This document shows positions 1-64,000 of a stretch of 64,000 nt of DNA, piece by piece. Under the pieces are notes generated by a model. It saw only the letters and a list, made by a program, of their open reading frames with translations, did not search any database and had not been told where the DNA came from. The translations under genes were made by a program, and so were the position numbers. This DNA is from Desulfovibrio sp. UCD-KL4C (lineage in GTDB: Bacteria; Desulfobacterota; Desulfovibrionia; Desulfovibrionales; Desulfovibrionaceae). The DNA lies in the NCBI RefSeq assembly GCF_006210265.1, contig NZ_VCNC01000001.1, forward strand, positions 196,843 to 260,842, in the 5' to 3' direction. Positions within the stretch are counted from its first letter, which is position 1; every line of letters begins with the position of its first letter.

Positions 1-425
1 TTCGCTTTGCTTCAGACTTTATTTTTGCCGGATATTCTTCAGGAACCCTGTCTTCTTCCATTATGCTCGGGCTAAAAGTTCTTCCGTATTATACTGAGCA
101 GGTATATATAAAAGGGAGAGCTGCAAAAGAACTAGGCTCCTATAAGACTTTTATGCCACGTCCTCCCTACACACACACTAATGCCCGGTGTTTGGCGGGT
201 TATGGAGAATTTTTCGATCTGGAAAACACAGCAAACATTCTAAAGGCTATCAACAGTGAAAATTTCTGGAATAGCTACTCTAAAAGGTTGCCTGAAATTC
301 AAAAGATAGCCTTTGGAGATTATACTCTCGAAGATCCTGAAATCAAAACTTCCAAGCTCATTTTACGTGCATTTATAAAGGGATCGTTTGGGATGGACGC
401 CAGTATTATCAAGATAAAAGAATAG
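1..425 (+). CDS. C-terminal part of a surface-polysaccharide protein, possibly a glycosyltransferase (5' end outside window)
   Basis: The reading frame is open from the first complete codon at position 3, so this is the last ~140 codons of a larger gene and the ATG at 63 is internal. The visible part has a glycine/serine-rich turn (GYSSGTLSSS) followed by an aliphatic strand and YYTEQVYIKG. That resembles the nucleotide-sugar-binding C-terminal half of capsule glycosyltransferases of the sialyl/polysialyltransferase type, but no diagnostic motif can be confirmed. The gene lies just upstream of the phosphoramidate cluster and reads in the same direction, with a 120-bp gap containing a sigma-54-like promoter. 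A polysaccharide role is inferred mainly from context. Confidence 0.4.
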   Translation, partial: RFASDFIFAGYSSGTLSSSIMLGLKVLPYYTEQVYIKGRAAKELGSYKTFMPRPPYTHTNARCLAGYGEFFDLENTANILKAINSENFWNSYSKRLPEIQKIAFGDYTLEDPEIKTSKLILRAFIKGSFGMDASIIKIKE

Positions 426-489
426 CAGCCAGTTAATATATATCCTCAGAAGAGAGAAGAACTCAACTAATAAATGCCTACAAGCATGG

Positions 490-506
490 CGGCATGTAAT
501 TTGCAT
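490..506 (+). promoter_or_regulatory. Candidate sigma-54 (-24/-12) promoter of the phosphoramidate operon
   Basis: The sequence CGGCATGTAATTTGCAT has GG at 491-492 and GC at 503-504 with exactly 10 nt between them, and it fits the TGGCAY-N5-TTGCW consensus except for the first base. Transcription would start near 516, 30 bp before the ATG at 546. No enhancer site or activator gene is seen nearby, so this is a motif-level call. Confidence 0.45.
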
Positions 507-545
507 TAAAAGTATCTTTTCCCCATCAATAAATATGGAGTTCTT

Positions 546-2939
546 ATGAATGTTGCCCTTGGAACAAAAGCAGAAACTTTAAAAGCCTTACTCAATGCGG
601 GTTTTAACGTACCGAAGGTTTTTTATTTTAAAACTGAGGAATGGGAAAAGGATTTAGATGCTATTTTAAACAGTATTTATCAAAATTTTGCTGAATACAA
701 TTTTATTATTGTGCGTAGTAGTGCCATTGCTGAGGATGGTCACACTGCTTCTGCAGCGGGTGCTTTTGAATCAATTCTTAATATTGATATTAACAATCGC
801 TGCTTTCTAAAAAAAGCTATAACGAAAGTAATTGCCTCTTATGACCGCTCCGAAGGGGATCAGGTTCTAATCCAACCCATGATTTCTGATATTGAAGCCA
901 GCGGGGTAATTATGACCCGTTGCCTCGAAGATGGATCTCCTTACTATGTAATCAATTATGATGATGAATCAGGAAAAACCGACTCCATTACTGGTGGGAG
1001 CGGCGCAAGTAAAACCATCTACATCTATAAAGGTTTTTCTCTGGAAGATTTTAGCTCCAAGCGTGTCAAAAAAATGATGGAGCTTGTTTATTCTTTGGAA
1101 AAGGTATTTCTAAAAATTCCATTAGATATTGAATTTGCCCTCGACCGTAACTTTAAGATGCACCTTTTTCAGGTTCGTAAAATTTGCACGGTGAAAAACT
1201 GGCACCCAAATGTAGAGAGCATTGTTTCCACCAAAATCCGTTTTGTTGAAAATTTTGTTTCCAACTACTTTAAAAAGCGATTTGGCGTTTTTGGTGAGCG
1301 GACAATTTTGGGAGTTATGCCTGATTGGAACCCCGCGGAAATAATAGGAGTCACACCAAAACCTCTTGCGGCCTCGCTATACCGTGAGATTATAACCCGC
1401 TCAACATGGAGAAAAAGTAGAGAAATGATGGGGTATAAAAAAAATGCTCCGGAAGAGCTCATGGTTTTGGTGGCCGGTCGACCCTACATTGATGTCCGCA
1501 ACAGTTTTAACTCCTTTTTACCCGCAGGTCTAAAGCCTGAAGTCGCAGAAAAAGTTGTGAGCGGTTATATTGAGCGTTTGGACAATAACCCTAAATTTCA
1601 TGATAAAGTTGAATTTGAGATTGCGGCAACTATCTTTGACCCTTGTTTTGATGATAATTTTAAAAGACGTTATCCTAGTCTTTTAACTGAATCCGAATTT
1701 AACCAATACAGAGAAAAACTGCTTGAACTGACGAATTTTAATCTCGACCAGAAAAACACCCTGCTGCCTGCTTATGAAAGTATAGAACTGTTAAAATCCC
1801 GGCAAAAAATGTACCCGAAGCTTAGTTGCGATATAAGTTTTTTTGAACTGACTTCTATCCTCCGTTCTCTTTTGGATGATTGTATTGAGTTTGGAACAAT
1901 TCCATTTTCCATTATTGCACGGCACGGTTTTATTGCAGAATCCCTGCTGAGAAGCCTTATACACAAAAAGGGAATCAGCAAGGAACGGGTGGAAGAGTTC
2001 AAAAGATCCATCACAACTGTTTCCGGTGAAATGAGCAAACACTTTAATGAAATCTGTTCAAGCGGTGGTGATAATGAAGTCGCAAAAAAAGATTTTATAG
2101 CCAAATATGGACATTTGCGCCCTGGAACTTATGACATCCTTTCGTTAAAATACTCAGACAGGGAAAATTTATTTTTAAATATTTCGAGTTGCCAGACAGC
2201 AGATCAAATTCACAAAGATTTTGTTTTAAGCTCATCTGAGCGCAAAGCCATGAATAAAATTTTAACAGGAAGCGGAATAGAAAGCGTTGATGCAGAGTTT
2301 TTCCTTGAATACGCCGCCAAAGCTATTTCCGGCAGGGAATATGCCAAATTCATCTTTACAAGAAACCTGTCCCTCATCCTTGACGGCCTTGGTTTGTGGG
2401 GAGAAAAAATAGGGTTGGCCAAGGAAGAAGTAGCCATGCTTAACCTGCCTGACATAATGGATTCGCTTTACTCTCATCTCGATAGTTCTGTTTATGGACA
2501 TTATGAAGAATTGGTCCGCAAAGGTAAAAAGCAGTATGAGTTGGCAAACTACTTCAAGTTAAGCTACTTGATCCGCTCTTCTGCTGACGTTTATGTTGTT
2601 CCCCAGCATCGATGTGCTCCAAATTTTATTACCAGCAAAAGAGTTGAAGCGCCCATAGTTATCGTCAGCAACACTTCCACGGAAAGTGAAAACCTGGCAG
2701 GGGCAATCGTTTGTATTGAAAGTGCAGACCCAGGGTATGACTGGATTTTTACCCGTAAGATAGCAGGGCTGGTGACCAAGTACGGTGGTACCAACTCACA
2801 CATGGCTATCCGCTGTGCAGAGTATGGATTGCCCGCAGTAATTGGTTGTGGGGAAATGCTTTATGATAAAATAAGTGGTGCCAGCTTTTGCTGTCTTGAT
2901 GCGGACCTAAAAAAGATTACCCCTTGCGAGATGAAATAG
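546..2939 (+). CDS. PEP-synthase-like L-glutamine kinase (phosphoramidate pathway, Cj1418 type)
   Basis: The 797-residue protein has the two-part build of PEP synthase/PPDK enzymes. An N-terminal ATP-grasp region carries the VRSSA motif (residues 56-60, IAEDG after it) and GAFES (72-76). A C-terminal phosphohistidine domain carries KYGGTNSHMAIRCAEYG with the catalytic His at about 752. Length and architecture match C. jejuni Cj1418 (about 780 aa), which phosphorylates the amide of L-glutamine using ATP. That function is inferred here because the gene is followed by the Cj1417-, Cj1416- and Cj1415-type partners. It could otherwise be an unspecified PEP-utilising enzyme, but ordinary PEP synthase does not occur with a GATase, a cytidylyltransferase and a CysC homologue. 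The ATG follows a GGAG site. The 3' end precedes the next ATG by 2 bp. Confidence 0.82.
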   Translation: MNVALGTKAETLKALLNAGFNVPKVFYFKTEEWEKDLDAILNSIYQNFAEYNFIIVRSSAIAEDGHTASAAGAFESILNIDINNRCFLKKAITKVIASYDRSEGDQVLIQPMISDIEASGVIMTRCLEDGSPYYVINYDDESGKTDSITGGSGASKTIYIYKGFSLEDFSSKRVKKMMELVYSLEKVFLKIPLDIEFALDRNFKMHLFQVRKICTVKNWHPNVESIVSTKIRFVENFVSNYFKKRFGVFGERTILGVMPDWNPAEIIGVTPKPLAASLYREIITRSTWRKSREMMGYKKNAPEELMVLVAGRPYIDVRNSFNSFLPAGLKPEVAEKVVSGYIERLDNNPKFHDKVEFEIAATIFDPCFDDNFKRRYPSLLTESEFNQYREKLLELTNFNLDQKNTLLPAYESIELLKSRQKMYPKLSCDISFFELTSILRSLLDDCIEFGTIPFSIIARHGFIAESLLRSLIHKKGISKERVEEFKRSITTVSGEMSKHFNEICSSGGDNEVAKKDFIAKYGHLRPGTYDILSLKYSDRENLFLNISSCQTADQIHKDFVLSSSERKAMNKILTGSGIESVDAEFFLEYAAKAISGREYAKFIFTRNLSLILDGLGLWGEKIGLAKEEVAMLNLPDIMDSLYSHLDSSVYGHYEELVRKGKKQYELANYFKLSYLIRSSADVYVVPQHRCAPNFITSKRVEAPIVIVSNTSTESENLAGAIVCIESADPGYDWIFTRKIAGLVTKYGGTNSHMAIRCAEYGLPAVIGCGEMLYDKISGASFCCLDADLKKITPCEMK

Positions 2940-2941
2940 CC

Positions 2942-3577
2942 ATGTCCTTAAAAATTGGTTTGACCATGCGTAGCTGTGACGCAGTAGAGTATGTGGAGCC
3001 ACGTCATGGATTAGCCCTTGATTGGATTCCATTCATGAAGAATGTTTTTTCTGAGGCTGTTTGGACAGGAATTCCCAATCTGGGGAAAGATGCGGTGCGC
3101 CATATAAGAGGTCTTGGAATAAACGCTTTAATCCTTACCGGCGGTGAGGATTTCGGTAAAAATCCTGCCCGTGATGAGTTGGAGTTTGAGCTTATCAAAT
3201 TCTGCCTTGATAACAGCCATCCAATCTTAGGGATTTGCCGTGGAATGCAGGTTTTAAATTTTTATTTTGGGGGACGAATTTCTTCTGTTGCCAGAGAAAA
3301 GCATGTGGCAACAAATCACAAAATATTTTTAAAAAGAGAAATTTGCGGAGTAACAAAAATTGAAGTAAATTCCTTTCATGCCAATGGGATATCAAGATGT
3401 GATCTAGCCTCAGATTTAATACCGATTGCTGTTGATGAAGATGAAAATATTGAAGCTTTCTATCAAGCTGAAAATAAAATACTGGGTCTAATGTGGCACC
3501 CTGAGCGAACATCAAAATCAAACCGTATTGATTATGAATTAATCCACCTTTTTTTTGGGGGAGGGAACTATGAATAA
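2942..3577 (+). CDS. Class I glutamine amidotransferase-fold hydrolase, probable gamma-glutamyl-CDP-amidate hydrolase (Cj1417 type)
   Basis: This 211-residue protein is of the peptidase C26/GATase1 family. The nucleophile elbow GICRGMQ puts the catalytic Cys at 99, and a late WHPER gives His186 and Glu188, completing the triad. No synthase domain is attached, which suits a stand-alone hydrolase. In the Campylobacter pathway the Cj1417 enzyme cleaves CDP-L-glutamine to glutamate and cytidine diphosphoramidate, and that substrate is inferred here from the neighbours. The ATG at 2942 was chosen over the TTG at 2924, which would overlap the kinase gene by 16 bp. The stop overlaps the next gene's start by 8 bp, implying translational coupling. 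A gamma-glutamyl-GABA hydrolase (PuuD-like) is the main alternative on sequence alone. Confidence 0.8.
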   Translation: MSLKIGLTMRSCDAVEYVEPRHGLALDWIPFMKNVFSEAVWTGIPNLGKDAVRHIRGLGINALILTGGEDFGKNPARDELEFELIKFCLDNSHPILGICRGMQVLNFYFGGRISSVAREKHVATNHKIFLKREICGVTKIEVNSFHANGISRCDLASDLIPIAVDEDENIEAFYQAENKILGLMWHPERTSKSNRIDYELIHLFFGGGNYE

Positions 3578-4980
3578 CGTAGATATTGCTATGGTTGCCA
3601 TTAAAAGAAGTGAATATGAGGGACTTTGTGCTTTTGCCAAGATATTACAGGAAAAAGGGCTGACAGTTGCTTTTTTTCATAAGAAAAATATAGGGTTTAT
3701 TCCTGAAGATAGCCGGAATAGTTTTTTTTTACATTTTGAAATTGAAGAGAGTAAGACTTTAGCTGAAACTGCAAAAATTTTCATCGCAAATGATGGTTTA
3801 AGTTCTTTTTTACCCCGCTTTTTTACGGCAAAAATTATCGCGTTTAACCATGCATTTGATGTGTCTGAAGATCTCTCTAATTCATTAAAGCGTTACTATT
3901 CACAATTTGCGGGTCTTGTGGACTATTATTTTATAGCTCGGATGAAAAATAAAAGATGTGTTTCTTTAGATATTGAAAACGACTTTAATGAACTTTATCC
4001 TCAAAACTTTGTAAAAATTTCTATCATACAAGGCATCGCAATAACTTCACAATAGTTTTCTCCGGCTATGTTAGTATTGAAAATTCCCGCCGTATTTGTA
4101 AAGAAAAATGTATACAGAAAGGAGACGCCATCCTTTTTGCTCCTGTGAATTCCAGCAATGCTATCAGCACGAATCCCATACAAATACATTTGAAAATCTT
4201 AATTGCACTTTTAATTAGATTACCTGAAAAAATAATATGTTATAGACCTTCTCCCAATGATAAAAGAGCTGATGAAATACTAAGCATCACGAATAGATTA
4301 AAAAAATACGCTAATTTCTATTTAGATACATCCAAAAATATCACAGACCAATATTATAAATATTCTATCCTTGTAACAGATCAATCCAATATTAGAGTAA
4401 CGTATACTCTTTCAACATATCAGCCCTATGTACAATATATAGAATCGGAAAACAGCATAGCAAAAGAAGAACTTGGCTACAGAGCAGGAAACATTGAAGG
4501 ATTATTGGGTGCAATTCTTCTTGCATATATCAACCAGAAGAAGGGATCAAATCCTATTGAAGATTTTTTAAATAAGAACTTTCCTAATGATTCAGAAAAA
4601 CAATTTGCCAATGATATCTTAAAAATTTTTAATAACGAAGTTTCTTTAGATTGGACAACACTAAAAACAAATCCTAACAAGCTGTTTAATAGCGACTTGG
4701 ATTACGATTCGCTTATAAGAATTCTTGAACTTCAAGAGCGAAAAATCAGGGAAGCATCTGGTATCCGGGTTTCAATCACTCGCCAAGCCGTATGCAAGCA
4801 TCCTGACGATGCACGGATCAGAGCGTTATATATCATGCCCAAATACAGCATGGCAGTTCTGCTTTTCAAATAAAAACAGATTTAAGCAATTTGAAAAGTA
4901 TGGATAATGGTCTAGAAGAGCTGGAAAAACTTCCTTTAACAAAAAAACAGATTCTAAAAATGATGTTCAACTTACTCTGA
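3570..4980 (+). pseudogene. Frameshifted transferase-like gene inside the phosphoramidate cluster
   Basis: An ATG at 3570 with a strong GGGGGAGGG site opens a frame that stops at 4055. From about 4001 a second frame is open and continues without a start codon to 4871. After about 4807 a third frame gives a protein-like tail (HAQIQHGSSAFQIKTDL..., stop at 4980). Together these read as one protein of about 460 residues broken by at least two, probably more, indels near 4001-4055 and 4750-4860. The layout (N-terminal Rossmann-like half, then ILFAP, then a D-x-SN region) loosely resembles CDP-glycerol/teichoic-type phosphotransferases with a GT-B-like fold. A phosphoramidyl-transferase role is only inferred from position. 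The alternatives are true decay or sequencing error. Confidence 0.55.
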
Positions 4981-4993
4981 AGGTAAAAAGATT

Positions 4994-5740
4994 ATGCAGG
5001 CGATTATTTTAGCCGCAGGACGTGGTTCACGAATGAAAGAGGCAACCAAAGATCTACCCAAATGCCTAGTAGAACTTATGGGCAAACCCCTTTTGCATTG
5101 GCAGCTTGAAGCATTACGCAAGGGCGGATCTAGCGATATTCTTGTCGTACGCGGTTATTTGGCAGAAAAGTTGAGCGGTGATTTTTCTACCGTGGACAAC
5201 TTGCGCTGGGCTGACTCAAATATGGTTGAGACTATGCGTCACGCTTCCGCATGGCTGGGAAAAGGCCCTTCTATTATTGCCTATTCCGATATAGTTTACA
5301 GTGCAGAGCATGTGCAAGCCCTAAATAAAAGCAAGTACGATATTTCGATAACTTACGATTCTCTTTGGGAAAATCTTTGGAAAATACGTTTTGAGGATCC
5401 CTTAAGCGATGCGGAAACTTTTCGCGAAGCGGACGGAAAACTTTTGGAGATAGGCGGCAAGGCGACAAGCATTGATGAAATCAAAGGCCAATACATGGGG
5501 TTATTGCGCTTGACTTCTCGTGGCTGGGCTATTTTTTCAGACCTGTTCTCTGAGTTGGGACAAAAAAAAGTGGATAAACTGGACATGACTGCTTTGTTGC
5601 GTTTACTCCTTGATAAAGGAATAGAAATAGGCGCTGTTTCAGTAGCCGGCAAATGGGCTGAAGTTGATTCCATGGAAGACCTTATAGTCTATGAAAATAT
5701 TTTAGCCCAAACAAAGGCTTGGAGCCATGATTGGCGGTAA
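4994..5740 (+). CDS. Nucleotidyltransferase, probable CTP:phosphoglutamine cytidylyltransferase (Cj1416 type)
   Basis: The protein has 248 residues and opens with the nucleotidyltransferase signature LAAGRGSRM followed by the LPKCLVEL lysine segment. IAYSDIVYS provides the metal-binding Asp in the middle, which is the fold of LicC/GlmU-N-type cytidylyltransferases. In the C. jejuni pathway the equivalent enzyme joins CTP and L-glutamine phosphate to make CDP-L-glutamine. Length (about 250 aa) and clustering with the kinase and amidohydrolase support the same step here. Sequence alone could equally indicate a phosphocholine cytidylyltransferase, but no choline kinase or transporter is present. 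A GAAGG site precedes the ATG, and the next gene starts 15 bp after the stop. Confidence 0.75.
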   Translation: MQAIILAAGRGSRMKEATKDLPKCLVELMGKPLLHWQLEALRKGGSSDILVVRGYLAEKLSGDFSTVDNLRWADSNMVETMRHASAWLGKGPSIIAYSDIVYSAEHVQALNKSKYDISITYDSLWENLWKIRFEDPLSDAETFREADGKLLEIGGKATSIDEIKGQYMGLLRLTSRGWAIFSDLFSELGQKKVDKLDMTALLRLLLDKGIEIGAVSVAGKWAEVDSMEDLIVYENILAQTKAWSHDWR

Positions 5741-5755
5741 TTAAAGGAGTTGAAA

Positions 5756-6526
5756 ATGAAACATGGTGATTTTACGGGATTAGCAAAGGATTATAGCCGG
5801 TACCGCCCTGGGTATTCAGGATTTATTGTTGATTTTATTTGCGATGCGGTAAAAGGGAAATTGGGAAACGAGGGATTAAAGGCTGTTGACGCTGGGGCAG
5901 GAACAGGCATTTTTAGCCGCATGCTGGCAGAGAGAGGTTTTTCTGTTCTGGCAGCTGAGCCCAATAATGATATGCGCAAATTTGGTATTAAGGATTGTGA
6001 AAACTATGATGTTACATACATTGAAAGCCCTGCTGAAAAAATAGATACAGAAGATAATTCCTGCCATTTAATTACTATGGCTTCATCCTTCCACTGGCCA
6101 GATTTTGATCAGGCAATACAGGAATTTAATCGAATTTTGAAATCTAATGGGGTGTTCACTGCCCTTTGGAATACAAGAGCCGTTGAAAGAGATTCCATTA
6201 CAGCGGATATTGAAAAATATTTGCAGGACCTTGTTCCTGAAATGAAAAGAAAATCGTCTGGACGATCTGAGTTTTGTGATAATTTAACAGACCGTTTATC
6301 TAAATGTGGTTCTTTTGGAGATGCAGCATATTTAGAAAGTTTTCATGTAGAAAAACAAACCATTGACCATTATATTGGCCTTTGGCGTTCTGTAAACGAT
6401 GTTCAAGTTCAAGCTGGCCCTGAAAGATTTGAGAAGTTCATTAATTACATAAAAGAAAGAACAAATGGTGAGCCATACATTAACGCACACTATCAAACCC
6501 GTGTATGGGTCGCTCAAAAGAGATAA
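5756..6526 (+). CDS. Class I SAM-dependent methyltransferase, candidate phosphoramidate O-methyltransferase
   Basis: This 256-residue methyltransferase carries motif I VDAGAGTGIFSRML (about residues 45-58), an acidic end of strand 2 (AAEPN), and ASSFHWPDF followed by LKSNGVF, the usual type-11 layout. The start at 5756 was chosen because AAAGGAG lies 8 bp upstream; a TTG at 5750 is the alternative. The gene lies between the cytidylyltransferase and the CysC-like kinase, as methyltransferase genes do in the Campylobacter O-methyl-phosphoramidate locus (Cj1419/Cj1420). The acceptor is therefore inferred to be a phosphoramidate intermediate. A sugar O-methyltransferase is possible. The stop is 2 bp before the next ATG, so the two genes are tightly coupled. 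Confidence 0.7.
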   Translation: MKHGDFTGLAKDYSRYRPGYSGFIVDFICDAVKGKLGNEGLKAVDAGAGTGIFSRMLAERGFSVLAAEPNNDMRKFGIKDCENYDVTYIESPAEKIDTEDNSCHLITMASSFHWPDFDQAIQEFNRILKSNGVFTALWNTRAVERDSITADIEKYLQDLVPEMKRKSSGRSEFCDNLTDRLSKCGSFGDAAYLESFHVEKQTIDHYIGLWRSVNDVQVQAGPERFEKFINYIKERTNGEPYINAHYQTRVWVAQKR

Positions 6527-6528
6527 TT

Positions 6529-7050
6529 ATGAAAGGCAAAGTAATTTGGCTAACAGGTCTGTCAGCATCTGGAAAATCAACAATAGCCCATGAGATACAG
6601 CAACTCCTCAAAAAGCGGAAAATAATTCCGCTACTGCTTGATGGAGATGAGTTTCGTGAGGCTGTGGCTGATCACAACTGCGGACATGACCCCAAAAACA
6701 GGATTATAAATGCATATCGAATTAGCCGCTTTGCCAATTTAGCAGTAAGGCAGGGACTGGTGGTCATTGTGGCCACTATGTCCCTTTACCATGAAATCCA
6801 TAATTGGAACCGTAATAATTTTCCTGATTACTACGAGGTACTTATTAAGGCTGATTTAGAAACATTAAAACAAAGGGACCCTAAAGGGTTGTATAAAAAT
6901 TTTAGCAGTGGAGATGCCCAAAATATTCCCGGAATGGATTTAGAACCCGAATTTCCTTTAAATCCAGACTTGATAATAGAAAATAACGGGCAAATCAATG
7001 AAGTTAAAAAAGTAGCAAAAAGAATATTAAATAATTGCGATCTTCTATAA
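6529..7050 (+). CDS. CysC/APS-kinase-like nucleotide kinase, probable cytidine diphosphoramidate kinase (Cj1415 type)
   Basis: The 173-residue protein has the Walker A sequence GLSASGKST at residues 10-18, the LDGDEFREAV segment and the later KGLYKN motif of adenylylsulfate kinases. No ATP sulfurylase or PAPS enzyme is nearby, and the gene closes a run of glutamine kinase, amidohydrolase, cytidylyltransferase and methyltransferase. It is therefore most likely the 3'-kinase of cytidine diphosphoramidate known from C. jejuni Cj1415, which has the same fold and length (about 170 aa). The ATG at 6529 was preferred over an upstream in-frame start inside the methyltransferase gene. Classical APS kinase activity cannot be excluded by sequence alone. 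Confidence 0.75.
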   Translation: MKGKVIWLTGLSASGKSTIAHEIQQLLKKRKIIPLLLDGDEFREAVADHNCGHDPKNRIINAYRISRFANLAVRQGLVVIVATMSLYHEIHNWNRNNFPDYYEVLIKADLETLKQRDPKGLYKNFSSGDAQNIPGMDLEPEFPLNPDLIIENNGQINEVKKVAKRILNNCDLL

Positions 7051-7208
7051 TCTAACAGCCAGATTAGTCACAAAGTCTTTCGAAAAGACAAATACAAAAT
7101 AGCCTTCATTGTACATGGTGTTATTTTTAAATCCTATAAGTCTACTATTGAAAATATACCTCTGGACCTGATCCATATTTTTTACAATTCTTATCTTCCA
7201 ATTGAAAC
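7051..7208 (+). other. Open protein-like fragment between the kinase stop and the IS66 left end
   Basis: The frame of the CysC-like kinase stays open after its TAA for 158 bp, up to the left terminal repeat of the IS element. It reads protein-like (KIAFIVHGVIFKSYK, then LDLIHIFYNSYLP) but has no ATG, GTG or TTG start. It may be the damaged N-terminus of the glycosyltransferase whose C-terminal part resumes after the element at 9286. No independent function can be assigned. Confidence 0.35.
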
Positions 7209-7231
7209 GTAAGCGCCCAAACACCTGCATC
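7209..7231 (+). repeat. IS66 left terminal inverted repeat
   Basis: It begins GTAAGCGCCCAAAC and pairs with the reverse complement of 9263-9285. The first seven bases are identical, then CCAA and CCTGCA blocks follow with small offsets. Confidence 0.75.
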
Positions 7232-7249
7232 TTCCATTAATTTTCTCAC

Positions 7250-7591
7250 ATGACATACTTCCTCCCATTCAAGGAGGATGAATATGACAAGCAAGCAATG
7301 TCACTGAAAAAACATATTGCAGCATGGGAAAACAGTGCTCTTTCTCAAGCTGAGTATTGCCGCACGCACGGTCTTTCATATAAAGGTTTCGGGTATAATA
7401 AGCGCAAAATTTCTGTGGCAGCAGAACCTTAGAAAGTTATTCCAATTCCGCATATCGTGTCCCGAATGGAAGAACTGAAGCAGAACTGTAAACCGATAAA
7501 ACTTTGTATGGGCGGGAAATTCCATTTAGAAATTGAATCTGATTTTTGTCAGCGCACTTTGAAGCAGCGACTTGAAGTGATTGTCTTCTAA
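7250..7591 (+). pseudogene. Degenerate IS66 TnpA (accessory protein)
   Basis: The sequence encodes AAWENSALSQAEYCRTHGLS, the typical N-terminal helix-turn-helix region of IS66 OrfA. An in-frame stop at 7430-7432 is followed by the rest of the protein in the same frame (PIKLCMGGKFHLEIE ... LKQRLEVIVF) to 7591. The AAGGAGG-linked ATG just downstream of 7268 is out of frame with the body, so the start is also damaged. Confidence 0.75.
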
Positions 7592-7911
7592 TGCTCTAGA
7601 TTGATTCAAAAACTCAGGTGTTCATTGTTCTCGGGACAACGGACATGCGTAAAGCTATCAAAGGTTTGTCCATTGTCGTCGCAGATTATCTAGATTTGAA
7701 TGTTTTTTTCGGTAACTTCTTTGTTTTCTGCAATCGCAATAGAATTTTTGTTAAAATTCGTTATTGGGATCGTAACGGCTTTTGTCTCTGGCAAAAACGT
7801 TTTGAAAAACATCGGTTTTCATGGCCTGAATCAGAAGGAGAGGTATTAGAATTAAGCCATCGACAATTGCGCTGGATTTTAGATGGTCTTGATCCAATGC
7901 AGGTAAAATGA
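7591..7911 (+). pseudogene. Degenerate IS66 TnpB
   Basis: This is a TnpB protein of about 105 codons with the family landmarks TDMRKAIKGL, FVFCNRNRIFVKIRYWDRNGF and LSHRQLRWILDGLD. The original ATG at 7591 overlaps the TnpA stop (TAATG) but has an in-frame TAG as its third codon, so translation from it would terminate at once. The remainder from 7618 is open. Confidence 0.78.
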
Positions 7912-7993
7912 CATCCCTGTTTAAGCTATAAGAACATACTTTTATCATTTTAATTAATTGATATTTGTGAGCTGATTAAATAGATTAAGCATT

Positions 7994-9239
7994 ATGAAAA
8001 CTGCTGATTTATCTAATGACCCCAAGGATCTTAAATGGTCTGAAGCTGCCGATTGACCAGAATAGGCGAAGTCATCAGTGAAAAACTTGATATAATACCT
8101 CAGAAAATCACAGTGAAACTACATATCTGCCACAAATACGCCTGTCGTAGTTGCGAAGGCTTAGAGGGTGATGGGCCGACAGTTAAAATAGCCTCGATGA
8201 GCTCCGCAATTAATTAAGCAAGGAATCGTCACCCCGGGGCTTCTCGCATATATTTTCATTAATAAATTTGCGACGAACTACCTTTTTATCGACAAAACAA
8301 GATGTTTGAGAGGCTGGGGATTGATATTTTACGATCAACGATGTTGAGTTGGGCAATTCAAACTGCACAAAAGTGCGAGCCGCTCCTGGAGCTTTTTTAT
8401 AAAAAATTGCGTGTCGGAAATATCATTAATATAGATGAAACGCCGCCGCAGGTTTTAAAGGAACCGGTCCGTAAAAATACGACCAAATCTTATAGGTGGA
8501 TGGCCAAAGGCGGAACTGAGAGAAAGCCCGTGGTTATTTTCAGGTGTTCACCGAGTCGGTCCGGAACTGTCGCTGAAAAGATTGTGGGAGACTTTTATGG
8601 TTTCTTGCAATCCGCTGGATATGCAGGATATAATGAGCTTGAAAAATATGATGCAATAACTAGTGTCGGCTGTCTGGTGCATGTCCGCATAAAATTCATG
8701 ATATCGTCAAAGCTGGCTCAAAGAAGAAAAAGGGAACTGCTACTAGTGTATTGAATTTGATCAGCAAGATTTATCAAATTGAAGGACAGGCAAAAAACAG
8801 AAATTGCACCTGATTAAATCCTTGCCTTACCAGAAGAAAAGGTAAGACCACTTTTTGATAAAATTGCAGATATTTTAAAAAATCAGCAGGCAATGTTCCT
8901 CTAAAATATCTCTTAGGACAAGCCATAGCCTACGGTCTGAAGCAATGGTCCCGTGTTGAAGCCTGCCTTAAGAATCCATATCTCACGCCCGATAATAATG
9001 TTGCTGAAAATGCAATCCACCCATTCGCCACCGATCGCAAAAACTGGCTGTTCTCCGGTTATCCTCGAGGAGCAAAATCTAGTGCGACAATATACAGCCT
9101 GATCGAAACCGCAAAAGCAAATGGTCTCAATCCCTACGAATATTAGATCTATATATTTGAAAAGCTTCCCTTCATAGATTCTGCACATAATCTTGAAGCT
9201 TTGCTTCCATGGGAAATGCAAAAAGACAAAGCAATATAG
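7994..9239 (+). pseudogene. Degenerate IS66 transposase TnpC
   Basis: The frame starts at an ATG (7994) and is soon interrupted by several stops. A 150-codon open piece (8302-8754) contains the DDE-domain start (NIIDETP-like segment NIINIDETPPQVL and RWMAKGG). A further piece (about 8905-9239) matches the C-terminus, including NVAENAIHPF, DRKNWLFSGYPRGAKSSA and ETAKANGLNPYEY. Multiple frameshifts, stops and probable deletions make it non-functional. Confidence 0.82.
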
Positions 9240-9262
9240 CAGATTTAATTAATCTGTATAAG

Positions 9263-9285
9263 GTGCAGGCGTCTTGGACGCTTAC
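9263..9285 (-). repeat. IS66 right terminal inverted repeat
   Basis: Read on the minus strand it begins GTAAGCGTCCAAG and matches the left end at 7209. It runs directly into the truncated glycosyltransferase frame. Confidence 0.75.
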
Positions 9286-9849
9286 GACACGGATGTTGTT
9301 CGTGATTTCGAAAAGGCTTTTTCCGGTAGAAAAACAGTACTTGTTACCCTGCAGGGTTTTAGCGATCTGCTTTCAGACTCCATTGTTTTCGCTATGCGTA
9401 ATGCTCCTCAAGACTGGTGTTGGTTGTTGAGACTGCCTCCTGCGCATAGTCATAGGAAAGCGGAGTTAGTTTCTGAATTAAAGGTAAATAGAATTTCCAA
9501 TTATGACTTGGATATTTCTAACAGGGCAAGTCTTTATACCCTGCTAAAAAGAGTTGACCAACACGTTACTTATTTTTCTAGTGTATGCTACGAGGCTTTA
9601 GCTTTCGGCATTAATTCAATCGTGACTCATGCCTCATCTAGAGAACTTTATTTAGAATATATTAATAAAGGATATTTTATTTATGCGGCAACAGGGAGAG
9701 ATTTACTCAGCTCTCTTAGAGAAAATATGGTGGAAGAGTTTATTGTTGAGGAGACCCCATATATGGTCAAAGATATAAAAAATGCCAGAAAAATAGTTGG
9801 TTCTTTTCTGTCTCGAAGCTTTTTAGGCAATCATCCATCTGTGCGTTAA
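9286..9849 (+). pseudogene. 5'-truncated capsule/glycan transferase remnant
   Basis: A continuous frame of 187 codons begins inside the IS66 right repeat and has no start of its own outside the element. It contains RKTVLVTLQGFSDLL, a conserved-looking CYEALAFGINSIVTH segment (typical of the nucleotide-sugar-binding C-terminal half of GT-B glycosyltransferases) and a helical C-terminus. It is the 3' half of a gene cut by the insertion. The 5' half is missing except possibly the fragment at 7051-7208. The family cannot be fixed beyond a GT-B-like surface-polysaccharide transferase. Confidence 0.6.
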
Positions 9850-9995
9850 TATGTTTTTTGTGGGCTATATTTTACATCCTTCGGTTTAAGGAAAAGCAAC
9901 CCTCGACAGCCTTTTGTATGTTTGCTAAAAAATATTCATGATAATAATTAAGCACACTTTTTACCGTAAAAAACTCTCCTTAGCAAAGGCTCAAT

Positions 9996-11468
9996 ATGGA
10001 TTTTAGCATCGTCGTTCTCTCTCGCCCCGATTCCCCCTACTGGAGATGTCTTGAAGATATTATTTACCCATTACGAGACACTCTTTCTACTCTTGGATAC
10101 TCAGTTGAGATTTTAAAGAATAAACTTTCTACAAATGCAGTTAATATTCTTTTTGGACTGCATAATATTCCGGATTTTCCGCTACACACCATCCCCGAAA
10201 ACTCAATAATTTATAATTTTGAACAAATTGTTAAAGGAAGCAAGGCATTACGCCCGCATTTTATTGAGTCCCTTTGCAAACTAACAGTGTGGGATTACAG
10301 TGAACGAAACATTGATCTCCTGAAAAGAAATTTTAAGGTAACAGATGTTCACCATGTGCCACTGAGATACACTCCTAAAATGACATGTCTGGATGAAAAT
10401 TACCCAAAAGATATTGATGTTCTTTTTTATGGTTGTATGAGCTCCCGCCGACAGAGCATCATTACGGCACTTCGTGAGCGCGGAGTTAACGCTATAGCCA
10501 TTGAAAAAGTATTCGGACATGAGCGCAATTTTTACATTGCTAGATCTAGATTAATTCTGAATATGCACTATTATACTCCTGGAATTTTTGAAGAAGTGCG
10601 TACTGGTTTTCTTTTAGCAAACAAAAAAACGGTTGTAAGTGAGCGTAATGAAGACACCTTTGTTCCGCCTGAGTTTGAAGAGTCCTGCATCTTTACCCCA
10701 TACCATAAATTAGTGGACTCCATCATAAAAACACTTGGGAATACTGAAGAAATAGCTGAACAGGGAAAACTTGGCTATTCATGTTTTACAAAATGTCGTT
10801 ATGAAGATGTTCTTACCGGAGTTGCCCGGAAAGCTGTCCCCAGACCATCTGATGTGAGCAGCTTTCCTGCGCGTCTCAATGCCGGTTCAGGAAAAGATTT
10901 CAAAGATGAATACCTGAATATTGACATCAATTCTGAGTGGGCCCCTGATATTTTAATGGATCTGTCTACCCTCATAAATCCGGAAGAGATCCATAAAACG
11001 CGCCGTTTTGGAAATATATCTTTACCAGAAGGTTATTTTGAAGAGATCATTGCCAATGATGTTTTGGAACATGTTCCTGATGTCATTTGTACTATGACAA
11101 ATTTTTTAAAATTATTGAGCGTCGGTGGAAAACTGACAGTACAGGTGCCTTACGATTTATCTTACGGGGCATGGCAGGATCCTACACATGTCCGGGCTTT
11201 CAATGAAATGAGTTTCAGGTATTATACGGACTGGTCTTGGTATTGCGGCTGGCGGGATTACCGTTTCTTTGTGAAGGATCTTTCCTACTCTCCGAGTGAT
11301 TTCGGTAAAAGGATGTATCAGCAACAAAAAGACTTAGAAAACCTTTTGCATACGCCAAGAGCCATCGATGGCATGATCGTGACACTGGAGAAATGTCGAA
11401 GCACACAAGAAGAACAAAGAGAATATGACCTTAGACATCGTACATTTTACAAGCAGATAAGAGACTAA
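9996..11468 (+). CDS. Glycosyltransferase-methyltransferase fusion protein
   Basis: The protein has 490 residues in two parts. The N-terminal ~285 residues look like a CgeB/Glyco_trans_1_2-type glycosyltransferase: VLFYGCMSSRRQSII, RSRLILNMHYY, then the acidic EEVRTGFLLANKKTVVSE segment. The C-terminal ~200 residues are a type-11 SAM methyltransferase: LNAGSGKDFKDEYLNIDI as motif I and strand 2, NDVLEHVPD as motif II, and VGGKLTVQVPY. Fusion suggests that a sugar is transferred and then methylated on the same glycan. No signal peptide is seen, so it acts in the cytosol. The gene has its own 146-bp upstream gap with no recognisable promoter. A similar but unrelated-looking fusion occurs at 19931. 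Confidence 0.7.
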   Translation: MDFSIVVLSRPDSPYWRCLEDIIYPLRDTLSTLGYSVEILKNKLSTNAVNILFGLHNIPDFPLHTIPENSIIYNFEQIVKGSKALRPHFIESLCKLTVWDYSERNIDLLKRNFKVTDVHHVPLRYTPKMTCLDENYPKDIDVLFYGCMSSRRQSIITALRERGVNAIAIEKVFGHERNFYIARSRLILNMHYYTPGIFEEVRTGFLLANKKTVVSERNEDTFVPPEFEESCIFTPYHKLVDSIIKTLGNTEEIAEQGKLGYSCFTKCRYEDVLTGVARKAVPRPSDVSSFPARLNAGSGKDFKDEYLNIDINSEWAPDILMDLSTLINPEEIHKTRRFGNISLPEGYFEEIIANDVLEHVPDVICTMTNFLKLLSVGGKLTVQVPYDLSYGAWQDPTHVRAFNEMSFRYYTDWSWYCGWRDYRFFVKDLSYSPSDFGKRMYQQQKDLENLLHTPRAIDGMIVTLEKCRSTQEEQREYDLRHRTFYKQIRD

Positions 11469-11552
11469 TCTTCCTGTATCTAAATTCTCTATGTCCAATA
11501 TTTTATGAAGTATACTACGCCTAAGAAGGTTAGATAAAACAACGAGGTTTAC

Positions 11553-12371
11553 ATGATAGATATCCTTTATTTAACATTCAATAGGATTGCATATACAAAA
11601 ATAACTCTTCCCGCACTTATAGAGAATGCTGGCACAGATTTTTCCTTAACTATTATGGATAATGGCTCGACTGACGGAACTGTAGAATACTTGCAAGAGA
11701 TGCAGGAAAAATACAAAAATACGATACGAAAAGTACTATTTAATTCAAAAAACATTGGTATTTCCATGCCCACTAATGTTTTTTGGAGGACGGCGAAGGG
11801 AGAATTCGTAGGAAAGGTCGACAATGACACCTTAGTTCCTAAAAACTGGCTGAGCAGATTACTTGAAGCACATCAAAAATCTGATAAGCTCGGTGTCGTT
11901 GGAGGGTTTCATTTCGATATGGCGTACGTAGACGTAAAAGAGCTTGAACGTCGAGTGGTATCTCTCGAGGGGGTTTCTTTGATTCCCGATGCGTTTATTG
12001 GCGGTTGTTGTTACTTGTTTCGCAAAAGTGTTCAGGAAAAACACGGTTATTTGGATGTACACCCGACACGGAAGACTTTCGGATGGACTGAGTATCAACA
12101 GGAAATAGCACGAAGCGGGTACTGTAACGGTTATCTATATCCTTTACTAAATGTAGAACACTTTGATGACCCGGTGAGCAAATACAATTTAGCATACACC
12201 AAGCATGCCGATACATCTAAGATTTCTATGGGGGATAAAGGTATTTCCAATAGAGAAGAGCAGCTTAAATGGTATATTAAGGATGCCAAAAGAGTAGAAA
12301 TGGGCAGATCCTTAACGGATATGGGTATTGCTGTTTCATTTAATTCTTTCGTAAATTCATCTGAAAAATAG
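11553..12371 (+). CDS. Family 2 glycosyltransferase
   Basis: This 272-residue GT-A enzyme has ILYLTFNR at the N-terminus, the nucleotide-binding IMDNGSTDGT segment, GISMPTN, and the metal-binding KVDNDTLVP (DxD-like) motif near residue 90. GGCCYLFRKS and FGWTEYQQEIA provide the later acceptor-side motifs. It has no membrane segment, so it is probably a cytoplasmic or peripherally bound enzyme adding a sugar to a polysaccharide or O-antigen repeat. Donor and acceptor are unknown. It starts at an ATG 84 bp after the fusion gene and is the last plus-strand gene before the minus-strand sugar-nucleotide operon. Confidence 0.75.
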   Translation: MIDILYLTFNRIAYTKITLPALIENAGTDFSLTIMDNGSTDGTVEYLQEMQEKYKNTIRKVLFNSKNIGISMPTNVFWRTAKGEFVGKVDNDTLVPKNWLSRLLEAHQKSDKLGVVGGFHFDMAYVDVKELERRVVSLEGVSLIPDAFIGGCCYLFRKSVQEKHGYLDVHPTRKTFGWTEYQQEIARSGYCNGYLYPLLNVEHFDDPVSKYNLAYTKHADTSKISMGDKGISNREEQLKWYIKDAKRVEMGRSLTDMGIAVSFNSFVNSSEK

Positions 12372-12382
12372 ACCGACCAATC

Positions 12383-12625
12383 AATTCAGCTGTCTTTTTT
12401 TTGTGTCCCTACCGCAAAAAAACTTTCACGTTTATCAAGGTAACAATCCTCCTCGTCACTATTTCATCTGCTGGGCTTTGTTATGGGAGGGTATAATGCT
12501 TTCAGTTCTTCCATGGCTGCAATAAATTTTCTATGTCATTAAACTGGGACAATTTTATTTAAATTGTCCCAGTTTAAAAAACAGTCAGGAAAACGATAAG
12601 TGGGTAAGGCGTAGTTAATAGTTCA
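12383..12625 (-). pseudogene. Decayed C-terminal copy of the neighbouring GT2 gene (paralogue of 15089-17023)
   Basis: This apparently intergenic DNA aligns over its whole length with the 3' end of the glycosyltransferase gene at about 15095-15320. Shared blocks in the same order include ATCAAGGTAACA-like, CATGGCTGCAA, TCCCAGTTTAAAAA and CAGTCAGGAAAACG. Read on the minus strand it would encode the same WFLNWDNI-type C-terminus but with stops and indels. The genes at 12684-14961 therefore sit between a full copy and a remnant of the same gene. Confidence 0.7.
12541..12575. repeat. Perfect 15-bp inverted repeat
   Basis: AAACTGGGACAATTT, a 5-nt TATTT loop and its exact complement lie between the convergent genes ending at 12371 and 12684. 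No T-run follows on either strand, so terminator function is uncertain. The homologous segment of the intact paralogue (15248-15284) is only a quasi-palindrome. Confidence 0.8.
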
Positions 12626-12683
12626 ACTTTTGGTGATCTAATCTCGTTAAGGTTTGTTACGGCTGGAAAAAATTAAATTTATA

Positions 12684-13868
12684 TTACCATTTGATGCCTT
12701 TAAATATTACATCCTTGCGGATGTTCTTTTCAAATTTGGCGACCAGTTTAAACATTGAAGCCATCACTTCTTCAGTTAGATAATGAGGAGTAACTCCGAC
12801 CTCAAGCAGTCCCTGATAGATCGGGTTATAGTAGTGGTCTTCTGCTTCTTTCCTTGGGTTTTCCAGCTGTTGTATTTTTACATCATAACCAAGGCTTATC
12901 CCTACTTTTTGAACTAATGCAGCAATTTCATTAACAGAAAACAGCTCCATAATCTGATTAAAAATTCTTAACTCTCCAGATTTAGCAGGAGAAAGAGCTG
13001 CTTTCTCAACGCATTGTAAGGTGTCGTTGATGTTTAAATAACCTCTAGTCTGTCCGCCTTTTCCGTAAACTGTTAAGGGATATCCGGTCACAGCCTGAAC
13101 AATAAATCTGTTTATTACAGTACCGAAAATTTCATCATAATTAAAGATCGTGCCTAGACGTTCGTCAAGGGCTGACTCTTCAGTTTCAAGCCCGTAAACA
13201 GGACCCTGCATTAAATCAGTAACTTTTAAGCCCCACATACGTACGCAGAACCACATCAAGTCTGTGTCCATGATTTTGGTCGTATGGTAGAGCGAAGAAG
13301 CTTGTCGTGGGAAAAGAAATTTATCTTTGCGTCCTTTGTGTTCTACATCAAGCCAGCCTTCTTCTATATCAATGTTTGGCGTGCCGTATTCTCCCATCGT
13401 TCCTATATGAACAACATGAGTTTCTGGACTTAAATCGCGAAGTGCAAACATCAAGTTGTTTGTAACCAGAAGATTGTTGGAAAGAGTTTTGTTGGCATAT
13501 TTGTAGTTCAGCAGAGAATACGGTGCTGAAGGTTGCTCCGCATAATGGAAAACAGTGTCAGGATTCTCGCTGTAAGAATAATTTTCGGCCCATTGGTATT
13601 CTACTGTTCCGTTGAATAGTGATCGCATAATTTCCGGACAAGTCAGATCTCCGATAACGACTTTGATTTCAAAGCCCGTTTTTTTATACCATATTTTTGC
13701 TCGCTCCTGTAAGGTCGGGAGAGAATACAACATACCTACATCGAGTTCTGTGCAGGCGTTGCGGCGCATATAGTTATCAACAACGGTTACCTGATTTCCG
13801 CGTTTAGACAGATACATTGCGGTCGGCCAGCCTAGGTATCCGTCTCCTCCGAGGATTAATGCGTTCAT
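12684..13868 (-). CDS. sqdB: UDP-sulfoquinovose synthase (SqdB/SQD1 family)
   Basis: This 394-residue extended short-chain dehydrogenase opens with the family-typical NAD-binding stretch GGDGYLGWPTAMYLSKRGN and VVDNYMRR. It continues with HIGTMGEYGTP (catalytic Thr region), the active-site YHTTK (Tyr-x3-Lys), VRMWGLKVTDLMQGPVYG, and YGKGGQTRGYLNI. This set distinguishes SQD1 from ordinary UDP-glucose epimerases. The enzyme converts UDP-glucose and sulfite to UDP-sulfoquinovose. No SqdX/SqdD sulfolipid glycosyltransferase is seen; the neighbours are glycan genes, so a sulfoquinovose residue on a surface glycan is inferred. It lies 19 bp behind the 4,6-dehydratase gene, with AAGGAAA before the ATG. 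Confidence 0.85.
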   Translation of the reverse strand: MNALILGGDGYLGWPTAMYLSKRGNQVTVVDNYMRRNACTELDVGMLYSLPTLQERAKIWYKKTGFEIKVVIGDLTCPEIMRSLFNGTVEYQWAENYSYSENPDTVFHYAEQPSAPYSLLNYKYANKTLSNNLLVTNNLMFALRDLSPETHVVHIGTMGEYGTPNIDIEEGWLDVEHKGRKDKFLFPRQASSLYHTTKIMDTDLMWFCVRMWGLKVTDLMQGPVYGLETEESALDERLGTIFNYDEIFGTVINRFIVQAVTGYPLTVYGKGGQTRGYLNINDTLQCVEKAALSPAKSGELRIFNQIMELFSVNEIAALVQKVGISLGYDVKIQQLENPRKEAEDHYYNPIYQGLLEVGVTPHYLTEEVMASMFKLVAKFEKNIRKDVIFKGIKW

Positions 13869-13887
13869 GCTATGTTTCCTTTTCAGG

Positions 13888-14961
13888 TTAGTCTTTGGAA
13901 TATGGGTGGATTGTGGTTTCCTTAGGTTCTTCCAGGAGACCGTAGTTCAATAGAAAATGTTTTAATTCTGTGGGAGTTAAAGCAGTTTCGTTGGCCGAAT
14001 TGTATGGCCGATCAATAGTTGTGGAAATAGTGCCGGGGTATTCGTAGGAAATGTTTTTATAAAGATCTCTGAAAGCGGGAAGAATCGCAAAATAATTTTC
14101 AAGTTCAACGGTACGACGCGTTTCTTCAGAATTCATAAGTTCTTCATAAAGTTTTTCGCCGGGTTTTGATCCAACAATGTCGATTTCTATGTTTTCAGGA
14201 TTATGCCCATACTTCGGAGCAAGTTCCTCTATCATTACTTTTGCAAGATCGTAGATGCGGATAATCGGCATTTTTGTGACAAAGACTTCTCCGCCTTTTG
14301 CATATTGAACCGAATCAATAACCTGACTGGTAGCCTGACTTATGCTCATAATGAAGCGAGTCATCTCTGAGTCGGTCAACGTGACTGTTTTGCCTTCTTT
14401 AATCTGCTCCCGGAAGATGGGGATAACAGAACCTCTTGAACCCAAAACATTCCCAAAGCGGGTTGACGCAAATACCGGACCTTTTCGTGTTGAGCTATTT
14501 GCCGCTGTGATAAGTCTTTCGCCCATCAGTTTAGAGGTTCCCATAACATTTGTAGGGTTGACCGCCTTGTCTGAACTGGTAAAAATTACTTTTTCAACTT
14601 TGCATTCACTTGCAGCATCGATTATATTTTTGACCCCTAAAATATTAGTTTGAACAGCCTCGAAAGGGGATTTTTCACAAAGAACAACATGTTTATATGC
14701 TGCCGCATGAAACAATATATCTATTCCAAGGCATTTTCTGCTCAGTTCGTCCTTGTCTCTGACATCTGTAAGAAAGAAATTTGCATTTGGATAGTTTTTG
14801 TAGCGTTGTTCCATGAAAAAAAGCTCAGACTCGTTGTTGTCCAAGCCGACAAGTTCTCCGACTTCATATACATTTAGCAGCTGGTTTATAAGTTCTGAAC
14901 CGATAGTTCCGCATGCCCCTGTAACAAGTATGATTTTATCTTTTAAATAGGAAAGGGCCAC
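13888..14961 (-). CDS. UDP-N-acetylhexosamine 4,6-dehydratase (FlaA1/PseB/CapD-like)
   Basis: The 357-residue SDR has the NAD motif TGACGTIGSELI at residues 15-26, DVRDKDEL, an AAYKHV segment, and TSSDKAVNPTNVMGTSK with the modified Lys-type active site of the polysaccharide-biosynthesis PF02719 family. STRFGNVLGSRGSVIP and GEKLYEELM follow. It lacks the membrane region of long CapD/WbpM enzymes, so it is a soluble short-form dehydratase acting on UDP-GlcNAc or a related sugar as the first step to a 6-deoxy or amino sugar. The start is GTG at 14961, with AGGAG 7 nt upstream. It is in one operon with the sqdB-like gene. Confidence 0.85.
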   Translation of the reverse strand: MALSYLKDKIILVTGACGTIGSELINQLLNVYEVGELVGLDNNESELFFMEQRYKNYPNANFFLTDVRDKDELSRKCLGIDILFHAAAYKHVVLCEKSPFEAVQTNILGVKNIIDAASECKVEKVIFTSSDKAVNPTNVMGTSKLMGERLITAANSSTRKGPVFASTRFGNVLGSRGSVIPIFREQIKEGKTVTLTDSEMTRFIMSISQATSQVIDSVQYAKGGEVFVTKMPIIRIYDLAKVMIEELAPKYGHNPENIEIDIVGSKPGEKLYEELMNSEETRRTVELENYFAILPAFRDLYKNISYEYPGTISTTIDRPYNSANETALTPTELKHFLLNYGLLEEPKETTIHPYSKD

Positions 14962-15088
14962 ATTTCATCTCCTGTAAATTCTTATGTTACGCGAATGTTT
15001 ATGATTAAGTACTAAATCTATCAGATTGTTACACCATGCGGCAAGTCCTCTTTCGAAGTCGGTAATAATAGAAAATTAAGGTGGTATG

Positions 15089-17023
15089 TCAGTTTTCACT
15101 TTGTTTTTGTGATCTTACCCCGTAAAGAGCTTCGCGTATGTCAAGGTAACAGTCGTCGTTGTCACTGTTCCACCTGCATGGTTTGCTTATTGGCGGATAT
15201 GATTCCTTAATTTCCTGCATGGCTGCAAGAAATTTTTCCTGATTATTAAACAGAGGAGCTATTTTGTTAATATTATCCCAGTTTAAAAACCAGTCAGGAA
15301 AACGGTAAACAGGGAAGATTGTGAAGGCTTTTTCTCGTATCTCGCGATTCAGATCTAGGCGGAACCACCAAGGGTGAAGAGATGTAATCTCTTCTTTGCT
15401 GGAAATATTTGAGATATCACTTAGTCCTGGGCGACGGCAGGCGTGCCGATACATAAAAAGAGGTATGTCCGTAGTTACGGAAGTCCAGCCGTTCTCAACT
15501 AGACTTATCCATATTTCAGCATCCTCCCTGTTGGTGAGGTCTTCACGGTATAGTCCTAGCTGTTCCAGTGCACAACGGCGAAGCAAAGAAGAGCTGGGTG
15601 ATGGAGATATCATAATTGATCTTACGAAGTTATAGTCATCACCCCATGCAACGTGGTTGTCTTTTCCGAAAACAAGGGTTTTAGGTGTAATCCAGGCGAC
15701 TCTCGGATTCGTTCTCATGAGGTTTACGCTTACAGCAAGATAGTCTGGAGTAATCATGTCATCTGAATCAAGGGTAACCACAAATTCGCCATTACTCTCT
15801 TTTATGCCTCTGTTGCGGGTTCCGCCTTTGCCTCTATTTTTCTGTGTGATCAGTTTAATACGGCTGTCATTCAGTTTTTCGAGGAGTTCCTTGGCGGTAT
15901 CATAAGAATTATCAGTTGACCCGTCATTGATGATAATGATTTCCCAGTTTGTCCATGTCTGCCGGACAACTGAAGTCACCGCTTCTTCAAGGTAATGTCC
16001 CTGATTAAAGAGCGGAATTACAACGCTTACTTTTTCAGGTCCGGAAACAGGTTGATCTTGTACTGGAAAATTTAGGACTATTTGTTTGTACAGCCTCATC
16101 AGCGCAGGACGTTCACTCACAACGCTGAAGCTTGTTTCCATCATCTGGCGTGCATTTTCTGTTTCCCCCGAGAACAGGGCGAGTAGGCAGTATCGGAAGA
16201 TATGGCGGTCATAATCTTCAACTGATTCCAGAATCCCTTCTTGGATCTTTTTAAAAAGTTCCATAACCTGCTTGATATGGAATTGGTAAGTTTTAGCCAA
16301 CTCTTTGGTAGATAGCTGGTTGAATTTTCGTTCAAAAAACAACTTTTGATATTTTTCAAGGACGTTATTTTCTTCGTCCATAATCCGTTGTTCATTTTCT
16401 TTTTTAGTTCTTCTGGAACCGGCTGGAATTTTTTGTAAGCACGTTGGCGGCAGAATTTTTATTGGTGTGTGTGAAGAGAGTCTAAGTAATAATTCTGGCA
16501 GGGCAAAAAAATGTAAATCTTCATTGAAAACGGTTGTTTGTGATTGAAACAGATCATTTCGCAAAATAGTAATAAGCGGGTAAAATGGGTTTTGTAGCAT
16601 ATCTAAAACAAATGAGCAGGGGGATGGCCTTTCTGTGGAGTCTTGGTTGACAACTGCAAATACACACTCTGGGTTATCTTCAAATTCGGTGATGATCGTC
16701 TGGGTGGTCTGTTCTGAAAGTTCAATTCTCCCATCAATAATAACGGTTAGTCCTGTAGGGTGCCGAGTGACTTCTTTCTGCAAGGCTTTTTCAAGAGCTT
16801 TAGTTGAGTCCTCTTGTTTTTCGAAGATAAAAAGATCTAGGCGGTTTGTTTCCTTACAAATTCTTTCTAACATTAAAATAGATCGGTCTGGAAGCGCTGC
16901 TGCTGCAATTGTCAAACGATTATTTTCAATTTTGTTTAGTAAATCTCGTATGAAGGGCTCAGGAAGATATATTCCGGGGGGACTAATCAATATATATGAA
17001 AGTTGAGTTGCTTTCTCTGTCAT
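15089..17023 (-). CDS. Large family 2 glycosyltransferase with N-terminal extension
   Basis: In this 644-residue protein the GT2 domain occupies roughly residues 330-560. It shows KVSVVIPLFNQGHYLEEAV, IIINDGSTDNS, NRGKGGTRNRGI, the DxD-type VTLDSDDMITPDY and a REDAEIWISL segment near the general-base region. The first ~330 residues have no motif I recognise but look like a degenerate second GT-A-like domain (VVIDGRIELSEQ, FFALPELLLRL), followed by an alpha-helical stretch. It is a polysaccharide glycosyltransferase of unknown specificity. The 3' end of this gene is duplicated as a decayed fragment at 12383-12625. Its transcription is separated from its neighbours by about 130-150 bp on each side. 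Confidence 0.75.
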   Translation of the reverse strand: MTEKATQLSYILISPPGIYLPEPFIRDLLNKIENNRLTIAAAALPDRSILMLERICKETNRLDLFIFEKQEDSTKALEKALQKEVTRHPTGLTVIIDGRIELSEQTTQTIITEFEDNPECVFAVVNQDSTERPSPCSFVLDMLQNPFYPLITILRNDLFQSQTTVFNEDLHFFALPELLLRLSSHTPIKILPPTCLQKIPAGSRRTKKENEQRIMDEENNVLEKYQKLFFERKFNQLSTKELAKTYQFHIKQVMELFKKIQEGILESVEDYDRHIFRYCLLALFSGETENARQMMETSFSVVSERPALMRLYKQIVLNFPVQDQPVSGPEKVSVVIPLFNQGHYLEEAVTSVVRQTWTNWEIIIINDGSTDNSYDTAKELLEKLNDSRIKLITQKNRGKGGTRNRGIKESNGEFVVTLDSDDMITPDYLAVSVNLMRTNPRVAWITPKTLVFGKDNHVAWGDDYNFVRSIMISPSPSSSLLRRCALEQLGLYREDLTNREDAEIWISLVENGWTSVTTDIPLFMYRHACRRPGLSDISNISSKEEITSLHPWWFRLDLNREIREKAFTIFPVYRFPDWFLNWDNINKIAPLFNNQEKFLAAMQEIKESYPPISKPCRWNSDNDDCYLDIREALYGVRSQKQSEN

Positions 17024-17172
17024 TTTAGGTCTTCCATCTTAGTTAGAGTATGCTTACAGCTATATTATGGCTTAGCCTGTTTATAGTCTTTTAAACAGGA
17101 ATAGGTTTTGTTGTTTAGAGATCATGAATAAAACGTTCTGGAAAGTCTTACCGTTTAAGATAATAAATTGTT

Positions 17173-18294
17173 TTAGTCCCTATAATCCCGATTTTCACAA
17201 AAAACACTTACTGATTTGCATACCTGCATGGTCTGATCTTTAGTCATTTCCGCATATATGGGCAGGGATAAAATTGATTCCTGCATTGCGTAAGCAACAG
17301 GAAAATCAGCGTGAACATGATGGTAATGAGCGTATGCGTCCATAAACGGGAGAGCCACAGGGTAATGGATCCCTGTTGCAATTCCGTTGTCAGAAAGGAA
17401 CTCTCGTAAAGGGGAACGGTTAGCGTAGCGCACCACGTACAGATGGTATACATGCCCTGCCCAGCTATGGCATTCGGGCAGGATAAGTCCTTCGAGTCCA
17501 CTTAATTCACGTTCATATATTGCGGCAACAGCGCGACGTTGCGCTGTCCAGTGATTCAGGTATTTGAGTTTAACGGAAAGGACAGCCGCTTGCAGGCCGT
17601 CCAGACGGGAATTCACCCCTTCGAACTGATGATCGTATTTATCTTTACGTCCATGATTGGCGAACTTACGAATGTATTCGGCCAAATCTGCATTGTCGGT
17701 TACAACTGCCCCGGCATCTCCGTAAGCTCCTAGATTTTTCCCGGGATAAAAACTGTAGCAGACACAATCCCCGAATTTTGAAAGTGGACGCCCGTCAATA
17801 GTTGCACCGTGAGCCTGAGCTGCGTCCTGAACCACATACAGACCCTTTTTACGGGCAATTGAATCAATGGCGTTCATATCTGCAGGGTGACCATAAAGAT
17901 GTACAGGGATTACGGCCTTGGAGGCCGGACAAATCTTTTTCAGCAGGTCTTCTACACTCATAGTTCCTGTTGTCGGATCAACATCAACAAAAATCGGTTT
18001 TGCCCCGGTCATGGTCACAGCTTCTCCTGTGGCGATGAAAGTCATTGCCGGAACAAGGACTTCATCTCCAGCTCCGATCCCTAATCCTTTCAACGCGACG
18101 AAAAGAGCATCTGTCCCATTGCCCACCCCTATACAGAATTTAGCTGAGCAAAATAGGGCAAATTCTTCTTCAAATGCATGTGCAAATGGGCCATTGATAA
18201 AAGCACCTTTCTCTATTACCTGCTTCATAGCCGTATCAATTTTCTGCTGCAAGTTGCAATACTGTTTTTTCAAATCTGCAAAAGGGATAGCCAT
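17173..18294 (-). CDS. DegT/DnrJ/EryC1-family sugar aminotransferase
   Basis: This 373-residue PLP enzyme starts with IPFADLKKQY, typical of WbpE/WlbC-like UDP-3-keto-sugar aminotransferases. It has GVGNGTDAL for phosphate binding, DAAQAHGA with the PLP-nitrogen Asp, and FYPGKNLGAYGDAGA with the Schiff-base Lys. Together with the two Gfo/Idh/MocA dehydrogenases and the acetyltransferase fusion it suggests synthesis of a 3-amino (2,3-diamino) sugar. The ATG at 18294 was chosen because it overlaps the upstream stop (TAATG) and has GGGGGGA at good spacing; the ATG two codons earlier abuts that G-run. It is co-transcribed with the dehydrogenase gene upstream. Confidence 0.83.
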   Translation of the reverse strand: MAIPFADLKKQYCNLQQKIDTAMKQVIEKGAFINGPFAHAFEEEFALFCSAKFCIGVGNGTDALFVALKGLGIGAGDEVLVPAMTFIATGEAVTMTGAKPIFVDVDPTTGTMSVEDLLKKICPASKAVIPVHLYGHPADMNAIDSIARKKGLYVVQDAAQAHGATIDGRPLSKFGDCVCYSFYPGKNLGAYGDAGAVVTDNADLAEYIRKFANHGRKDKYDHQFEGVNSRLDGLQAAVLSVKLKYLNHWTAQRRAVAAIYERELSGLEGLILPECHSWAGHVYHLYVVRYANRSPLREFLSDNGIATGIHYPVALPFMDAYAHYHHVHADFPVAYAMQESILSLPIYAEMTKDQTMQVCKSVSVFCENRDYRD

Positions 18295-19358
18295 TAACAT
18301 CCCCCCAGTCTGCAGCGTTTTGGTTGAAAACGGAGCGTGACTTCCCGGCCTGTTTCAATGGATTCGTAAATAGCATTGATTAGTTCCAAAGACTTCCGTC
18401 CTTCAAGACCATCGACGAGAGAAGGACTCCCCTGTTCTATACAATTTACAACGTGTTCAAGGTAGGAAAGATGTCCGAATCCATATACATCGGGAGGATT
18501 TGTCTTGTAGAGGGTAAGGGCTTCTTCATCTCCCTCTACTGGTGTTTCAAAATTCCAAACTTTCATCTCGTTAACTGCAAAACCGCCTATCTCAACAGAG
18601 CCTTTTTCCCCTAGGATTGAAATCGATCCCTCAAGATCTTTTGGGCGGGTCGCATTTGTCGCCTCAATAATCCCAATAGCACCACTTGCAAAGGTTATGA
18701 TTGCCACTCCGGTGTCTTCTACTTCAATGTCTACAAGTGCGGTGCGACTTTTGGCATAAACCGAAACAGGGTCGCCGAGCATCCATTCTAATAGGTCGAC
18801 ATGATGGCTTGCCTGGTTGGCGAAAACGCCTCCGTCCATGCCCCACGTGCCCCTCCATGCATCCTGATCATAGTAGGCTTGAGGTCTGCACCATCGAACT
18901 CTAACCGTTCCCATGACGATTTTTCCGAAACGATTAGCGTCAAAAGCTTCGCGCATCTTGATCACCGGGTAGTTTAGACGATTCTGTTTTACAACGAATA
19001 ATTTTATTTTGGCCTGATCACAGATATATATCATGGAATCCGCATCTTCAAGCTTAAGAGCCATTGGTTTTTCAACAACAATGTGTTTACCGTATTGAGC
19101 CATTTCAATCGTATGTTTGGCATGCAACCCGCTCTCTGTCAGAATGGCAATGATATTAACTTCATCTTTCATTTCAGACATCATTTTATGAGCGTCGGTA
19201 TACCATGGTAAATTATATTTTTCGCCAAGTTTTTTGGCGCGTTCTCTCTTGGTATCACATACGGCAACAATGTTGGCTCCTTGCACCTGATTTTCTGCGA
19301 GAATTTGAGCGTAACGTTGCGCAATGCGTCCACATCCCATTAAAGCAAAATTCTGCAC
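18294..19358 (-). CDS. Gfo/Idh/MocA-family sugar dehydrogenase
   Basis: The 354-residue protein has an N-terminal Rossmann fold with MGCGRIAQRYA and a CDTKRERA acidic turn for NAD(P), then the family signature VVEKPMALKLEDA around residue 95. The C-terminal alpha/beta domain contains WRGTWGMDGGVFANQASHHVDLLEW. It probably oxidises a UDP-sugar at C3 ahead of the DegT aminotransferase encoded directly downstream, with which it overlaps by one base (WbpB/WlbA-like role, inferred). It heads a two-gene transcript. The ATG follows an AGGAG-like site. Confidence 0.8.
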   Translation of the reverse strand: MQNFALMGCGRIAQRYAQILAENQVQGANIVAVCDTKRERAKKLGEKYNLPWYTDAHKMMSEMKDEVNIIAILTESGLHAKHTIEMAQYGKHIVVEKPMALKLEDADSMIYICDQAKIKLFVVKQNRLNYPVIKMREAFDANRFGKIVMGTVRVRWCRPQAYYDQDAWRGTWGMDGGVFANQASHHVDLLEWMLGDPVSVYAKSRTALVDIEVEDTGVAIITFASGAIGIIEATNATRPKDLEGSISILGEKGSVEIGGFAVNEMKVWNFETPVEGDEEALTLYKTNPPDVYGFGHLSYLEHVVNCIEQGSPSLVDGLEGRKSLELINAIYESIETGREVTLRFQPKRCRLGGC

Positions 19359-19930
19359 GATAAACTCCTTGCCTATTTGTCAATTCAGGCGAAATAAAAA
19401 CAGTTTACATCTGAAGTAATAATCCGAATAAATTATATCAAGCAAGCCAAAATCATAATTCCCCAGTATTGCTTGCTATCTGAACTTCTTCCTATCCAAG
19501 TTCTCGAAGAGGGATACGAGCAAACTTGCGAGTTTGCTTTTCAACTTATCCCAATAATACGAATAGTTCTTTTCCCTTTAATAAACCATCTATATATTCT
19601 AAGTCACAGGTCAGCAAGTCCGTAGAGCACGATTTCTGCTGCGACAGGGATATTCTCATTGTTTCAATGTTGAATTTACATTTCACCGTGTTAAATATAT
19701 GCTCCGACATGAAAAAAATAATCTTCAGAATGATAATGAGCCTCGTGCAATATTTCTCATCAAACGTGATGTCGCCATCGTAGATAATGTAGCAACAACG
19801 AACGCAATGGTTTTGTATCTTTTTCTCAAGATGGGAAGAGCCTGTGGCTCTAATTTTACAGGCGGTTAAATTGACTGGCGCGAAGAGATAGGTTTTTATA
19901 CCTATAAATAAATAACGTAGGACAACAACC
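19359..19930. other. 570-bp gap between divergent genes, with a hairpin and possibly decayed coding DNA
   Basis: It contains a short hairpin at 19519-19538 (AGCAAACT, TGCG loop, AGTTTGCT) followed by TTTT on the plus strand, with no plus-strand gene upstream to terminate. Minus-strand frames between 19546 and about 19900 look partly protein-like but are broken across frames and show no domain I can name. They may be remnants of a lost gene. No clear promoter for the flanking genes was recognised. Confidence 0.4.
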
Positions 19931-21730
19931 ATGACCACAGTAATTTCTAAGCCGTTGCGCGTAATGCAGGTTATTTCAACCTACCCCAACTTCATCAACC
20001 ATTTCTATGCGCAGAACCCTAATATAGTCTCCATGGACTATCATACTCAAAACGAGGCTTTTGCCAATTACGGTTTTTTCGCACCCCATATCATCGCTCC
20101 ATATACAAAAGAACTGGGGTGCGTTCAGGAACTTACTTTTTCGAATGCAGAACCCTTGCAACGTGCATGGCTCAAAGAACAAGGACTGTCCACAGATCTG
20201 AAGCCCGGCTGGGAAGCGGATCTCCTGCGTATGCGTATTGACGAATTTAAACCCGATGTGCTTTATGTTTTCAGCCCATACACTTTTAATAGTGCGTTGC
20301 GTGACCGGCTGACTCATCAGCCAGGCCTCGTGGTCAGCTGGCGTTGCGCAACGTTGCAGAACAACTGGGACTGGTCGGCTTTTGACGTGATCCTCACAGG
20401 TCTGCCTAGCATAATGGATTTTGCTCCCAAGCTCGGAGCTAGGTCTGCTGAGATGTTTTCTCCAGGGTTTCCTTTGCATCTCGTCAAGGAGCTTGTTTCC
20501 ATTCCTCAAGATACCGATTTGGTTTTCGTAGGCTCCCTTACCGGAACACGCCGTATAGCAATGCTGGATTCTGTCGCCAGAGCGGCTAAGCAATATGGTT
20601 TTTCTCTAGCACTACACCTCTCGGGAGATTTCAGCCATCTGACCCCGTCTATGGTGCCTTACCTCAAACAACCAGTTTTTGGCCTGGACGCTATGCGTTG
20701 TCTGCGCCGCGGGCGTATGGTTATCGATTCTCGAACTCCGGTTTACCTGTCCGATCGGCATGGTTATCCCATCAAGGACATAAGCGAGGACGAAAATTGC
20801 AGCATGCGTCTGTTTGAAGCCACGGGCTGTGGGGCGCTTGTATTGGCCCTGGAAGGAGTGTCGCGCTGGTTTGATTGGGGGAAGGAAATAATATCCTACA
20901 AAAATCCACAGGATTTGGTAGATAAAATCAGGCACTTCATCGCTAATCCTGAAGAGCGGGAGAATATTGCGTCCGCAGGTCAGAATCGTTGCCTTACTGA
21001 GTACAACATGAAGCGCAATACCGAACGGTTTATGGACATTGTTGATAAAAATTTAAATAAGCCTTCGGTTCGACCCAAACCTTTTGAAGTCATCGCGCCC
21101 AATGAACCAAAATCATACACCCCAAACTCAATGTTTAATGAGATTTTATCCAATAGTTATCTCAAGAAGATGGGGTGGTTTTCCAGCTATCATCGTCAGG
21201 CTATTGTAGACGATAACGGAGCTCCATTGCCATGGTTGTCATACCCTGCAGTAAACTTGTTGGAAGAACGGTCGCCCTACGGAATTAATGTTTTTGAATA
21301 CGGTTGCGGCAGCAGTACTCTCTGGTGGGCTAAACGCGCTCGGCGTGTAGTCGTGGTGGAGCACAATGAACAATGGTTCAAGACTATGAAGGAGCAGTTT
21401 CCAGACAACGTCAGGCCCGTACGACGAGAGCTTGAGACTGGTGGCGACTACAGTAAAACCGTAGCGATGATTAAAAACATTAAGTTCGACATTATCGTGA
21501 TCGACGGCAGAGACAGGGTCAACTGCGCATACAATTGCCTAGATTCATTGTCTCCTTCCGGAGTAGTCGTCTTCGATAACACCGACCGTTTGGAATATAT
21601 GCCAGGACGAGAGTTCCTTGTGGAGGCTGGATTTAAAGAGTTGCGTCTTACTGGCCTTGCTTCCATGGTATTGAATGTGGGTAGTTGTACCTCTATTTTT
21701 TACAAAGACGATAATTGTTTGGGATTATAA
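19931..21730 (+). CDS. Glycosyltransferase-methyltransferase fusion protein (second copy of this architecture)
   Basis: This 599-residue protein has two parts. Residues 1 to about 390 resemble CgeB-like glycosyltransferases: MQVISTYPNFINHFY, DVLYVFSPYTFNSALRD, LVFVGSLTGTRRIAML, then the donor-site SMRLFEATGCGALVLALE. Residues about 410-595 resemble a class I methyltransferase: VFEYGCGSSTLWWAKRARRVVVVEHN as motifs I and II, FDIIVIDGRDRVNC, and LSPSGVVVFDN. This C-terminal part is FkbM/TylF-like and differs from the type-11 domain of the fusion at 9996. The protein is soluble with no signal peptide. A role in adding and methylating a surface-glycan residue is inferred. It is transcribed alone, between minus-strand genes. 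Confidence 0.7.
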   Translation: MTTVISKPLRVMQVISTYPNFINHFYAQNPNIVSMDYHTQNEAFANYGFFAPHIIAPYTKELGCVQELTFSNAEPLQRAWLKEQGLSTDLKPGWEADLLRMRIDEFKPDVLYVFSPYTFNSALRDRLTHQPGLVVSWRCATLQNNWDWSAFDVILTGLPSIMDFAPKLGARSAEMFSPGFPLHLVKELVSIPQDTDLVFVGSLTGTRRIAMLDSVARAAKQYGFSLALHLSGDFSHLTPSMVPYLKQPVFGLDAMRCLRRGRMVIDSRTPVYLSDRHGYPIKDISEDENCSMRLFEATGCGALVLALEGVSRWFDWGKEIISYKNPQDLVDKIRHFIANPEERENIASAGQNRCLTEYNMKRNTERFMDIVDKNLNKPSVRPKPFEVIAPNEPKSYTPNSMFNEILSNSYLKKMGWFSSYHRQAIVDDNGAPLPWLSYPAVNLLEERSPYGINVFEYGCGSSTLWWAKRARRVVVVEHNEQWFKTMKEQFPDNVRPVRRELETGGDYSKTVAMIKNIKFDIIVIDGRDRVNCAYNCLDSLSPSGVVVFDNTDRLEYMPGREFLVEAGFKELRLTGLASMVLNVGSCTSIFYKDDNCLGL

Positions 21731-21842
21731 TCGGATGCTGGTTTCTATTAATTAAATGGCATCTAGTGCTGGGTGGGATACTAATCGATGAGAACTTTGA
21801 CGACAGTTCGTCGTGTTCAGCGTGTGACTGCTATTAAATTCC

Positions 21843-23411
21843 TTATTCGCAAAGAGTTAAGGTGTTTTCGTCTTTTTCTTTGTATTTGGAATTACAGCGA
21901 ATACATTCTAGAGAGTTGGGTAAAATCTCTCCACATTTGCACATCCATCCGGTTCTGCGGGCTGGGTTGCCAACCATAAGTGCAAAGTCGGGCACATTCT
22001 TGGTAACCACTGCACCTGCCCCAATAAGAGCATATTTCCCAATTATGTTTCCGCAAACAATTGTGCAGTTTGCCCCTAGAGTTGCACCTTTTTTTACTAT
22101 AGTTTCACGTAGTTCATTCATACGAGCAACATGGGCACGAGGATTGAATACATTTGTAAAAACCATAGAGGGACCGCAGAAAACGTCATCCTCAAGGGTT
22201 ACACCTTTGTAAACCGATACGTTGTTCTGAATCTTGCATCTATTCCCTATTGTTACGGATGAGCCAACAAAAACATTTTGCCCCAAGTTACAGTCTTTTC
22301 CAATGGTTGTTCCTCCAAGAATATGTGAAAATAGCCATATTTTTGTGCCCTCTCCAATTTTTACATTGCTGTCTAGGACTGCTGTTTCGTGTACATATGC
22401 AGGATTAGCTTTTGAATCAGTATTAATAAGAACTTCTCTGCTTTTTTCATTAAGCGATTTTTGACTAGCATTGAGAACCTTAAGAACTCGCAACCCCTCT
22501 TCTGCGTCAGTCCGGGGAGTTTCTCCTGATTCCATGCAGTCTAGAAAATGTTTGCACTCAAGAAATAGTGGTTCGTCTTGTAGAACTACAACTTTTTCGG
22601 CTTCAGCTTTTGATGGAATAGGATTGCTATTTTCCCATTCTACTTTGTGTGGGTAAAGCATAAGTTTGTCTTCCCATGGAAGGGTATCATCGAAAACAGC
22701 CATTTTGTTATCACCAACAACAACCAGTTTTTGTTCTTTATATGGATGAAGCCATGAAACAAAGATGTGAGCTTTTGCACCAGAAGGAAATTCAAGGTGA
22801 GTTGTGGTTACATCTGCGATATTTTTATGCAGAAAGTTGCCGCCAGTTGCGATGACTTTTTCCGGTTCTTCGCCGAGCAGGGATAGAATCATAGATATGT
22901 CATGGGGAGCGAAAGACCATAGAAAGTTTTTTTCGCGCCTGATTTTTCTTAAGTTCAATCGGTTGGAATAAATATAGTTTATACATCCAAGCTCACCGGA
23001 GTTGGCTAGTTCGCTCAGCTTGATAAAAACTGGATGAAATTGAAGAAGGTGGCCGACCATCAGGATAAGTTTTTTGTCTTTCGCGAGTTTAATCAGTTCT
23101 TCAGTTTCACCTTCATTTAAAACGAGGGGCTTTTCCACGTAAACGTGTTTGCCCGCAAGCAAAGCTTCTTTGGCAAGCGTGAAGTGTGTTTCAGCTGGGG
23201 TCGCAATTACAATGCCGTTAATATCTTGATCGCTTAAGACAGTTGCATGGTCTAGAACCATTTCTACTGCAGGATATTGTTCTTTAAATTTGGATAGTGT
23301 GTCTAAGTCTGTGTCGCAAATGGCTTTGAGTGCCCCTACGCGGTCGTAGTTGCAGATCAGATTTTTACCCAAGTACCCAGCGCCTATAACTGCAATATTA
23401 AGATCATTCAT
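21843..23411 (-). CDS. Sugar dehydrogenase-acetyltransferase fusion (WbpB-WbpD-like) with C-terminal four-cysteine tail
   Basis: The 522-residue protein combines two enzymes. Residues 1 to about 330 are a Gfo/Idh/MocA dehydrogenase ([25 protein letters not shown]). Residues about 340-490 are a left-handed beta-helix acetyltransferase with hexapeptide repeats ([39 protein letters not shown]) and [11 protein letters not shown], as in WbpD/WlbB UDP-3-amino-sugar N-acetyltransferases. The last ~30 residues add CKCGEI ... CIRCNSKY, two CxC/CxxC pairs that look like a small zinc ribbon. With the DegT aminotransferase at 17173 it would complete oxidation, amination and acetylation at C3 of a UDP-sugar. 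The nearest promoter region is the 23412-23600 gap. Confidence 0.82.
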
Positions 23412-23600
23412 TAAATTATACCTTTAGGTTTTTAGAGAATATCCACTGAGTTATAATCTCTATCGCTTTTTATTTCATATCAAAAGATTAATAACTCTAA
23501 TATGAATATAATTTCATAAATTATTCTGTGTGGGCTGTAAACGAAGGTATTAATTTTTTAGTAGAAAACTCAACTAGCATATGATTAAACCGGGCAATAA

Positions 23601-23644
23601 AAACTGTCCGCAAACTGTCCGCAAACTGTACGCAAAGTGTACGC
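23601..23644 (+). repeat. Four tandem 11-bp iterons next to the tRNA attachment site
   Basis: AAACTGTCCGC, AAACTGTCCGC, AAACTGTACGC and AAAGTGTACGC follow one another without gaps, and an inverted GTGCGTAC element comes right after. The period of about one helical turn and the location about 120 bp from the 23768 junction fit recombinase or excisionase arm-binding sites. The rest of 23412-24170 holds only this, the tRNA fragment, its terminator and the araC upstream region. Confidence 0.7.
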
Positions 23645-23767
23645 AAAAGTGCGTACAAAACTCGGTAGTTTTAGCTAGTTTTCGGCAGTTTTTTAAATCT
23701 CCTGAATTTAGATTATCCCGCATGAACCAAGCAAAGACAGGCATTCCCATCTCAAAAACAGATCCTT

Positions 23768-23785
23768 CGCCAGCCAATTCGTAAT
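23768..23785 (+). repeat. 18-bp direct repeat copy 1 at the island/tRNA junction
   Basis: CGCCAGCCAATTCGTAAT is identical to 38689-38706. The last eight bases belong to the tRNA-Thr anticodon loop/stem; the first ten do not. Confidence 0.8.
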
Positions 23786-23822
23786 CAGTAGGTCGTCAGT
23801 TCAACTCTGATCGTTGGCTCCA
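23778..23822 (+). tRNA. 3' half of a tRNA-Thr (CGU anticodon) gene, attachment-site remnant
   Basis: The sequence begins in the anticodon loop (TTCGTAA, anticodon CGT), followed by the 3' anticodon stem TCAGT and variable region AGGTC. The T-arm is GTCAG-TTCAACT-CTGAT and the acceptor strand CGTTGGC, with T and an encoded CCA at 23820-23822. The bases before the loop do not pair with TCAGT, and no D-arm or 5' acceptor strand exists, so the gene is a 3' fragment. This is what remains at the distal end when an element integrates into a tRNA gene. The intact tRNA should lie left of the window. Confidence 0.75.
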
Positions 23823-23832
23823 TAAAAATCAT

Positions 23833-23870
23833 AGCCTCACAGTGTGTTATCACGTTGTGAGGCTTTTGTA
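23833..23870 (+). terminator. Rho-independent terminator of the tRNA-Thr unit
   Basis: AGCCTCACA (23833-23841) pairs with TGTGAGGCT (23856-23864), followed by TTT. It lies 10 bp after the tRNA CCA end. Confidence 0.7.
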
Positions 23871-24097
23871 TGATTAATAAAAGAGTATGACTTCGTAAAA
23901 GTACGAGCGGATAAACTGCGGACACCTATTCTCTATTTTTTAGCATATACAGCGAAGCAAATTCCCACCACAAACGGCGATCTTACGAAGAAAATTTAAA
24001 CGTAATGTCATATTTAAAATGAGGAATTGTTTCTTGCTAGGTTGCGGAGAATGAGTCTGTGCAAAATTAATTTGAACATATTTCAAACTTACCTTCT

Positions 24098-24112
24098 TGA
24101 CATGTTATGTCA
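24098..24112. promoter_or_regulatory. Palindrome overlapping a -35-like element upstream of the AraC regulator
   Basis: TGACAT-GTT-ATGTCA is a perfect inverted repeat. TTGACA (24097-24102) overlaps it and a TATTGA box lies about 18 bp downstream. A related ATGTCATAT half-site lies near 24005. It may be the regulator's own operator or promoter. Confidence 0.4.
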
Positions 24113-24170
24113 TATCTAGATATTGAAAATCATAATCAACAAAATTGTCTATGAATAAAGAGCAATGTAA

Positions 24171-25214
24171 ATGAATGGAAGTCTTTTCTCCACTTCGAAT
24201 AAGAATGCATGGAGCATGCGTGAAGCCTCTGCGAATAGTGCTGTCAGGGTATTTGACCCTATTTCATGGCTTAATTTAAGTTTTGAGTCAGAGCCTATAT
24301 GGCGCGAGATAGAGCTCAGGCCAGGGCTTCGGGTAAGCGCATTTGAGGGTACTCTTTCTAGCGATTTTTCATTCAGTTACCAAAAAAAGAATATTTTTCT
24401 TGATTTCGGATTTTTCCTTGAAGGCGCAATTGTAAATAATCTCTGTGAAACTCCTATAGGCCCTCGTAGAATTGAAAACTTTGCGGGATATGGAGGACTG
24501 GGATTTTTTCGGGAAATGGCTGGTATGGCTAAGCCTGTGACACAAGGCAAGGTGAGAAGCATACATCTTCACATTGTTCCTGAACTACTTCACGAATTGT
24601 TGGCTGAAGATATTCATGCAGTGCATGATGATTTAAGGGTTTTGTTGGAAAATCAGGGTGAGCATAATTTCTTTTTGCACCACACCATGGACCCTGTAGT
24701 CCAGGTTGCAGCGAATGAATTGTTTTATGGACTCGCTGGCGGGCATTGCAGCAGAATGTATCTGGAAGGAAAAGCTCTTGAACTTATAGGGCTTCAGGTT
24801 ATGAAACTGGAATCTAAGTCCGGTGTGAATAATACTGTTTTGACCCCGAAGGAAGTTGAGCAGCTTAAGGCTGTTCAGGAGTATCTTAAGGATAAGTTTG
24901 ACGCACCGCCGAGTATGGCTGAATTGTCAAAAACTCACATGATGAGTATCAGCAAAATTCAGTCAGGTTTTCAGGAATTATTTGGAGTTTCCGTATTTGG
25001 TTTTTTAAAGGAATACAAACTTCGGAAAGCAAGAATGTATTTTGAAAGCGGCGAGATGAATGTAAGTGAAGTCGGATGGGCTCTTGGCTATACTAATCTA
25101 AGTCATTTTAGTTCTGCATATAAAAAAAGATATGGCGTACTTCCTAAGCAGTTTTTAAATTCAGTACGAGAAAGGAAAGTAGCTGGTTTTAATTGTAGAA
25201 ATTTTAAAATTTGA
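24171..25214 (+). CDS. AraC-family transcriptional regulator (PchR-like)
   Basis: This 347-residue protein has a C-terminal double helix-turn-helix (about residues 235-335). It contains FLKEYKLRKARMYFESGEMNVSEVGWALGYTNLSHFSSAYKKRYGVLPKQFL, given here only as a region; the key signature is the NVSEVGWALGY to RYGVLPK stretch. The N-terminal half is a ligand-sensing region of the type in siderophore-linked PchR/YbtA regulators. It lies 256 bp upstream of a TonB-dependent receptor gene in the same orientation, and this pairing usually means the regulator activates the receptor in response to the transported ligand (inferred). A strong terminator follows at 25255. Confidence 0.82.
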   Translation: MNGSLFSTSNKNAWSMREASANSAVRVFDPISWLNLSFESEPIWREIELRPGLRVSAFEGTLSSDFSFSYQKKNIFLDFGFFLEGAIVNNLCETPIGPRRIENFAGYGGLGFFREMAGMAKPVTQGKVRSIHLHIVPELLHELLAEDIHAVHDDLRVLLENQGEHNFFLHHTMDPVVQVAANELFYGLAGGHCSRMYLEGKALELIGLQVMKLESKSGVNNTVLTPKEVEQLKAVQEYLKDKFDAPPSMAELSKTHMMSISKIQSGFQELFGVSVFGFLKEYKLRKARMYFESGEMNVSEVGWALGYTNLSHFSSAYKKRYGVLPKQFLNSVRERKVAGFNCRNFKI

Positions 25215-25254
25215 ATTTGTAGAATAACTTCTGAATATTATTATATTGTAAGAG

Positions 25255-25288
25255 GCGTATTACGTATTTAGCGTAATGCGCTTTTTTA
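25255..25288 (+). terminator. Rho-independent terminator after the AraC gene
   Basis: GCGTATTACG pairs with CGTAATGCGC (one G-T pair), 7-nt loop, followed by six Ts. The remainder of the gap to 25471 is AT-rich and holds the TonB-receptor promoter region; no specific box can be fixed. Confidence 0.8.
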
Positions 25289-25470
25289 TTTTTATTGTAT
25301 TTTTGTATTGTGTATTTGAATATCGGTTAAATATTGAATGTTAATGGGTAGAAAATATTTCTTAGACTTCATATTTTGCCTTCTTGTAAAATGATTATGG
25401 TGGTCAGTAACTTTGGCAGTCGTCATTTATCATAACATAAAGATTGGTAAAATAATTACATGGAGTCGAG

Positions 25471-27597
25471 ATGCATAAAATTATTGTTCTTTGTCGAATT
25501 TTGAATTTTTTATTAATTTTTGTCACCTTTTTGGGGGCAAACGCTTTTGCTCATAATTCTACAGAAGCAGCACATTATTTGCCTCTTGTGACGGTAAAAT
25601 CCCAGAAAAGGACTGAAAAAGTTCAGGAAGTTCCTGTCAGCGTGGTAGCTTTGGATGAAATTGCTATCAAAGATATGGACATCAAGAATACAGATGATCT
25701 GTCTTTCCATGTGCCGAATCTTGAATTCAATGACTTTGGTAGTCGCAGGCATGGTTTTATGTTTTTGCGTGGTGTGAAGAGCCTTCCTACCGGGGAACCT
25801 TCGATTGGCTATTATGTTGACGGGGTAAGTTATTCCAAGCCGTATATGTTTAATTTTCCTCTGTTTGACGTTGAGCAGATCGAAGTTCTTAGGGGGGCGC
25901 AGGGAACTTTGTACGGGCGTAACACCATCGGCGGGGTAATAAATGTTTATACTCAGCAGCCCGGAAATGAAGTGAGGAGTTCTTTTGGAGGGGAACTGGG
26001 TAATTTTCATAGCAAGGAGTTTCGGGCCAGTTGGAGCGGGCCAATTGTTGAAGATAAACTTTTTCTAGGCGTATATGGATTGGGGGCTTTCAAAGACGGT
26101 TATATGGAAAATGATATATCCACAGACGGTGATGACGGCCGTCATCAGGATGGCAAATCCGGGCGTGTGAAATTGCGCTATCTGCCTGCCGAAGATTTGG
26201 ATATGTCTTTTTCGTTTGATATCCAAAACCATGATGACGGTGCTTATGCCATGCGTAGGACTGAGCGTAATGCCATGGTGCAAGCCGGAAAATTGTCCGC
26301 AGACAAACCATACCATTACTCCCATGATTATGAGGGTAGTCAGAAGAACGATTGCTGGGGATTATCGCTTAATTCTGAATACAAGACTAAGTACGGGAAG
26401 CTATATTCCATTACTGGATATAGGTTTTTTGACAGTGATGAAAAACTGGATTCTGACTTCAGTCCTCTGGATCAAATGCGTAAAAACTATTTGCAGCAGG
26501 ATAAGGATTTTTCGCAGGAATTCAGATTTACCTCTTTGGAGGACGAGGAGGTCGTTAAGTGGCTTGCCGGAGCATATTTTTTTCTTCTGGAGTCGGATAC
26601 TGACATAACCAATCTTTATGGAACTTCCTCATCTTCTCCCGGGGAGAAACTTAGATTTAAAACAGACAAGAAGAATGTTGGCTCAGCTTTATTCGGCCAA
26701 GGTACTTATACTTTTGGTAAAAATTTTGATTTAACTATGGGACTGCGTTATGAATATGAATATGCAGGGGCGGGTTCCTCAAAGTTTCAGACTCCCGCAG
26801 GAAGTTCTGAAAAGTTGCTGGTGGATCGTGATGCTTCAAACAGTTTTTCCAAATTGTTGCCCAAAGTTTCCCTTGCATGGCATGTAACCAAGGACCGGAC
26901 TCTTTACGGAACAGTCTCCCGTGCTTCCCGAAGTGGAGGCTTCAACGATGCCTCGGCTCCAGCTGATCACCAATCTTATGACGAGGAAGACAGTTGGCTT
27001 TATGAGGTCGGACTTAAATCAAGTCTTTTTGATAACCGCCTAAATTTAAATCTCAGTGGATTTTACACTTCAATTGATGATGAGCAGCTTTCCCTGTTTC
27101 AGGCGGATAGCATGCAGTCATATACCGCCAATGCCGGAAGCTCTCATCGATTGGGCGTAGAGGTAGAATCAAAATTTATGGTTATGCCGGGGCTTAATTT
27201 CAGTGGATCTTTTACTTGGATGCAAGCTGAGTTTGATAAATATTCTCCATCTACGGGAGTTGATTACAAGGGGAACCGTGTTTTCGGTGTTCCAGATTAT
27301 ACTTATACTCTTGCCGCCGATTACCGCCGGAATTTAGCCGGAGAGTGGGGGGTGTTCAGCCGTATTGATCTGTTGGGAATTGGTTCTCGTTTTTTTGATG
27401 ATGGAAATACAGTTAAAGAAAATCCCTATGAGTTGGTGAATCTTAAAGTTGGGGTCGAAGGTAAACATCTTGATGTGTATCTCTGGTCTAAAAATATTTT
27501 GGACCGTCAATACGTAATGATGGAAAATACTGCAGCTGGGGTTGCCGAGGACGGTGCTCCAAGAACATTTGGTATATCCATTGACTACAGATTTTAA
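25471..27597 (+). CDS. TonB-dependent outer-membrane receptor
   Basis: The 708-residue protein has a signal peptide (hydrophobic residues 9-22, cleavage after ANAFA at about 27). A TonB-box-like segment LPLVTVKSQK is followed by the plug domain (VQEVPVSVVALDE, DGVSYSKP, IEVLRGAQGTLYGRNTIGGVINVYT). The C-terminal barrel ends in the typical aromatic terminus IDYRF. The length fits siderophore/cobalamin-type receptors; the many Tyr/Asp-rich loops do not reveal the ligand. Pairing with the AraC regulator suggests ligand-induced expression. No FecCD/FhuB-type inner-membrane importer is encoded nearby, so uptake across the inner membrane would use genes elsewhere. A terminator follows at 27604. Confidence 0.9.
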   Translation: MHKIIVLCRILNFLLIFVTFLGANAFAHNSTEAAHYLPLVTVKSQKRTEKVQEVPVSVVALDEIAIKDMDIKNTDDLSFHVPNLEFNDFGSRRHGFMFLRGVKSLPTGEPSIGYYVDGVSYSKPYMFNFPLFDVEQIEVLRGAQGTLYGRNTIGGVINVYTQQPGNEVRSSFGGELGNFHSKEFRASWSGPIVEDKLFLGVYGLGAFKDGYMENDISTDGDDGRHQDGKSGRVKLRYLPAEDLDMSFSFDIQNHDDGAYAMRRTERNAMVQAGKLSADKPYHYSHDYEGSQKNDCWGLSLNSEYKTKYGKLYSITGYRFFDSDEKLDSDFSPLDQMRKNYLQQDKDFSQEFRFTSLEDEEVVKWLAGAYFFLLESDTDITNLYGTSSSSPGEKLRFKTDKKNVGSALFGQGTYTFGKNFDLTMGLRYEYEYAGAGSSKFQTPAGSSEKLLVDRDASNSFSKLLPKVSLAWHVTKDRTLYGTVSRASRSGGFNDASAPADHQSYDEEDSWLYEVGLKSSLFDNRLNLNLSGFYTSIDDEQLSLFQADSMQSYTANAGSSHRLGVEVESKFMVMPGLNFSGSFTWMQAEFDKYSPSTGVDYKGNRVFGVPDYTYTLAADYRRNLAGEWGVFSRIDLLGIGSRFFDDGNTVKENPYELVNLKVGVEGKHLDVYLWSKNILDRQYVMMENTAAGVAEDGAPRTFGISIDYRF

Positions 27598-27603
27598 TTG
27601 CAG

Positions 27604-27636
27604 ATGCGCTCGCGAACAATTACGAGCGCATTTTTA
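27604..27636 (+). terminator. Rho-independent terminator after the TonB receptor gene
   Basis: ATGCGCTCG (27604-27612) pairs with CGAGCGCAT (27623-27631), followed by a T-rich tract. The rest of the 309-bp gap to 27907 carries a MarR-type operator at 27863. Confidence 0.8.
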
Positions 27637-27862
27637 TTTTCGATAAAAAGTAGGTTCTTCGGGAGCAGAATGTGGATCTCAAAGCCATAGGGAGGATATT
27701 TGTACTACATCTGCTATGGGCATTGAAGTTTCTTTAGGCTTGTTTTTATCTATTTTGATTTTGGGGCAAAAATTTTATGTCTAGGGGTAGTTCTATCCTA
27801 TCAGACGGGTATATGTGTACCAAAAGGTGTTCGGACCTACTGGATGATTTTTTTTGAGACAA

Positions 27863-27881
27863 TAGTTAAGCTGCTTAACTA
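27863..27881. promoter_or_regulatory. MarR operator candidate, site 1 (upstream of the MMPL exporter)
   Basis: TAGTTAAGCTGCTTAACTA is a perfect 9+1+9 palindrome ending 25 bp before the exporter ATG. Two close relatives occur at 32818 and 33398, beside the marR gene and the activase gene. Confidence 0.72.
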
Positions 27882-27906
27882 AAATTTAAAAACTGAGGAA
27901 AGATTA

Positions 27907-30594
27907 ATGAGCAAAATAAAACAGGCTATAATTGCTTTTGCCATAAAACGAAGCTGGATAACAATCATCATGCTTCTGATGTTGACGGTTTTTACAGGGG
28001 CATTTTTTCCTAAAGTGGTTATTGATACAGACCCGGAACATATGCTTCCTGCTAATGAACCTTCCCGTCTTTTCCATAATGAGGCCAAGGCTAAGTTTGC
28101 TTTGTCTGAAATTGTAGTGCTCGGGATTATGAACGAAGAGTCTCCCAACGGTGTTTTTACCCCTGAGACACTGGGACGAGTCTACGAACTTACTGAGTTC
28201 GCAAAGACTTTGAACTGGGCTAATCCGGATAATCCGTCAAAAAAAGACGGTGTTATCGAAGTAGATATGGTTGCACCATCTATGGTTGAACATATTAGTC
28301 AGGAAGGGGCGGGGACAATTTCTTTTGACTGGCTCATGCCTCGGCCTCCTCGAACTCAGGCTCAGGCCGATGTTGTGCGTGAGAAGATTTTTGCAAATCC
28401 TATGCTTGCTGGTCACATGGCATCAGAAGATGGCAAGGCTATCTGCATCTATCTTCCGTTGACTGATAAGAATCAGAGTTACAAAGTTTACACTGCTCTT
28501 CAGGGAAAAATCAAAGAATTAGGAGGCGGGGACGAATTTTATATTACCGGATTACCTGTGGCTCAGGACGCTATCGGTATTGAAATGTTTACGGAAATGA
28601 CCCTTGCATCTCCTCTTGCGATGGGAACCATTTTCTTATTGCTCTATTTCTTTTTCAGAAAGCTCTCGCTGACTTTTCTGCCTATGATAATTGCTACTTT
28701 GTCAGTAGTTATAACTATGGGGTCAATGATTGGCCTTGGATATAAGGTCCACATCATGAGCTCTATGATTCCGGTTTTTCTAATGTCCATTGCGGTGGTG
28801 GATTCAATACATATTCTATCGGAATTTTTTGATTTGTACTCGCCGGAGCGAGGTAGAAAACAAACTATTCTTGAGACATTGAATACTTTGTTTATGCCTA
28901 TGCTTTACACTTCGCTAACTTCTGCTGCGGGATTTCTATCGCTCGCTCTCACCCCAATTCCTCCGGTTCAAGTTTTCGGTGTGTTTGTGGGATTGGGCAT
29001 CATGGTCGCCTGGCTTTTAACCATTATGTTTGTTCCTGCATATATAATGGTCTTGCCTGCTCGGGTTTTTGATAACTTCGGTGGCGCTATACATGGGCAC
29101 GAAAAAAGAACTTTTCTTGATCTTTTTTTGAAGAAAACAGGTGCGTTTTCATATCGCTACGCTAAGCCTCTGCTTGGCTTGGTTATGATTTTGTTGGTGT
29201 TATCTGCATGGGGAATCAGCAAGATTCAGATCAACGATAACCCTGTTAAATGGTTTGCTCCAAGTCACCCTATTCGTATGGCTGACACTGCACTGACCAA
29301 ACATTTTGGTGGAATTTATCCTGCATATCTTATCCTTGAAGGTGAAGAAATGAAGGTTCATTATTCCGAATCTGAGAAGCATAAGCTGGCTGAGAAGTTC
29401 ATGCTTTTTGCCGACACTCTTGCTGCGAAGTTTCCAAATGCTCCCCGATTGGCTGCATTGTTTGTAAGTGAATTGGACCACATGCCGGATTCAACTTCTG
29501 AAGGAAAATCTTTTCTTGAACGTGCGGCAGGTTTAGCTGGTCAAAAAGGTGAAAAGGCTAGTGATGAAGATTTTTATTTGTATGACGAGTTTGCTAGCTT
29601 TTTTAATCTTGAAAAAGAGCATCAAAAACCTTTCAAGCGACCTGAAATGCTAAAATATATTGCTAAGTTACAAAGGAAAATAGAAGCGGCAGGATTGGTT
29701 GGTAAAAGCGTTGCCCCTACTGATCTGGTCAGCAAGATTAATCAGGAGCTGACTGACGGTAAGGATGCCAGTTATCGTGTTCCTGAAAAGCTTCAGGGAG
29801 TAGGTGAGTGTTACATGCAGTATCAGCAGAGTCACCGCCCTCATGACCTCTGGCATTATGTAACCCCTGATTACACCGGAGCTTGTATTGTCTTCCAGCT
29901 CTCCAGTGGTGATAACAAGGTGATGGAAGCTGTGGAAACTTTTGTAAATAGTTATTTTGAAAGCAATCCTCCTCCTTGCGCTGTTTCACATAACTGGGCA
30001 GGTCTTACTTATATCAACGTCGCGTGGCAGAGCCAGATGGTGGAAGGCATGTTGCGTTCATTTCTTGGTAGCTTTGTCATTATATTGATGATGACTGTTT
30101 TCCTGTTCAAATCATTAAAATGGGGTGCGCTATGCATGGTCCCACTGACAATGACAATTGCAATTATTTATGGATTTATCGGGCTTATCGGCAAGGATTA
30201 CGATATGCCTGTTGCCGTGCTCGGAGTTTTAACTTTAGGGATGTCCGTTGATTTTGCTATCCACTTTGTAGAGCGTTGCAGGACTCTTTATTCCGAAACA
30301 GGCTCTTGGAGTGAGACCTTGCCTAAACTCTACGGGGCTCCGGCAAGGGCCATCAGTCGCAACGTGCTGGTTATTGCAATCGGTTTTCTACCTATGCTTA
30401 TCTCTTCTCTTATTCCTTACCGCACAACAAGTATCTTGCTGTCTTCCATCATGATGCTTTCCGGCGTTCTGACTCTGGTAGCTATGCCGGCAATTATTAC
30501 TTTGGCTCCGGAATGGTTTTTTGCTGGAGATAAGGTGTCTATTTCTGAGGAAAAAGTACAGGCAACAACTGTTCCAGCAGAAGTTCATCGTTAA
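27907..30594 (+). CDS. MMPL/RND-family exporter (HpnN-like, lipid or hydrophobic-molecule transport)
   Basis: This 895-residue inner-membrane protein has two repeated halves. Each has one N-terminal transmembrane helix (about 15-38 and 420-440), a large periplasmic domain and a five-helix bundle. The bundles carry the RND proton-relay-type segments AVVDSIHILSEFFD (about residue 295) and GMSVDFAIHFVERC (about residue 780). The size matches MMPL proteins that move lipids to the outer membrane. It starts a block with a LolA-like periplasmic protein and an outer-membrane barrel, implying a trans-envelope route. The MarR-type palindrome 25 bp upstream suggests repression by the MarR protein encoded at 32845. 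Confidence 0.85.
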   Translation: MSKIKQAIIAFAIKRSWITIIMLLMLTVFTGAFFPKVVIDTDPEHMLPANEPSRLFHNEAKAKFALSEIVVLGIMNEESPNGVFTPETLGRVYELTEFAKTLNWANPDNPSKKDGVIEVDMVAPSMVEHISQEGAGTISFDWLMPRPPRTQAQADVVREKIFANPMLAGHMASEDGKAICIYLPLTDKNQSYKVYTALQGKIKELGGGDEFYITGLPVAQDAIGIEMFTEMTLASPLAMGTIFLLLYFFFRKLSLTFLPMIIATLSVVITMGSMIGLGYKVHIMSSMIPVFLMSIAVVDSIHILSEFFDLYSPERGRKQTILETLNTLFMPMLYTSLTSAAGFLSLALTPIPPVQVFGVFVGLGIMVAWLLTIMFVPAYIMVLPARVFDNFGGAIHGHEKRTFLDLFLKKTGAFSYRYAKPLLGLVMILLVLSAWGISKIQINDNPVKWFAPSHPIRMADTALTKHFGGIYPAYLILEGEEMKVHYSESEKHKLAEKFMLFADTLAAKFPNAPRLAALFVSELDHMPDSTSEGKSFLERAAGLAGQKGEKASDEDFYLYDEFASFFNLEKEHQKPFKRPEMLKYIAKLQRKIEAAGLVGKSVAPTDLVSKINQELTDGKDASYRVPEKLQGVGECYMQYQQSHRPHDLWHYVTPDYTGACIVFQLSSGDNKVMEAVETFVNSYFESNPPPCAVSHNWAGLTYINVAWQSQMVEGMLRSFLGSFVIILMMTVFLFKSLKWGALCMVPLTMTIAIIYGFIGLIGKDYDMPVAVLGVLTLGMSVDFAIHFVERCRTLYSETGSWSETLPKLYGAPARAISRNVLVIAIGFLPMLISSLIPYRTTSILLSSIMMLSGVLTLVAMPAIITLAPEWFFAGDKVSISEEKVQATTVPAEVHR

Positions 30595-30613
30595 TTAAAG
30601 GAAATATTGTCCA

Positions 30614-30645
30614 GGATTCCAAAGAGGCTCGCTTCTTTGGAATCC
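30614..30645 (+). terminator. Intercistronic hairpin between exporter and LolA-like genes
   Basis: GGATTCCAAAGA and TCTTTGGAATCC form a perfect 12-bp stem with an 8-nt loop. There is no T-run, so it may act as a partial terminator or mRNA-stabilising element rather than a full stop. Confidence 0.55.
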
Positions 30646-30686
30646 CTTTGAAAATGCGTCAAAACATTAAATAAATGAGGTTTAAA

Positions 30687-31517
30687 ATGAAATACATAAG
30701 ATTACTGGCTGCGGCATTTATGTTTGCAATGTTAATAGGTGCTTCCCCGGCTAAGGCTGAAGTTTCTGATGTTGGGGCTATAGTAAAACGTGCAAACCAT
30801 ATGGCCCTATATCAGGGCGAAACATGTAAGGGGAAGATTCATTTACAGATAACAGACAGTCAAGGACGCACTAGGGTTAGAGACTTGAATATCCTGCGTA
30901 AGGATGCTGATAGAGATGACGGGAAACAGATGTACATGTCTTATTTTAAGGCTCCTGCGGATGTTCGTAAAATGGTCTTTTTGGTTCATAAAGTTACCCA
31001 GCCGGGAAAAGATGACTCGCGCTGGTTATATATGCCCAGCCTCGATATGGTGAAAAGAATTGCTGCTGGGGATAAGAGAACCAGTTTTGCCGGGTCTGAT
31101 TTTCTTTACGAGGATATTTCAGGACGTAGCCTATATGAAGATGTACATGAATTGATCGGGACTAAAGATGGTTGTTACATACTGAAGAATACTCCAAAAA
31201 ATCCTGGAGATGTGGAATTTTCTTACTATATTGCTTACGTAGATAAGAATTCATTTATTCCCATGAAAACGGAATATTTTAAAAGTTCAAATACCCCTTA
31301 TCGTACAATGGAAGTGGTTAAGGTTGAAAAAATTATCGCTGACAAAGGCGGAGAGATGATTTCATATCCAACGGTGACATGCTCTAAGGTTAGAAATAAT
31401 GAGACTGGAAGTGAAACCGTTATGACTTTTTCCAATATCACTTACAACCTTTCGGTCGAAGAAAGTGTTTTTGGTGAAAGATATCTGCGCAGACCTCCGA
31501 GAGAATTGATGCGATGA
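30687..31517 (+). CDS. Outer-membrane lipoprotein-sorting-type periplasmic protein (LolA-like)
   Basis: The protein has 276 residues. A signal peptide (YIRLLAAAFMFAMLIGAS, cleavage near PAKA) is followed by a domain of the MMPL-associated LolA-like family: KGKIHLQITDSQGRTRVRDL, DSRWLYMPSLDMVKRIAAGDKR, GSDFLYEDISGR. This incomplete-barrel fold binds acyl chains or lipids. The start at 30687 was taken because GAGGT lies 5 nt upstream; the ATG four codons earlier contains that site. The stop overlaps the next ATG by 4 bp. It is a likely periplasmic carrier between the MMPL pump and the barrel protein. Confidence 0.83.
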   Translation: MKYIRLLAAAFMFAMLIGASPAKAEVSDVGAIVKRANHMALYQGETCKGKIHLQITDSQGRTRVRDLNILRKDADRDDGKQMYMSYFKAPADVRKMVFLVHKVTQPGKDDSRWLYMPSLDMVKRIAAGDKRTSFAGSDFLYEDISGRSLYEDVHELIGTKDGCYILKNTPKNPGDVEFSYYIAYVDKNSFIPMKTEYFKSSNTPYRTMEVVKVEKIIADKGGEMISYPTVTCSKVRNNETGSETVMTFSNITYNLSVEESVFGERYLRRPPRELMR

Positions 31518-32806
31518 GGTTTAAGAATATAAAAATCATAGCCGTGTGGCTTGGGCTGCTTGCAGCCCTTGCCTCTCCGGCAGCAGCACAGGAAGAGAGC
31601 TTTTTGGAACTTCCGGCATTTTTTGATCAATTCGCTCCTGTAGAATTCAACGGATTTATTGAGGCAAGAGTTGGAGCACGGACCCAGAATGATCCGGATG
31701 AAAAAGAGTTTTCAATGGCTGAAGTCAGAATGCAGGGAGAGTTGTTTACTTATACTGACTGGGCAGATTTCAAATATAAAGGAGATGTCCGTACGGATGC
31801 TATAAGCAACAGAATCGCTTATGAAACCCGTGAACTGTGGATGTTTTCTAGGCCTTCCGATTTTATGGATATGAAAATAGGGCGGCAGGTCCTTACCTGG
31901 GGAACAGGAGGGCTGGTGTTTCTGAATGACCTTTTCCCCAAAGACTGGCGTTCATTTTTTATGGGCCGAGACGTAGAATATCTGAAGGCTCCTTGCAATG
32001 CCGCTAAGGTTAGTTTTTTTACCGAAGTTGCGAGCATTGATATGGTTTACAGTCCGCAGTTTGAACCTGATCGCTATATAGATGGTGAATATATTTCTTA
32101 CTGGAGTGGACTTGAAGACCGTCTTGTAGGGCGGGATAATATTCTTAGAACAGATATTCCTGATGAATGGTTTAAGGATGATGAGGTCTCAGCCCGTATT
32201 TACCGTAATATTAATAATTACGAACTAGCCATGTATGGATACTGGGGGTACTGGAAACAACCTGCCGGAATGAATTCTAGTGATGAGGCTACTTTCCCTC
32301 CCCTTAATGTTTACGGGGCTAGTATTAGGGGACAGGTCGGCTCAGGGATCGGTAATATTGAGGTTGCATGGTACGATTCTACTGATAGCCGAGGCGGGAC
32401 CAATGCAGAGGTGGATAACTCCCAGATACGGTATCTGGTGGGCTATGCGCATGAGCTTTGGCCCGACAGCAATTGTGAAGTGCAGTACTATGTTGAGCAA
32501 ATGCTGGACTACGGTAATTATCAAGATGTGCAGAAGCCTAAACATCCCAAAGATGAATTTAGGCATGTCATAACCGTGCAGTTTACTCAGCAGATGTTGA
32601 ATCAAAACCTGACTCTGGTACTGGATTCATTTTATTCTCCCAGCGATGAGGATGCATATCTGCGACCAAGCGTTCAGTACAAAGTATCGGACCAGACAAC
32701 TGTTGGGGTCGGGGCCAATTTCTTTATTGGTGCAACTGAGCAGACTTTTTTCGGTCAGTTCTCTAACGACTCAAGCATTTATACTTCGCTTCGTTACAGT
32801 TTTTAA
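31514..32806 (+). CDS. Outer-membrane beta-barrel protein of the MMPL export block (DUF1302-like)
   Basis: The 430-residue protein has a signal peptide (KIIAVWLGLLAALASPAAA, cleavage before QEESF). A beta-strand-rich body follows, with alternating hydrophobic segments (NGFIEARVGART, FKYKGDVRTDA, MDMKIGRQVLTWGTG), ending in the barrel terminus SLRYSF. MMPL exporters are often encoded with a LolA-like protein and a DUF1302/porin-like barrel, and the ATGA overlap with the preceding gene supports a shared complex or pathway. It would form the outer-membrane end of the export route or its acceptor. The cargo is unknown. Confidence 0.72.
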   Translation: MRFKNIKIIAVWLGLLAALASPAAAQEESFLELPAFFDQFAPVEFNGFIEARVGARTQNDPDEKEFSMAEVRMQGELFTYTDWADFKYKGDVRTDAISNRIAYETRELWMFSRPSDFMDMKIGRQVLTWGTGGLVFLNDLFPKDWRSFFMGRDVEYLKAPCNAAKVSFFTEVASIDMVYSPQFEPDRYIDGEYISYWSGLEDRLVGRDNILRTDIPDEWFKDDEVSARIYRNINNYELAMYGYWGYWKQPAGMNSSDEATFPPLNVYGASIRGQVGSGIGNIEVAWYDSTDSRGGTNAEVDNSQIRYLVGYAHELWPDSNCEVQYYVEQMLDYGNYQDVQKPKHPKDEFRHVITVQFTQQMLNQNLTLVLDSFYSPSDEDAYLRPSVQYKVSDQTTVGVGANFFIGATEQTFFGQFSNDSSIYTSLRYSF

Positions 32807-32817
32807 CTTGACTATTT

Positions 32818-32836
32818 TAGTTAAGCTGCTTTACCT
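32818..32836. promoter_or_regulatory. MarR operator candidate, site 2 (upstream of marR)
   Basis: TAGTTAAGCTGCTTTACCT keeps the left arm of site 1 exactly, with three changes on the right. It ends 9 bp before the marR ATG, so bound protein would block its own translation/transcription start region. Confidence 0.65.
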
Positions 32837-32844
32837 TTAAAAGT

Positions 32845-33327
32845 ATGAATAGCAAAGAAGAGACAATCAAATACATGACAGGAAGACTCATGCGGATAAT
32901 CAACAAGCATTTGCGCATTGAAGCACAGCCTATTCCCATAAGTGAAGACGTTGAGCTGCCAGCGGGTGAAGTTCATTGTTTGCAGGCGATAGGATTAAAT
33001 GAGGGAGCTAACCTTAAATCAATTGCCACGGTCATGGGGGTCTCCAAAAGTGCTGTTTCCCAGATGGTGAGCAAGCTTGAAAAGAAAGGTCTTGTCCGTA
33101 AGGATCGCGCTTTGGATAACAACAAAGAACTTCTTGCTTCTCTAACCGGAGCCGGTTGGGAGGCTTTTAACATTCATCAGGAATTTCATGAGAGACACAT
33201 GCACAATCTGCTGGGGCGGCTGGATGAATTTTCTGATCCGCAGATTGCTTCTGCGTCAGCCATTCTTGCTATTGTGGAGACTGTGGTTGATGAACGTGTG
33301 ACTGAAATTTTTAACAGATCCAAGTAA
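32845..33327 (+). CDS. MarR-family transcriptional regulator
   Basis: This 160-residue protein has the winged-helix core AGEVHCLQAIGLNEGANLKSIA, the recognition-helix region GVSKSAVSQMVSKLEKKGLVRK (about residues 65-87), the wing DRALDNNKELLASLTGAG, and dimerisation helices at both ends. It lies between the export genes and the activase gene. Matching palindromes occur upstream of the exporter, its own gene and the activase, so it is probably an autoregulated local repressor. A clear Shine-Dalgarno site is missing before the ATG; the palindrome arm fills that position. The ligand is unknown; a lipid or aromatic acyl compound would suit the neighbours (speculative). Confidence 0.85.
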   Translation: MNSKEETIKYMTGRLMRIINKHLRIEAQPIPISEDVELPAGEVHCLQAIGLNEGANLKSIATVMGVSKSAVSQMVSKLEKKGLVRKDRALDNNKELLASLTGAGWEAFNIHQEFHERHMHNLLGRLDEFSDPQIASASAILAIVETVVDERVTEIFNRSK

Positions 33328-33397
33328 AAGTTTTTTCGGAAAAATATAAATTATCAATGGGCATCGTGACAGTAGTTGTCCTTTTTATTTGAAAATA

Positions 33398-33416
33398 CAG
33401 TTAAGTTGCTTAACTA
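33398..33416. promoter_or_regulatory. MarR operator candidate, site 3 (upstream of the activase gene)
   Basis: CAGTTAAGTTGCTTAACTA differs from site 1 at two positions. It ends 24 bp before the activase ATG, the same spacing as site 1 to the exporter ATG. Confidence 0.7.
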
Positions 33417-33440
33417 AAAGAAAAGCTTAAGGAGAAATAT

Positions 33441-36400
33441 ATGATCAGTTTAGGCATAGACATCGGTTATTCCTCTGTAAAAATAGTGGTTTTTGATGAG
33501 CAATTACATATAACTGACAGTAGGTATGTTTTGCATAAAGGTCATCCAAGGGTTACTCTTTTGCGTATTCTCGAAGAATTACGCCCGATGCTGGAGACGG
33601 AAGAATTATGCGGAGCAGTTGTCGGAAGCGGTGGGAATTTCCTGACTTCTTTGGATGTATGCCATCCCGTTAATGATATAGCTGCTGCCATGGAAGGTAG
33701 TATGCTTTTGGCTCCAGATTGCGCCTCCGTAATTGAGATAGGTGGGCAGCGAGCAGGGTTTATTACAGGTTTTTCTGAGAAAAAGAAAACCGGGATTGAA
33801 TTTTCTTTGAATCCTGACTGCTCGGCCGGAACCGGTTCGTTTCTTGAAGAACAAGTTTCGCGAATAGGGGTTGATATTGAGAGTTATTCCCAAATTGAAA
33901 GTAAGGCCTTATCAATTCCTAGAATTGCCGGACGGTGCAGTGTTTTCGCTAAAACAGATATCACTCATCATCAACAGGAAGGAGTGGGTATTCCGGATAT
34001 TTTGCGTGGCCTGGCATATGCCACTGCCAGAAACTACAGGAATGCCGTTATGCGTGGATTGCCTTTGCGTACTCCTGTTTTCTTTGCTGGAGGAGTTTCA
34101 CAGAACAAGGCGATTTTCAAAGCTTTGTTAAAAGTTCTTGTTCTGGATGAAGAACAGTTTTTTGCTCATAAATTGAGCCGAGTTTCTACTGCATGCGGTG
34201 CCGCTGTTATTGCTCTTAAAGATGGTATGAAGATTGATTTTGAACGCTTGATGGATGCCATCATCAATCCTTTAAGTGAATCCGCTTCTGAGGACACTAA
34301 GACGACCTTACCTGCTTTGTATGGGGTTGGGCATAATGATGCTGAAAACAAACATTTTTTTAGAGGGATCAATCCCAACACAGATCTTGAGAAATGCTGG
34401 ATAGGTGTAGATGTCGGGTCTACCAGCACCAATGTTGTTCTTATTGATTCGGAAAACAGGGTGATGGGATTCCGATATCTTAGGACTGCCGGAGATCCTG
34501 TTGAAGCAGTTAAAAAAGGACTTAGCGAACTGGGGCATGATCTTGGATCGCATGTAAAGGTTGCGGGCGTGGGAGTAACTGGCTCAGGCCGATATATGAC
34601 TGGTCGTCTCATCGGCGCCGATGTAGTCAAAGATGAGATCACCTCACAGGCAAGGGCTGCGGTTAGTCTTTATCCAGATGTTGATACTGTTTTTGAAATT
34701 GGAGGGCAGGATTCAAAGTTTATTTCCATAAAAAATGGTGTGGTTTTTGATTTTCAAATGAATAAGGTTTGCGCAGCTGGAACAGGATCATTTATTGAAG
34801 AACAGGCAAAGAAAATCGGTCTTGAGCTTGATGATTACGCTGCAACAGCTTTTAAAAGCGAGGCTCCTATTAATCTTGGAGAGCGCTGCACAGTGTTTAT
34901 GGAAACCAGTATTGCATCCCATCTTGCCATGGGGGATTCCATTGAGGATATTGCGGCGGGACTCTGCTATTCTATAGTTAAAAATTATACCAATCGTGTA
35001 GTGGGTAGGAAAAAGATAGGGAGCAAAGTTCTTCTCCAAGGCGGAGTTGCCTACAATCAGGCCATTGTGAATGCTTTTCGTTTAGTGACAGGAAAAGAAA
35101 TAGTTGTTCCTCCTTTCTTCAGTGTGACCGGAGCACTTGGGGTAGCAATTCTTGCGCGGGAGGAAATGCAGTCTGGTATATCTTCGTTCAAAGGTTTTTT
35201 GCTGGAAGATGAACCTGCTGTCAGAGCGGAGCCTGCTCATAATAAATTTGCTTCCGGTTCATTTAACAGGGATGTGCAGGAATTTATTTTTCGTGATTAT
35301 GACGGAACAGTAGAGCCTTCAAAAAAAACTGTAGGCATGCCGCGTGCTCTTTTTACCTACGGCATGTATCCAATGTTTTATCCATTTTTTAAAGCCTTGG
35401 GAGTAAATGTAGTCCTTTCTGAACCTACGTCCGGAGAAACGATCAGGCTGGCTCAGGAATATTCGCTGGATGAGACTTGTTATCCTGTCAAATTGATTAA
35501 CGGTCATGCTGCGGAGCTGGTTGAGCGTAAGGTTGATTATCTTTTTTTCCCAAATCTTTATACTGCCTCCCATCCGAGCTCCAAATCTCGTCAAAATTAC
35601 GGCTGCCCGTACATGCAACTGGCGTTTAAGATCATTAATGAGGCTATGGATCTTGAAGCGAGAAATATCAAACTTTTGGCTCCTACTATCGCTTTCAATC
35701 AGGGCGCTGAGTTCATGAATAAAATGTTTATGGCTCTAGGCTCTCAAATAGGTAAAAGCTCGGCAGAAACTGCTGAGGCTCTCAGTTTGGGGATGAAGTC
35801 ATACAATGAGTTTAAGAATCGCATGGAGGAAAGAGGTAAAGATACATTAAAATCCCTTGATCCCAATGCCAAGAGTTTTGTGCTCATCTCCAAGATTTAT
35901 GGGGTTGCCGATCCGGTATTGAATATGGGTATTCCTGATAAATTGGCTGAAATGGGGTATAGGACTATTCCTCTTTATGACCTGCCTGAGTCTGATATTT
36001 TTATGGAGCACCCTAATATGTTCTGGCCGTTTGGTCAGCATATGCTTGCTGCAGCAAAATTGGTTGCAAAGCATCCTAATCTTTATCCCATATTTCTTAC
36101 TCACCATGGTTGCGGTCCTGATACTGTTTTTTCCCATTATTATTCTGAAATATTGAAGGACAAATCTTCGCTTACTATTGAAGTTGATGAACACTCCTCA
36201 AGCGTCGGCGTGCTTACAAGGGTTGAAGCTTTTGTAAATAGCCTGAGCCGTATCCCTTTACAGCCTGCTCTCTCCATTGATGATTATATAAAAATGTCTC
36301 CTGCAGAACCAGTTAATATCATAACACAATATACAGAACTTAGTTCACGCTCAGTTTATTTGCCGAATATCTATCCATATTCATCTATAGCTTGTGCTGC

Positions 36401-37430
36401 TTTGAAATCAAGAGGGATAGACGCACATGTTCTTGCTTCTACTTCCAGTAAATCACTTGACCTAGGGCGAAAATATTCTTCAGGAAATGAGTATTTTTCT
36501 TTCACCGCACTACTCGGTGATGTCCTTACAACTTTACCCGGGTGCGGAAAAGAGAAGGGTAGAACATTTGCTTTATTTATTCCCCAAAATGAAGGGGCTG
36601 AAGTGGACGGGCAATACAGTCGCTTATTGCGTAGTATTCTTGATCAGGAAGGACTTGATGAAGTGGAAATCATATCTCCGTATCTTGAAGATTTGAAATT
36701 TCGTGATGAGCAGAGTGTTAATTTATTTTTTCTGTGCCTCCTTGCAGGAGATCTTGTTTTGCATACTCCTAAAGAGTTGAGAGCAGAGGCTTTGGAATTT
36801 GTGCTTAATTTAATCAAATTTAATGAACTAAGCATTGAAAAACTGGAAATTGTAGCAAATACAGTACTTAATAATCTTGTTAAACTTGAAAATAACCAGA
36901 CAATTTTGGCTATTGGTGAGCCAATGATTCTCTTTAATGAAGTATTAAACGATTGTTCTTTCAGTCGTCTGGAAAAAAGTGGCGTAAGAGTTATCTATGC
37001 TCCTCTAAGTGAATATCTGTGGAACTATTGGTACGATTACTACACCTTTAATAAGGTGGAAGCTCCTCCCTCAATGCGCAGGAATATAGCTGTATTTCAA
37101 GAATATATGGAAAGGATTTCCGGTAAGCTTGGGAAGTACAGTCATTATGAAAAGATTTTCGGTTCGCTTAAAAAAACAGCAAATATGGGGCTTGGCTATT
37201 ATTCTGGAGCTTTTGGAAGGTATCGCGGTGCTAAGATTGTAGAAGAAATGTCAGGAGTTAAAGGGGTTATATCAGTGAGCTCCATGTATGAGAATACTGG
37301 GATCAGTCTGGGAATTCTTAAGGATAGAATGAAAGAAACTCCTCCTGCTCCGGTTCTGTCACTCACTTTTGATGGGAATATGAACGAAAATAACAGAATT
37401 AAGGTTGATTCATTTATTTACAATGTCTAA
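33441..37430 (+). CDS. Large BcrA/BcrD-type CoA-enzyme activase with two ASKHA domains and DUF2229 region
   Basis: The 1329-residue protein holds two BadF/BadG/BcrA/BcrD ATPase domains. The first (residues about 1-265) has GIDIGYSSVKIVVFD, CSAGTGSFLEEQ and AGRCSVFAKTD. The second (about 315-580) has GVDVGSTSTNVVLID, GVTGSGRYMTGRL, EIGGQDSKFISI, CAAGTGSFIEEQ and GERCTVFMETS. The paired Cys residues of CAAGTGSF and ERCTVFM are the usual [4Fe-4S] ligands bridging an activase dimer, so one chain may mimic a dimer. A DUF2229-type region (MPRALFTYGMYPMFYPFF, DETCYPVKLINGH) and a 2-hydroxyacyl-CoA-dehydratase-like C-terminus follow. It would use ATP to deliver low-potential electrons; the substrate is unknown. 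A MarR site precedes it. Confidence 0.85.
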   Translation: MISLGIDIGYSSVKIVVFDEQLHITDSRYVLHKGHPRVTLLRILEELRPMLETEELCGAVVGSGGNFLTSLDVCHPVNDIAAAMEGSMLLAPDCASVIEIGGQRAGFITGFSEKKKTGIEFSLNPDCSAGTGSFLEEQVSRIGVDIESYSQIESKALSIPRIAGRCSVFAKTDITHHQQEGVGIPDILRGLAYATARNYRNAVMRGLPLRTPVFFAGGVSQNKAIFKALLKVLVLDEEQFFAHKLSRVSTACGAAVIALKDGMKIDFERLMDAIINPLSESASEDTKTTLPALYGVGHNDAENKHFFRGINPNTDLEKCWIGVDVGSTSTNVVLIDSENRVMGFRYLRTAGDPVEAVKKGLSELGHDLGSHVKVAGVGVTGSGRYMTGRLIGADVVKDEITSQARAAVSLYPDVDTVFEIGGQDSKFISIKNGVVFDFQMNKVCAAGTGSFIEEQAKKIGLELDDYAATAFKSEAPINLGERCTVFMETSIASHLAMGDSIEDIAAGLCYSIVKNYTNRVVGRKKIGSKVLLQGGVAYNQAIVNAFRLVTGKEIVVPPFFSVTGALGVAILAREEMQSGISSFKGFLLEDEPAVRAEPAHNKFASGSFNRDVQEFIFRDYDGTVEPSKKTVGMPRALFTYGMYPMFYPFFKALGVNVVLSEPTSGETIRLAQEYSLDETCYPVKLINGHAAELVERKVDYLFFPNLYTASHPSSKSRQNYGCPYMQLAFKIINEAMDLEARNIKLLAPTIAFNQGAEFMNKMFMALGSQIGKSSAETAEALSLGMKSYNEFKNRMEERGKDTLKSLDPNAKSFVLISKIYGVADPVLNMGIPDKLAEMGYRTIPLYDLPESDIFMEHPNMFWPFGQHMLAAAKLVAKHPNLYPIFLTHHGCGPDTVFSHYYSEILKDKSSLTIEVDEHSSSVGVLTRVEAFVNSLSRIPLQPALSIDDYIKMSPAEPVNIITQYTELSSRSVYLPNIYPYSSIACAALKSRGIDAHVLASTSSKSLDLGRKYSSGNEYFSFTALLGDVLTTLPGCGKEKGRTFALFIPQNEGAEVDGQYSRLLRSILDQEGLDEVEIISPYLEDLKFRDEQSVNLFFLCLLAGDLVLHTPKELRAEALEFVLNLIKFNELSIEKLEIVANTVLNNLVKLENNQTILAIGEPMILFNEVLNDCSFSRLEKSGVRVIYAPLSEYLWNYWYDYYTFNKVEAPPSMRRNIAVFQEYMERISGKLGKYSHYEKIFGSLKKTANMGLGYYSGAFGRYRGAKIVEEMSGVKGVISVSSMYENTGISLGILKDRMKETPPAPVLSLTFDGNMNENNRIKVDSFIYNV

Positions 37431-37445
37431 CTGTTGGAGAATTTG

Positions 37446-38060
37446 ATGCAAACGAATTACAAATCAGAAAATAATAGTAAATGCAGACATGGTGGGCACA
37501 AACGTGGCCCGACAAGTTATCAAATGCATGATTCTAACCTTGTTTTTGAGGTTTTGGGATTGAAAAACGGTGATGTGTTCTTTGATATGGGGTGCGGTCC
37601 CGGAGATTATTCGATTCATGCTGGCAAAGTTATTGGCATTGCTGGAACTGTTTATGCGCTGGATAGCAATATAAGTATGCTCAAAACAGTTGATAACAAG
37701 GCTGCTACGAATGGACTGAGTAATATTCAAACCGTTTACGGAGATATGACTGGTGTACTCCCTTTTGAAGATGAGAGCGTAGACACCTGCTTTATGAGTA
37801 CTTCTCTACATTGCATGGATTTGCAAAAGTGCGGAACAGCTATATTCAAGGAAGTTGAGCGTATACTGAAACTTTCAGGGCAGGTTGCTGTTCTTGAATG
37901 CAAAAAAGAGAGAGTCGATTTTGGCCCTCCATTGCATATGCGAATTTCAGCAGAGGACATCAAATCTGTTGTACAGCCTTTGGGGTTTTCTCAGTACGCA
38001 TATCTGGATCTTGGGTTTAATTATATGATCACGCTTAAAAAAAAGGGTATGGATGTTTAA
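37446..38060 (+). CDS. Class I SAM-dependent methyltransferase
   Basis: This 204-residue methyltransferase has motif I DMGCGPGDYSIHA, YALDSNISML for ribose binding, YGDMTGVLPFEDESVDTCFMS as motif II, and LKLSGQVAVLECKKE. It resembles UbiE/COQ5-type and small-molecule methyltransferases. The ATG at 37446 is preferred because GGAGA lies just upstream; a TTG at 37434 is possible. It follows the activase stop by 15 bp and touches the flavodoxin gene, so it is part of the same operon. The CRHGGHKRGP N-terminus has Cys/His residues of unknown use. The substrate is not recognisable. Confidence 0.78.
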   Translation: MQTNYKSENNSKCRHGGHKRGPTSYQMHDSNLVFEVLGLKNGDVFFDMGCGPGDYSIHAGKVIGIAGTVYALDSNISMLKTVDNKAATNGLSNIQTVYGDMTGVLPFEDESVDTCFMSTSLHCMDLQKCGTAIFKEVERILKLSGQVAVLECKKERVDFGPPLHMRISAEDIKSVVQPLGFSQYAYLDLGFNYMITLKKKGMDV

Positions 38061-38061
38061 A

Positions 38062-38625
38062 ATGAATATTCTCAATATGTACGCATCACTTAACGGGCAG
38101 ACCGAAAAGGTTGCTTTTGAAATTGAAAAAGTAGTAATTGAGGCTGGACATGCGGTTACAACTATTAATATTGAAAAGCAGGGTGATATTATTGATCTGC
38201 TTGAGTATGATTTAACCTTTATCGGATCCGGTGTTTATACATGGCTACCGGGCAAGGGGCTGCTGAAATGGATTGAAAAACAGATGGATTATGCTCGGAA
38301 AAATGATTTAATTCTTCCTGGATCACCCAAAATACCCGGAAAATTTGCCTGTGTATATTGTACTTATGCGGGGCCGCATACAGGTGAGGGAGAAGCGATT
38401 CCTGCAATTAAATATATGGGGCAGCTTTTCGAGCATTTAGGAATTACCGTTGCTGATGAATGGAGCATTGTCGGAGCGTTCGTTCCTGAAAAAATGCGTC
38501 ATTTTAATACCTGCGGTCGTCTTGGAAACATTGTTGGACGTCCAAATGCTGAAGATTTGAGACAGGTACGGGAAAAGACAAAAGGAGTAATTGATTCTTT
38601 GCAGCTTTCTATTCCTGTTAAATGA
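38062..38625 (+). CDS. Flavodoxin-domain protein
   Basis: The 187-residue protein opens with NILNMYASLNGQTEKVAFEIE, where the S-x-N-G-x-T-E loop binds the FMN phosphate. FIGSGVYTWLPG and VYCTYAGPHTGEGEA occupy the positions of the two isoalloxazine loops. It is longer than electron-transfer flavodoxins (about 145 aa) and closer to flavodoxin/NADPH-oxidoreductase-type proteins. Its place behind the iron-sulfur activase suggests it may supply electrons (inferred). The start could also be 38053, three codons earlier, overlapping the methyltransferase stop. A bidirectional terminator follows at 38809. Confidence 0.75.
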   Translation: MNILNMYASLNGQTEKVAFEIEKVVIEAGHAVTTINIEKQGDIIDLLEYDLTFIGSGVYTWLPGKGLLKWIEKQMDYARKNDLILPGSPKIPGKFACVYCTYAGPHTGEGEAIPAIKYMGQLFEHLGITVADEWSIVGAFVPEKMRHFNTCGRLGNIVGRPNAEDLRQVREKTKGVIDSLQLSIPVK

Positions 38626-38688
38626 TTTAGTGGGTAAGTCTTTTTTATCCTAGTTAAAATTGATTTTTGGGAAGATAATCCAATCTTC

Positions 38689-38706
38689 CGCCAGCCAATT
38701 CGTAAT
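38689..38706 (+). repeat. 18-bp direct repeat copy 2 of the tRNA-junction sequence
   Basis: CGCCAGCCAATTCGTAAT is identical to 23768-23785 but is followed by unrelated sequence, with no tRNA 3' half. A short inverted repeat (GGAAGAT/ATCTTCC, 38670-38689) abuts it. The rest of 38626-38899 holds only the terminator at 38809. Confidence 0.8.
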
Positions 38707-38808
38707 TGTCATTTGCTTCTCCTGTAAAAGTCAGGATAACGGCTTAATCTTGTGTTCATAATAAGGTTAATATCTTTTTCTATTTGGTCGATTGGAATTA
38801 GAATTTAG

Positions 38809-38840
38809 AAAAGCCCTTTGATTAAGCTCAAAGGGCTTTT
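38809..38840. terminator. Bidirectional rho-independent terminator
   Basis: AAAAGCCCTTTG and CAAAGGGCTTTT form a perfect 12-bp stem with an 8-nt loop and A/T runs on both sides. It sits between the convergent flavodoxin and aldolase genes and can serve both. Confidence 0.9.
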
Positions 38841-38899
38841 CTGTCTATGATGAATGCTTGGGAGGACCGGCCGTTATCTGGCGGTATACCCGCCGGGGA

Positions 38900-39652
38900 T
38901 CAGTATCCGTTGTGAGTTTTGGCGGTGGGACCGCCTAGCGCAGTCAGTGCCGATTGCGCTCCGTTGAGCAGGATCTGCGTATCGGTGACGGCCGAGACCA
39001 TATCCATGCCTCTTGTCAGCATGTCCCTAGCGTATTCTGGAGTGCCGGCGAACATGCCGCAGAGAATTCCTGCGTCGTGCGCTGCTGCGATGATATGGTC
39101 AATGCGTTCAAGGAAATCAGGGTCACGGTTTTCCGGGGTCGGTGCTATGCCGAAAGCTAGGGCCAGATCTGCTGGGCCGATGAATAGACCGTTCAGTCCC
39201 GGCGTTGCGGCGATGGCCTCTACGTTGTCGAACCCTTCTTGTGTCTCAATCATGGCCATGGCCGTGATCAGTTTTGCCGAACGGGCCACGTAGTCGTCAA
39301 GGACCAGCGCTGCCCGAACAGGTCCAAAGGAGCGGTTTCCGCCGTCAAACTGATAATGGCAGGCTTTGACGAAATCATCAGCTTGTTTAGGGGTTGAAAT
39401 CAATGGACAAATGACGCCGAGAGCCCCAGCATCAAGCACTTTGGTGATGAGGGCGGGATCATTGGCTGCGACGCGCACCCACGGTTGGGAGCCGTGCAAG
39501 GCGATGCCTCGGAAACAGTCGATGGCCGTCCGGAAGTCCAGCATGCCGTGTTGCATGTCTACCGTAACACTGTGGAAACCCGCCTTGGCGAATATCTCAG
39601 CGCCAAATGGAGTCGGTGAGAGCAGCCATGCGTTGTAATTTTGATGTTTCAT
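38900..39652 (-). CDS. HpcH/HpaI-family aldolase (2-keto-3-deoxy-sugar-acid aldolase type)
   Basis: The 250-residue TIM-barrel aldolase has FHSVTVDMQHGMLDFRTA, WVRVAANDPALITKVLDAGALGVICPLIS and MIETQEGFDNVEAIAATPGLNGLFIGPADLALAFG. These are the metal-binding Glu/Asp and substrate motifs of HpaI/GarL enzymes. It would split a 2-keto-3-deoxy sugar acid to pyruvate (or hydroxypyruvate-level) products. The ATG at 39652 has AGAAGGA 7 nt upstream. It is the last gene of an operon with a GntP permease and an IlvD/Edd dehydratase, which gives a simple non-phosphorylating route. The exact sugar acid is not deducible. Base composition is clearly more GC-rich than flanking genes. Confidence 0.85.
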   Translation of the reverse strand: MKHQNYNAWLLSPTPFGAEIFAKAGFHSVTVDMQHGMLDFRTAIDCFRGIALHGSQPWVRVAANDPALITKVLDAGALGVICPLISTPKQADDFVKACHYQFDGGNRSFGPVRAALVLDDYVARSAKLITAMAMIETQEGFDNVEAIAATPGLNGLFIGPADLALAFGIAPTPENRDPDFLERIDHIIAAAHDAGILCGMFAGTPEYARDMLTRGMDMVSAVTDTQILLNGAQSALTALGGPTAKTHNGY

Positions 39653-39676
39653 TCGAATTCCTTCTGCGGACAAGGG

Positions 39677-41026
39677 TTAGATCATGGGGAAGAAAATGGC
39701 TCCTACGCAAGTAATCAGTAATGTCAGCAGTGAGACTATGGCCCCACCCAATGTGTAGGTCTTTAGTCCACCAGTGACGGACAGTCCTGATAGATTGGCA
39801 GTAATCCAGAATCCGCTGTCGTTCACGTGTCCTATGCTCAGTCCGCCGGAGAGTGCGGCCAACGCTACCCAGACAGGGTGGATGGGGACGCCCTGCACTA
39901 CGGTCGCCATGAGTGTCATTGTGGTGATAGACGCCACCGTGCCGGACCCCTGAGCGATGCGGAAGACCATGGCTATGAAATAGGTGAGCAGAACAGTGAT
40001 GATGGCGGCGTTGGCCGTGTGGCTGATATGTTGTACCAGAACGTTGCCGATGTCTGTCATCTGGATGACCTTTCCGAATGCACCGCCTGCTCCAGTGATG
40101 AGGAGCACCACACCCGCGGCCATGGTGGCTGTTGTAGCTGACTTTTCGATCGCTTCGCTTTCCATGAAACGAAAAGCCATCAGATAGGCGGTTAGTACGC
40201 CCACAAGGAGAGCTATAATGCGGTTGCTGAGGAATTGGATGACCATCGGGACTTCGTTCATTGTGGCTTTAGAAATGGTGCCGAGCAGAATTAGTACGAT
40301 GGGCAGAGCGATAGGGATGACGGATAGGAGAAAAGAAGGCCTGTTTTCAGCAGGTATGCTTTCTTCGTGCACTATCTCGATGCCTGTCTCATCCTTTGCT
40401 GCGTTCCAAAGTCCCTTGTCCAGGATGAAAAAGAATATCTTCATGGCAATGAAGGCGACTATGAGGCCGACTATGCCGCCGAAACCGACCATGATGCCAA
40501 GGTCGAAGTGGAAGATGCTCGCCGCAGCCATTGGGTTCGGGGTCGGCGGCACCAGAGTGTGCGCCGTACCAGCTCCGATAATCATGGAACCGATGATGTA
40601 GGGCATGGGCATCCGGCTTTCCTTGGCCAAAGCTATACCCAAAGGAATAATGATGACGAAGGTAACGTCGTAGAAAACTGGAATGGAGAGGAAAAAGGCC
40701 GTGAATCCGATGGCATATATAGCGTTTTTCGGCGATGTTTTTTCCACCATGGTCGTGGCTATGGTTTGCGCTCCTCCCGAGTCGGCGAGCAATTGTCCAA
40801 GTATTACGCCGAAGCCGATGGGTAGACCTATGGCTCCCATAAGTCCGCCAAAGCCCTTGCCGATTCCGGAGATGGTATCGGACATGGGCATACCCGAGGC
40901 TATGCCCATGAATAACGCTCCGATCACCAGAGATATGGCCGGGTTTAATTTGAATTTAAGGATAAGGAACAGGATGATTGCGATTGATATCGCCAGGTTT
41001 ATGATCAGCATGTTTGATGATACCAT
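39677..41026 (-). CDS. GntP-family gluconate/sugar-acid:H+ symporter
   Basis: This 449-residue integral membrane protein has about 12-13 hydrophobic helices. It has the family landmarks LNPAISLVIGALFMGIASGMP, GFGGLMGAIGLPIGFGVILGQ, GAGTAHTLVPPTPNP and GSGTVASITT, with the HVNDSGFW loop near the C-terminus. The size is standard for GntP/GntT. It should import a sugar acid (gluconate-like) across the inner membrane for the dehydratase and aldolase encoded on either side. It starts 158 bp after the dehydratase stop and ends 24 bp before the aldolase start, all on the minus strand. Confidence 0.9.
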   Translation of the reverse strand: MVSSNMLIINLAISIAIILFLILKFKLNPAISLVIGALFMGIASGMPMSDTISGIGKGFGGLMGAIGLPIGFGVILGQLLADSGGAQTIATTMVEKTSPKNAIYAIGFTAFFLSIPVFYDVTFVIIIPLGIALAKESRMPMPYIIGSMIIGAGTAHTLVPPTPNPMAAASIFHFDLGIMVGFGGIVGLIVAFIAMKIFFFILDKGLWNAAKDETGIEIVHEESIPAENRPSFLLSVIPIALPIVLILLGTISKATMNEVPMVIQFLSNRIIALLVGVLTAYLMAFRFMESEAIEKSATTATMAAGVVLLITGAGGAFGKVIQMTDIGNVLVQHISHTANAAIITVLLTYFIAMVFRIAQGSGTVASITTMTLMATVVQGVPIHPVWVALAALSGGLSIGHVNDSGFWITANLSGLSVTGGLKTYTLGGAIVSLLTLLITCVGAIFFPMI

Positions 41027-41184
41027 GTCTGCCTCCTTCGTGGCATTGTTGTCGACAGTCTGGGGATGCGTCCCGGCTCGCTATCGTTGTCGTCTCGCCT
41101 TTTTCATTCAGGTAGGTAAAGGGATACGCGAGGGGCATCCCCTTACCTACTTGGAGTGAAACCAACAAAGTCTCTGTGCTCAAG

Positions 41185-42843
41185 CTATCGGACTATCGCT
41201 CCGTATCTGGCACTCGACACACATTTGGCATACCGGGCCAGATAGCCCTTGCTAACTTTAGGTGGCAGCGGGGTCCACGCCTTTCGTCTTGCCTTGAGTT
41301 CCTTTTCGTCGATGGCTAGGTTGAGGCTGCGCTTGGGGATGTCGATTTCGATGATGTCACCGTCTTTGATCAAGGCTATGGCTCCGCCTTCGGATGCTTC
41401 AGGTGAAACGTGGCCGATGGACGCGCCACGGGTAGCACCGGAGAATCTACCGTCGGTGATGAGGGCGACATTCTTGTCCAGCCCGGCTCCGGCGATGGCG
41501 GCTGTGGGCGTGAGCATCTCTCGCATGCCTGGTCCGCCTTTGGGGCCTTCGTAACGGACGATTACCACGTCGCCTTCCACTATTTTACCGCCGAGAATGG
41601 CTTCCACTGCGTCCTCTTCTAGGTCGAATACCCGAGCCGGACCTTTATGCGTCAGCATTTCTTTGTCCACCGCCGATTGCTTTACGATGGCTCCTTCCGG
41701 GGCCAGATTTCCCTTGAGCACAGCAATGCCGCCTTCGGGATAGTACGGGTTGTCGAACGGCCGTACGACTTCGGAATCCGGAGCTGTAGCTTCGGCGATG
41801 TTTTCGCCCATGGTCTTTCCAGTGACAGTTAGTGCATCGGTGTGAATCAGGCCGTGTGCAGCAAGTTCCTTGGTTACAACTTGTAGTCCTCCTGCATAGT
41901 AGAGGTCCTGCAGATAAAAAGAGCCGCCAGGGCTGAAGTGGCAGAGTCTTGGTACTTTTCGGCTGATTTCGTCAAAGAGTTCAAGGTCGATTTCTACTCC
42001 TGCTTCATTAGCAATGGCCATCAGATGTAGGACTGTATTGGAGGACCCACCGATGGCCATGTCCACGGCGATGGCATTGTCAAAGGCCTCACGGGTAAGG
42101 ATCTTCGAGGGTCTGATGTCGTTTTTAAATAGATGCATAATCTGTTTGCCTGCGGTCTTAGCCAGAGCTTTTCGCTTGGCCAAGGTGGCCGGAATGGTTG
42201 AGTTCCATGGAAGGGACAAGCCAAGGATTTCCGACATCATGTTCATGGAATTGGCCGTACCCAGCAGGCCGCAAGCACCGCAACCAGGAGAGGCTACGTC
42301 TTCCATTTTTCTCAGCTCTTCTTCGCTCAGGTCTCCGGTTGCGACCCGTCCCGCAGCTTCATAACATTTGGAGCCGTCGATCCGCTGTCCGCGATGAATA
42401 CCTGCTTCCATTGGACCGCCCGAAATCATTATGGACGGGATGTCCAGCCGAGCGGCGGCCATCATCATGGCCGGGGTGATCTTGTCGCAGTTGGTGATGA
42501 GAACCAGAGCGTCCAATTGATGGCCTTCGGCCATGGACTCAATGGAATCGGCTATGAGTTCTCGACTGGGCAAGGGATAACGCATTCCCGAGTGTCCCAT
42601 GGCTATGCCATCGCAGATGGCAATGGCCGGGAATTCGAGAGGTACGCCGCCTTCAGCCGCAACACCACTTTTGACCATGTTGGCCAATTCCGTGAGGTGG
42701 ATGTGGCCCGGTACGATTTCGTTGAAGGAGTTAACGACGCCTACCAACGGTTTTTTCAAGTCTTCGTCTGATAAGCCCGTCGCCTTCAGTAGCGAACGTT
42801 GCGTGGCTCTCGTATATCCTTTTTTAACGGCATCACTTCTCAT
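41185..42843 (-). CDS. IlvD/Edd-family dehydratase (sugar-acid or dihydroxy-acid dehydratase)
   Basis: The 552-residue protein starts [19 protein letters not shown], the usual IlvD beginning. It has the iron-sulfur cysteines in NCDKI and [14 protein letters not shown], plus [19 protein letters not shown] near the C-terminus. Sequence alone leans to dihydroxy-acid dehydratase (ilvD-like). The context of permease, HpaI aldolase and divergent GntR regulator makes a sugar-acid dehydratase giving a 2-keto-3-deoxy acid more likely (inferred). The ATG at 42843 with AAGAGAGAA upstream was chosen over an upstream start that adds 20 atypical residues. It is first in the operon. Confidence 0.85.
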
Positions 42844-42980
42844 AAATTCTCTCTTGGTTGTATTGCTCGATCCTTTTTTTTGCGCTTCAGGCCAAAGGGC
42901 CAAAAAGGATTCGGACTAGTTTAAAAAGACAGAGTATTTCATGTTTTAAACGCATTTTTTTTTGCTCTAAAATCTTAGGC

Positions 42981-42992
42981 CTGAAATTTCAG
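42981..42992. promoter_or_regulatory. 12-bp palindrome in the dehydratase/gntR divergent promoter region
   Basis: CTGAAATTTCAG is a perfect palindrome about 90 bp from the gntR start and 138 bp from the dehydratase start. It is a candidate GntR operator, with no second copy seen to support it. Confidence 0.35.
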
Positions 42993-43081
42993 ATTATAAT
43001 AAAGGCAGTAAATGAATATTGTCAAGTGAGGGGGTATTTTTTTGGTTGTTATTTACCCTGTTCTTATTGTAGATACTGCAA

Positions 43082-43783
43082 ATGAGCACTGAATCATTGC
43101 GCAAAATATCGCGCCATTCCATCCGTGATGATGCATACCGCGAACTGAAAAATGCCATCCTTGACGGGTTGTTTCCGCCAGGGTCACGGTTGAACCTCAG
43201 TGAGCTGATGGAGCAGTTCGGCATCAGCAAGACTCCGCTGACCGAAGCCATTCAAAAACTTGCTAACGAGGGGTTAGTCTCGGTTAAGCCACGAAGCGGA
43301 ACGTTTGTCAGCGATATGAGTCTGCAGCAAGTGGAGGAGAGCTTTGGCTTTCGTCGGACTATCGAAATCGGTGCCGCAGGAATGATCATCGATGCTATCA
43401 CGGACGTGGTGATCGCCGATTTGAAAAGTTTGGTAGGCGAAATGGAACGCATTCTAGTCGGAAAACCATCCAGTGACGGTCTTCGCCGGATTCTGCATCT
43501 GGACATGCAATTTCATGACACCATCATTGCGGCCAGCGGCAATAATCTTCTTTTGGTGCACTATCGGCAGGTCAATACCCTTTTGCAGGCGCTACGTATT
43601 CGCAAGCACTATACATTCGATCACTACAAGAAAGCACTTTCCGACCACAAACGAGTCGTCGCCTGTCTTGAAACCGGAGACAAGGAGGCCTTTGTCGCGG
43701 AGGCTACCAAACATCTGGATTCTGCCTCGCGTAGGATAATGGAATACACCCGGTTGGAAATCAACAACGCCAGAACTGCGTGA
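43082..43783 (+). CDS. GntR-family (FadR/FCD type) transcriptional regulator
   Basis: This 233-residue protein has an N-terminal winged helix (YRELKNAILDGLFPPGSRLN, ELMEQFGISKTPLTEAIQKLANEGLV, KPRSGTFVS; residues about 18-80). A C-terminal all-helical FCD domain follows, with metal-ligand-like residues in HLDMQFHDTI and LSDHKRVVACLETGD. It is divergent from the dehydratase-permease-aldolase operon, so it probably controls that operon in response to the sugar acid or a keto-acid intermediate. The coding sequence has the same GC-rich composition as the operon. A GTATAC-type palindrome lies about 260 bp past its stop. Confidence 0.88.
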   Translation: MSTESLRKISRHSIRDDAYRELKNAILDGLFPPGSRLNLSELMEQFGISKTPLTEAIQKLANEGLVSVKPRSGTFVSDMSLQQVEESFGFRRTIEIGAAGMIIDAITDVVIADLKSLVGEMERILVGKPSSDGLRRILHLDMQFHDTIIAASGNNLLLVHYRQVNTLLQALRIRKHYTFDHYKKALSDHKRVVACLETGDKEAFVAEATKHLDSASRRIMEYTRLEINNARTA

Positions 43784-44045
43784 GGCAACGCCGACCGTAG
43801 TAGGTGGGATACCTTTATCGCGCTTGGCTAAGATGGATGCCGCGCAAAAAGGCCAAAAGGAGAGTCTTGTTTTACCATTTGGCTACACTTTAGATTCTCC
43901 AGAAATATTCCTCATGTGGCATGTTTCGGGGGAACTCCGCTAGACAAACGGTTAAAGGCTGTGAGATTCTCTTTATTAAAAATTCCTCAAGCATAACAAA
44001 AATTTAATTTAAAAGTAAACTTCCAAAATTCATGTATTTCCACTT

Positions 44046-44063
44046 GGTATACAATTGTATACC
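44046..44063. promoter_or_regulatory. 18-bp perfect palindrome with paired GTATAC
   Basis: GGTATACAATTGTATACC is a perfect palindrome in the 360-bp gap between the convergent gntR and dus genes. It resembles GTATAC-centred FCD-GntR operators, but no gene start is adjacent. The rest of the gap shows no feature I can name. Confidence 0.45.
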
Positions 44064-44143
44064 TGCATACGCTTTTTTATTTCAGATATGTATAAATAGC
44101 CATGATGCAGAAGAGGATATGCGATCCCTCCGAGGGAACTGGC

Positions 44144-45232
44144 TCAAAGATTGTACAAATTCATGTTGGGAGACAAACTTAAGTCCATGTTCGGTCTGAT
44201 GTGTTCTTTGGCCAGTCGGCGGACATCTTCCATGGTTTTTGCCGTGGCAAAGGTGGCCTGTAGGCTGTGACCAAATTTGAAATTGGCTGCAAAATAGGAC
44301 ATGAACAGTCGAAATCTTTTGATACCTCGCGACGGATCGAATTCTTGTTCCAAAGCTGTGGCTAGACGTAGGACGTAATCCTGAAAAATATTGTCATCAG
44401 GCGTGTAGCCGGTTGTCCATTGAGCAAAGATCCAAGGGCGTGCAACAGCCATACGACCTACGGACACTCCGTCACAGCCTGTTGTGTCCAGCATCTTCTG
44501 ACAGTGCTGTTGGGTTGTAACATTACCATTACCAAAGACGGGTATGGAGACAGCTTCTTTGATGAAGCGGATGTGGTCAATCATGGGGGGGCGGGTACGT
44601 TTGTCAGGGGCCACACGTGGGTGGAAGACCAGACAGTCGGCTCCTGCTGCCTCAAGTTTCTTGGCTAAGGCCACTGCTGGTTCGATATCCTTGGACCAGC
44701 CTGTGCGGAATTTGATAAAAACAGGAATGGATACAGCTTTTCGTATTGCTTTTACAATGGCTACGGCCTTGTCTGGGGTCTTAAGCAGGGCCGCTCCTGC
44801 CTCGCGTTTGGTCATTCCCCGTGCCGAGCACCCCATGTTGATATCTACTCCAAAGAAACCTTCGCGTTCTACACGCTCTGCTGCAATTACCAATTCCTCT
44901 GGCTCGGAACCTGCCAATTGGCATACCAAGTTGGGTAGTTCCCAATTCTGCCACCGAAACACCGGGGATATTCGTGGATTTTCTGAAGGAACAGCCTTTG
45001 CGCTGCACATTTCCGTAAACACCAAGCCGCAGGAACCATAGTGGTCCAGAACCTGACGAAAAGCGATGTGAGTCAATCCGGCCATGGGGGCTAACCACAG
45101 GCGATTGGGAATGGAGTTTCCGCCAATCATAATGGGGGTGCTGAGCTGGGCCGCTAGTTTGGAGAAATTAGGAGGAGTGGATTGATTCATGGGAGCTGTA
45201 ATAATGGTTGTGGGTGTCATAATATGCAGCAC
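44144..45232 (-). CDS. dus: tRNA-dihydrouridine synthase
   Basis: The protein has up to 362 residues in an FMN TIM barrel with LAPMAGLTHIAFRQVLDHYG at the N-terminal FMN site, FTEMCSAKAV, DINMGCSARGMTKREAGAALL (catalytic Cys region of Dus enzymes), SIPVFIKFRTGW, and GVSVGRMAVARPWIF near the end. It reduces uridine to dihydrouridine in tRNA in the cytosol. The start is uncertain: GTG at 45232 gives the longest form, and ATGs at 45220 and 45190 are alternatives; none has a strong ribosome site. Which of DusA, B or C it corresponds to is not clear. The 270-bp gap to the next gene shows nothing distinctive. Confidence 0.85.
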   Translation of the reverse strand: MLHIMTPTTIITAPMNQSTPPNFSKLAAQLSTPIMIGGNSIPNRLWLAPMAGLTHIAFRQVLDHYGSCGLVFTEMCSAKAVPSENPRISPVFRWQNWELPNLVCQLAGSEPEELVIAAERVEREGFFGVDINMGCSARGMTKREAGAALLKTPDKAVAIVKAIRKAVSIPVFIKFRTGWSKDIEPAVALAKKLEAAGADCLVFHPRVAPDKRTRPPMIDHIRFIKEAVSIPVFGNGNVTTQQHCQKMLDTTGCDGVSVGRMAVARPWIFAQWTTGYTPDDNIFQDYVLRLATALEQEFDPSRGIKRFRLFMSYFAANFKFGHSLQATFATAKTMEDVRRLAKEHIRPNMDLSLSPNMNLYNL

Positions 45233-45502
45233 TAGGTATACTTTTGTTGTACACTGGGCAAGCGTAGAGCTCTTGAAAAGAAACTTTTCTCCCTATAGCA
45301 GGTCGCCCAAAAAATAAAGTTGAGGCAGATGATAGTTCCCAGCACTTCAGCAAGATCGCAGGCCGCAATAGTTATTTCGCAAAGGCGCCAGAGAGCTTTT
45401 ACTGTGAATTTAGAGTGTTCTGAACAGCATGCTCTTTAACTCCATTCGCTGATAGAAAGCTATTTTCCACCTTGGCTTCACAAGCATTAAATCAAATCTG
45501 AA

Positions 45503-46348
45503 CTATACTACTCCATTTCCTAAATATTCTAAAAGTAGCTCTGGATAAGTTATAACGTCCAATCTTCCAAAAGCCGCAGCCTTAAGAGCTCTGTAGCAAC
45601 CATTGCAGGGGCATAGTATTTTATCTAGATTATTTTCTAGCGCTTTTTGGATTATTTTTTCTGCTGACTGTTTGCAGCACAATTTATTGGGCAGATCGAA
45701 TACAGAAAGGCCGTCTAAAGAATCAAGAACTTCTCGGTAGCGTGGCCAGTCCAAATTGGCATCCGGATAATGTGCTCTGTAAAATGTGTGGCACCCTTCA
45801 AAGTATCCCAAGCGAACCGGTGATGTTTTGCATGTGTTTTCTTTCATATTCTCTAAAATGAGATCAAGGATATAGCCATGGAACTCGGCAGAATCTTTGG
45901 CGGCCTGCTTTGCCGCGTATGCACATCCCACACAGCAGTAAAAGAGTTTTTTAACGCTTGCTTCTTTGGCTAATTCCAGATTTTTGCGCGCAAACTTAGT
46001 TCCCTGAATATGTCCTTTTTCCAAATCTTCTGTGACAAGCGGCAAGCCGCAACAGTATTCCTTTTCAAACCAAGTGTAATCTACGTTCAAGATATCCAGC
46101 AATTTGATATAATCCTGTAGCAGATAGGGGGTGTTAAAGGGGCGATAGCACCCGAAAATAAGCCCGTAATCGGCACTTTTTTTAGGGTTGGCTATTCCGT
46201 GTGCCGCTAATACTTCATTTCTTAGAAGTTCACTGACTCCATGATTGCCATAATTTTCAATGTCGCTGATCTGGTCTTCAAAAGATCGACCACAAGCTAT
46301 TTTTTCGGCAAAACTTTTTTCCGCTTTAAATCCTTTTATTTTAGACAT
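45503..46348 (-). CDS. HdrB-like CCG-domain iron-sulfur protein
   Basis: This 281-residue soluble protein has two CCG-type cysteine clusters, the binding pattern of heterodisulfide-reductase subunit B. The first has EKEYCCGLPL and YCCVGCAYAAKQA. The second has GYFEGCHTFYR, NKLCCKQSAE and LCPCNGCYRAL. Such proteins handle disulfide/thiol chemistry on noncubane [4Fe-4S] clusters, usually with a flavin or ferredoxin partner. No HdrA/HdrC or lactate-oxidase-type partner is encoded nearby, so it is an orphan in this window. AGGAGA precedes the ATG. The partner and substrate are unknown. Confidence 0.8.
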   Translation of the reverse strand: MSKIKGFKAEKSFAEKIACGRSFEDQISDIENYGNHGVSELLRNEVLAAHGIANPKKSADYGLIFGCYRPFNTPYLLQDYIKLLDILNVDYTWFEKEYCCGLPLVTEDLEKGHIQGTKFARKNLELAKEASVKKLFYCCVGCAYAAKQAAKDSAEFHGYILDLILENMKENTCKTSPVRLGYFEGCHTFYRAHYPDANLDWPRYREVLDSLDGLSVFDLPNKLCCKQSAEKIIQKALENNLDKILCPCNGCYRALKAAAFGRLDVITYPELLLEYLGNGVV

Positions 46349-46563
46349 AAAATTTCTCCTGAGAGGTCTGCTATTTTGAGTGCAAATTTGGTCTGGAACT
46401 TTGCAAAACAGGTGGCAACTAATAAATTAGTAATTTTAATCGTTATTAAATAAGGTTCAAGGGGAGAATGACAAGGTAAAGCAATGATCAAAAATAGAAG
46501 TGTTTTGTGAAATGAGATATATTAATTAAAAAATTTGCTAATTTTAAACCATACTAGCAAAAA

Positions 46564-46612
46564 AAGGCAGGATTTCTCATTAAAATGAGAAATCCTGCCT
46601 TGTCAAAATCAA
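46564..46612 (-). terminator. Strong terminator of the ridA transcript
   Basis: A perfect 17-bp stem (46564-46580 with 46585-46601, 4-nt TAAA loop) is followed on the minus strand by a run of Ts. It ends the minus-strand cyuA-ridA transcript. The remainder of 46349-46699 is AT-rich with no other feature seen. Confidence 0.85.
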
Positions 46613-46699
46613 TTTATTCTTCGTGTCGATGTAAATTTACCTTAAAGCTATTTACGCAAATTTAATCTTAACTAGCAGAATAATGAGGCTTAGTGATGG

Positions 46700-47083
46700 T
46701 TAATTCTTTTTTGCAATACATTTAATTTCAACTAAGCCGCCGAGGGGCAGTGCTGAAACTTGGACAGCTGCGCGGGCAGGTTTGTGATCTCCCATGAAAG
46801 AAGCATATATACCGTTCAGGGTTTTAAATTCACCCATATCAATAAGAAAAACATCTACGCTGACGATGTCTTTAACTGAGCATCCGGCTGCTTCTAGAAT
46901 TGATCCCAAATTTTTAAGAGACTGCTCGGCTTGATCTGAAAAACTGGCAGGCAGAGTCATAGTCTCTGGATTAAGTCCAAGCTGTCCGCTTACGTAAAGC
47001 ATTCCGTCTACAGCAACTGCTTGGGAATAAGGTCCAACTGCTGCTGGTGCTTTTTCTGTTGCGATTAAATTGAGTTCACTCAT
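46700..47083 (-). CDS. ridA: RidA-family enamine/imine deaminase
   Basis: The 127-residue protein of standard length has NLIATEKAPAAVGPYSQAV, YVSGQLGLNP, and the catalytic-Arg segment PARAAVQVSALPLGGLVEIKCIA near the C-terminus. RidA hydrolyses reactive 2-aminoacrylate released by PLP or iron-sulfur cysteine/serine lyases. It lies 69 bp downstream of a cysteine desulfidase gene, whose product generates exactly that intermediate, and this gives a clear rationale for co-expression. A strong terminator follows on the same strand. Confidence 0.93.
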   Translation of the reverse strand: MSELNLIATEKAPAAVGPYSQAVAVDGMLYVSGQLGLNPETMTLPASFSDQAEQSLKNLGSILEAAGCSVKDIVSVDVFLIDMGEFKTLNGIYASFMGDHKPARAAVQVSALPLGGLVEIKCIAKKN

Positions 47084-47152
47084 ATTAGTTTCTCCTTCAA
47101 AATAGTTGTATGTTGTTTGTTGGTAATCCTAAATCATAAAAATATTAACACT

Positions 47153-48433
47153 TTAAGAACTTGAAGACTGACTGTCTAGGAGGCGGAGAATTACTGCATC
47201 TACCGCAGCAAAGCCAACTCCTGACAATTCACCTACAGCTAGTGCATTGTTTTTAAAGTTTGTACCGATGATCCCTTGCTGCGAAGTAAATTTTGAACCG
47301 TTAGTAGCAAGAAGCATCCCCATATAGGCTTCACCTGCGGCAGTTCCTACTTTCAGTGCGCAAGTGGATTTGGCTCCGTCACAGATCATTCCCAATACTG
47401 ATGATAGTACGTAGGAGGATGCTTGCTCAGCCTGAGCAGGTGTCCCTTTGGCTAACCTTGTGAGCGCTGCTGCTGCTCCGGCTCCGGCCGCAATGGAACA
47501 TCCACACACTGGTGTCAGTCGTCCTGTTTTTGCTTTGACTGCCCCTGTAACGAGGTGGGACAGCGCTAAAGCTTCAGCTAGTTCACGGTCCGAACATTTC
47601 CAGAATCTGGCTGCCAGTGCCGGAGGGATAATCGCTGTTAAACCGTGGTTGCCGCTGCCAGCACTGCTCATTACGGGCCATGGACCACCGTCCATGCGAA
47701 CGTCAGCCGCAGCTGCGGACCATGCACGGATAACCCAAGCCAAATCATCCTGATTCATCTGCTCGGACGTGATATAACCAGAACCTAGTCCCCATGGGCG
47801 TTCTAGTCCTTCTGTTGCAACGTGCAGATTCATTTCTGCGCCTTTCAGAAGAAATGTTTCGTCATCTTTATCTATTGTACCTGCCAGTTCCCATAAATCA
47901 GCAAAATTAAGACGTGCAAGTTCTGAAAGGTATGAAGGTAGTCTGCCTGAACCTCCTTCATTTTCTTGTCCTTGGAAAACTATACGTTTGTTGTGGATGA
48001 CTTCTACAAGATTGTCATGTGAATGGGCGACAACGGCAGTAACGCTTTCACCCTGCCGCAGCATCTCAACTTCTACATAAACATTAGGAGTGTCGTGTAC
48101 TACTTCCTGTGTAAGGCTTCCGGCATTAAGCATGTCAGCGGCTTTAGAGATACAGTCGTCATTGATGTCTTCGAGTGAGAGCAATCCTTTTTCAGGGTCT
48201 CCTCCCAGTGCGCCAAGTGCTGCAGCAAGTAAGTTCCCTTTTAGTCCTGGGGTGCCGGGTATTCCTACTGATTGACCATTTTTGTAAATATTAGCTGATA
48301 AACGCAGGTGAATATGTTTTGGAGGTCCGGCAAGATATTTTGCACCGGAACTGGCGGCAAAGGCCACTGCACCGGGTTCGGTACAACCCAAGGCGGGTTT
48401 GACTTCATTATTAAAGAAAGCGTGCAGATCCAT
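47153..48433 (-). CDS. cyuA: L-cysteine desulfidase (CyuA/YhaM, UPF0597 family)
   Basis: This 426-residue protein has an N-terminal NEVKPALGCTEPGAVAFAA segment and C-terminal Cys motifs PVCGCSIAAGAGA and LGMICDGAKSTCALK. These are the four-cysteine iron-sulfur centre of the cysteine desulfidase/serine-dehydratase-alpha-like family. The length equals that of known YhaM/CyuA proteins. It converts L-cysteine to pyruvate, ammonia and sulfide through 2-aminoacrylate. RidA is encoded downstream and an ATC-hydrolase-family gene is divergent, so the locus looks like cysteine catabolism fed by a thiazoline precursor. No membrane segments or signal peptide are seen. Confidence 0.88.
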   Translation of the reverse strand: MDLHAFFNNEVKPALGCTEPGAVAFAASSGAKYLAGPPKHIHLRLSANIYKNGQSVGIPGTPGLKGNLLAAALGALGGDPEKGLLSLEDINDDCISKAADMLNAGSLTQEVVHDTPNVYVEVEMLRQGESVTAVVAHSHDNLVEVIHNKRIVFQGQENEGGSGRLPSYLSELARLNFADLWELAGTIDKDDETFLLKGAEMNLHVATEGLERPWGLGSGYITSEQMNQDDLAWVIRAWSAAAADVRMDGGPWPVMSSAGSGNHGLTAIIPPALAARFWKCSDRELAEALALSHLVTGAVKAKTGRLTPVCGCSIAAGAGAAAALTRLAKGTPAQAEQASSYVLSSVLGMICDGAKSTCALKVGTAAGEAYMGMLLATNGSKFTSQQGIIGTNFKNNALAVGELSGVGFAAVDAVILRLLDSQSSSS

Positions 48434-48591
48434 ATTAATCCTTTTGTTATGCGCGGATAAAGAAGCAGTCCGCGGAATAGGGTTTAGCTATTTGGCTTCT
48501 ATGCTGTCACACTATCAAGTATAATGCCAACATTGAAAATTGGCGTTGCGGTACACCTCATGCATAGGAAGAAGAATAACTTAATCCACTT

Positions 48592-48610
48592 CTGGTGTAG
48601 AATACACCAG
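48592..48610. promoter_or_regulatory. Palindromic operator candidate in the cyuA/ATC-hydrolase divergent region
   Basis: CTGGTGTA-GAA-TACACCAG is a perfect inverted repeat ending 22 bp before the ATG at 48633. A half-match TACACC occurs at about 48552. It could be a site for a cysteine-responsive regulator encoded elsewhere. Confidence 0.5.
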
Positions 48611-48632
48611 TAACAAAAAGGAGAATCTAACA

Positions 48633-49112
48633 ATGAGTGAAGAAACACTACGCAAAGAACTGTATGCCGCAAATGAAAACAGAGCTATTCTTTATAAACT
48701 TATCTTTGATGCTATGGTCGACGAGTTTGGTCTTGAAAAAGCAAAAGAGGTAATGAAAAAAGGTATTTATAAGCGTGGAGAACAGATTGGCGCGAACTTT
48801 AAACAGTTTGCTCCTGCTGATTTTTCCGGTCTTCGTGATGCCTTTTTAGGCGGAATTCCAGACGATACCAAGATGTTTGCTCCAACCGTTACCAAGTGTG
48901 ACGCAGAAGGATTAGACATTGAATTTGATAATTGTCCTCTTAAAAACGCATGGCTTAAAATGGGACTTTCTGACGAAGAATGTGCAACCCTTTGTGAAGT
49001 AGCCGGAATAATTGACTTTGGTACCTTTGAAGGTGCAGGTTTTGACTTCAAGATGACCGCACTTCCTGAAGGTAGCAAAGAGAAATGTTACCTAAAAATA
49101 CGTTCTAAATAA
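48633..49112 (+). CDS. L-2-amino-thiazoline-4-carboxylate hydrolase family protein
   Basis: The 159-residue soluble protein has a helical N-terminal half and a C-terminal part with spaced cysteines, EFDNCPLKNAWLKMGLSDEECATLCEVAGIIDFGTFEGAGFDF given only as a region. Its C-P-L, ATLCE and GSKEKCYLKI elements match the ATC-hydrolase family (PF14196 type). The founding enzyme hydrolyses 2-aminothiazoline-4-carboxylate toward N-carbamoyl-cysteine and cysteine. Divergence from a cysteine desulfidase supports sulfur-compound use, but many family members are uncharacterised. AAAAAGGAG precedes the ATG. A long hairpin follows at 49121. Confidence 0.7.
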   Translation: MSEETLRKELYAANENRAILYKLIFDAMVDEFGLEKAKEVMKKGIYKRGEQIGANFKQFAPADFSGLRDAFLGGIPDDTKMFAPTVTKCDAEGLDIEFDNCPLKNAWLKMGLSDEECATLCEVAGIIDFGTFEGAGFDFKMTALPEGSKEKCYLKIRSK

Positions 49113-49121
49113 TTCTTCTTT

Positions 49122-49169
49122 TTTGCGCGGGAAACCTAACTATTATAATATGTTAGTTTCTCGCGCAAA
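49122..49169 (+). terminator. Long hairpin after the ATC-hydrolase gene
   Basis: TTTGCGCG-G-GAAA-CTAAC pairs with GTTAG-TTTC-T-CGCGCAAA, with one bulged C and an 11-nt loop. The downstream T-run is weak, so termination may be partial. Confidence 0.65.
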
Positions 49170-49200
49170 CTTCTTTCAACTTCTCACCTCTGCTACTAAA

Positions 49201-49259
49201 TTCTCACCAATATTGAGAACTTCATAATTATCACGACAATTCTCATGGCTTCTTGAGAA
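49201..49259. promoter_or_regulatory. Activator-binding inverted repeats upstream of the liv operon
   Basis: TTCTCA-N7-TGAGAA (49201-49219) and TTCTCA-N8-TGAGAA (49240-49259) lie 160-215 bp upstream of a sigma-54 promoter, the usual enhancer distance. Extra TTCTCA half-sites occur at 49181 and 49303. The sequence also appears as half-sites in front of the convergent activator gene (55827, 55882). Confidence 0.65.
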
Positions 49260-49414
49260 ATTGACAAATTCGCAAACTTATTTCTGAAAATGTAACTTTA
49301 ATTTCTCAGTATTGTACAATTTTGATTAATTATGTTGAATTTATTTCCGTATATTTGTGATTGTTCACATTTTTATACAATATGCACCTGTGTTTACTAA
49401 AGAACTCCACCTTG

Positions 49415-49430
49415 TGGCATGTAGCTTGCT
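49415..49430 (+). promoter_or_regulatory. Sigma-54 promoter of the liv-type operon
   Basis: TGGCAT-GTAGC-TTGCT has GG at 49416-49417 and GC at 49428-49429 with 10 nt between, a near-consensus -24/-12 element. The start point would be near 49441, about 85 bp before the ATG at 49526. Confidence 0.75.
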
Positions 49431-49525
49431 AACAATGGCTATAAGCCTCGTATGGATATGTTTCCGGCGACTTAAGCTTTTGTTTGGTGAACTCGCATTT
49501 AACCCGTAATCCCCCGGAGGGACAA

Positions 49526-50644
49526 ATGAAAATAAGAAACGTTTTTCTTGCGGTCGCATTTATGGCCGTGACGCTGATGGCCTCAACTGCCATGGCTGAA
49601 AAGGTTATCGTCTTGGGCTATTCACTGCCTCTATCTGGGAGCCATGCTCAATACGGTGAAGTTTTTAGAAATGCGGCGAAACTTCAATTAGACAAATTTA
49701 ACAAATCTGGAAAGCTCAAAGGAGCTACCGTTGAAATAACTTTCGAAGATTCTAAATCAGATCCTAAAGAGGCAATTAATATTGCCCGTAAGTTTGTAGA
49801 TGATAAACGTATCGTAGGTGTACTGGGAGATTTTACTTCTACAGTTTCCATGGCTGCAGGGCGTGTTTACGGTTCTGAAGGTATGCCGCAGCTGTCTCAA
49901 ACAGCTTCTCATCCTGATTTTACAAAAGTAAGTAAATATCAGTTCCGCAACATTACAACTATGGCTTTTGAAAGTCCTTTTGCTGCCAAATGGGCTGCAA
50001 GTCTCGGTTTTAAAAAATTTGCCATTATAGCAATTCAGAATGACTGGGGTATTTCTTCTGCTGAAAATTTTGCTTCTGCTATGAAAGGTCTTGGCGGAGA
50101 AATTACCTCAATTGAATATTTTAACCCCGGTAACCGTGACTTCCGCTCTATTCTGACTAAAGTCAGCCGCGACAAGCCTCAGGCTATTTATCTTTGTATG
50201 ATGTATGAAGAAGGAGCAATGGCTCTTCAGCAGCGCAGACAGCTTGGTATTACCTCTCAGGTATTCGGGACTTCTTCTCTCTATTCTCCAAAATTGCTTG
50301 AGCTTGCAGGAAAATCTGCAGACGGCTTGATGCTTTCAACTACCTTTATGCCTGACAGTCCTGAGCCTAATGTTGTTGAGTTCGTAACTGAATATAAAAA
50401 ACGTTATAACTCAGAACCTAATATGTTTACTGCTCAAGCATACGATGCCGTCGGCATCATGCTCGATGCAATTGCTAAAGTCGGTCCTGATGTGACTCGT
50501 TCCAGTCTTCGTGATGCTTTGGCTCAAACCAAAGATTATCCTGGAGTTACCGGTTCAACCACTTTCGATCCTGTAACACGTGAACCTGTAAAGAATATGG
50601 CTAGAATGAAGGTTGAAGACGGTTCATTCAAACTCGTAAAATAA
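49526..50644 (+). CDS. livJ: Branched-chain amino-acid-type ABC transporter, periplasmic binding protein
   Basis: This 372-residue protein has a signal peptide (KIRNVFLAVAFMAVTLMAS, cleavage after TAMA). The mature domain is of the Peripla_BP_6 type: VIVLGYSLPLSGSHAQYGEV, EDSKSDPKEAINIARKFVDD, VGVLGDFTSTVSMAAGRVY, FTAQAYDAVGIMLDAI. The start at 49526 was chosen because GGAGGG lies 4-10 nt upstream and the residues before it are not signal-like. It is the first gene of a complete five-gene importer. The ligand may be a branched-chain amino acid, amide or related small molecule; the sequence does not decide. A 20-bp hairpin separates it from livH, as is common where the binding protein is made in excess. 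Confidence 0.9.
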   Translation: MKIRNVFLAVAFMAVTLMASTAMAEKVIVLGYSLPLSGSHAQYGEVFRNAAKLQLDKFNKSGKLKGATVEITFEDSKSDPKEAINIARKFVDDKRIVGVLGDFTSTVSMAAGRVYGSEGMPQLSQTASHPDFTKVSKYQFRNITTMAFESPFAAKWAASLGFKKFAIIAIQNDWGISSAENFASAMKGLGGEITSIEYFNPGNRDFRSILTKVSRDKPQAIYLCMMYEEGAMALQQRRQLGITSQVFGTSSLYSPKLLELAGKSADGLMLSTTFMPDSPEPNVVEFVTEYKKRYNSEPNMFTAQAYDAVGIMLDAIAKVGPDVTRSSLRDALAQTKDYPGVTGSTTFDPVTREPVKNMARMKVEDGSFKLVK

Positions 50645-50665
50645 AGCGAATTTATCGCTCCACTA

Positions 50666-50685
50666 GCGGGGCCTTTTGGCCCCGC
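50666..50685 (+). terminator. Intercistronic hairpin between livJ and livH
   Basis: GCGGGGCC-TTTT-GGCCCCGC is a perfect 8-bp GC-rich stem without a following T-run. It is likely an attenuating or mRNA-stabilising hairpin giving more LivJ than membrane components. Confidence 0.65.
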
Positions 50686-50709
50686 CTATAATCACAGGAC
50701 AATCTTCTC

Positions 50710-51621
50710 ATGGATACTTATTTTTTGATGCAAATCATTAATGGCTTGAGCTCAGGAATGATCTACGCTCTCATTGCCATCGGCTTCACTCTCATTTTTG
50801 GAGTGCTTAACGTTGTCAACTTCGCCCATGGCGAGATGTATACTATTGGTGCATTTGCCGGAATAGTCTGTATCAGCACTCTGAGCTGGCCTATTGCCCT
50901 CGTGATTATTGTCGCTTTGGCTGTTGGTGGGTTTTCCGGAATAATTCTTGAAAAAATAGCTTTTAAACCTTTCCGGCGCTTTCAGGATGAAGCTTCGTTA
51001 AAGTCGCGTGCAATGCGTGAGTCAACCCTGCTGTCATCACTTGCAGTGTCCATCATTATTAAAGAATTGCTTCAGCATTTCTTCGGCGCAGAAATGCAAT
51101 CGATTCCAGTTCAGTATTTAATGAATGATCCTATTCCAATCGGACCAATATCACTTTCCAGCGGTCAGTTTCTAATTCTTGGTTCATCCGTCGTTATGCT
51201 CGCCGGATTGCAGTACGTGCTTTACCATACGCGCATTGGTTTATCTATCCGTGCGATTTCTAACAATCCTCTCGGCGCAAAATATGTAGGGCTGTCAGTT
51301 GATAGAACTATAATCGCAACTTTTGCAGTCGGCAGCATGCTTGGCGGAGCGGCAGGTATTATGGTCGGCCTGTATTCCGGTGCAATATTCCCTGCTATGG
51401 GTTTCGCTCCATCTCTTAAAGCTTTTGTAGCAATGGTTATGGGAGGTTTATCTAGTATCCCTGGGGCCGTTATATGTGCCTTAATACTCGGGGTGTGCGA
51501 AGCTTTAGCTACGAATTTTATGACACAGGGCTGGAGCGACATGGTTGCTTACAGTTTTCTTATTCTAACTCTGATCTTCTTCCCGCAAGGTATCTTCGGT
51601 GCACGAAGAGAACGTGTTTAA
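50710..51621 (+). CDS. livH: Branched-chain amino-acid-type ABC transporter permease LivH
   Basis: The 303-residue integral membrane protein has about eight hydrophobic segments, the N-terminal QIINGLSSGMIYALIAIGFTLIFGVLNVVNFAHGE signature (region only) and the coupling-loop segment AISNNPLGAKYVGLSVDRTI. The C-terminal VMGGLSSIPGAVICALILGVCEAL is typical of LivH. It pairs with LivM to form the transmembrane pore. The 3' end overlaps the longest frame of livM, but the likely livM start lies 13 bp after its stop. Confidence 0.92.
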   Translation: MDTYFLMQIINGLSSGMIYALIAIGFTLIFGVLNVVNFAHGEMYTIGAFAGIVCISTLSWPIALVIIVALAVGGFSGIILEKIAFKPFRRFQDEASLKSRAMRESTLLSSLAVSIIIKELLQHFFGAEMQSIPVQYLMNDPIPIGPISLSSGQFLILGSSVVMLAGLQYVLYHTRIGLSIRAISNNPLGAKYVGLSVDRTIIATFAVGSMLGGAAGIMVGLYSGAIFPAMGFAPSLKAFVAMVMGGLSSIPGAVICALILGVCEALATNFMTQGWSDMVAYSFLILTLIFFPQGIFGARRERV

Positions 51622-51634
51622 CCAAGAGGTTTAT

Positions 51635-52651
51635 ATGATTACTCCCGATTCAAGCACGCGCTCTTGGCGTTCAAAAATACTGGTAGCGGCAATTCTATTA
51701 ATTGTCTTAGCCGTTGTTCCCGGAGTTTTGTCTGCTTTAGGTAAGAGTTATTACACTCAGGTGGCTAATTCCGCTCTTATTTATTGTATTCTGGCCGCAA
51801 GCTTAAACCTTATTACCGGAACCGCAGGGTTGCTCTGTCTTGGGCACGCTGCTTTCTTTGGTATTGGAGCTTATACAGCTGCTTTACTGGCATCCAATTA
51901 CGGACTGCCGTTCTTGGTTACACTTCCGCTTGGAGGTGTTGTGGCAGGATTGGCCGGAGTTTTAGTGGCTTTGCCTACCATGCGGCTTATCAGTATTTAT
52001 TTTGCGGTTGCAACACTTGGTGTTGGTGAAATAATTCATGTCAGCCTATTAAACTGGATCTCTGTTACAAGAGGGCCGATGGGTGTGCAGATTTATGATC
52101 CGATTACTCTTTTCGGGCATAGTTTTACAAGTTTATTGTCTATTTATTACATTACCGCCATTTTAGCCTGTATTTGTGTTTATCTGATCTGGCATTTAAC
52201 AAATTCCTATTTCGGTAATGCGTTGCGCTCTCTTAGAGAAGATGACCAGTGTGCCGAAGCAATGGGAATTAATGTTAGTAAATTGAAAGTTCAGACCTTT
52301 GCTGCAAGTACTTTTTTTGCAGGTATCGCCGGAGCTTTGATGGCTCACAGTGCAGGGTATATCAGTCCAGAGAGCTTTCAGTTTAGCGAATCTATTTTAA
52401 TCCTTGCTATGGTTGTTGTCGGCGGGCTTGGGTCACTGCCCGGAGTCCTTCTCGGAGCTCTTCTTCTGATTATTCTTCCTGAGGCTGCCCGTGGACTTGG
52501 CGATATGCGTATGGTCGCAGTCGGAGTTGTTATGTTTTTGTCTATCCTGTTGTTACCTAAAGGGCTCCTTGGTGAAACATCGGCAATAGAAGTGGCCAGA
52601 AAGTATTTTAATGCTGCTTGGAGCAGTCGTGAGTTGGCGGGGTGGAAATAA
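51635..52651 (+). CDS. livM: Branched-chain amino-acid-type ABC transporter permease LivM
   Basis: This 338-residue membrane protein has about nine hydrophobic helices. It has the LivM landmarks ASLNLITGTAGLLCLGHAAFFGIGAY, LISIYFAVATLGVGEIIH, the coupling motif LRSLREDDQCAEAMGINV, and MVVVGGLGSLPGVLLGAL. The start at 51635 has AAGAGG upstream, while the longer frame overlaps livH without a ribosome site. The stop codon shares its last base with the livG ATG (TAATG), indicating coupled translation. Confidence 0.92.
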   Translation: MITPDSSTRSWRSKILVAAILLIVLAVVPGVLSALGKSYYTQVANSALIYCILAASLNLITGTAGLLCLGHAAFFGIGAYTAALLASNYGLPFLVTLPLGGVVAGLAGVLVALPTMRLISIYFAVATLGVGEIIHVSLLNWISVTRGPMGVQIYDPITLFGHSFTSLLSIYYITAILACICVYLIWHLTNSYFGNALRSLREDDQCAEAMGINVSKLKVQTFAASTFFAGIAGALMAHSAGYISPESFQFSESILILAMVVVGGLGSLPGVLLGALLLIILPEAARGLGDMRMVAVGVVMFLSILLLPKGLLGETSAIEVARKYFNAAWSSRELAGWK

Positions 52652-53421
52652 TGTCGGAAGTTATACTGGAAACTAATGGGCTGACCCGCCGTTTCGGAGG
52701 GCTTACAGCTGTTGATAGCGTGGATATAGAAATGAAAGCCGGTGAACTGGTCGGTCTTATCGGTCCTAATGGAGCTGGCAAAAGCACTTTATTTAACTGT
52801 TTGACAGGGTTTTATTCCCCTAGCGAAGGTGAAGTACGGTTTATGGGAAGTCCGATAACAGGGCTTAAACCTTATGAAGTTGCAAAGCTTGGTATAGGGC
52901 GTACATTTCAAAATCTTCGCATTATGCCGAATATGACTGTTTTTGATAATGTGTCCATCGGGGCAATAGGTTCACTGGGTCACTCTTTAAGAAGAGCAAT
53001 ATGGCCATTTCAGTGTAAGACAGATAAGGACATCAGTAAGCGAACTTGGGATATTTTATCACGAGTCGGTTTGGATTCTCTGGCAGGGGAGCTGGCAGCA
53101 AATCTCTCATATGGCAAACGAAAGTATCTTGAAATCGCTAGAGCCATGGCTACAAATCCTAAACTCTTGATTCTTGATGAACCTGCTGCCGGACTGAATG
53201 AGCAGGAAACAAGTCAACTTGCTGAGTTTATAGGTGAACTTAACCGTGAAGGGCTTCCTATTTTGTTGGTAGAACATGATATGGGGCTGGTCATGGGTAT
53301 CTGTCATCGCGTGATGGTACTGGCTCTAGGTAAAAAAATAGCTGATGATACGCCGGAAGCAATTCAGAAGAATCCTGCTGTCCTTGAAGCATACTTAGGA
53401 GGAGAGCAATGCCAATATTAA
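52651..53421 (+). CDS. livG: ABC transporter ATP-binding protein LivG
   Basis: The 256-residue ATPase has Walker A GPNGAGKSTL (about residue 38), the Q-loop region GRTFQNLRI, signature LSYGKRKYLEIARAMA, Walker B LLILDEPAAGL and switch VEHDM. The C-terminal AIQKNPAVLEAYLG is typical of LivG. It overlaps the livM stop by one base and livF by 13 bp. It powers import by LivHM together with LivF. Confidence 0.94.
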   Translation: MSEVILETNGLTRRFGGLTAVDSVDIEMKAGELVGLIGPNGAGKSTLFNCLTGFYSPSEGEVRFMGSPITGLKPYEVAKLGIGRTFQNLRIMPNMTVFDNVSIGAIGSLGHSLRRAIWPFQCKTDKDISKRTWDILSRVGLDSLAGELAANLSYGKRKYLEIARAMATNPKLLILDEPAAGLNEQETSQLAEFIGELNREGLPILLVEHDMGLVMGICHRVMVLALGKKIADDTPEAIQKNPAVLEAYLGGEQCQY

Positions 53422-54128
53422 CTATCAATAATTTATGTGTGCGCATGGGTGTGCAGGAAATTTTGCGCGGCGTTAATATTAAAATTGAAAAAAATGGAAT
53501 TGTGGCCGTGTTAGGTTCCAACGGAGTTGGCAAAACCACTCTTATGCGCGCAATTTCTAATATATATGAATCTTCGGAAGGTGAAATACTTTTTAGACGT
53601 CAGGATATAGCAAACCTCGGGTCAGACAAGGTCGTTAAGCTCGGTGTTTGTCAGGCTCCAGAAGGACGGCAAATCTTTTCAAACATGACTGTTGAAGAGA
53701 ATCTTATTTTGGGTGCGTATCATCAGGAAAAAAAACATTTCAAAGGTGATCTTGAGAGAATTTTTGAACTGTTCCCAATTGTTAAAGAACGTCTTCGTCA
53801 GAAAGCCGGAGCGATGTCCGGAGGTGAACAGCAGATGTTATGCATCGGGCGAGCTTTAATGGGGCGTCCAAAATTGCTTCTGCTTGACGAACCGTCACTT
53901 GGTCTTGCTCCTTTGATCATAAAAGATATTTTTGATCTGATTAAAAAAATCCGTGAATCCGGAACATCTATTTTGATTGTTGAGCAAAATGCCAAGGCAG
54001 CATTGTCCGTAGCGGATTACGGGTATATTATGGAGGGCGGTTCAATTATTATGGAAGGTCCTGCCGATGAACTTGCTAATAGTGATAATTTGGAAGCAGC
54101 ATATCTAGGCGGAAAAGCGCACGGTTAA
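53409..54128 (+). CDS. livF: ABC transporter ATP-binding protein LivF
   Basis: The 239-residue ATPase has Walker A GSNGVGKTTL, CQAPEGRQIFSNMTVEENL (the LivF-specific Q-loop region), signature MSGGEQQMLCIGRALM, Walker B LLLLDEPSLGL and switch VEQNA. It ends the operon 22 bp before a bidirectional terminator. GAGGAGAG within livG serves as its ribosome site. Confidence 0.94.
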   Translation: MPILTINNLCVRMGVQEILRGVNIKIEKNGIVAVLGSNGVGKTTLMRAISNIYESSEGEILFRRQDIANLGSDKVVKLGVCQAPEGRQIFSNMTVEENLILGAYHQEKKHFKGDLERIFELFPIVKERLRQKAGAMSGGEQQMLCIGRALMGRPKLLLLDEPSLGLAPLIIKDIFDLIKKIRESGTSILIVEQNAKAALSVADYGYIMEGGSIIMEGPADELANSDNLEAAYLGGKAHG

Positions 54129-54150
54129 TGTCATTCATCATTATTTAAAA

Positions 54151-54191
54151 AATTAAAGTGCCTGAATTTATATAAATTCAGGCGCTTTAAT
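54151..54191. terminator. Bidirectional terminator between livF and the sigma-54 activator
   Basis: A long stem built on the perfect palindrome CCTGAATTTATATAAATTCAGG, given here as 54161-54182 (the arms are CCTGAATTTAT and its complement), is extended by ATTAAAG/CTTTAAT with A and T runs outside. The activator's stop codon (54187-54189) lies inside the stem. Confidence 0.8.
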
Positions 54192-55809
54192 TTTTAGCTG
54201 TTAATTCTGCAGAACTTACATCATATCGGTATGCGTCTAGTAGCCCGTAACGTTTTATCTTTCTATATAAGGTAGCTAAACTCATTTTTAATTCTTCAGC
54301 AGCAAGTTTTTTCCCTTCAAGGGTATAGCCGAAACGAGACAGAGCTTGTTTTATTATTTTTTGTTCAGACTGTTCTTGTTCCCATGCTTCCTGTGACTGG
54401 TTCTCCGGTTTGCCGGAATTGTCTATTTGGGAGGGAGTAATCGATCCGGGGCAATTTATACCTTTATCTAGGGACCATTGATCACAGACTGTCTGGTCAG
54501 GTGATTTTTCAGCATAAGCAAATCTTTCTTCAAGAGTTGCTAAATCTAGTGATAACCCTTTACGAAAATTGATGCCGTATTCCACAAAATTTTTGAGTTC
54601 ACGCACATTTCCGGGCCAAGAGTAAGAAATGAATCTTTTTATCAGTTCAGGATCTATTGAGGGGAGCGGCTCACCTCTACGGCGAGCGTAGAGCCTGGCA
54701 AAATGATATACCAGTAGTTCAATATCTTTATCACGTTCTCTTAAAGTCGGAACATACAATGGGATAACAGAAAGTCTATAGTAAAGGTCTTGTCTGAAAA
54801 GACCGTTTCTAGCTTGTTTAGCCACATCAACGTTAGCTGCAGCAATAATATGCACGTCAAATGGATATTCTTTGCGCCCACCAAGTCGCATAACTTTGCG
54901 TTCCTGCAAGACTCGCAAAAGTTTTACCTGAAGCTGTAGCGGTAATTCTGCGATTTCATCAAGAAATAAAGTGCCACCGTCGGCATGCTCAAAGAGTCCT
55001 GGTTTGCCACCGCGTTGTGCTCCGGTAAATGTTCCTGATGCGTAGCCGAATAATTCACTTTCAATAATTGATTCGGGAATAGCTCCGCAGTTAACAGCTA
55101 TAAATGGTGAAGCTGCGCGAGGTGAAAGTTCATGAATAGCCTGTGCAACTAGTTCCTTGCCCGTCCCTGACTCGCCTTGAATCAGTACTGTGGAGTCAAG
55201 CGGTGCACAGCGGATAATATCGTCTTTAAGAGAACGCATGGCAGGGCTTTCACCTATAATCCTTTCAAGCCCTGCACTGTCCATTTCATCACTGGTACCA
55301 GCTAGAGCTGTGAGGATTCGCGCATCTGTTTCGCAACTTTGTACTAAAAAAAGAGTTATAGCTTCAGCTAAGTCAGTGGCTTTTTTTTGTAGAATCTCAC
55401 ATTGAGGAGTATCAAAGGCAACAGCTTGAACGGCTGCGACAATTTTATCTCTAACTGCAATGGGTGCGGTGTAGTTGGCGAGGTCGCGGCAGGTTAGTTG
55501 CTGTGAACAATCACGGCAGGCGGCATGGGCTCTAGGGTCAGCTACTAAGGTTGGTCGTCCGCTAGCAAGGCTGTAGCCAATGGCCGTATCTCTGGGGCTG
55601 ATGCAGCCAACTGCGGCTTCGTAAGCTCCTGATCCTGCCACGCATAAATAGTCAGAGTTTATAATGTATAAATCAATTCCTGCCAGACGAGATAAAATTC
55701 TCACAAGTTGTTGGAGGTCATGACAGACTTCAAGTGTACTAAGGACCGTAGCCTTTTGCCCTTCGGGGCCTAAAGCCCATGATGGGGCATAGTGTCTATT
55801 TTTATTCAT
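54187..55809 (-). CDS. Sigma-54-dependent transcriptional activator with cysteine-containing sensor domain
   Basis: This 540-residue protein has three parts. The N-terminal sensor (about 1-185, GAF/PocR-like) holds a CRDCSQQLTCRD cluster (Cys-x2-Cys-x5-Cys) that may bind a metal or iron-sulfur centre or respond to thiols. The central AAA+ domain has GESGTGKELVAQAIH (Walker A), the sigma-54 contact loop SGTFTGAQ in place of GAFTGA, and GGTLFLDEIAELP (Walker B). The C-terminal Fis-type HTH has EELKMSLATLYRKIKRYG. GAGGTGACC precedes the ATG at 55809. It is convergent with the liv operon, which has a sigma-54 promoter and TTCTCA/TGAGAA repeats, and similar half-sites precede its own gene. Control of both is inferred. 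Confidence 0.9.
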   Translation of the reverse strand: MNKNRHYAPSWALGPEGQKATVLSTLEVCHDLQQLVRILSRLAGIDLYIINSDYLCVAGSGAYEAAVGCISPRDTAIGYSLASGRPTLVADPRAHAACRDCSQQLTCRDLANYTAPIAVRDKIVAAVQAVAFDTPQCEILQKKATDLAEAITLFLVQSCETDARILTALAGTSDEMDSAGLERIIGESPAMRSLKDDIIRCAPLDSTVLIQGESGTGKELVAQAIHELSPRAASPFIAVNCGAIPESIIESELFGYASGTFTGAQRGGKPGLFEHADGGTLFLDEIAELPLQLQVKLLRVLQERKVMRLGGRKEYPFDVHIIAAANVDVAKQARNGLFRQDLYYRLSVIPLYVPTLRERDKDIELLVYHFARLYARRRGEPLPSIDPELIKRFISYSWPGNVRELKNFVEYGINFRKGLSLDLATLEERFAYAEKSPDQTVCDQWSLDKGINCPGSITPSQIDNSGKPENQSQEAWEQEQSEQKIIKQALSRFGYTLEGKKLAAEELKMSLATLYRKIKRYGLLDAYRYDVSSAELTAKN

Positions 55810-55826
55810 GGTCACCTCAAGATAAA

Positions 55827-55887
55827 TTCTCAAAATAAATATATAGTCAGATGATAATTTTGTAAAGCAAATGATGTATTGTGAGAA
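55827..55887. promoter_or_regulatory. TTCTCA/TGAGAA half-sites upstream of the activator gene
   Basis: TTCTCA at 55827-55832 and TGAGAA at 55882-55887 flank the likely promoter of the minus-strand activator gene, matching the repeats before the liv operon and suggesting autoregulation. The rest of the 371-bp gap to 56181 is AT-rich, with no other feature recognised. Confidence 0.45.
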
Positions 55888-56180
55888 TTTATTAGACCTT
55901 AATTCCTTAAAATGTAAAATGTCTGTGCGTAAACTTTTTGTTAATCTTTACAATGTACAAAATTGTATTCGAAGTAGGCTTTGTTTGATGGGGATTTGGT
56001 TTTGTAAATAAGGCTAGAAAATAAAACAAATAAGGATCTAGATAAACTCTAGATGTTGACTGTGTCTTCAATTATACATATGTAGTATGATCATAATCAT
56101 AGTCTGTTTAGTCGATTTTAAACAATTTTACGGGATAAAAATTTAAGATATTCGCATGACCAAAGGTTTAGGAGAAAGAA

Positions 56181-57089
56181 ATGAGCAAAGTTGATGTTCT
56201 TATAAGTGTTTGTGGAAAACCTTTTCAAACTTGTCTCGCTTTGCTTTCTCTCGAGCGTGTATGTGGTGAGCATATTGATAAAATTTATTTTATTGAGGAA
56301 AATACCAAAACACGCGGGATAGACGTCGGCTGCCATCAATATGTTTTGGACGCTTTGTCGCATAAGATTATTTATTTTATGCCTAAGCAATGGAATTATT
56401 GTTTTCCAATTGAATGGGATAAAATGGGTGATGTCGATTATCGCCATTCAATACGCTATCAGTATGGATGGGAAATGAGTGATAAAGATTATGTGCTGAT
56501 CATTCATAATGACGCTATATTTAAAAAAGATGTTATTGGTGCAATGATTGACAGTATGGGGGATAACGTGGCTTCTGGGCATATCGGGCAGTGTTGGTAT
56601 TGTCCTGCTAATTTTTCCGGCAAATGTACGCCGGATACCTACATGGACTATCGCCCAGAGTTTCGTGAATTGGTCAGCTTGTATCGCGGCGCACAACCGC
56701 CTGAAGGTAAGCAGGTCAGAGCTTACCATATTCCAAGAATGCACCCTATTTTTTTTGATCAGCCATGGCCTTTGCCGGAATGCAGAGTGAATGAATGGTG
56801 CTGCCTGATAAATATGAAGATTGCGCGTAAGATGACTATGCCCATCGGCAAAGCAACTCCCTTCGGCGCATTTATTAACGTAGGCAAACAGATCTTAGAT
56901 GTAGGGTGTCAGTGGTTCAGAGATATGCACCTTAGAAAACAAACCTGTTTAAATTTTGATATCTATAAGTATATGTATCATGATGTCCCCCCGACAGGAC
57001 AGCCGACACTTATCGATAAAGATAAGTATAAAGATAAAGAATTGATAGCACTTGACGCTCTTAGAGAGAATTTTGATTATCCTTATTAA
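56181..57089 (+). CDS. Orphan GT-A glycosyltransferase-like protein
   Basis: The 302-residue soluble protein begins VDVLISVCGKPFQTCLALLSLERVC, the opening of a GT2-like nucleotide-binding fold. It has YVLIIHNDAIFKKDVIGAMIDSM, where HNDAIF sits where a DxD-type motif would be, and later WCCLINMKIARKM. It is rich in Cys and Trp (GQCWYCPANFSGKC). No catalytic assignment is secure. It is a lone gene 92 bp... upstream context is AT-rich, and it converges on a GntR-type regulator 4 bp beyond its stop. It could be a surface-glycan transferase related to the cluster at the start of the window. Confidence 0.5.
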   Translation: MSKVDVLISVCGKPFQTCLALLSLERVCGEHIDKIYFIEENTKTRGIDVGCHQYVLDALSHKIIYFMPKQWNYCFPIEWDKMGDVDYRHSIRYQYGWEMSDKDYVLIIHNDAIFKKDVIGAMIDSMGDNVASGHIGQCWYCPANFSGKCTPDTYMDYRPEFRELVSLYRGAQPPEGKQVRAYHIPRMHPIFFDQPWPLPECRVNEWCCLINMKIARKMTMPIGKATPFGAFINVGKQILDVGCQWFRDMHLRKQTCLNFDIYKYMYHDVPPTGQPTLIDKDKYKDKELIALDALRENFDYPY

Positions 57090-57093
57090 ATTT

Positions 57094-57807
57094 CTACTGA
57101 TCAATGCGTAATTCTATGGCATCGAATCTCCAGTATTCGTGTTCAACAGTAAGTACCTGCTGATTGTCTTCATCTATTTTTATGCGGCGGATATAAACTC
57201 CGGGAGAGCCGAATGAAATTCCAAGTTCAGTAGTTATTTCTCGTGAAAGAAGTTGCGGGCGAACTATCAGGTTGCGTTGTTTGAGCTTGATTTTATATTC
57301 TTCTTCAATCACTTGGGTCATGGCGCGTTCTTGGATTATAGGGATGATTCCTTTTAATCTTTCCGCATGCAGATAGTTGAGTGTATATGCAACTTTTTGT
57401 CCATCAAGCATGAGAATGCTATCCATTTCATAAACGCTTGTGCCAAGCGGAAAGCCTTCATTTTCTCCTGTATCTGTTCCACTGTTGACCTCAATAATTC
57501 CTTTATCAATAGCTGTCCATGAGGCGTGGCGATCTTGAGACTCTGCTAGTTTGGCAAAGTTTACATGATTTGTCGGATTGTAAGTTAATCGTATTGGGTT
57601 CACATACCAACCTTTCCGCTCAAGACGAAAAATGATTCCTTCGCGTTGCAAAAGTAACAGCCCATGCCGTACTGTATTCCGGTTAAGTCCTGTTTCTTCG
57701 CAAAAATTACGCTCCGAAGGTAACTTGTCTCCGGCCCGTAATTGGTTGTTTTTCAATAGATTGAGAATACGTTTTCTCACAATTTGATAGGAGCCTTGTT
57801 TTTCCAT
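57094..57807 (-). CDS. GntR-family (HutC/UTRA type) transcriptional regulator
   Basis: This 237-residue protein has an N-terminal winged helix (QLRAGDKLPSERNFCEETGLNRNTVRHGLLLLQREGIIFRLERKG as a region, about residues 20-65). A C-terminal UTRA ligand-binding domain follows (YEMDSILMLDGQKVAYTLNYLHAERL, YIRRIKIDEDNQQVLTVEHEYWR). It is divergent from the aap-type amino-acid transporter operon and close to a glycerophosphodiesterase gene, so it probably controls one or both. The ligand is unknown; UTRA regulators of PhnF type respond to phosphorus compounds and HutC types to histidine derivatives. Confidence 0.85.
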   Translation of the reverse strand: MEKQGSYQIVRKRILNLLKNNQLRAGDKLPSERNFCEETGLNRNTVRHGLLLLQREGIIFRLERKGWYVNPIRLTYNPTNHVNFAKLAESQDRHASWTAIDKGIIEVNSGTDTGENEGFPLGTSVYEMDSILMLDGQKVAYTLNYLHAERLKGIIPIIQERAMTQVIEEEYKIKLKQRNLIVRPQLLSREITTELGISFGSPGVYIRRIKIDEDNQQVLTVEHEYWRFDAIELRIDQ

Positions 57808-57913
57808 GTCACTCTCATTTCTAAAATTTACGATGTCCGTTTGAAACGGTTTCTTAACACTTTCTTAACTCTTACGTAATTTCAATTTTGTCAATCTGGG
57901 TTAAACCAGTTGA

Positions 57914-57931
57914 ACTGTTTCTTGCAACAGT
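57914..57931. promoter_or_regulatory. Inverted repeat in the GntR/aap divergent region
   Basis: ACTGTT-N6-AACAGT is a perfect inverted repeat about 107 bp upstream of the regulator start and 170 bp before the transporter gene. It is a candidate operator, without supporting copies. Confidence 0.35.
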
Positions 57932-58104
57932 GTAAAGGCAAATATGGCTGACTGTTTATAAACTATGTAAGCTGACAGCAATAATTTGTGATCGGCAAAT
58001 GGATCAACTTGTTACTGCGGTACTGCCTGCATATTTTTATGCAGCCTGAAACACCCTCACAAGGAGGTACTGCAGAGGCTCAATGGGGGTGCGGAGGTTG
58101 TTTT

Positions 58105-59115
58105 ATGAAATTTTCACGTATCGGTTTGGTCAGTTTATTGATCCTCATGTCTGCTTCGTTTGTTCAGGCAGGCACTTTGCAGGACGTTCAGAAGGAAGGG
58201 TATCTTAAATGTGGAACACACATTGAAAATCCCGGATTTTCCGCTTTAAACAGCAAAGGCGAACGTATCGGTTTCGACGTAGACTTTATGCGCGCTGTTG
58301 CCGCAGCTGTGAATGTTAAAGAAATTAAGTTCACCCCTCTTACTTCCAAAGAAAGATTGCCAGCTTTACAGTCCGGTGAAGTCGATCTGCTGATTCGTAC
58401 TACCACCTTTACCATGAGCCGCGATGTCAAACTCGGACTCGATACCACTGTTACAACTCTCTATGATGGACAGGGACTTATGGTTCGTAAGTCACTTGGA
58501 ATTAAGAGTGCTAAAGAACTGGACGGAGCCTCCATCTGTTTGCAGACAGGTTCTACAACAGAACTTAATGTGTCTGACTACTTCCGCAAAAATCATATGA
58601 ATTTTACACCTGTTGTCTTTGATAAACAGGCTGACGTTCGTAAAGCATATGACGCAGGTCGCTGCGATGTTCACACTACTGACATTTCCGGTCTGGCCGC
58701 TCAGCGTTCTTTGATGAAGAATCCTGATGAACACATCATCCTTCCTGAAGTTATCTCTAAAGAACCTCTCGGACCTTTTGTTCGTCAGGGTGATGATCAG
58801 TGGGCCGATGTCGTTCGCTGGACTATCAATTTGACTATTGCCGCTGAAGAAAAGGGTGTCACTCAGGCTAATGTTGAAGATATGTATAAGAATAGTAAAG
58901 ACCCTGAAATTCAGCGTATGCTAGGTAAGACAGGATCACTCTGGAAAGATCTAGGACTTGATCAGGGCGCTCCTGTACGCGTAATTAAAGCTGTGGGTAA
59001 CTATGGAGAAATATTTGAGCGTAACCTTGGAACAAAGACTCCGCTCCGCATGGAACGCGGACTTAATGCTCTTTGGACTAATGGTGGCTTAATGTATTCA
59101 CCTCCTTTCCGTTAA
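58105..59115 (+). CDS. aapJ: Polar amino-acid ABC transporter, periplasmic binding protein (AapJ/GltI type)
   Basis: The 336-residue protein has a signal peptide (FSRIGLVSLLILMSASFVQAG). The mature domain has GYLKCGTHIENPGFSALNSKGERIGFDVDF (region), LTSKERLPALQSGEVDLLIRTT, GASICLQTGSTTELNVSDYF and DDQWADVVRWTI, the pattern of AapJ general L-amino-acid binding proteins. The ATG at 58105 follows GGAGG at 8-9 nt; the longer frame adds 39 residues before a clear signal peptide and was rejected. A strong terminator-like hairpin separates it from the permease genes. Confidence 0.9.
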   Translation: MKFSRIGLVSLLILMSASFVQAGTLQDVQKEGYLKCGTHIENPGFSALNSKGERIGFDVDFMRAVAAAVNVKEIKFTPLTSKERLPALQSGEVDLLIRTTTFTMSRDVKLGLDTTVTTLYDGQGLMVRKSLGIKSAKELDGASICLQTGSTTELNVSDYFRKNHMNFTPVVFDKQADVRKAYDAGRCDVHTTDISGLAAQRSLMKNPDEHIILPEVISKEPLGPFVRQGDDQWADVVRWTINLTIAAEEKGVTQANVEDMYKNSKDPEIQRMLGKTGSLWKDLGLDQGAPVRVIKAVGNYGEIFERNLGTKTPLRMERGLNALWTNGGLMYSPPFR

Positions 59116-59133
59116 ACTATATATTATGATGAT

Positions 59134-59166
59134 CCGCGTCAGGTATAAGCCTGACGCGGTTTTTTT
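59134..59166 (+). terminator. Terminator-like hairpin between aapJ and aapQ
   Basis: CCGCGTCAGG-TATAAG-CCTGACGCGG followed by seven Ts is a textbook rho-independent terminator. As the permease genes have no clear promoter of their own, partial read-through probably sets a high binding-protein to permease ratio. Confidence 0.88.
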
Positions 59167-59178
59167 AAAGGTTATATC

Positions 59179-60555
59179 ATGTCCCATAGCTCAGCACCTC
59201 AAAAGGTTGTATTTTGGCGCAATCCGCAAGTTAGAATCTGGACTTTTCAGATTTTAATGCTTGTCGCCTTTCTATGGCTTGCTGTTTCCATGTACGAGAA
59301 CACCCTTATTAATCTGAGAACTCGAGGCATAAGTTCCGGTTTCGGATTTCTTAAGAACGAAGCAGGATTTCGCATAGGGGAATCTTCTGGAATAGTTTTG
59401 CCACAAGGCGGGGTTCTCTGGTTTTTGCTCAGCCTTGTAATAGGGTTGTGTATTTCAAAATTTATTTCCAGCCATCAGAAGACGATTTCCGACGGTCCAC
59501 TAAATTGCAAGTGGATGTCAATTTGTCTGTTTTTTAGCATAGTCCTCCCTGCTTTCACGCTTTATTTCTTTAGAAATAGCATTGAAATTCTCCATTATGC
59601 CGAGTCGTCAAGCTATACGCTGGCTCTTGCTGTAGGTTTAGTTAATACTCTTAAAGTTACGGTAATAGGTTGTGTGGCTTCAACTTTTCTAGGGCTGCTG
59701 ATTGCACTTGGACGTTTGTCACCTAACTGGCTTCTAAATCGTCTGTGTCGCTGGTATGTGGAGCTTAACCGCAACTTGCCTTTGCTTCTTCAACTCTTTT
59801 TTTGGTATTTTATAGTCTTGCAGCAGTTACCGAATGTTCGTCAGTCCATCAGCTTAGGCGGCTGGATGTTTCTAAACAAGCGTGGTCTTTTTTTTCCGAC
59901 TTTAGTTCCAGAGACTGGAGCATGGGCGTTTTCTATTGCAGTCATTATTGCTCTTACTGGAGTGTTTGTTCTCTTCCGTCGTTCAAACAGGCTTCTTAAT
60001 GAAACTGGTACTGCTGGTAAAATACTTCTTCCTTCACTTGGACTACTTACCGGTCTTCCTGCGTTGGTCTGGTTGTTTTTAGGTCAGCCTTTCACTTTAG
60101 ACTATCCTGTTTTCAAAGGATTCAACTTCCATGGTGGAACCGGATTAACTCCTGAATTTACGGCTCTTGTTGTCGGACTTACAATATACGTTTCTGCGTT
60201 TAATGCGGAAATTATTCGTTCCGGTATTCAGGCTGTATCCAAAGGGCAACGTGAAGCGGCTCGCGCTCTGGCCATGAAAGAAACACAGGTTATGCGCATC
60301 GTCATTCTGCCACAAGCCATGCGAATTATTGTTCCTCCAATTACCAGTGAATATTTGGCTATTGCCAAGAATAGTTCGCTGGCTGTCGCAATTGGATATC
60401 CAGACTTTGTCAGTATCGGCGGGACAATTCTTAATCAGTCTGGACAGGCTGTGGAAATCGTCGGAATTTGGATGGGAGTTTATTTGTGTATCTCCCTGCT
60501 AATTTCTCTCGGAATGAATATTTACAATAGCAAAGTAGCTTTAGTGGAGAGATAA
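59179..60555 (+). CDS. aapQ: Amino-acid ABC transporter permease (AapQ)
   Basis: This 458-residue membrane protein has an N-terminal transmembrane segment and extended periplasmic part typical of AapQ (GFGFLKNEAGFRIGES). The His/Glu-type permease core has TLKVTVIGCVASTFLGLLIALGRLS, ELNRNLPLLLQLFFWYF, and the coupling motif AALMKETQ-like EAARALAMKETQVMRIVILPQAMRIIVPP (region). The size is well above simple HisQ proteins (about 230 aa), which is the AapQ hallmark. It forms the pore with AapM, encoded 2 bp downstream. Confidence 0.9.
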   Translation: MSHSSAPQKVVFWRNPQVRIWTFQILMLVAFLWLAVSMYENTLINLRTRGISSGFGFLKNEAGFRIGESSGIVLPQGGVLWFLLSLVIGLCISKFISSHQKTISDGPLNCKWMSICLFFSIVLPAFTLYFFRNSIEILHYAESSSYTLALAVGLVNTLKVTVIGCVASTFLGLLIALGRLSPNWLLNRLCRWYVELNRNLPLLLQLFFWYFIVLQQLPNVRQSISLGGWMFLNKRGLFFPTLVPETGAWAFSIAVIIALTGVFVLFRRSNRLLNETGTAGKILLPSLGLLTGLPALVWLFLGQPFTLDYPVFKGFNFHGGTGLTPEFTALVVGLTIYVSAFNAEIIRSGIQAVSKGQREAARALAMKETQVMRIVILPQAMRIIVPPITSEYLAIAKNSSLAVAIGYPDFVSIGGTILNQSGQAVEIVGIWMGVYLCISLLISLGMNIYNSKVALVER

Positions 60556-60557
60556 GA

Positions 60558-61643
60558 ATGGTACAAAATATACCCGACAGACTTCCGCCGATAACTCAGA
60601 TAGGAGTGCTCGGCTGGATTCGCAAGAATCTTCTCTTTCCATGGTATAACGGAGTGCTAACGGTTGTTTCTTGCTGGGCCATATGGTCAGCAGTAAAGCC
60701 GCTGTGGGAATGGGGCGTTGTTAATGCGTCTGTCACTCTTGATCCGGCCCTTGCAAAACAGCATTCCGGCGCGGCATGGGGATTCATCCGTGATATGTGG
60801 CCTGTGTTCATGACTGGAGTTTATCCTGATGCTGAGCGCTGGCGTCCGCTGGTTGCTTTGATTTTGCTTGTTATGATGGTTGGGATCAGTCTTGTTCATT
60901 CATTTCGTGGATCTAAATGGATTCGTGTACTTTGGCTGGCTTCTCCAATCGTGATTTTCGTGCTGATATACGGTGGCGTTTTGGGACTTCCGGTTATTGG
61001 AACACATTATTGGGGCGGATTAATGCTGACTATCATGCTCTCCGTTGTATCCATGCTGGCAGCCTTTCCAATCAGTGTACTTCTGGCTCTCGGGCGAACT
61101 TCAAATATGCCTATAGCAAAACCCTTTTGCGTGGCCTACATTGAGCTGATCCGCGGTGTTCCGCTAATCACTATCTTGTTCATGGCTTCTGTCGTGCTGC
61201 CTTTGTTTCTACCGCCGGATGTTAATCTCGATAAAGTGCTTCGGGCCATGGTTGGTATAACCATGTTCTTTTCAGCCTATCTTGCTGAAAATATCCGTGG
61301 CGGTTTGCAAGGTGTCGGCAAAGGACAGTATGAAGCGGCTGACGCTTTAGGTATGAGCTACTGGAAAAAAATAATTGTAGTAATACTACCGCAGGCTCTT
61401 CGCATAGTTATTCCGCCAATGGTGAATAATTTTATCGGTATTTTAAAAGATACATCTCTTGTCGGTATCGTGGGGCTTGTCGATCTGCTTCAGATCGCCT
61501 TTGCTACCACATCCAACCCCAAATGGTTCGGCAGACTTGAAGAAGCATACGTGTTCGTAGCATTTTGGTACTGGATTCTTTGCTATGGACTTTCCTGCTA
61601 TAGTCGACATCTTGAAAAGAAAATACCCTCCGCAAGTAAATAG
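60558..61643 (+). CDS. aapM: Amino-acid ABC transporter permease (AapM)
   Basis: The 361-residue membrane protein has several N-terminal hydrophobic segments and a permease core: [81 protein letters not shown] (region) with the EAA-type coupling loop. The size and position match AapM. Its start is 2 bp after the aapQ stop, and the ATPase gene begins 11 bp after its own stop. Confidence 0.9.
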
Positions 61644-61654
61644 AGGTAATTTAT

Positions 61655-62428
61655 ATGACTCAGACACATACCGCAGCTCATCTTGGCGACAAGCCCGTAG
61701 TTATAGATATCAACGGCCTGAACAAATGGTACGACCAGTTTCACGTACTTAAAGACATCTCACTACAGGTTAGACAAGGCGAACGAGTGGTAGTATGCGG
61801 ACCTTCCGGTTCCGGTAAATCCACTTTGATCCGTACTATTAACAGGTTGGAAGAGCATCAGGAAGGAACTATTGAAGTTAACGGAACCATTCTGAATAAC
61901 GATGTTAAGCATATCGAACAAGTGCGTCGTGAAGTTGGTATGGTTTTTCAGCAGTTCAATCTGTTTCCGCATATGACTATTCTGGATAATGTTATTTCCG
62001 GTCCGGTCCATGTTCGTAATATGCCGCGTAAGGATGCGATTGATATCGCTTACACATATTTAAAGCGTGTAGGAATTGCTGAGCAGGCAAATAAGTTTCC
62101 GGGCCAGCTTTCCGGGGGACAGCAACAGCGTGTGGCAATTGCCCGTGCTCTTGCAATGCAGCCCGAAGTTATGCTTTTCGATGAACCGACTTCAGCGCTT
62201 GACCCTGAAATGATCAAAGAAGTTCTCGACGTAATGCGTGAACTGGCAGAGCAGGGAATGACTATGATTTGTGTAACTCATGAAATGGGGTTTGCACGGG
62301 AAGTTTCAGACACCATGGTGTTTATGGATCGTGGACAGATCGTAGAGTACGCTCCGGTCAAAGAGTTTTTCGCGGCTCCTAAAGAAGAAAGAAGCCGCAT
62401 GTTTTTAGAACAGATTTTAAACCATTAA
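61655..62428 (+). CDS. aapP: Amino-acid ABC transporter ATP-binding protein (AapP/GlnQ type)
   Basis: This 257-residue ATPase has Walker [13 protein letters not shown]-loop [12 protein letters not shown], signature [16 protein letters not shown], Walker [15 protein letters not shown] and switch [12 protein letters not shown], all characteristic of polar amino-acid importers. It energises the AapQM permease. It is 45 bp upstream of a glycerophosphodiesterase gene in the same direction. Confidence 0.94.
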
Positions 62429-62473
62429 TTTCCGACAACCTCACTCAGGCTGCCATCATATTGGAGACTTTTA

Positions 62474-63307
62474 TTGAAACCTCTTTTACTTATAAACGAT
62501 AAACCGCTGATCTGGGCTCATCGCGGTGGCCGCTCCCTTGGCCCTGAAAATACGCTTCAAGCATTGCGCAGAGGGTACGAAGCCGGAGCTGACGGGTGGG
62601 AAACAGATGTACAATTGACCAAAGACGGTGAGCTTATCATCTTGCATGATCTCAACCTGCTGCGCACAACCAATGCGGGTGTGCATCCCTTATTCAAGGC
62701 GAATCGTCCTGCTTTGCCATGGCGTTTCACTCTAGAGGAAATTAAAAAGCTTTCAGCAAATGTTTTTCCTCGTAGATTCTGTCCGCCTCATTATAGCGAG
62801 CAGCCGTGGAAGGAACTTCCTGAAACAGTGCACCCTGATTTAAGAGTACCGACTCTTTCCGATGCTTTGGATCTCACTGCCGAACTTGGAATGTGGATCA
62901 ATATTGAAATTAAAGATCTTTCGCACGATGTCCCTGAAAAATTTAGTAAAATGGTAGTGAAGAAGGTTACTGACATGGTTCACGCCAAGGGTATGGATAC
63001 TCAGGTGATCATCTCATCTTTCAACCATGATTATATGCGTGAAAGTAAAGTGATTGCTCCGCAGGTATTTACAGGAATACTGACTCCGCATGAATTTAAG
63101 GGAGATCCCGTTGAAGCGGCTAAAGCCGTAAATGCGGATGCATGGCATCCCGGATTTCAGTTCCTTACAGGTGAAGTGATCCAACGTGTTCGCGAAGCCG
63201 GAATTGCTATCAATCCATACACTGTTAACAAGCTGGCAGATGTGTCTCGCCTCACCAAATGGGGCGTAACTGGTCTTGTCACAGACTGCCCGCAGTCTAT
63301 TCGATAG
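62474..63307 (+). CDS. Glycerophosphodiester phosphodiesterase (UgpQ/GDPD family, cytosolic)
   Basis: The 277-residue TIM-barrel enzyme has the catalytic HRGGRSLGPENT (His, Arg, Glu-Asn), GWETDVQLTKDGELIILHD (Glu-x-Asp and His-Asp metal ligands) and WINIEIKD. No signal peptide is present, so it is cytosolic. It hydrolyses glycerophosphodiesters to glycerol-3-phosphate and an alcohol. The start is TTG at 62474, with GGAG at 7 nt spacing and no better ATG before the HRGG motif. It may be co-transcribed with the aap operon, an unusual partner, or regulated separately. Confidence 0.87.
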   Translation: MKPLLLINDKPLIWAHRGGRSLGPENTLQALRRGYEAGADGWETDVQLTKDGELIILHDLNLLRTTNAGVHPLFKANRPALPWRFTLEEIKKLSANVFPRRFCPPHYSEQPWKELPETVHPDLRVPTLSDALDLTAELGMWINIEIKDLSHDVPEKFSKMVVKKVTDMVHAKGMDTQVIISSFNHDYMRESKVIAPQVFTGILTPHEFKGDPVEAAKAVNADAWHPGFQFLTGEVIQRVREAGIAINPYTVNKLADVSRLTKWGVTGLVTDCPQSIR

Positions 63308-63438
63308 AACAGATTATTATTCAATCGTCGTCTTTGCTTGAGGCGGCGATTGAAAATGTGTTAACTGCCTGCGAACCTTACTTGTCTATATTTTTACAGG
63401 TGTAAGGCATTAAAATATTTAGTTAGTGATTGTTTTTT

Positions 63439-64000
63439 CTATTGTGAAATTGCTTTTTTAGAATCTTTTTTATTTTCAGATACTCCGCATAAAATAATTC
63501 CAGCGATAACGGCTGTTATCGGAGCGACCATCACCAAGCCTACGCTACCAACTAAAGTTCGGAAAATTTCTGCAGAAACCAGTTTTAAATTCAGCATTCG
63601 CGTGAAAGTTGAACCTTTAGTTACAAATAGCATCAGCATAGTAAGGTATCCACCCGAATAGGCCAGGAGTAATGTAGTTGTCATGGTTCCTGTCACCATG
63701 CGCCCGACATTAATACCTGATCGGATAAGTTCTTTTCGGCTAATATCTGGTCTTTTATTCAAAACTTCACTCATGGAGGCTGTGATATCCATTGCAATAT
63801 CCATTGCTGCCCCTGAAGCTCCGAGGATTACTGAAGAATAGAAAATATCACGTAAATCAAGAGTGAAATGTCCTGAGAAAATCAGCATTGCCGCAAATGG
63901 GGAGGTCATGCCTTCAAGTTTTAGTTTGTTACCAAAATAAAGAGTCAGTCCAAGTGCTAAAAGTAACCCGCAAAGTGTGCCCAATGTGGCTATGAGTGTA
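63439..64000 (-). CDS. YibE/F-like membrane protein (N-terminal part outside window)
   Basis: This is the C-terminal 187 residues of a membrane protein. The frame is open to the window edge, so the TTG at 63984 is probably internal. It shows at least four hydrophobic segments with SSVILGASGAAMDIAMDITASM, the conserved Gly-Ala-Ser-Gly-Ala-Met-Asp motif of YibE/F proteins, and MTGTMTTTLLLAYSGGYL. Function in the family is not established. It converges on the glycerophosphodiesterase gene, with 131 bp of AT-rich gap. Confidence 0.72.
   Translation of the reverse strand, partial: TLIATLGTLCGLLLALGLTLYFGNKLKLEGMTSPFAAMLIFSGHFTLDLRDIFYSSVILGASGAAMDIAMDITASMSEVLNKRPDISRKELIRSGINVGRMVTGTMTTTLLLAYSGGYLTMLMLFVTKGSTFTRMLNLKLVSAEIFRTLVGSVGLVMVAPITAVIAGIILCGVSENKKDSKKAISQ

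Follow-up and report, generated by a model that had tools for sequence, protein, structure and literature searches.

A conserved gene cassette in Desulfovibrio sp. UCD-KL4C with the predicted capacity to make an activated phosphoramidate donor

Can a sulfate reducer make the donor with which Campylobacter places phosphoramidate groups on its capsule? P-N groups on bacterial surfaces have been described as a Campylobacter trait (PMC6429109), and four Campylobacter enzymes are known to lead to 3'-phospho-CDP-amidate (PMC11800397, PMC6429109). The question is raised by five genes on the forward strand at positions 546-7050 of a 64,000-nucleotide stretch of the Desulfovibrio sp. UCD-KL4C genome, here called the window, which a preliminary description had read as such a pathway. 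The co-occurrence of the five families was borne out, with all five core frames intact in place in a reading-frame check and family scans in agreement for each of the five, and glycosyltransferase, epimerase and aminotransferase genes lie around them.

We propose that this operon makes an activated phosphoramidate donor, as in Campylobacter capsule decoration, and we put the probability of this reading at roughly 0.8. In the proposed pathway the product of the glutamine kinase-like protein (GK) would be joined to CTP by the cytidylyltransferase to give gamma-glutamyl-CDP-amidate, from which a Cys/His/Glu hydrolase would strip glutamate, leaving CDP-amidate. The CysC-like kinase would then phosphorylate the 3' hydroxyl of CDP-amidate, and a transferase, most likely the product of an upstream gene that we call c13, would move the phosphoramidate group onto a sugar of a surface glycan, with the methyltransferase probably capping a phosphate oxygen. 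It is by inference that we assign to these homologues the reactions of their counterparts, and likewise that we name a transferase, include a methyl step and take a surface glycan as the target. In a comparison that draws on an NCBI family model, on the published functions of the genes and on the logic of the chemistry, the cassette holds the same four kinds of enzyme as C. jejuni Cj1415-Cj1418, in the order that the Cj locus numbers imply and with a methyltransferase nearby. It differs in that the window methyltransferase sits between the cytidylyltransferase and CysC, and in that the host is a sulfate reducer.

The 797-residue GK (546-2939) carries an ATP-binding PPDK_N domain at its N-terminus and a phosphohistidine PEP-utilizers domain at its C-terminus, and scores 902.6 bits on NF004508 (cut-off 501). 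An ATP-binding N-terminal domain and a mobile phosphohistidine domain are common to GK and to PEP synthase and pyruvate phosphate dikinase, but the PEP/pyruvate-binding C-terminal domain of those enzymes was not detected in GK by a Pfam domain scan. An ordinary PEP synthase was rejected on this ground and on a score of only 52 bits against the TIGR01418 cut-off of 739.75. The phosphohistidine had been placed correctly beforehand, His752 being invariant among 11 aligned homologues, and so had the catalytic residues of the hydrolase (2942-3577), where Cys99, His186 and Glu188 are invariant in 36 homologues. These positions are counted from the ATG at 2942; from the TTG at 2924, with which the mechanical open reading frame begins, they become Cys105, His192 and Glu194. 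Among 18,950 NCBI models the best match of this class-I glutamine amidotransferase is gamma-glutamyl-CDP-amidate hydrolase, NF045546, at 109 bits, which is below the curated cut-off of 250 and well above the next model at 49; the same model is matched by all 36 cassette hydrolase homologues. The gamma-glutamyl-GABA hydrolase PuuD (NF008471) was discarded as an identity at 34 bits against a cut-off of 266.

The nucleotidylyltransferase (4994-5740; NTP_transf_3) matched no specific family model in NCBIfam and Pfam scans and is placed only generically, as a LicC/MurU-like NTP transferase. The nearest solved structure is the CTP:phosphocholine cytidylyltransferase 1jyk (E 4e-11, residues 2-60). 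It shares the N-terminal nucleotidyltransferase signature LAAGxGSR with LicC (1jyk) and MurU, and the alignment to these is limited to the first 60-110 residues of the cassette enzyme; the remaining part is conserved and cassette-specific, which suggests a substrate other than that of LicC or MurU. The cassette homologues are 34-85% identical and one lies near GK in 41 of 43 loci. We propose that it is a CTP:phosphoglutamine cytidylyltransferase, while another phospho-substrate could also be used. As to whether the cassette proteins are simply the ordinary homologues of their families, a doubt attached to the earlier reading, GK, the hydrolase and CysC do depart from PEP synthase, PuuD and APS kinase, whereas the cytidylyltransferase is only generically LicC/MurU-like.

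We compared 43 GK loci outside the source genome, each flanked on either side by 7 kb of sequence or more. A hydrolase, a cytidylyltransferase and a CysC stand beside GK in 40 of them, and since these loci were collected independently the clustering is not due to chance. Taken together, a conserved cassette and proteins that depart from their ordinary homologues as predicted largely support the phosphoramidate-pathway interpretation, and in its details support it in part.

The methyltransferase (5756-6526; SAM-dependent, Methyltransf_11) is proposed to perform the O-methylation step, a step without characterised precedent, since knockouts of C. jejuni Cj1419 and Cj1420 left the capsule unchanged (PMC11800397). 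Among 90 cassette loci a methyltransferase is found in 24 and a formyltransferase-like module in 41, and in none do the two occur together, which suggests swappable tailoring. The formyl-type cassettes encode a formyltransferase-like enzyme whose catalytic Asn is replaced by His, together with an all-helical partner, c2, whose predicted structure (pLDDT 87) has no solved relative at E<=0.001. It is possible, if rather unlikely, that the pathway runs as far as CDP-amidate or its 3'-phosphate but ends in a product other than a polysaccharide bearing O-methyl phosphoramidate. This could be, for example, a phosphoramidate without the methyl group, like that of Xanthomonas or Shewanella LPS, or a small molecule, and the methyltransferase would then modify a sugar. 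Such an outcome is favoured by the silent Cj1419/Cj1420 knockouts, by the absence of the methyltransferase from most cassettes, which have the formyltransferase-like module or neither instead, and by the precedent of unmethylated phosphoramidate LPS cited for Xanthomonas campestris and Shewanella (PMC3907429). It fits less well with the position of the methyltransferase between two core genes, kept in many Desulfovibrionaceae and in other cassettes, and the exclusivity with the formyl module suggests that the methyltransferase belongs to the chemistry of the cassette.

The hydrolase and the cytidylyltransferase are direct neighbours in relatives, but in the source genome they are parted by a 1.4-kb gene in pieces (3570-4980), so that the operon is less compact than had been claimed. 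This gene has undergone two frame changes, leaving pieces at 3570-4055 and about 4041-4873 and a tail to 4980, and these align one after the other along a single profile, at positions 84-157 weakly (E 2.6e-4) and at 177-413 clearly (E 8e-27). Intact members of its family (TR) are about 540-670 residues long and match the PF04464-like family c7 with a probability of 100; an intact paralogue lies at L021:8919-10532. The preliminary description took this broken gene to be the final transferase, and it proves not to be the sole candidate. Directly upstream stands c13, an intact CDP-glycerol-transferase-like gene that ends 121 bp before GK in the source genome (G000); its 3' part occupies 1-425 of the window, and the whole gene (L021:17391-18425) encodes 344 residues in a 371-residue open frame. 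It lies beside the cassette in G000, G002, L034, L037 (twice) and L043, and among 146 relatives it is present only in G000 and G002, both of which bear the cassette. Neither c13 nor the broken gene has a significant Pfam match on its own, and c13 is related to c7 at an hhalign probability of 97.8-98.8. Structure prediction from four sequences gave an unusable model (pLDDT 40), so the fold of c13 is assigned by profile comparison only. Both genes are profile-level relatives of the PF04464 (TagF-like) glycerophosphotransferases, a family that uses CDP-linked donors, and CDP-glycerol-transferase-like genes adjoin 31 of 92 cassette loci. On these sequence comparisons c13 is a remote relative of the CDP-glycerol:poly(glycerophosphate) glycerophosphotransferases and a candidate phosphoramidate transferase. 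The C. jejuni transferases Cj1421 and Cj1422 have no recognised counterpart in the window in a comparison made without the Campylobacter sequences, the candidates here being CDP-glycerol-transferase-like.

A further alternative is that the chemistry was once present and that the strain, having lost its transferase, now makes no product. Besides the two frame changes of the TR gene, a second cassette survives as a decayed fragment (NTP'-MT-CysC') about 13 kb upstream, IS-like remnants lie downstream, and in a close relative (G007) both the cytidylyltransferase and the methyltransferase of the sister cassette carry internal deletions. The broken insert, the decayed second piece and the G007 deletions indicate that cassettes decay in the genus and that current function is not assured. 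The five core frames are nevertheless intact with their catalytic residues conserved, and c13 is intact upstream, and for this strain we regard loss of the product as unlikely.

The CysC-like kinase (6505-7050; P-loop GLSASGKST) shares with APS kinase the P-loop kinase fold, the catalytic residues and an Arg/Arg/Asn set, which in APS kinases contacts the anion. It scores 164 bits on PRK05541 (cut-off 127) and 130 bits on the apsK model TIGR00455, short of the cut-off of 138.7; the genome's own APS kinase shows the reverse, 117 and 207 bits. In a tree, 58 of 60 cassette CysC proteins fall outside the APS-kinase clade, as does that of the window. In the window protein LGFS has lost its Phe, ISP its Pro and NFTG its Thr, changes that lie on the adenine/nucleoside side. 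An ordinary APS kinase was rejected on these three grounds, and we propose that the protein is a CDP-amidate 3'-kinase distinct from APS kinase. The earlier remark that no ATP sulfurylase accompanies it holds locally and fails genome-wide, as one is encoded at C1:43431. That the operon serves sulfation, with CysC supplying PAPS and the other genes acting on unrelated sugars, is very improbable: a sulfate reducer with an ATP sulfurylase and the sulfotransferase-domain genes adjoining several cassettes would suit it, but an ordinary APS kinase already resides within another polysaccharide cluster (C2:495934), the window operon has no PAPS-generating partner, and this CysC, with its altered sequence, accompanies GK and the hydrolase across phyla and does not travel with sulfurylase. 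Among 30 related genomes, a cassette-type CysC occurs in exactly the seven that have a full-length GK and in one with a GK fragment (G006).

The chemistry had been called rare outside Campylobacter, a view that the distribution of the cassette contradicts. A profile search of genome contigs returned more than 580 matches, the best 80 of which supplied the loci from this search, and the bacteria that carry the cassette belong to about a dozen phyla. The 'rare' chemistry may thus be common. GK relatives are also carried on plasmids of Vibrio, Azospirillum, Cupriavidus and others, and on no Campylobacter plasmid in the plasmid search; the viral contigs searched held none, which leaves carriage by phage unsupported.

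We lean slightly towards a wider reading, in which donor synthesis is widespread and no Campylobacter speciality, tailoring takes at least two interchangeable forms (methyl, or formyltransferase-like with c2), and CDP-glycerol-transferase-like proteins are the usual final transferases. In Campylobacter, surface P-N groups have a part in the binding of phages, in resistance to serum and in invasion. If the cassette acts as its genes suggest, hundreds of bacteria in about a dozen phyla would be able to make the same donor, and many proteins annotated as 'PEP synthase', 'glutamine amidotransferase' or 'adenylylsulfate kinase' would be misnamed. The cassette would then provide a gene marker for P-N chemistry, along with candidate genes for its transferase and methyl steps.

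The five genes of the cassette lie intact on the + strand at 546-7050, as the preliminary description had held, and family scans confirm their assignment: a PEP-synthase-like glutamine kinase (GK, 546-2939), a class-I glutamine-amidotransferase-type hydrolase (2942-3577), a LicC/MurU-like nucleotidyltransferase (4994-5740), a SAM methyltransferase (5756-6526) and a CysC-like kinase (6505-7050). In Campylobacter jejuni, Cj1415-Cj1418 produce 3'-phospho-CDP-amidate from glutamine, ATP and CTP (PMC11800397; PMC6429109). That this cassette would likewise encode donor synthesis is supported by the scores of GK, hydrolase and CysC, by invariant residues and by gene linkage, the window enzymes being tied to Cj1415-Cj1418 by family model and logic rather than by direct alignment. 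GK scores 902.6 bits against NF004508 (cut-off 501) but only 52 bits against the PEP synthase model (cut-off 740); family and domain scans found no PEP-binding C-terminal domain in it, and its His752 is invariant among aligned homologues. The top match of the hydrolase among 18,950 models is gamma-glutamyl-CDP-amidate hydrolase, at 109 bits, below the curated cut-off of 250, followed by a next best of 49 bits and PuuD at 34 bits. The same model is matched by all 36 cassette hydrolase homologues tested, and the Cys, His and Glu are invariant among cassette homologues. The nucleotidyltransferase is LicC-like only in a generic sense.

In sequence, the CysC-like kinase is distinct from APS kinase. 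It passes PRK05541 (164 bits, cut-off 127) and falls below the apsK cut-off (130 versus 138.7 bits), whereas the genome's own APS kinase shows the reverse pattern (117 and 207 bits); in a phylogeny of 93 sequences, the APS-kinase clade (97/93 support) excludes 58 of the 60 cassette CysC proteins, the window protein included. In APS kinases an Arg/Arg/Asn set faces the anion and a Phe stacks on the adenine. The window protein keeps the catalytic residues and the Arg/Arg/Asn set and lacks three residues that are near-universal in APS kinases (LGFS Phe, ISP Pro and NFTG Thr); because the anion-side residues are kept and the adenine-stacking Phe is lost, the pattern would fit a nucleotide carrying another base. 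The organism is a sulfate reducer (dsrA above cut-off) and its genome has an ATP sulfurylase, contrary to the earlier claim that none is present. The ordinary APS kinase lies inside another polysaccharide cluster (locus L113, C2:495934-496374), flanked by genes resembling those for polysaccharide export and undecaprenyl-phosphate sugar transferases, so a sulfated exopolysaccharide is likely in Desulfovibrio sp. UCD-KL4C.

The final transferase had been described as apparently broken, and the 1.4-kb gene between hydrolase and nucleotidyltransferase (3570-4980) does carry two frame changes; in relatives these two genes adjoin directly, with no such gene between them. By profile match it belongs to TR, which together with c7 and c13 forms a set of cassette-neighbouring profile relatives of CDP-glycerol glycerophosphotransferases (hhalign 97.8-98.8 for c13 versus c7 and 100 for TR versus c7, with unrelated neighbour clusters near zero; one c7 member matches PF04464), jointly present in 31 of 92 loci. 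The broken gene need not mean that a transferase is missing, since an intact c13 lies directly upstream of GK, at a distance of 121 bp (L021:17391-18425 in the extended region of this genome, window 1-425 holding its end only); among 146 relatives c13 occurs only in this genome and G002, each time next to the cassette. Sulfotransferases bind a 3'-phosphorylated nucleotide, and sulfotransferase-domain proteins in or beside cassette operons (L022:13190-14284, L025:6964-8160, L039:8417-9679) therefore form a second candidate class; a 695-aa protein with similar motifs is similarly placed (L023:14323-16410). We infer that c7/c13/TR-type and sulfotransferase-type proteins are candidate phosphoramidate transferases.

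The methyltransferase occurs in 24 of 90 loci and the formyltransferase-like c0 and/or its partner c2 in 41, and in none do the two alternatives meet (Fisher p 1.7e-8, related loci not being independent), so the methyltransferase probably belongs to the cassette's own chemistry, a role that fits candidate O-methylation. Knockouts of the methyltransferase-like Cj1419 and Cj1420 in C. jejuni gave no visible change (PMC11800397). At least 4-5 tailoring switches are needed on the GK tree; L039 and L099, which are sisters in it, differ in this way. In the second, formyl-type form (L027, L028, L030, L031 and many of L048-L112), c7 is nearly always directly upstream of CysC, c0 has H-x-H in place of the formyltransferase N-x-H, and c2, sometimes fused to c0, is a predicted all-helical family of 180-240 aa for which no Pfam or PDB relatives were found.

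Rarity outside Campylobacter, as first proposed, does not hold. Scanning one genome per species for GK, neighbours ignored, matched at least 581 stretches, the best 80 of which span about a dozen phyla (Thermodesulfobacteriota, Pseudomonadota, Myxococcota, Verrucomicrobiota, Planctomycetota, Acidobacteriota, Omnitrophota, Fibrobacterota, Bacillota, Cyanobacteriota, Actinomycetota and candidate phyla), many being metagenome bins whose individual phylum assignments may be wrong. Hydrolase, nucleotidyltransferase and CysC lie within 8 kb of GK in 40 of the 43 loci among these 80 whose available sequence extends at least 7 kb in each direction. Full-length GK is present in 12 of 148 genomes of the order, and among 30 relatives scanned the genomes with cassette-type CysC are exactly the seven that have full-length GK and, in addition, G006 with its GK fragment; the cassette is therefore patchy and accessory.

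Just downstream of the cassette (7618-8754) are fragments resembling, by eye, IS66-type transposase genes. A 394-aa NAD-dependent epimerase/dehydratase (PF01370, 12684-13868) resembles UDP-sulfoquinovose synthase by eye, and this putative enzyme may supply the same glycan with a sulfosugar. The remnant of a second, different cassette lies some 13 kb upstream of the window (L021:4026-5306, C1:182868-184148), comprising a nucleotidyltransferase 3' end (48% identity), a whole methyltransferase (31%) and the first half of a CysC-like kinase (67%), cut off downstream. In the sister genome G007 (L027:9403-16389), GK, hydrolase and CysC are intact and the nucleotidyltransferase and methyltransferase have internal deletions; a formyl-type fragment adjoins on the opposite strand. 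Within the genus, cassettes are gained and lost; the window copy retains intact core genes and may be active. As GK homologues sit on plasmids (H1-H14) of Vibrio alfacsensis, Azospirillum, Agrobacterium/Allorhizobium, Cupriavidus, Roseovarius and others, transfer of the cassette from one bacterium to another is probable.

Follow-up and report, generated by a model that had tools for sequence, protein, structure and literature searches.

A displaced tRNA-Thr(CGT) 3′ half as a probable internal seam in a tandem array of genomic islands in Desulfovibrio sp. UCD-KL4C

The displaced tRNA-Thr(CGT) 3′ half and its terminator

The stretch of DNA analysed (the window; 64,000 nucleotides, C1:196843-260842 of a 3.93-Mb genome) contains the 3′ half of a tRNA-Thr(CGT) gene followed by a terminator and preceded by short tandem repeats:

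23601-23644, + strand: four 11-bp iterons in tandem, probably arm-type sites of class A (core TGTMCGCAAA); the same repeats occur in relatives
23650-23692, + strand: inverted arm unit TGCGTACA (23650-23657) and conserved block AAACTCGGTAGTTTTAGCTAGTTTTCGGCAGTTTT, from the alignment of 11 right ends
23767-23784, + strand: class A island end and crossover region, TCGCCAGCCA joined to ATTCGTAA; one mismatch to the class A pattern
23777-23822, + strand: displaced tRNA-Thr(CGT) 3′ half, 46 bp, from the last anticodon-stem base to CCA; 46/46 identical to C1:129872-129917
23833-23870, + strand: terminator T2, which accompanies the 3′ half and forms the left edge of island A2 (see below); the same terminator lies behind 3′ halves in relatives

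The 3′ half opens with ATTCGTAA, one base ahead of the 7-nt anticodon loop, and closes with CCA. The initial annotation had described a 3′ half with CCA and terminator, lacking a 5′ half and starting in the loop itself; apart from that single base, its description holds. ARAGORN calls no tRNA gene in the 64-kb window, hence the 5′ half is missing at 23777. The intact tRNA-Thr(CGT) that should be sought to the left is located at C1:129842-129917, at a distance of 90.7 kb from the 3′ half, which puts it 66.9 kb beyond the window start. Its bases 31-76 are identical to the 46-bp copy, and it shares with 23777-23822 the only full 46-bp copies within C1:108001-280000. The T2 hairpin is built of 14-bp arms (23833-23846 and 23851-23864) that are 86% complementary and are followed by a T run.

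Three classes of island ends and their integrases

Copies of the 3′ half were marked in 26 regions totalling 1.12 Mb, drawn from 16 genomes of the genus with the own genome included; there are 49 of them when intact tRNAs and one hand-added fossil are counted. The bases to the left of the core sort into three main sets, A, B and C, with a few degenerate ends unplaced; the class of degenerate ends was assigned by eye. Class A ends read CCGCCAGMCA followed by ATTCGTAA, with arms TGTMCGCAAA. Class B ends read AAATCTG followed by ATTCGTAA, with GGTACCAGTTT-like units twice at the left end and, in G006, also at the right end. Class C ends read CGGTAAAG followed by ATTCGTAA, with TTTGTCCCC twice at the left end. 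Left ends with a clear arm pair have it at 11-bp spacing, just behind the terminator.

The integrases of the three classes are mutually 24-28% identical where BLAST aligns them. The class C integrase adjoins all four right ends of its class (G003, G016, G004 and G014) and the class B integrase four of five (G013, G015, G006 and G008), none being found at the class B right end of G010. The class A integrase is represented by a single complete gene:

G003:C3:176045-177079: class A integrase, 344 aa, encoded at a left end next to a xis-like gene (HTH_17)

Among the 17 genomes it is full-length only there and present as a C-terminal remnant in one other (G008), all other matches being at most 33% identical; in the own genome none is found at E 1e-20. 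Class A islands are mostly devoid of an integrase. Their arms are found at left ends in G003, G008 and G014, and are kept by 7 of the 11 class A right ends examined in the genus, a count that omits the degenerate ends of uncertain class at G007:655434 and G010 C2, with G010 C2:509304 outside the arm examination.

Segmental duplication, or homologous recombination between repeats, might have spread the 3′ halves instead of site-specific integration, and the finding of several copies per genome, some of them far from the tRNA (G004 C1:375821, G003 C11, G008 C15), would fit such an origin. Duplication, however, would leave ragged breakpoints, whereas the well-preserved copies do not vary in their start position within the tRNA; they switch at one base, their flanks and arms are specific to each class, and in classes B and C the integrase adjoins the end. 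We regard this origin as extremely improbable.

The class A right end at the seam

Judged from its sequence, the seam at 23777 belongs to the class A right ends. Its 150-base block leading up to the core is 69-77% identical to those of eight of the ten other class A ends, and the cargo just beyond this block in those eight ends is 47-53% identical; a fossil end of the own genome (38688, see below) and the G008 end give 54-55%, which is background level. Two of the matching ends come from a MAG labelled Pseudodesulfovibrio sp. MC-06 and have a variant tRNA 3′ half, and a pattern scan of contigs returned three loci only, one of them that of G007.

Of the four iterons two are identical and the others are 91% and 82% alike. 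The class A repeats recur at island right ends in G013, G003, G001, G015 and G007, and also at the MC-06 loci, a recurrence that favours the reading of the iterons as recombinase arm sites advanced in the initial annotation. Its reading of a right-hand attachment site left by tRNA-targeted integration is supported as well. Four tandem 11-mers are similar in form to the iterons of plasmid-type replication origins, or could be regulator sites. Nevertheless, island ends whose cargo is unrelated have the same units about equally far from the core, and the left ends of class A islands in G003, G008 and G014 have them too, which makes a replicative or regulatory role very unlikely.

Over the 1.12 Mb, matches to the arm motifs lie within 350 bp of a 3′ half in 22 of 37 cases for class A, 14 of 15 for class B and 10 of 19 for class C, although this zone amounts to 3.04% of the sequence; 15 class A and 9 class C matches fall elsewhere. 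In 200 shuffles of one 10-mer per class, the near matches for A, B and C averaged 0.07, 0.02 and 0.21, with maxima of 5, 1 and 9, the higher maxima (5 and 9) probably stemming from shuffles that recreate or nearly recreate the motif. Since the motifs were picked after viewing these ends, the control measures concentration and is no independent test. Some of the distant class A matches are paired at 11 bp, for example G003 C3:224798/224809, and these pairs may be further remnants.

The interval between tRNA-Thr and the seam

From the tRNA to the seam the interval contains, in order, a Mu-like prophage, a relaxase/AbiE-like segment, a tyrosine integrase domain, an IS3 element and polysaccharide DNA, the last of which enters the window:

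1-23600, no strand assigned: cargo of island A1 inside the window, polysaccharide genes and a phosphoramidate-type operon (Pfam/NCBIfam, GC)

The MbeA-like relaxase scores 153 bits, under its NCBIfam cut-off of 500; the AbiE-like genes are named from their ORFs, NCBIfam giving no confirmation, and the IS3 family name was likewise taken from the ORFs. The integrase of the interval is of class B. It has 95.5% DNA identity to the integrase of G006 up to C1:181094, the edge of IS3, where the match stops; the G006 gene runs on into a right end (AAACTG followed by ATTCGTAATCAG) that is absent here. No target duplication was seen by eye around IS3. Taking into account that: (i) the left end of the interval, at the tRNA, is of class B, with GGTACCAGTTT arms; (ii) its right end is of class A, and (iii) its integrase is truncated at IS3, the 90.7-kb interval is composite.

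Island A1 extends over approximately C1:182358-220618, its left limit being set at the IS3 edge, with a GC content of 39.2%. Its Pfam/NCBIfam matches include PPDK_N/PEP-utilizers, Peptidase_C26, NTP transferase and APS_kinase. The best NCBIfam match of the Peptidase_C26 gene is gamma-glutamyl-CDP-amidate hydrolase (109 bits, under the cut-off of 250), and the PPDK_N/PEP-utilizer gene presumably resembles the Campylobacter glutamine kinase. The latter gene of the phosphoramidate-type operon is present in 6 of the 17 genomes, and in none of the five relatives does it share a contig with dus.

The initial annotation placed the island to the left of the seam. For the polysaccharide and phosphoramidate DNA this is correct, but the interval from the tRNA to the 3′ half is not one island. 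The integrase expected on that side was found as well, yet truncated and of class B, unlike the class A right end. A single 90.7-kb island, acquired in one integration and followed by chromosome on its right, would account for an interval that has an intact tRNA-Thr(CGT) at one end, a 46-bp 3′ half on the same strand at the other, and one integrase gene inside. Against it, the two ends belong to different att classes, and the only integrase present is incomplete and does not match the right end in class, and so does not fit both ends. The DNA on the other side of the seam bears on the same question.

Several minor features accompany the interval. The Mu-like prophage, recognised by the appearance of its ORFs, is about 35 kb long (C1:131959-167552) and separates the tRNA from the remainder of the class B element; a large ORF of this region contains a 33-bp tandem repeat of about 22 copies (C1:155299-156022). 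A 129-bp piece adjoining the AbiE-like genes (C1:178264-178391), also found in G006, is 86% identical to the class B integrase gene and reads as the trace of an earlier integrase copy. Another protein with an integrase domain, encoded at C1:123161-124207 and which we take to be TunR-like, was rejected as the island integrase: it is to the left of the tRNA, among apparent molybdate-type transport genes, and relatives have homologues of it next to the tRNA.

The DNA to the right of the seam

Chromosomal DNA to the right of the seam, as implied by the initial annotation, is not what is found there. The segment 23823-38697 is a second class A island, A2, and it is followed by a GC-rich segment before the chromosomal anchor:

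23897-23926, no strand assigned: weak left arm-like sequence of A2 (containing AAACTGCGGACAC), with no exact TGTMCGCAAA match
24171-38625, + strand: cargo of island A2 (Pfam), a syntenic block between two seams in G013
38688-38706, + strand: fossil class A right end CCGCCAGCCAATTCGTAAT, 0 mismatches to the 18-base class A pattern, its place agreeing with the G013 seam
38707-44079, no strand assigned: GC-rich (51.5%) segment with HpcH aldolase, GntP permease, IlvD/Edd dehydratase and GntR
44080-45232, − strand: chromosomal right anchor, the flank beginning with TTTCAGATATGTATAAA and the dus gene (44144-45232, Dus domain)

A2 encodes an AraC regulator, a TonB receptor, an MMPL transporter, a LolA-like protein, a MarR regulator, an acyl-CoA dehydratase activase protein (1329 aa), a methyltransferase and a flavodoxin, while 31514-32806 has no Pfam match. 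Within the interval, the AraC gene is found only here and in G013; its homologues elsewhere are 55-66% identical and at other places. In G013 the block from AraC to flavodoxin (76-81% mean tblastx identity per piece) is bounded on one side by a class B right end followed by 3′ half and T2 (C6:126695) and on the other by a class A right end (C6:118054). Its location between two seams there indicates that the DNA to the right of the seam described here is an island. At the equivalent seam of G013, a class B end replaces the polysaccharide DNA, the switch occurring at ATTCGTAA, after which the same 3′ half, T2 and AraC island follow. The occurrence of this 3′ half in a relative lacking the polysaccharide genes had been put forward as grounds for abandoning integration. 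It does occur, in G013, but since the 3′ half is there the left edge of the next island, it supports integration rather than refuting it.

At 38688 the evidence for the fossil end amounts to about 20 bases, the remainder of the 3′ half and the arms being gone. The GC-rich segment stands out from surroundings of 39-43% and from the prophage at 45%, and is possibly a third island with lost ends. From about 44080 the flank matches the sequence that in G014 directly follows the 3′ half and T2 and leads into dus; here the chromosome resumes. With A2 lying between two seams in G013 and the dus flank beginning only at about 44080, the single 90.7-kb island becomes quite unlikely.

Distribution in the genus

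Displaced 3′ halves occur in 14 of the 17 genomes of the genus and were not found in G002, G011 and G012 (in G012 the region was not fetched). G013, G003, G015 and G008 have three or four copies each. The dus gene is single-copy in 16 of the 17 genomes; in the 11 genomes that have it on one contig with the tRNA, it is always downstream of and convergent with the tRNA, at hand-computed distances of 9.2-127 kb. G007 is an exception in having its 3′ halves on the opposite side of dus. The comparison with relatives for an empty site, proposed in the initial annotation, yielded G013, in which A1 is missing from this seam; no truly empty site (tRNA, T2, dus) turned up in the 17 genomes. Outside the genus dus was found, not beside tRNA-Thr in the 22 loci scanned with ARAGORN, and no report of this hot spot was found in the papers searched. 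The class A segment of G001 (C1:522316-535804) has arms at both ends, none of the 17 PF00589 matches of G001 falls within it, and its cargo consists of formate dehydrogenase, [FeFe] hydrogenase, HydE and HydF.

Integration model and relation to known tandem islands

The displaced 3′ half would represent, with a probability of about 0.86, an internal seam within a series of islands arrayed in tandem at the anticodon loop of tRNA-Thr(CGT). We infer the mechanism of recombination, the order of events and the loss of mobility from the anatomy of the locus, its recurrence in relatives and the truncated integrase. In the model, each island would bring a tRNA 3′ half and a terminator at its own left end. 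Upon integration the incoming 3′ half would restore the tRNA, and the old 3′ half with its old terminator would be pushed to the right end of the island. At least three tyrosine-integrase classes (A, B and C) would share the core ATTCGTAA, the arm repeats, spaced at 11 bp, being particular to each class. The resulting order would be tRNA, class B mobilizable element with the Mu-like prophage, A1, A2, GC-rich segment and dus, the class B element having lost its right end and the N-terminus of its integrase beside IS3. Since A1 and A2 both lack an integrase of class A and the left site of A1 is lost, excision of the whole 90.7-kb interval as a single circle is not expected.

More than one island per tRNA, each with a gene-end repeat, is found in the own genome, which has two seams, the second a fossil, in addition to the tRNA. 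By analogy with Streptococcus and Dehalococcoides, the locus would be best read as cis-mobilizable islands that accreted in tandem. For Streptococcus, CIMEs and the accretion of ICEs and IMEs were reportedly treated by Pavlovic in 2004 and Bellanger in 2011. In the account of these elements, decayed elements keep their att sites and later ones enter the att site at the gene end (PMC5704250). The likeness to our locus is this accretion at a gene-end att site; the differences are that A1 is without a left site and that three classes share the target (PMC5704250). A1 has an intact right site, but its left site is gone beside IS3, and it therefore falls outside the definition of a CIME. A2 has the left 3′ half and T2, its right site being a core fossil without arms, and the G001 segment has both ends and no integrase, as a CIME should.

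The Dehalococcoides ssrA islands are described as standing in tandem downstream of one RNA gene, each with a direct repeat of its 3′ end, many of them (15) lacking an integration module and proposed to be cis-mobilizable, with niche-defining cargo (McMurdie 2011, PMC3146451). Tandem stacking, 3′-end repeats, integrase-less islands and niche-type cargo are shared with the array described here. As reported, however, the Dehalococcoides islands use a serine recombinase and the T-loop of tmRNA, whereas here at least three tyrosine integrase classes use the anticodon loop of tRNA-Thr (PMC3146451). In the Islander collection, as presented, the anticodon-centred crossover is the commonest class (2083/3919), and tandems are listed only when each island has an integrase (125 tandems of at least two islands, 4 of at least three; PMC4383910). 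Our locus has the intact tRNA and same-strand 3′ fragment typical of Islander islands, although A1 and A2 would fail its rule of an own integrase per island (PMC4383910). Tycheposons, as characterised in a secondary source, are alike in being tRNA-bounded and cargo-carrying and in using a tyrosine recombinase (via PMC10872708).

Tandem accretion itself is known; here it is repeated across a whole genus at tRNA-Thr, and one variable region of a bacterial genus is given exact edges. Stacked islands at a single tRNA gene can house entire traits, for example the modification of a surface sugar or a formate-hydrogen module. A single anticodon loop has become the common target of three distantly related integrases, which differ from one another in terminator and 11-bp arm repeats; this convergence opens target sharing between integrases to direct testing. 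More tentatively, and with considerable doubt, class A islands could be integrase-less cassettes with preserved arm sites and selectable traits (phosphoramidate polysaccharide, formate/hydrogen metabolism), moved in trans by rare carriers of the class A integrase, the region from tRNA-Thr to dus serving throughout the genus as a docking board for three integrase systems. This view draws on the arms kept at 7 of the 11 class A right ends, set against one intact class A integrase and one remnant among 17 genomes.

Pieces of such arrays are also found at a distance. In G004 a class A right end complete with its arms, 3′ half and T2 (C1:375821) is about 1.9 Mb from tRNA-Thr, beside tRNA-Arg(CCG); its remoteness indicates that arrays are broken up and carried elsewhere. 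Decayed tRNA-Thr 3′ halves with a T1-type terminator lie near tRNA-Lys(CTT), far from tRNA-Thr, in G000 (C2:625962) and G005 (C3:226000), and are perhaps a relocated piece of an old array.
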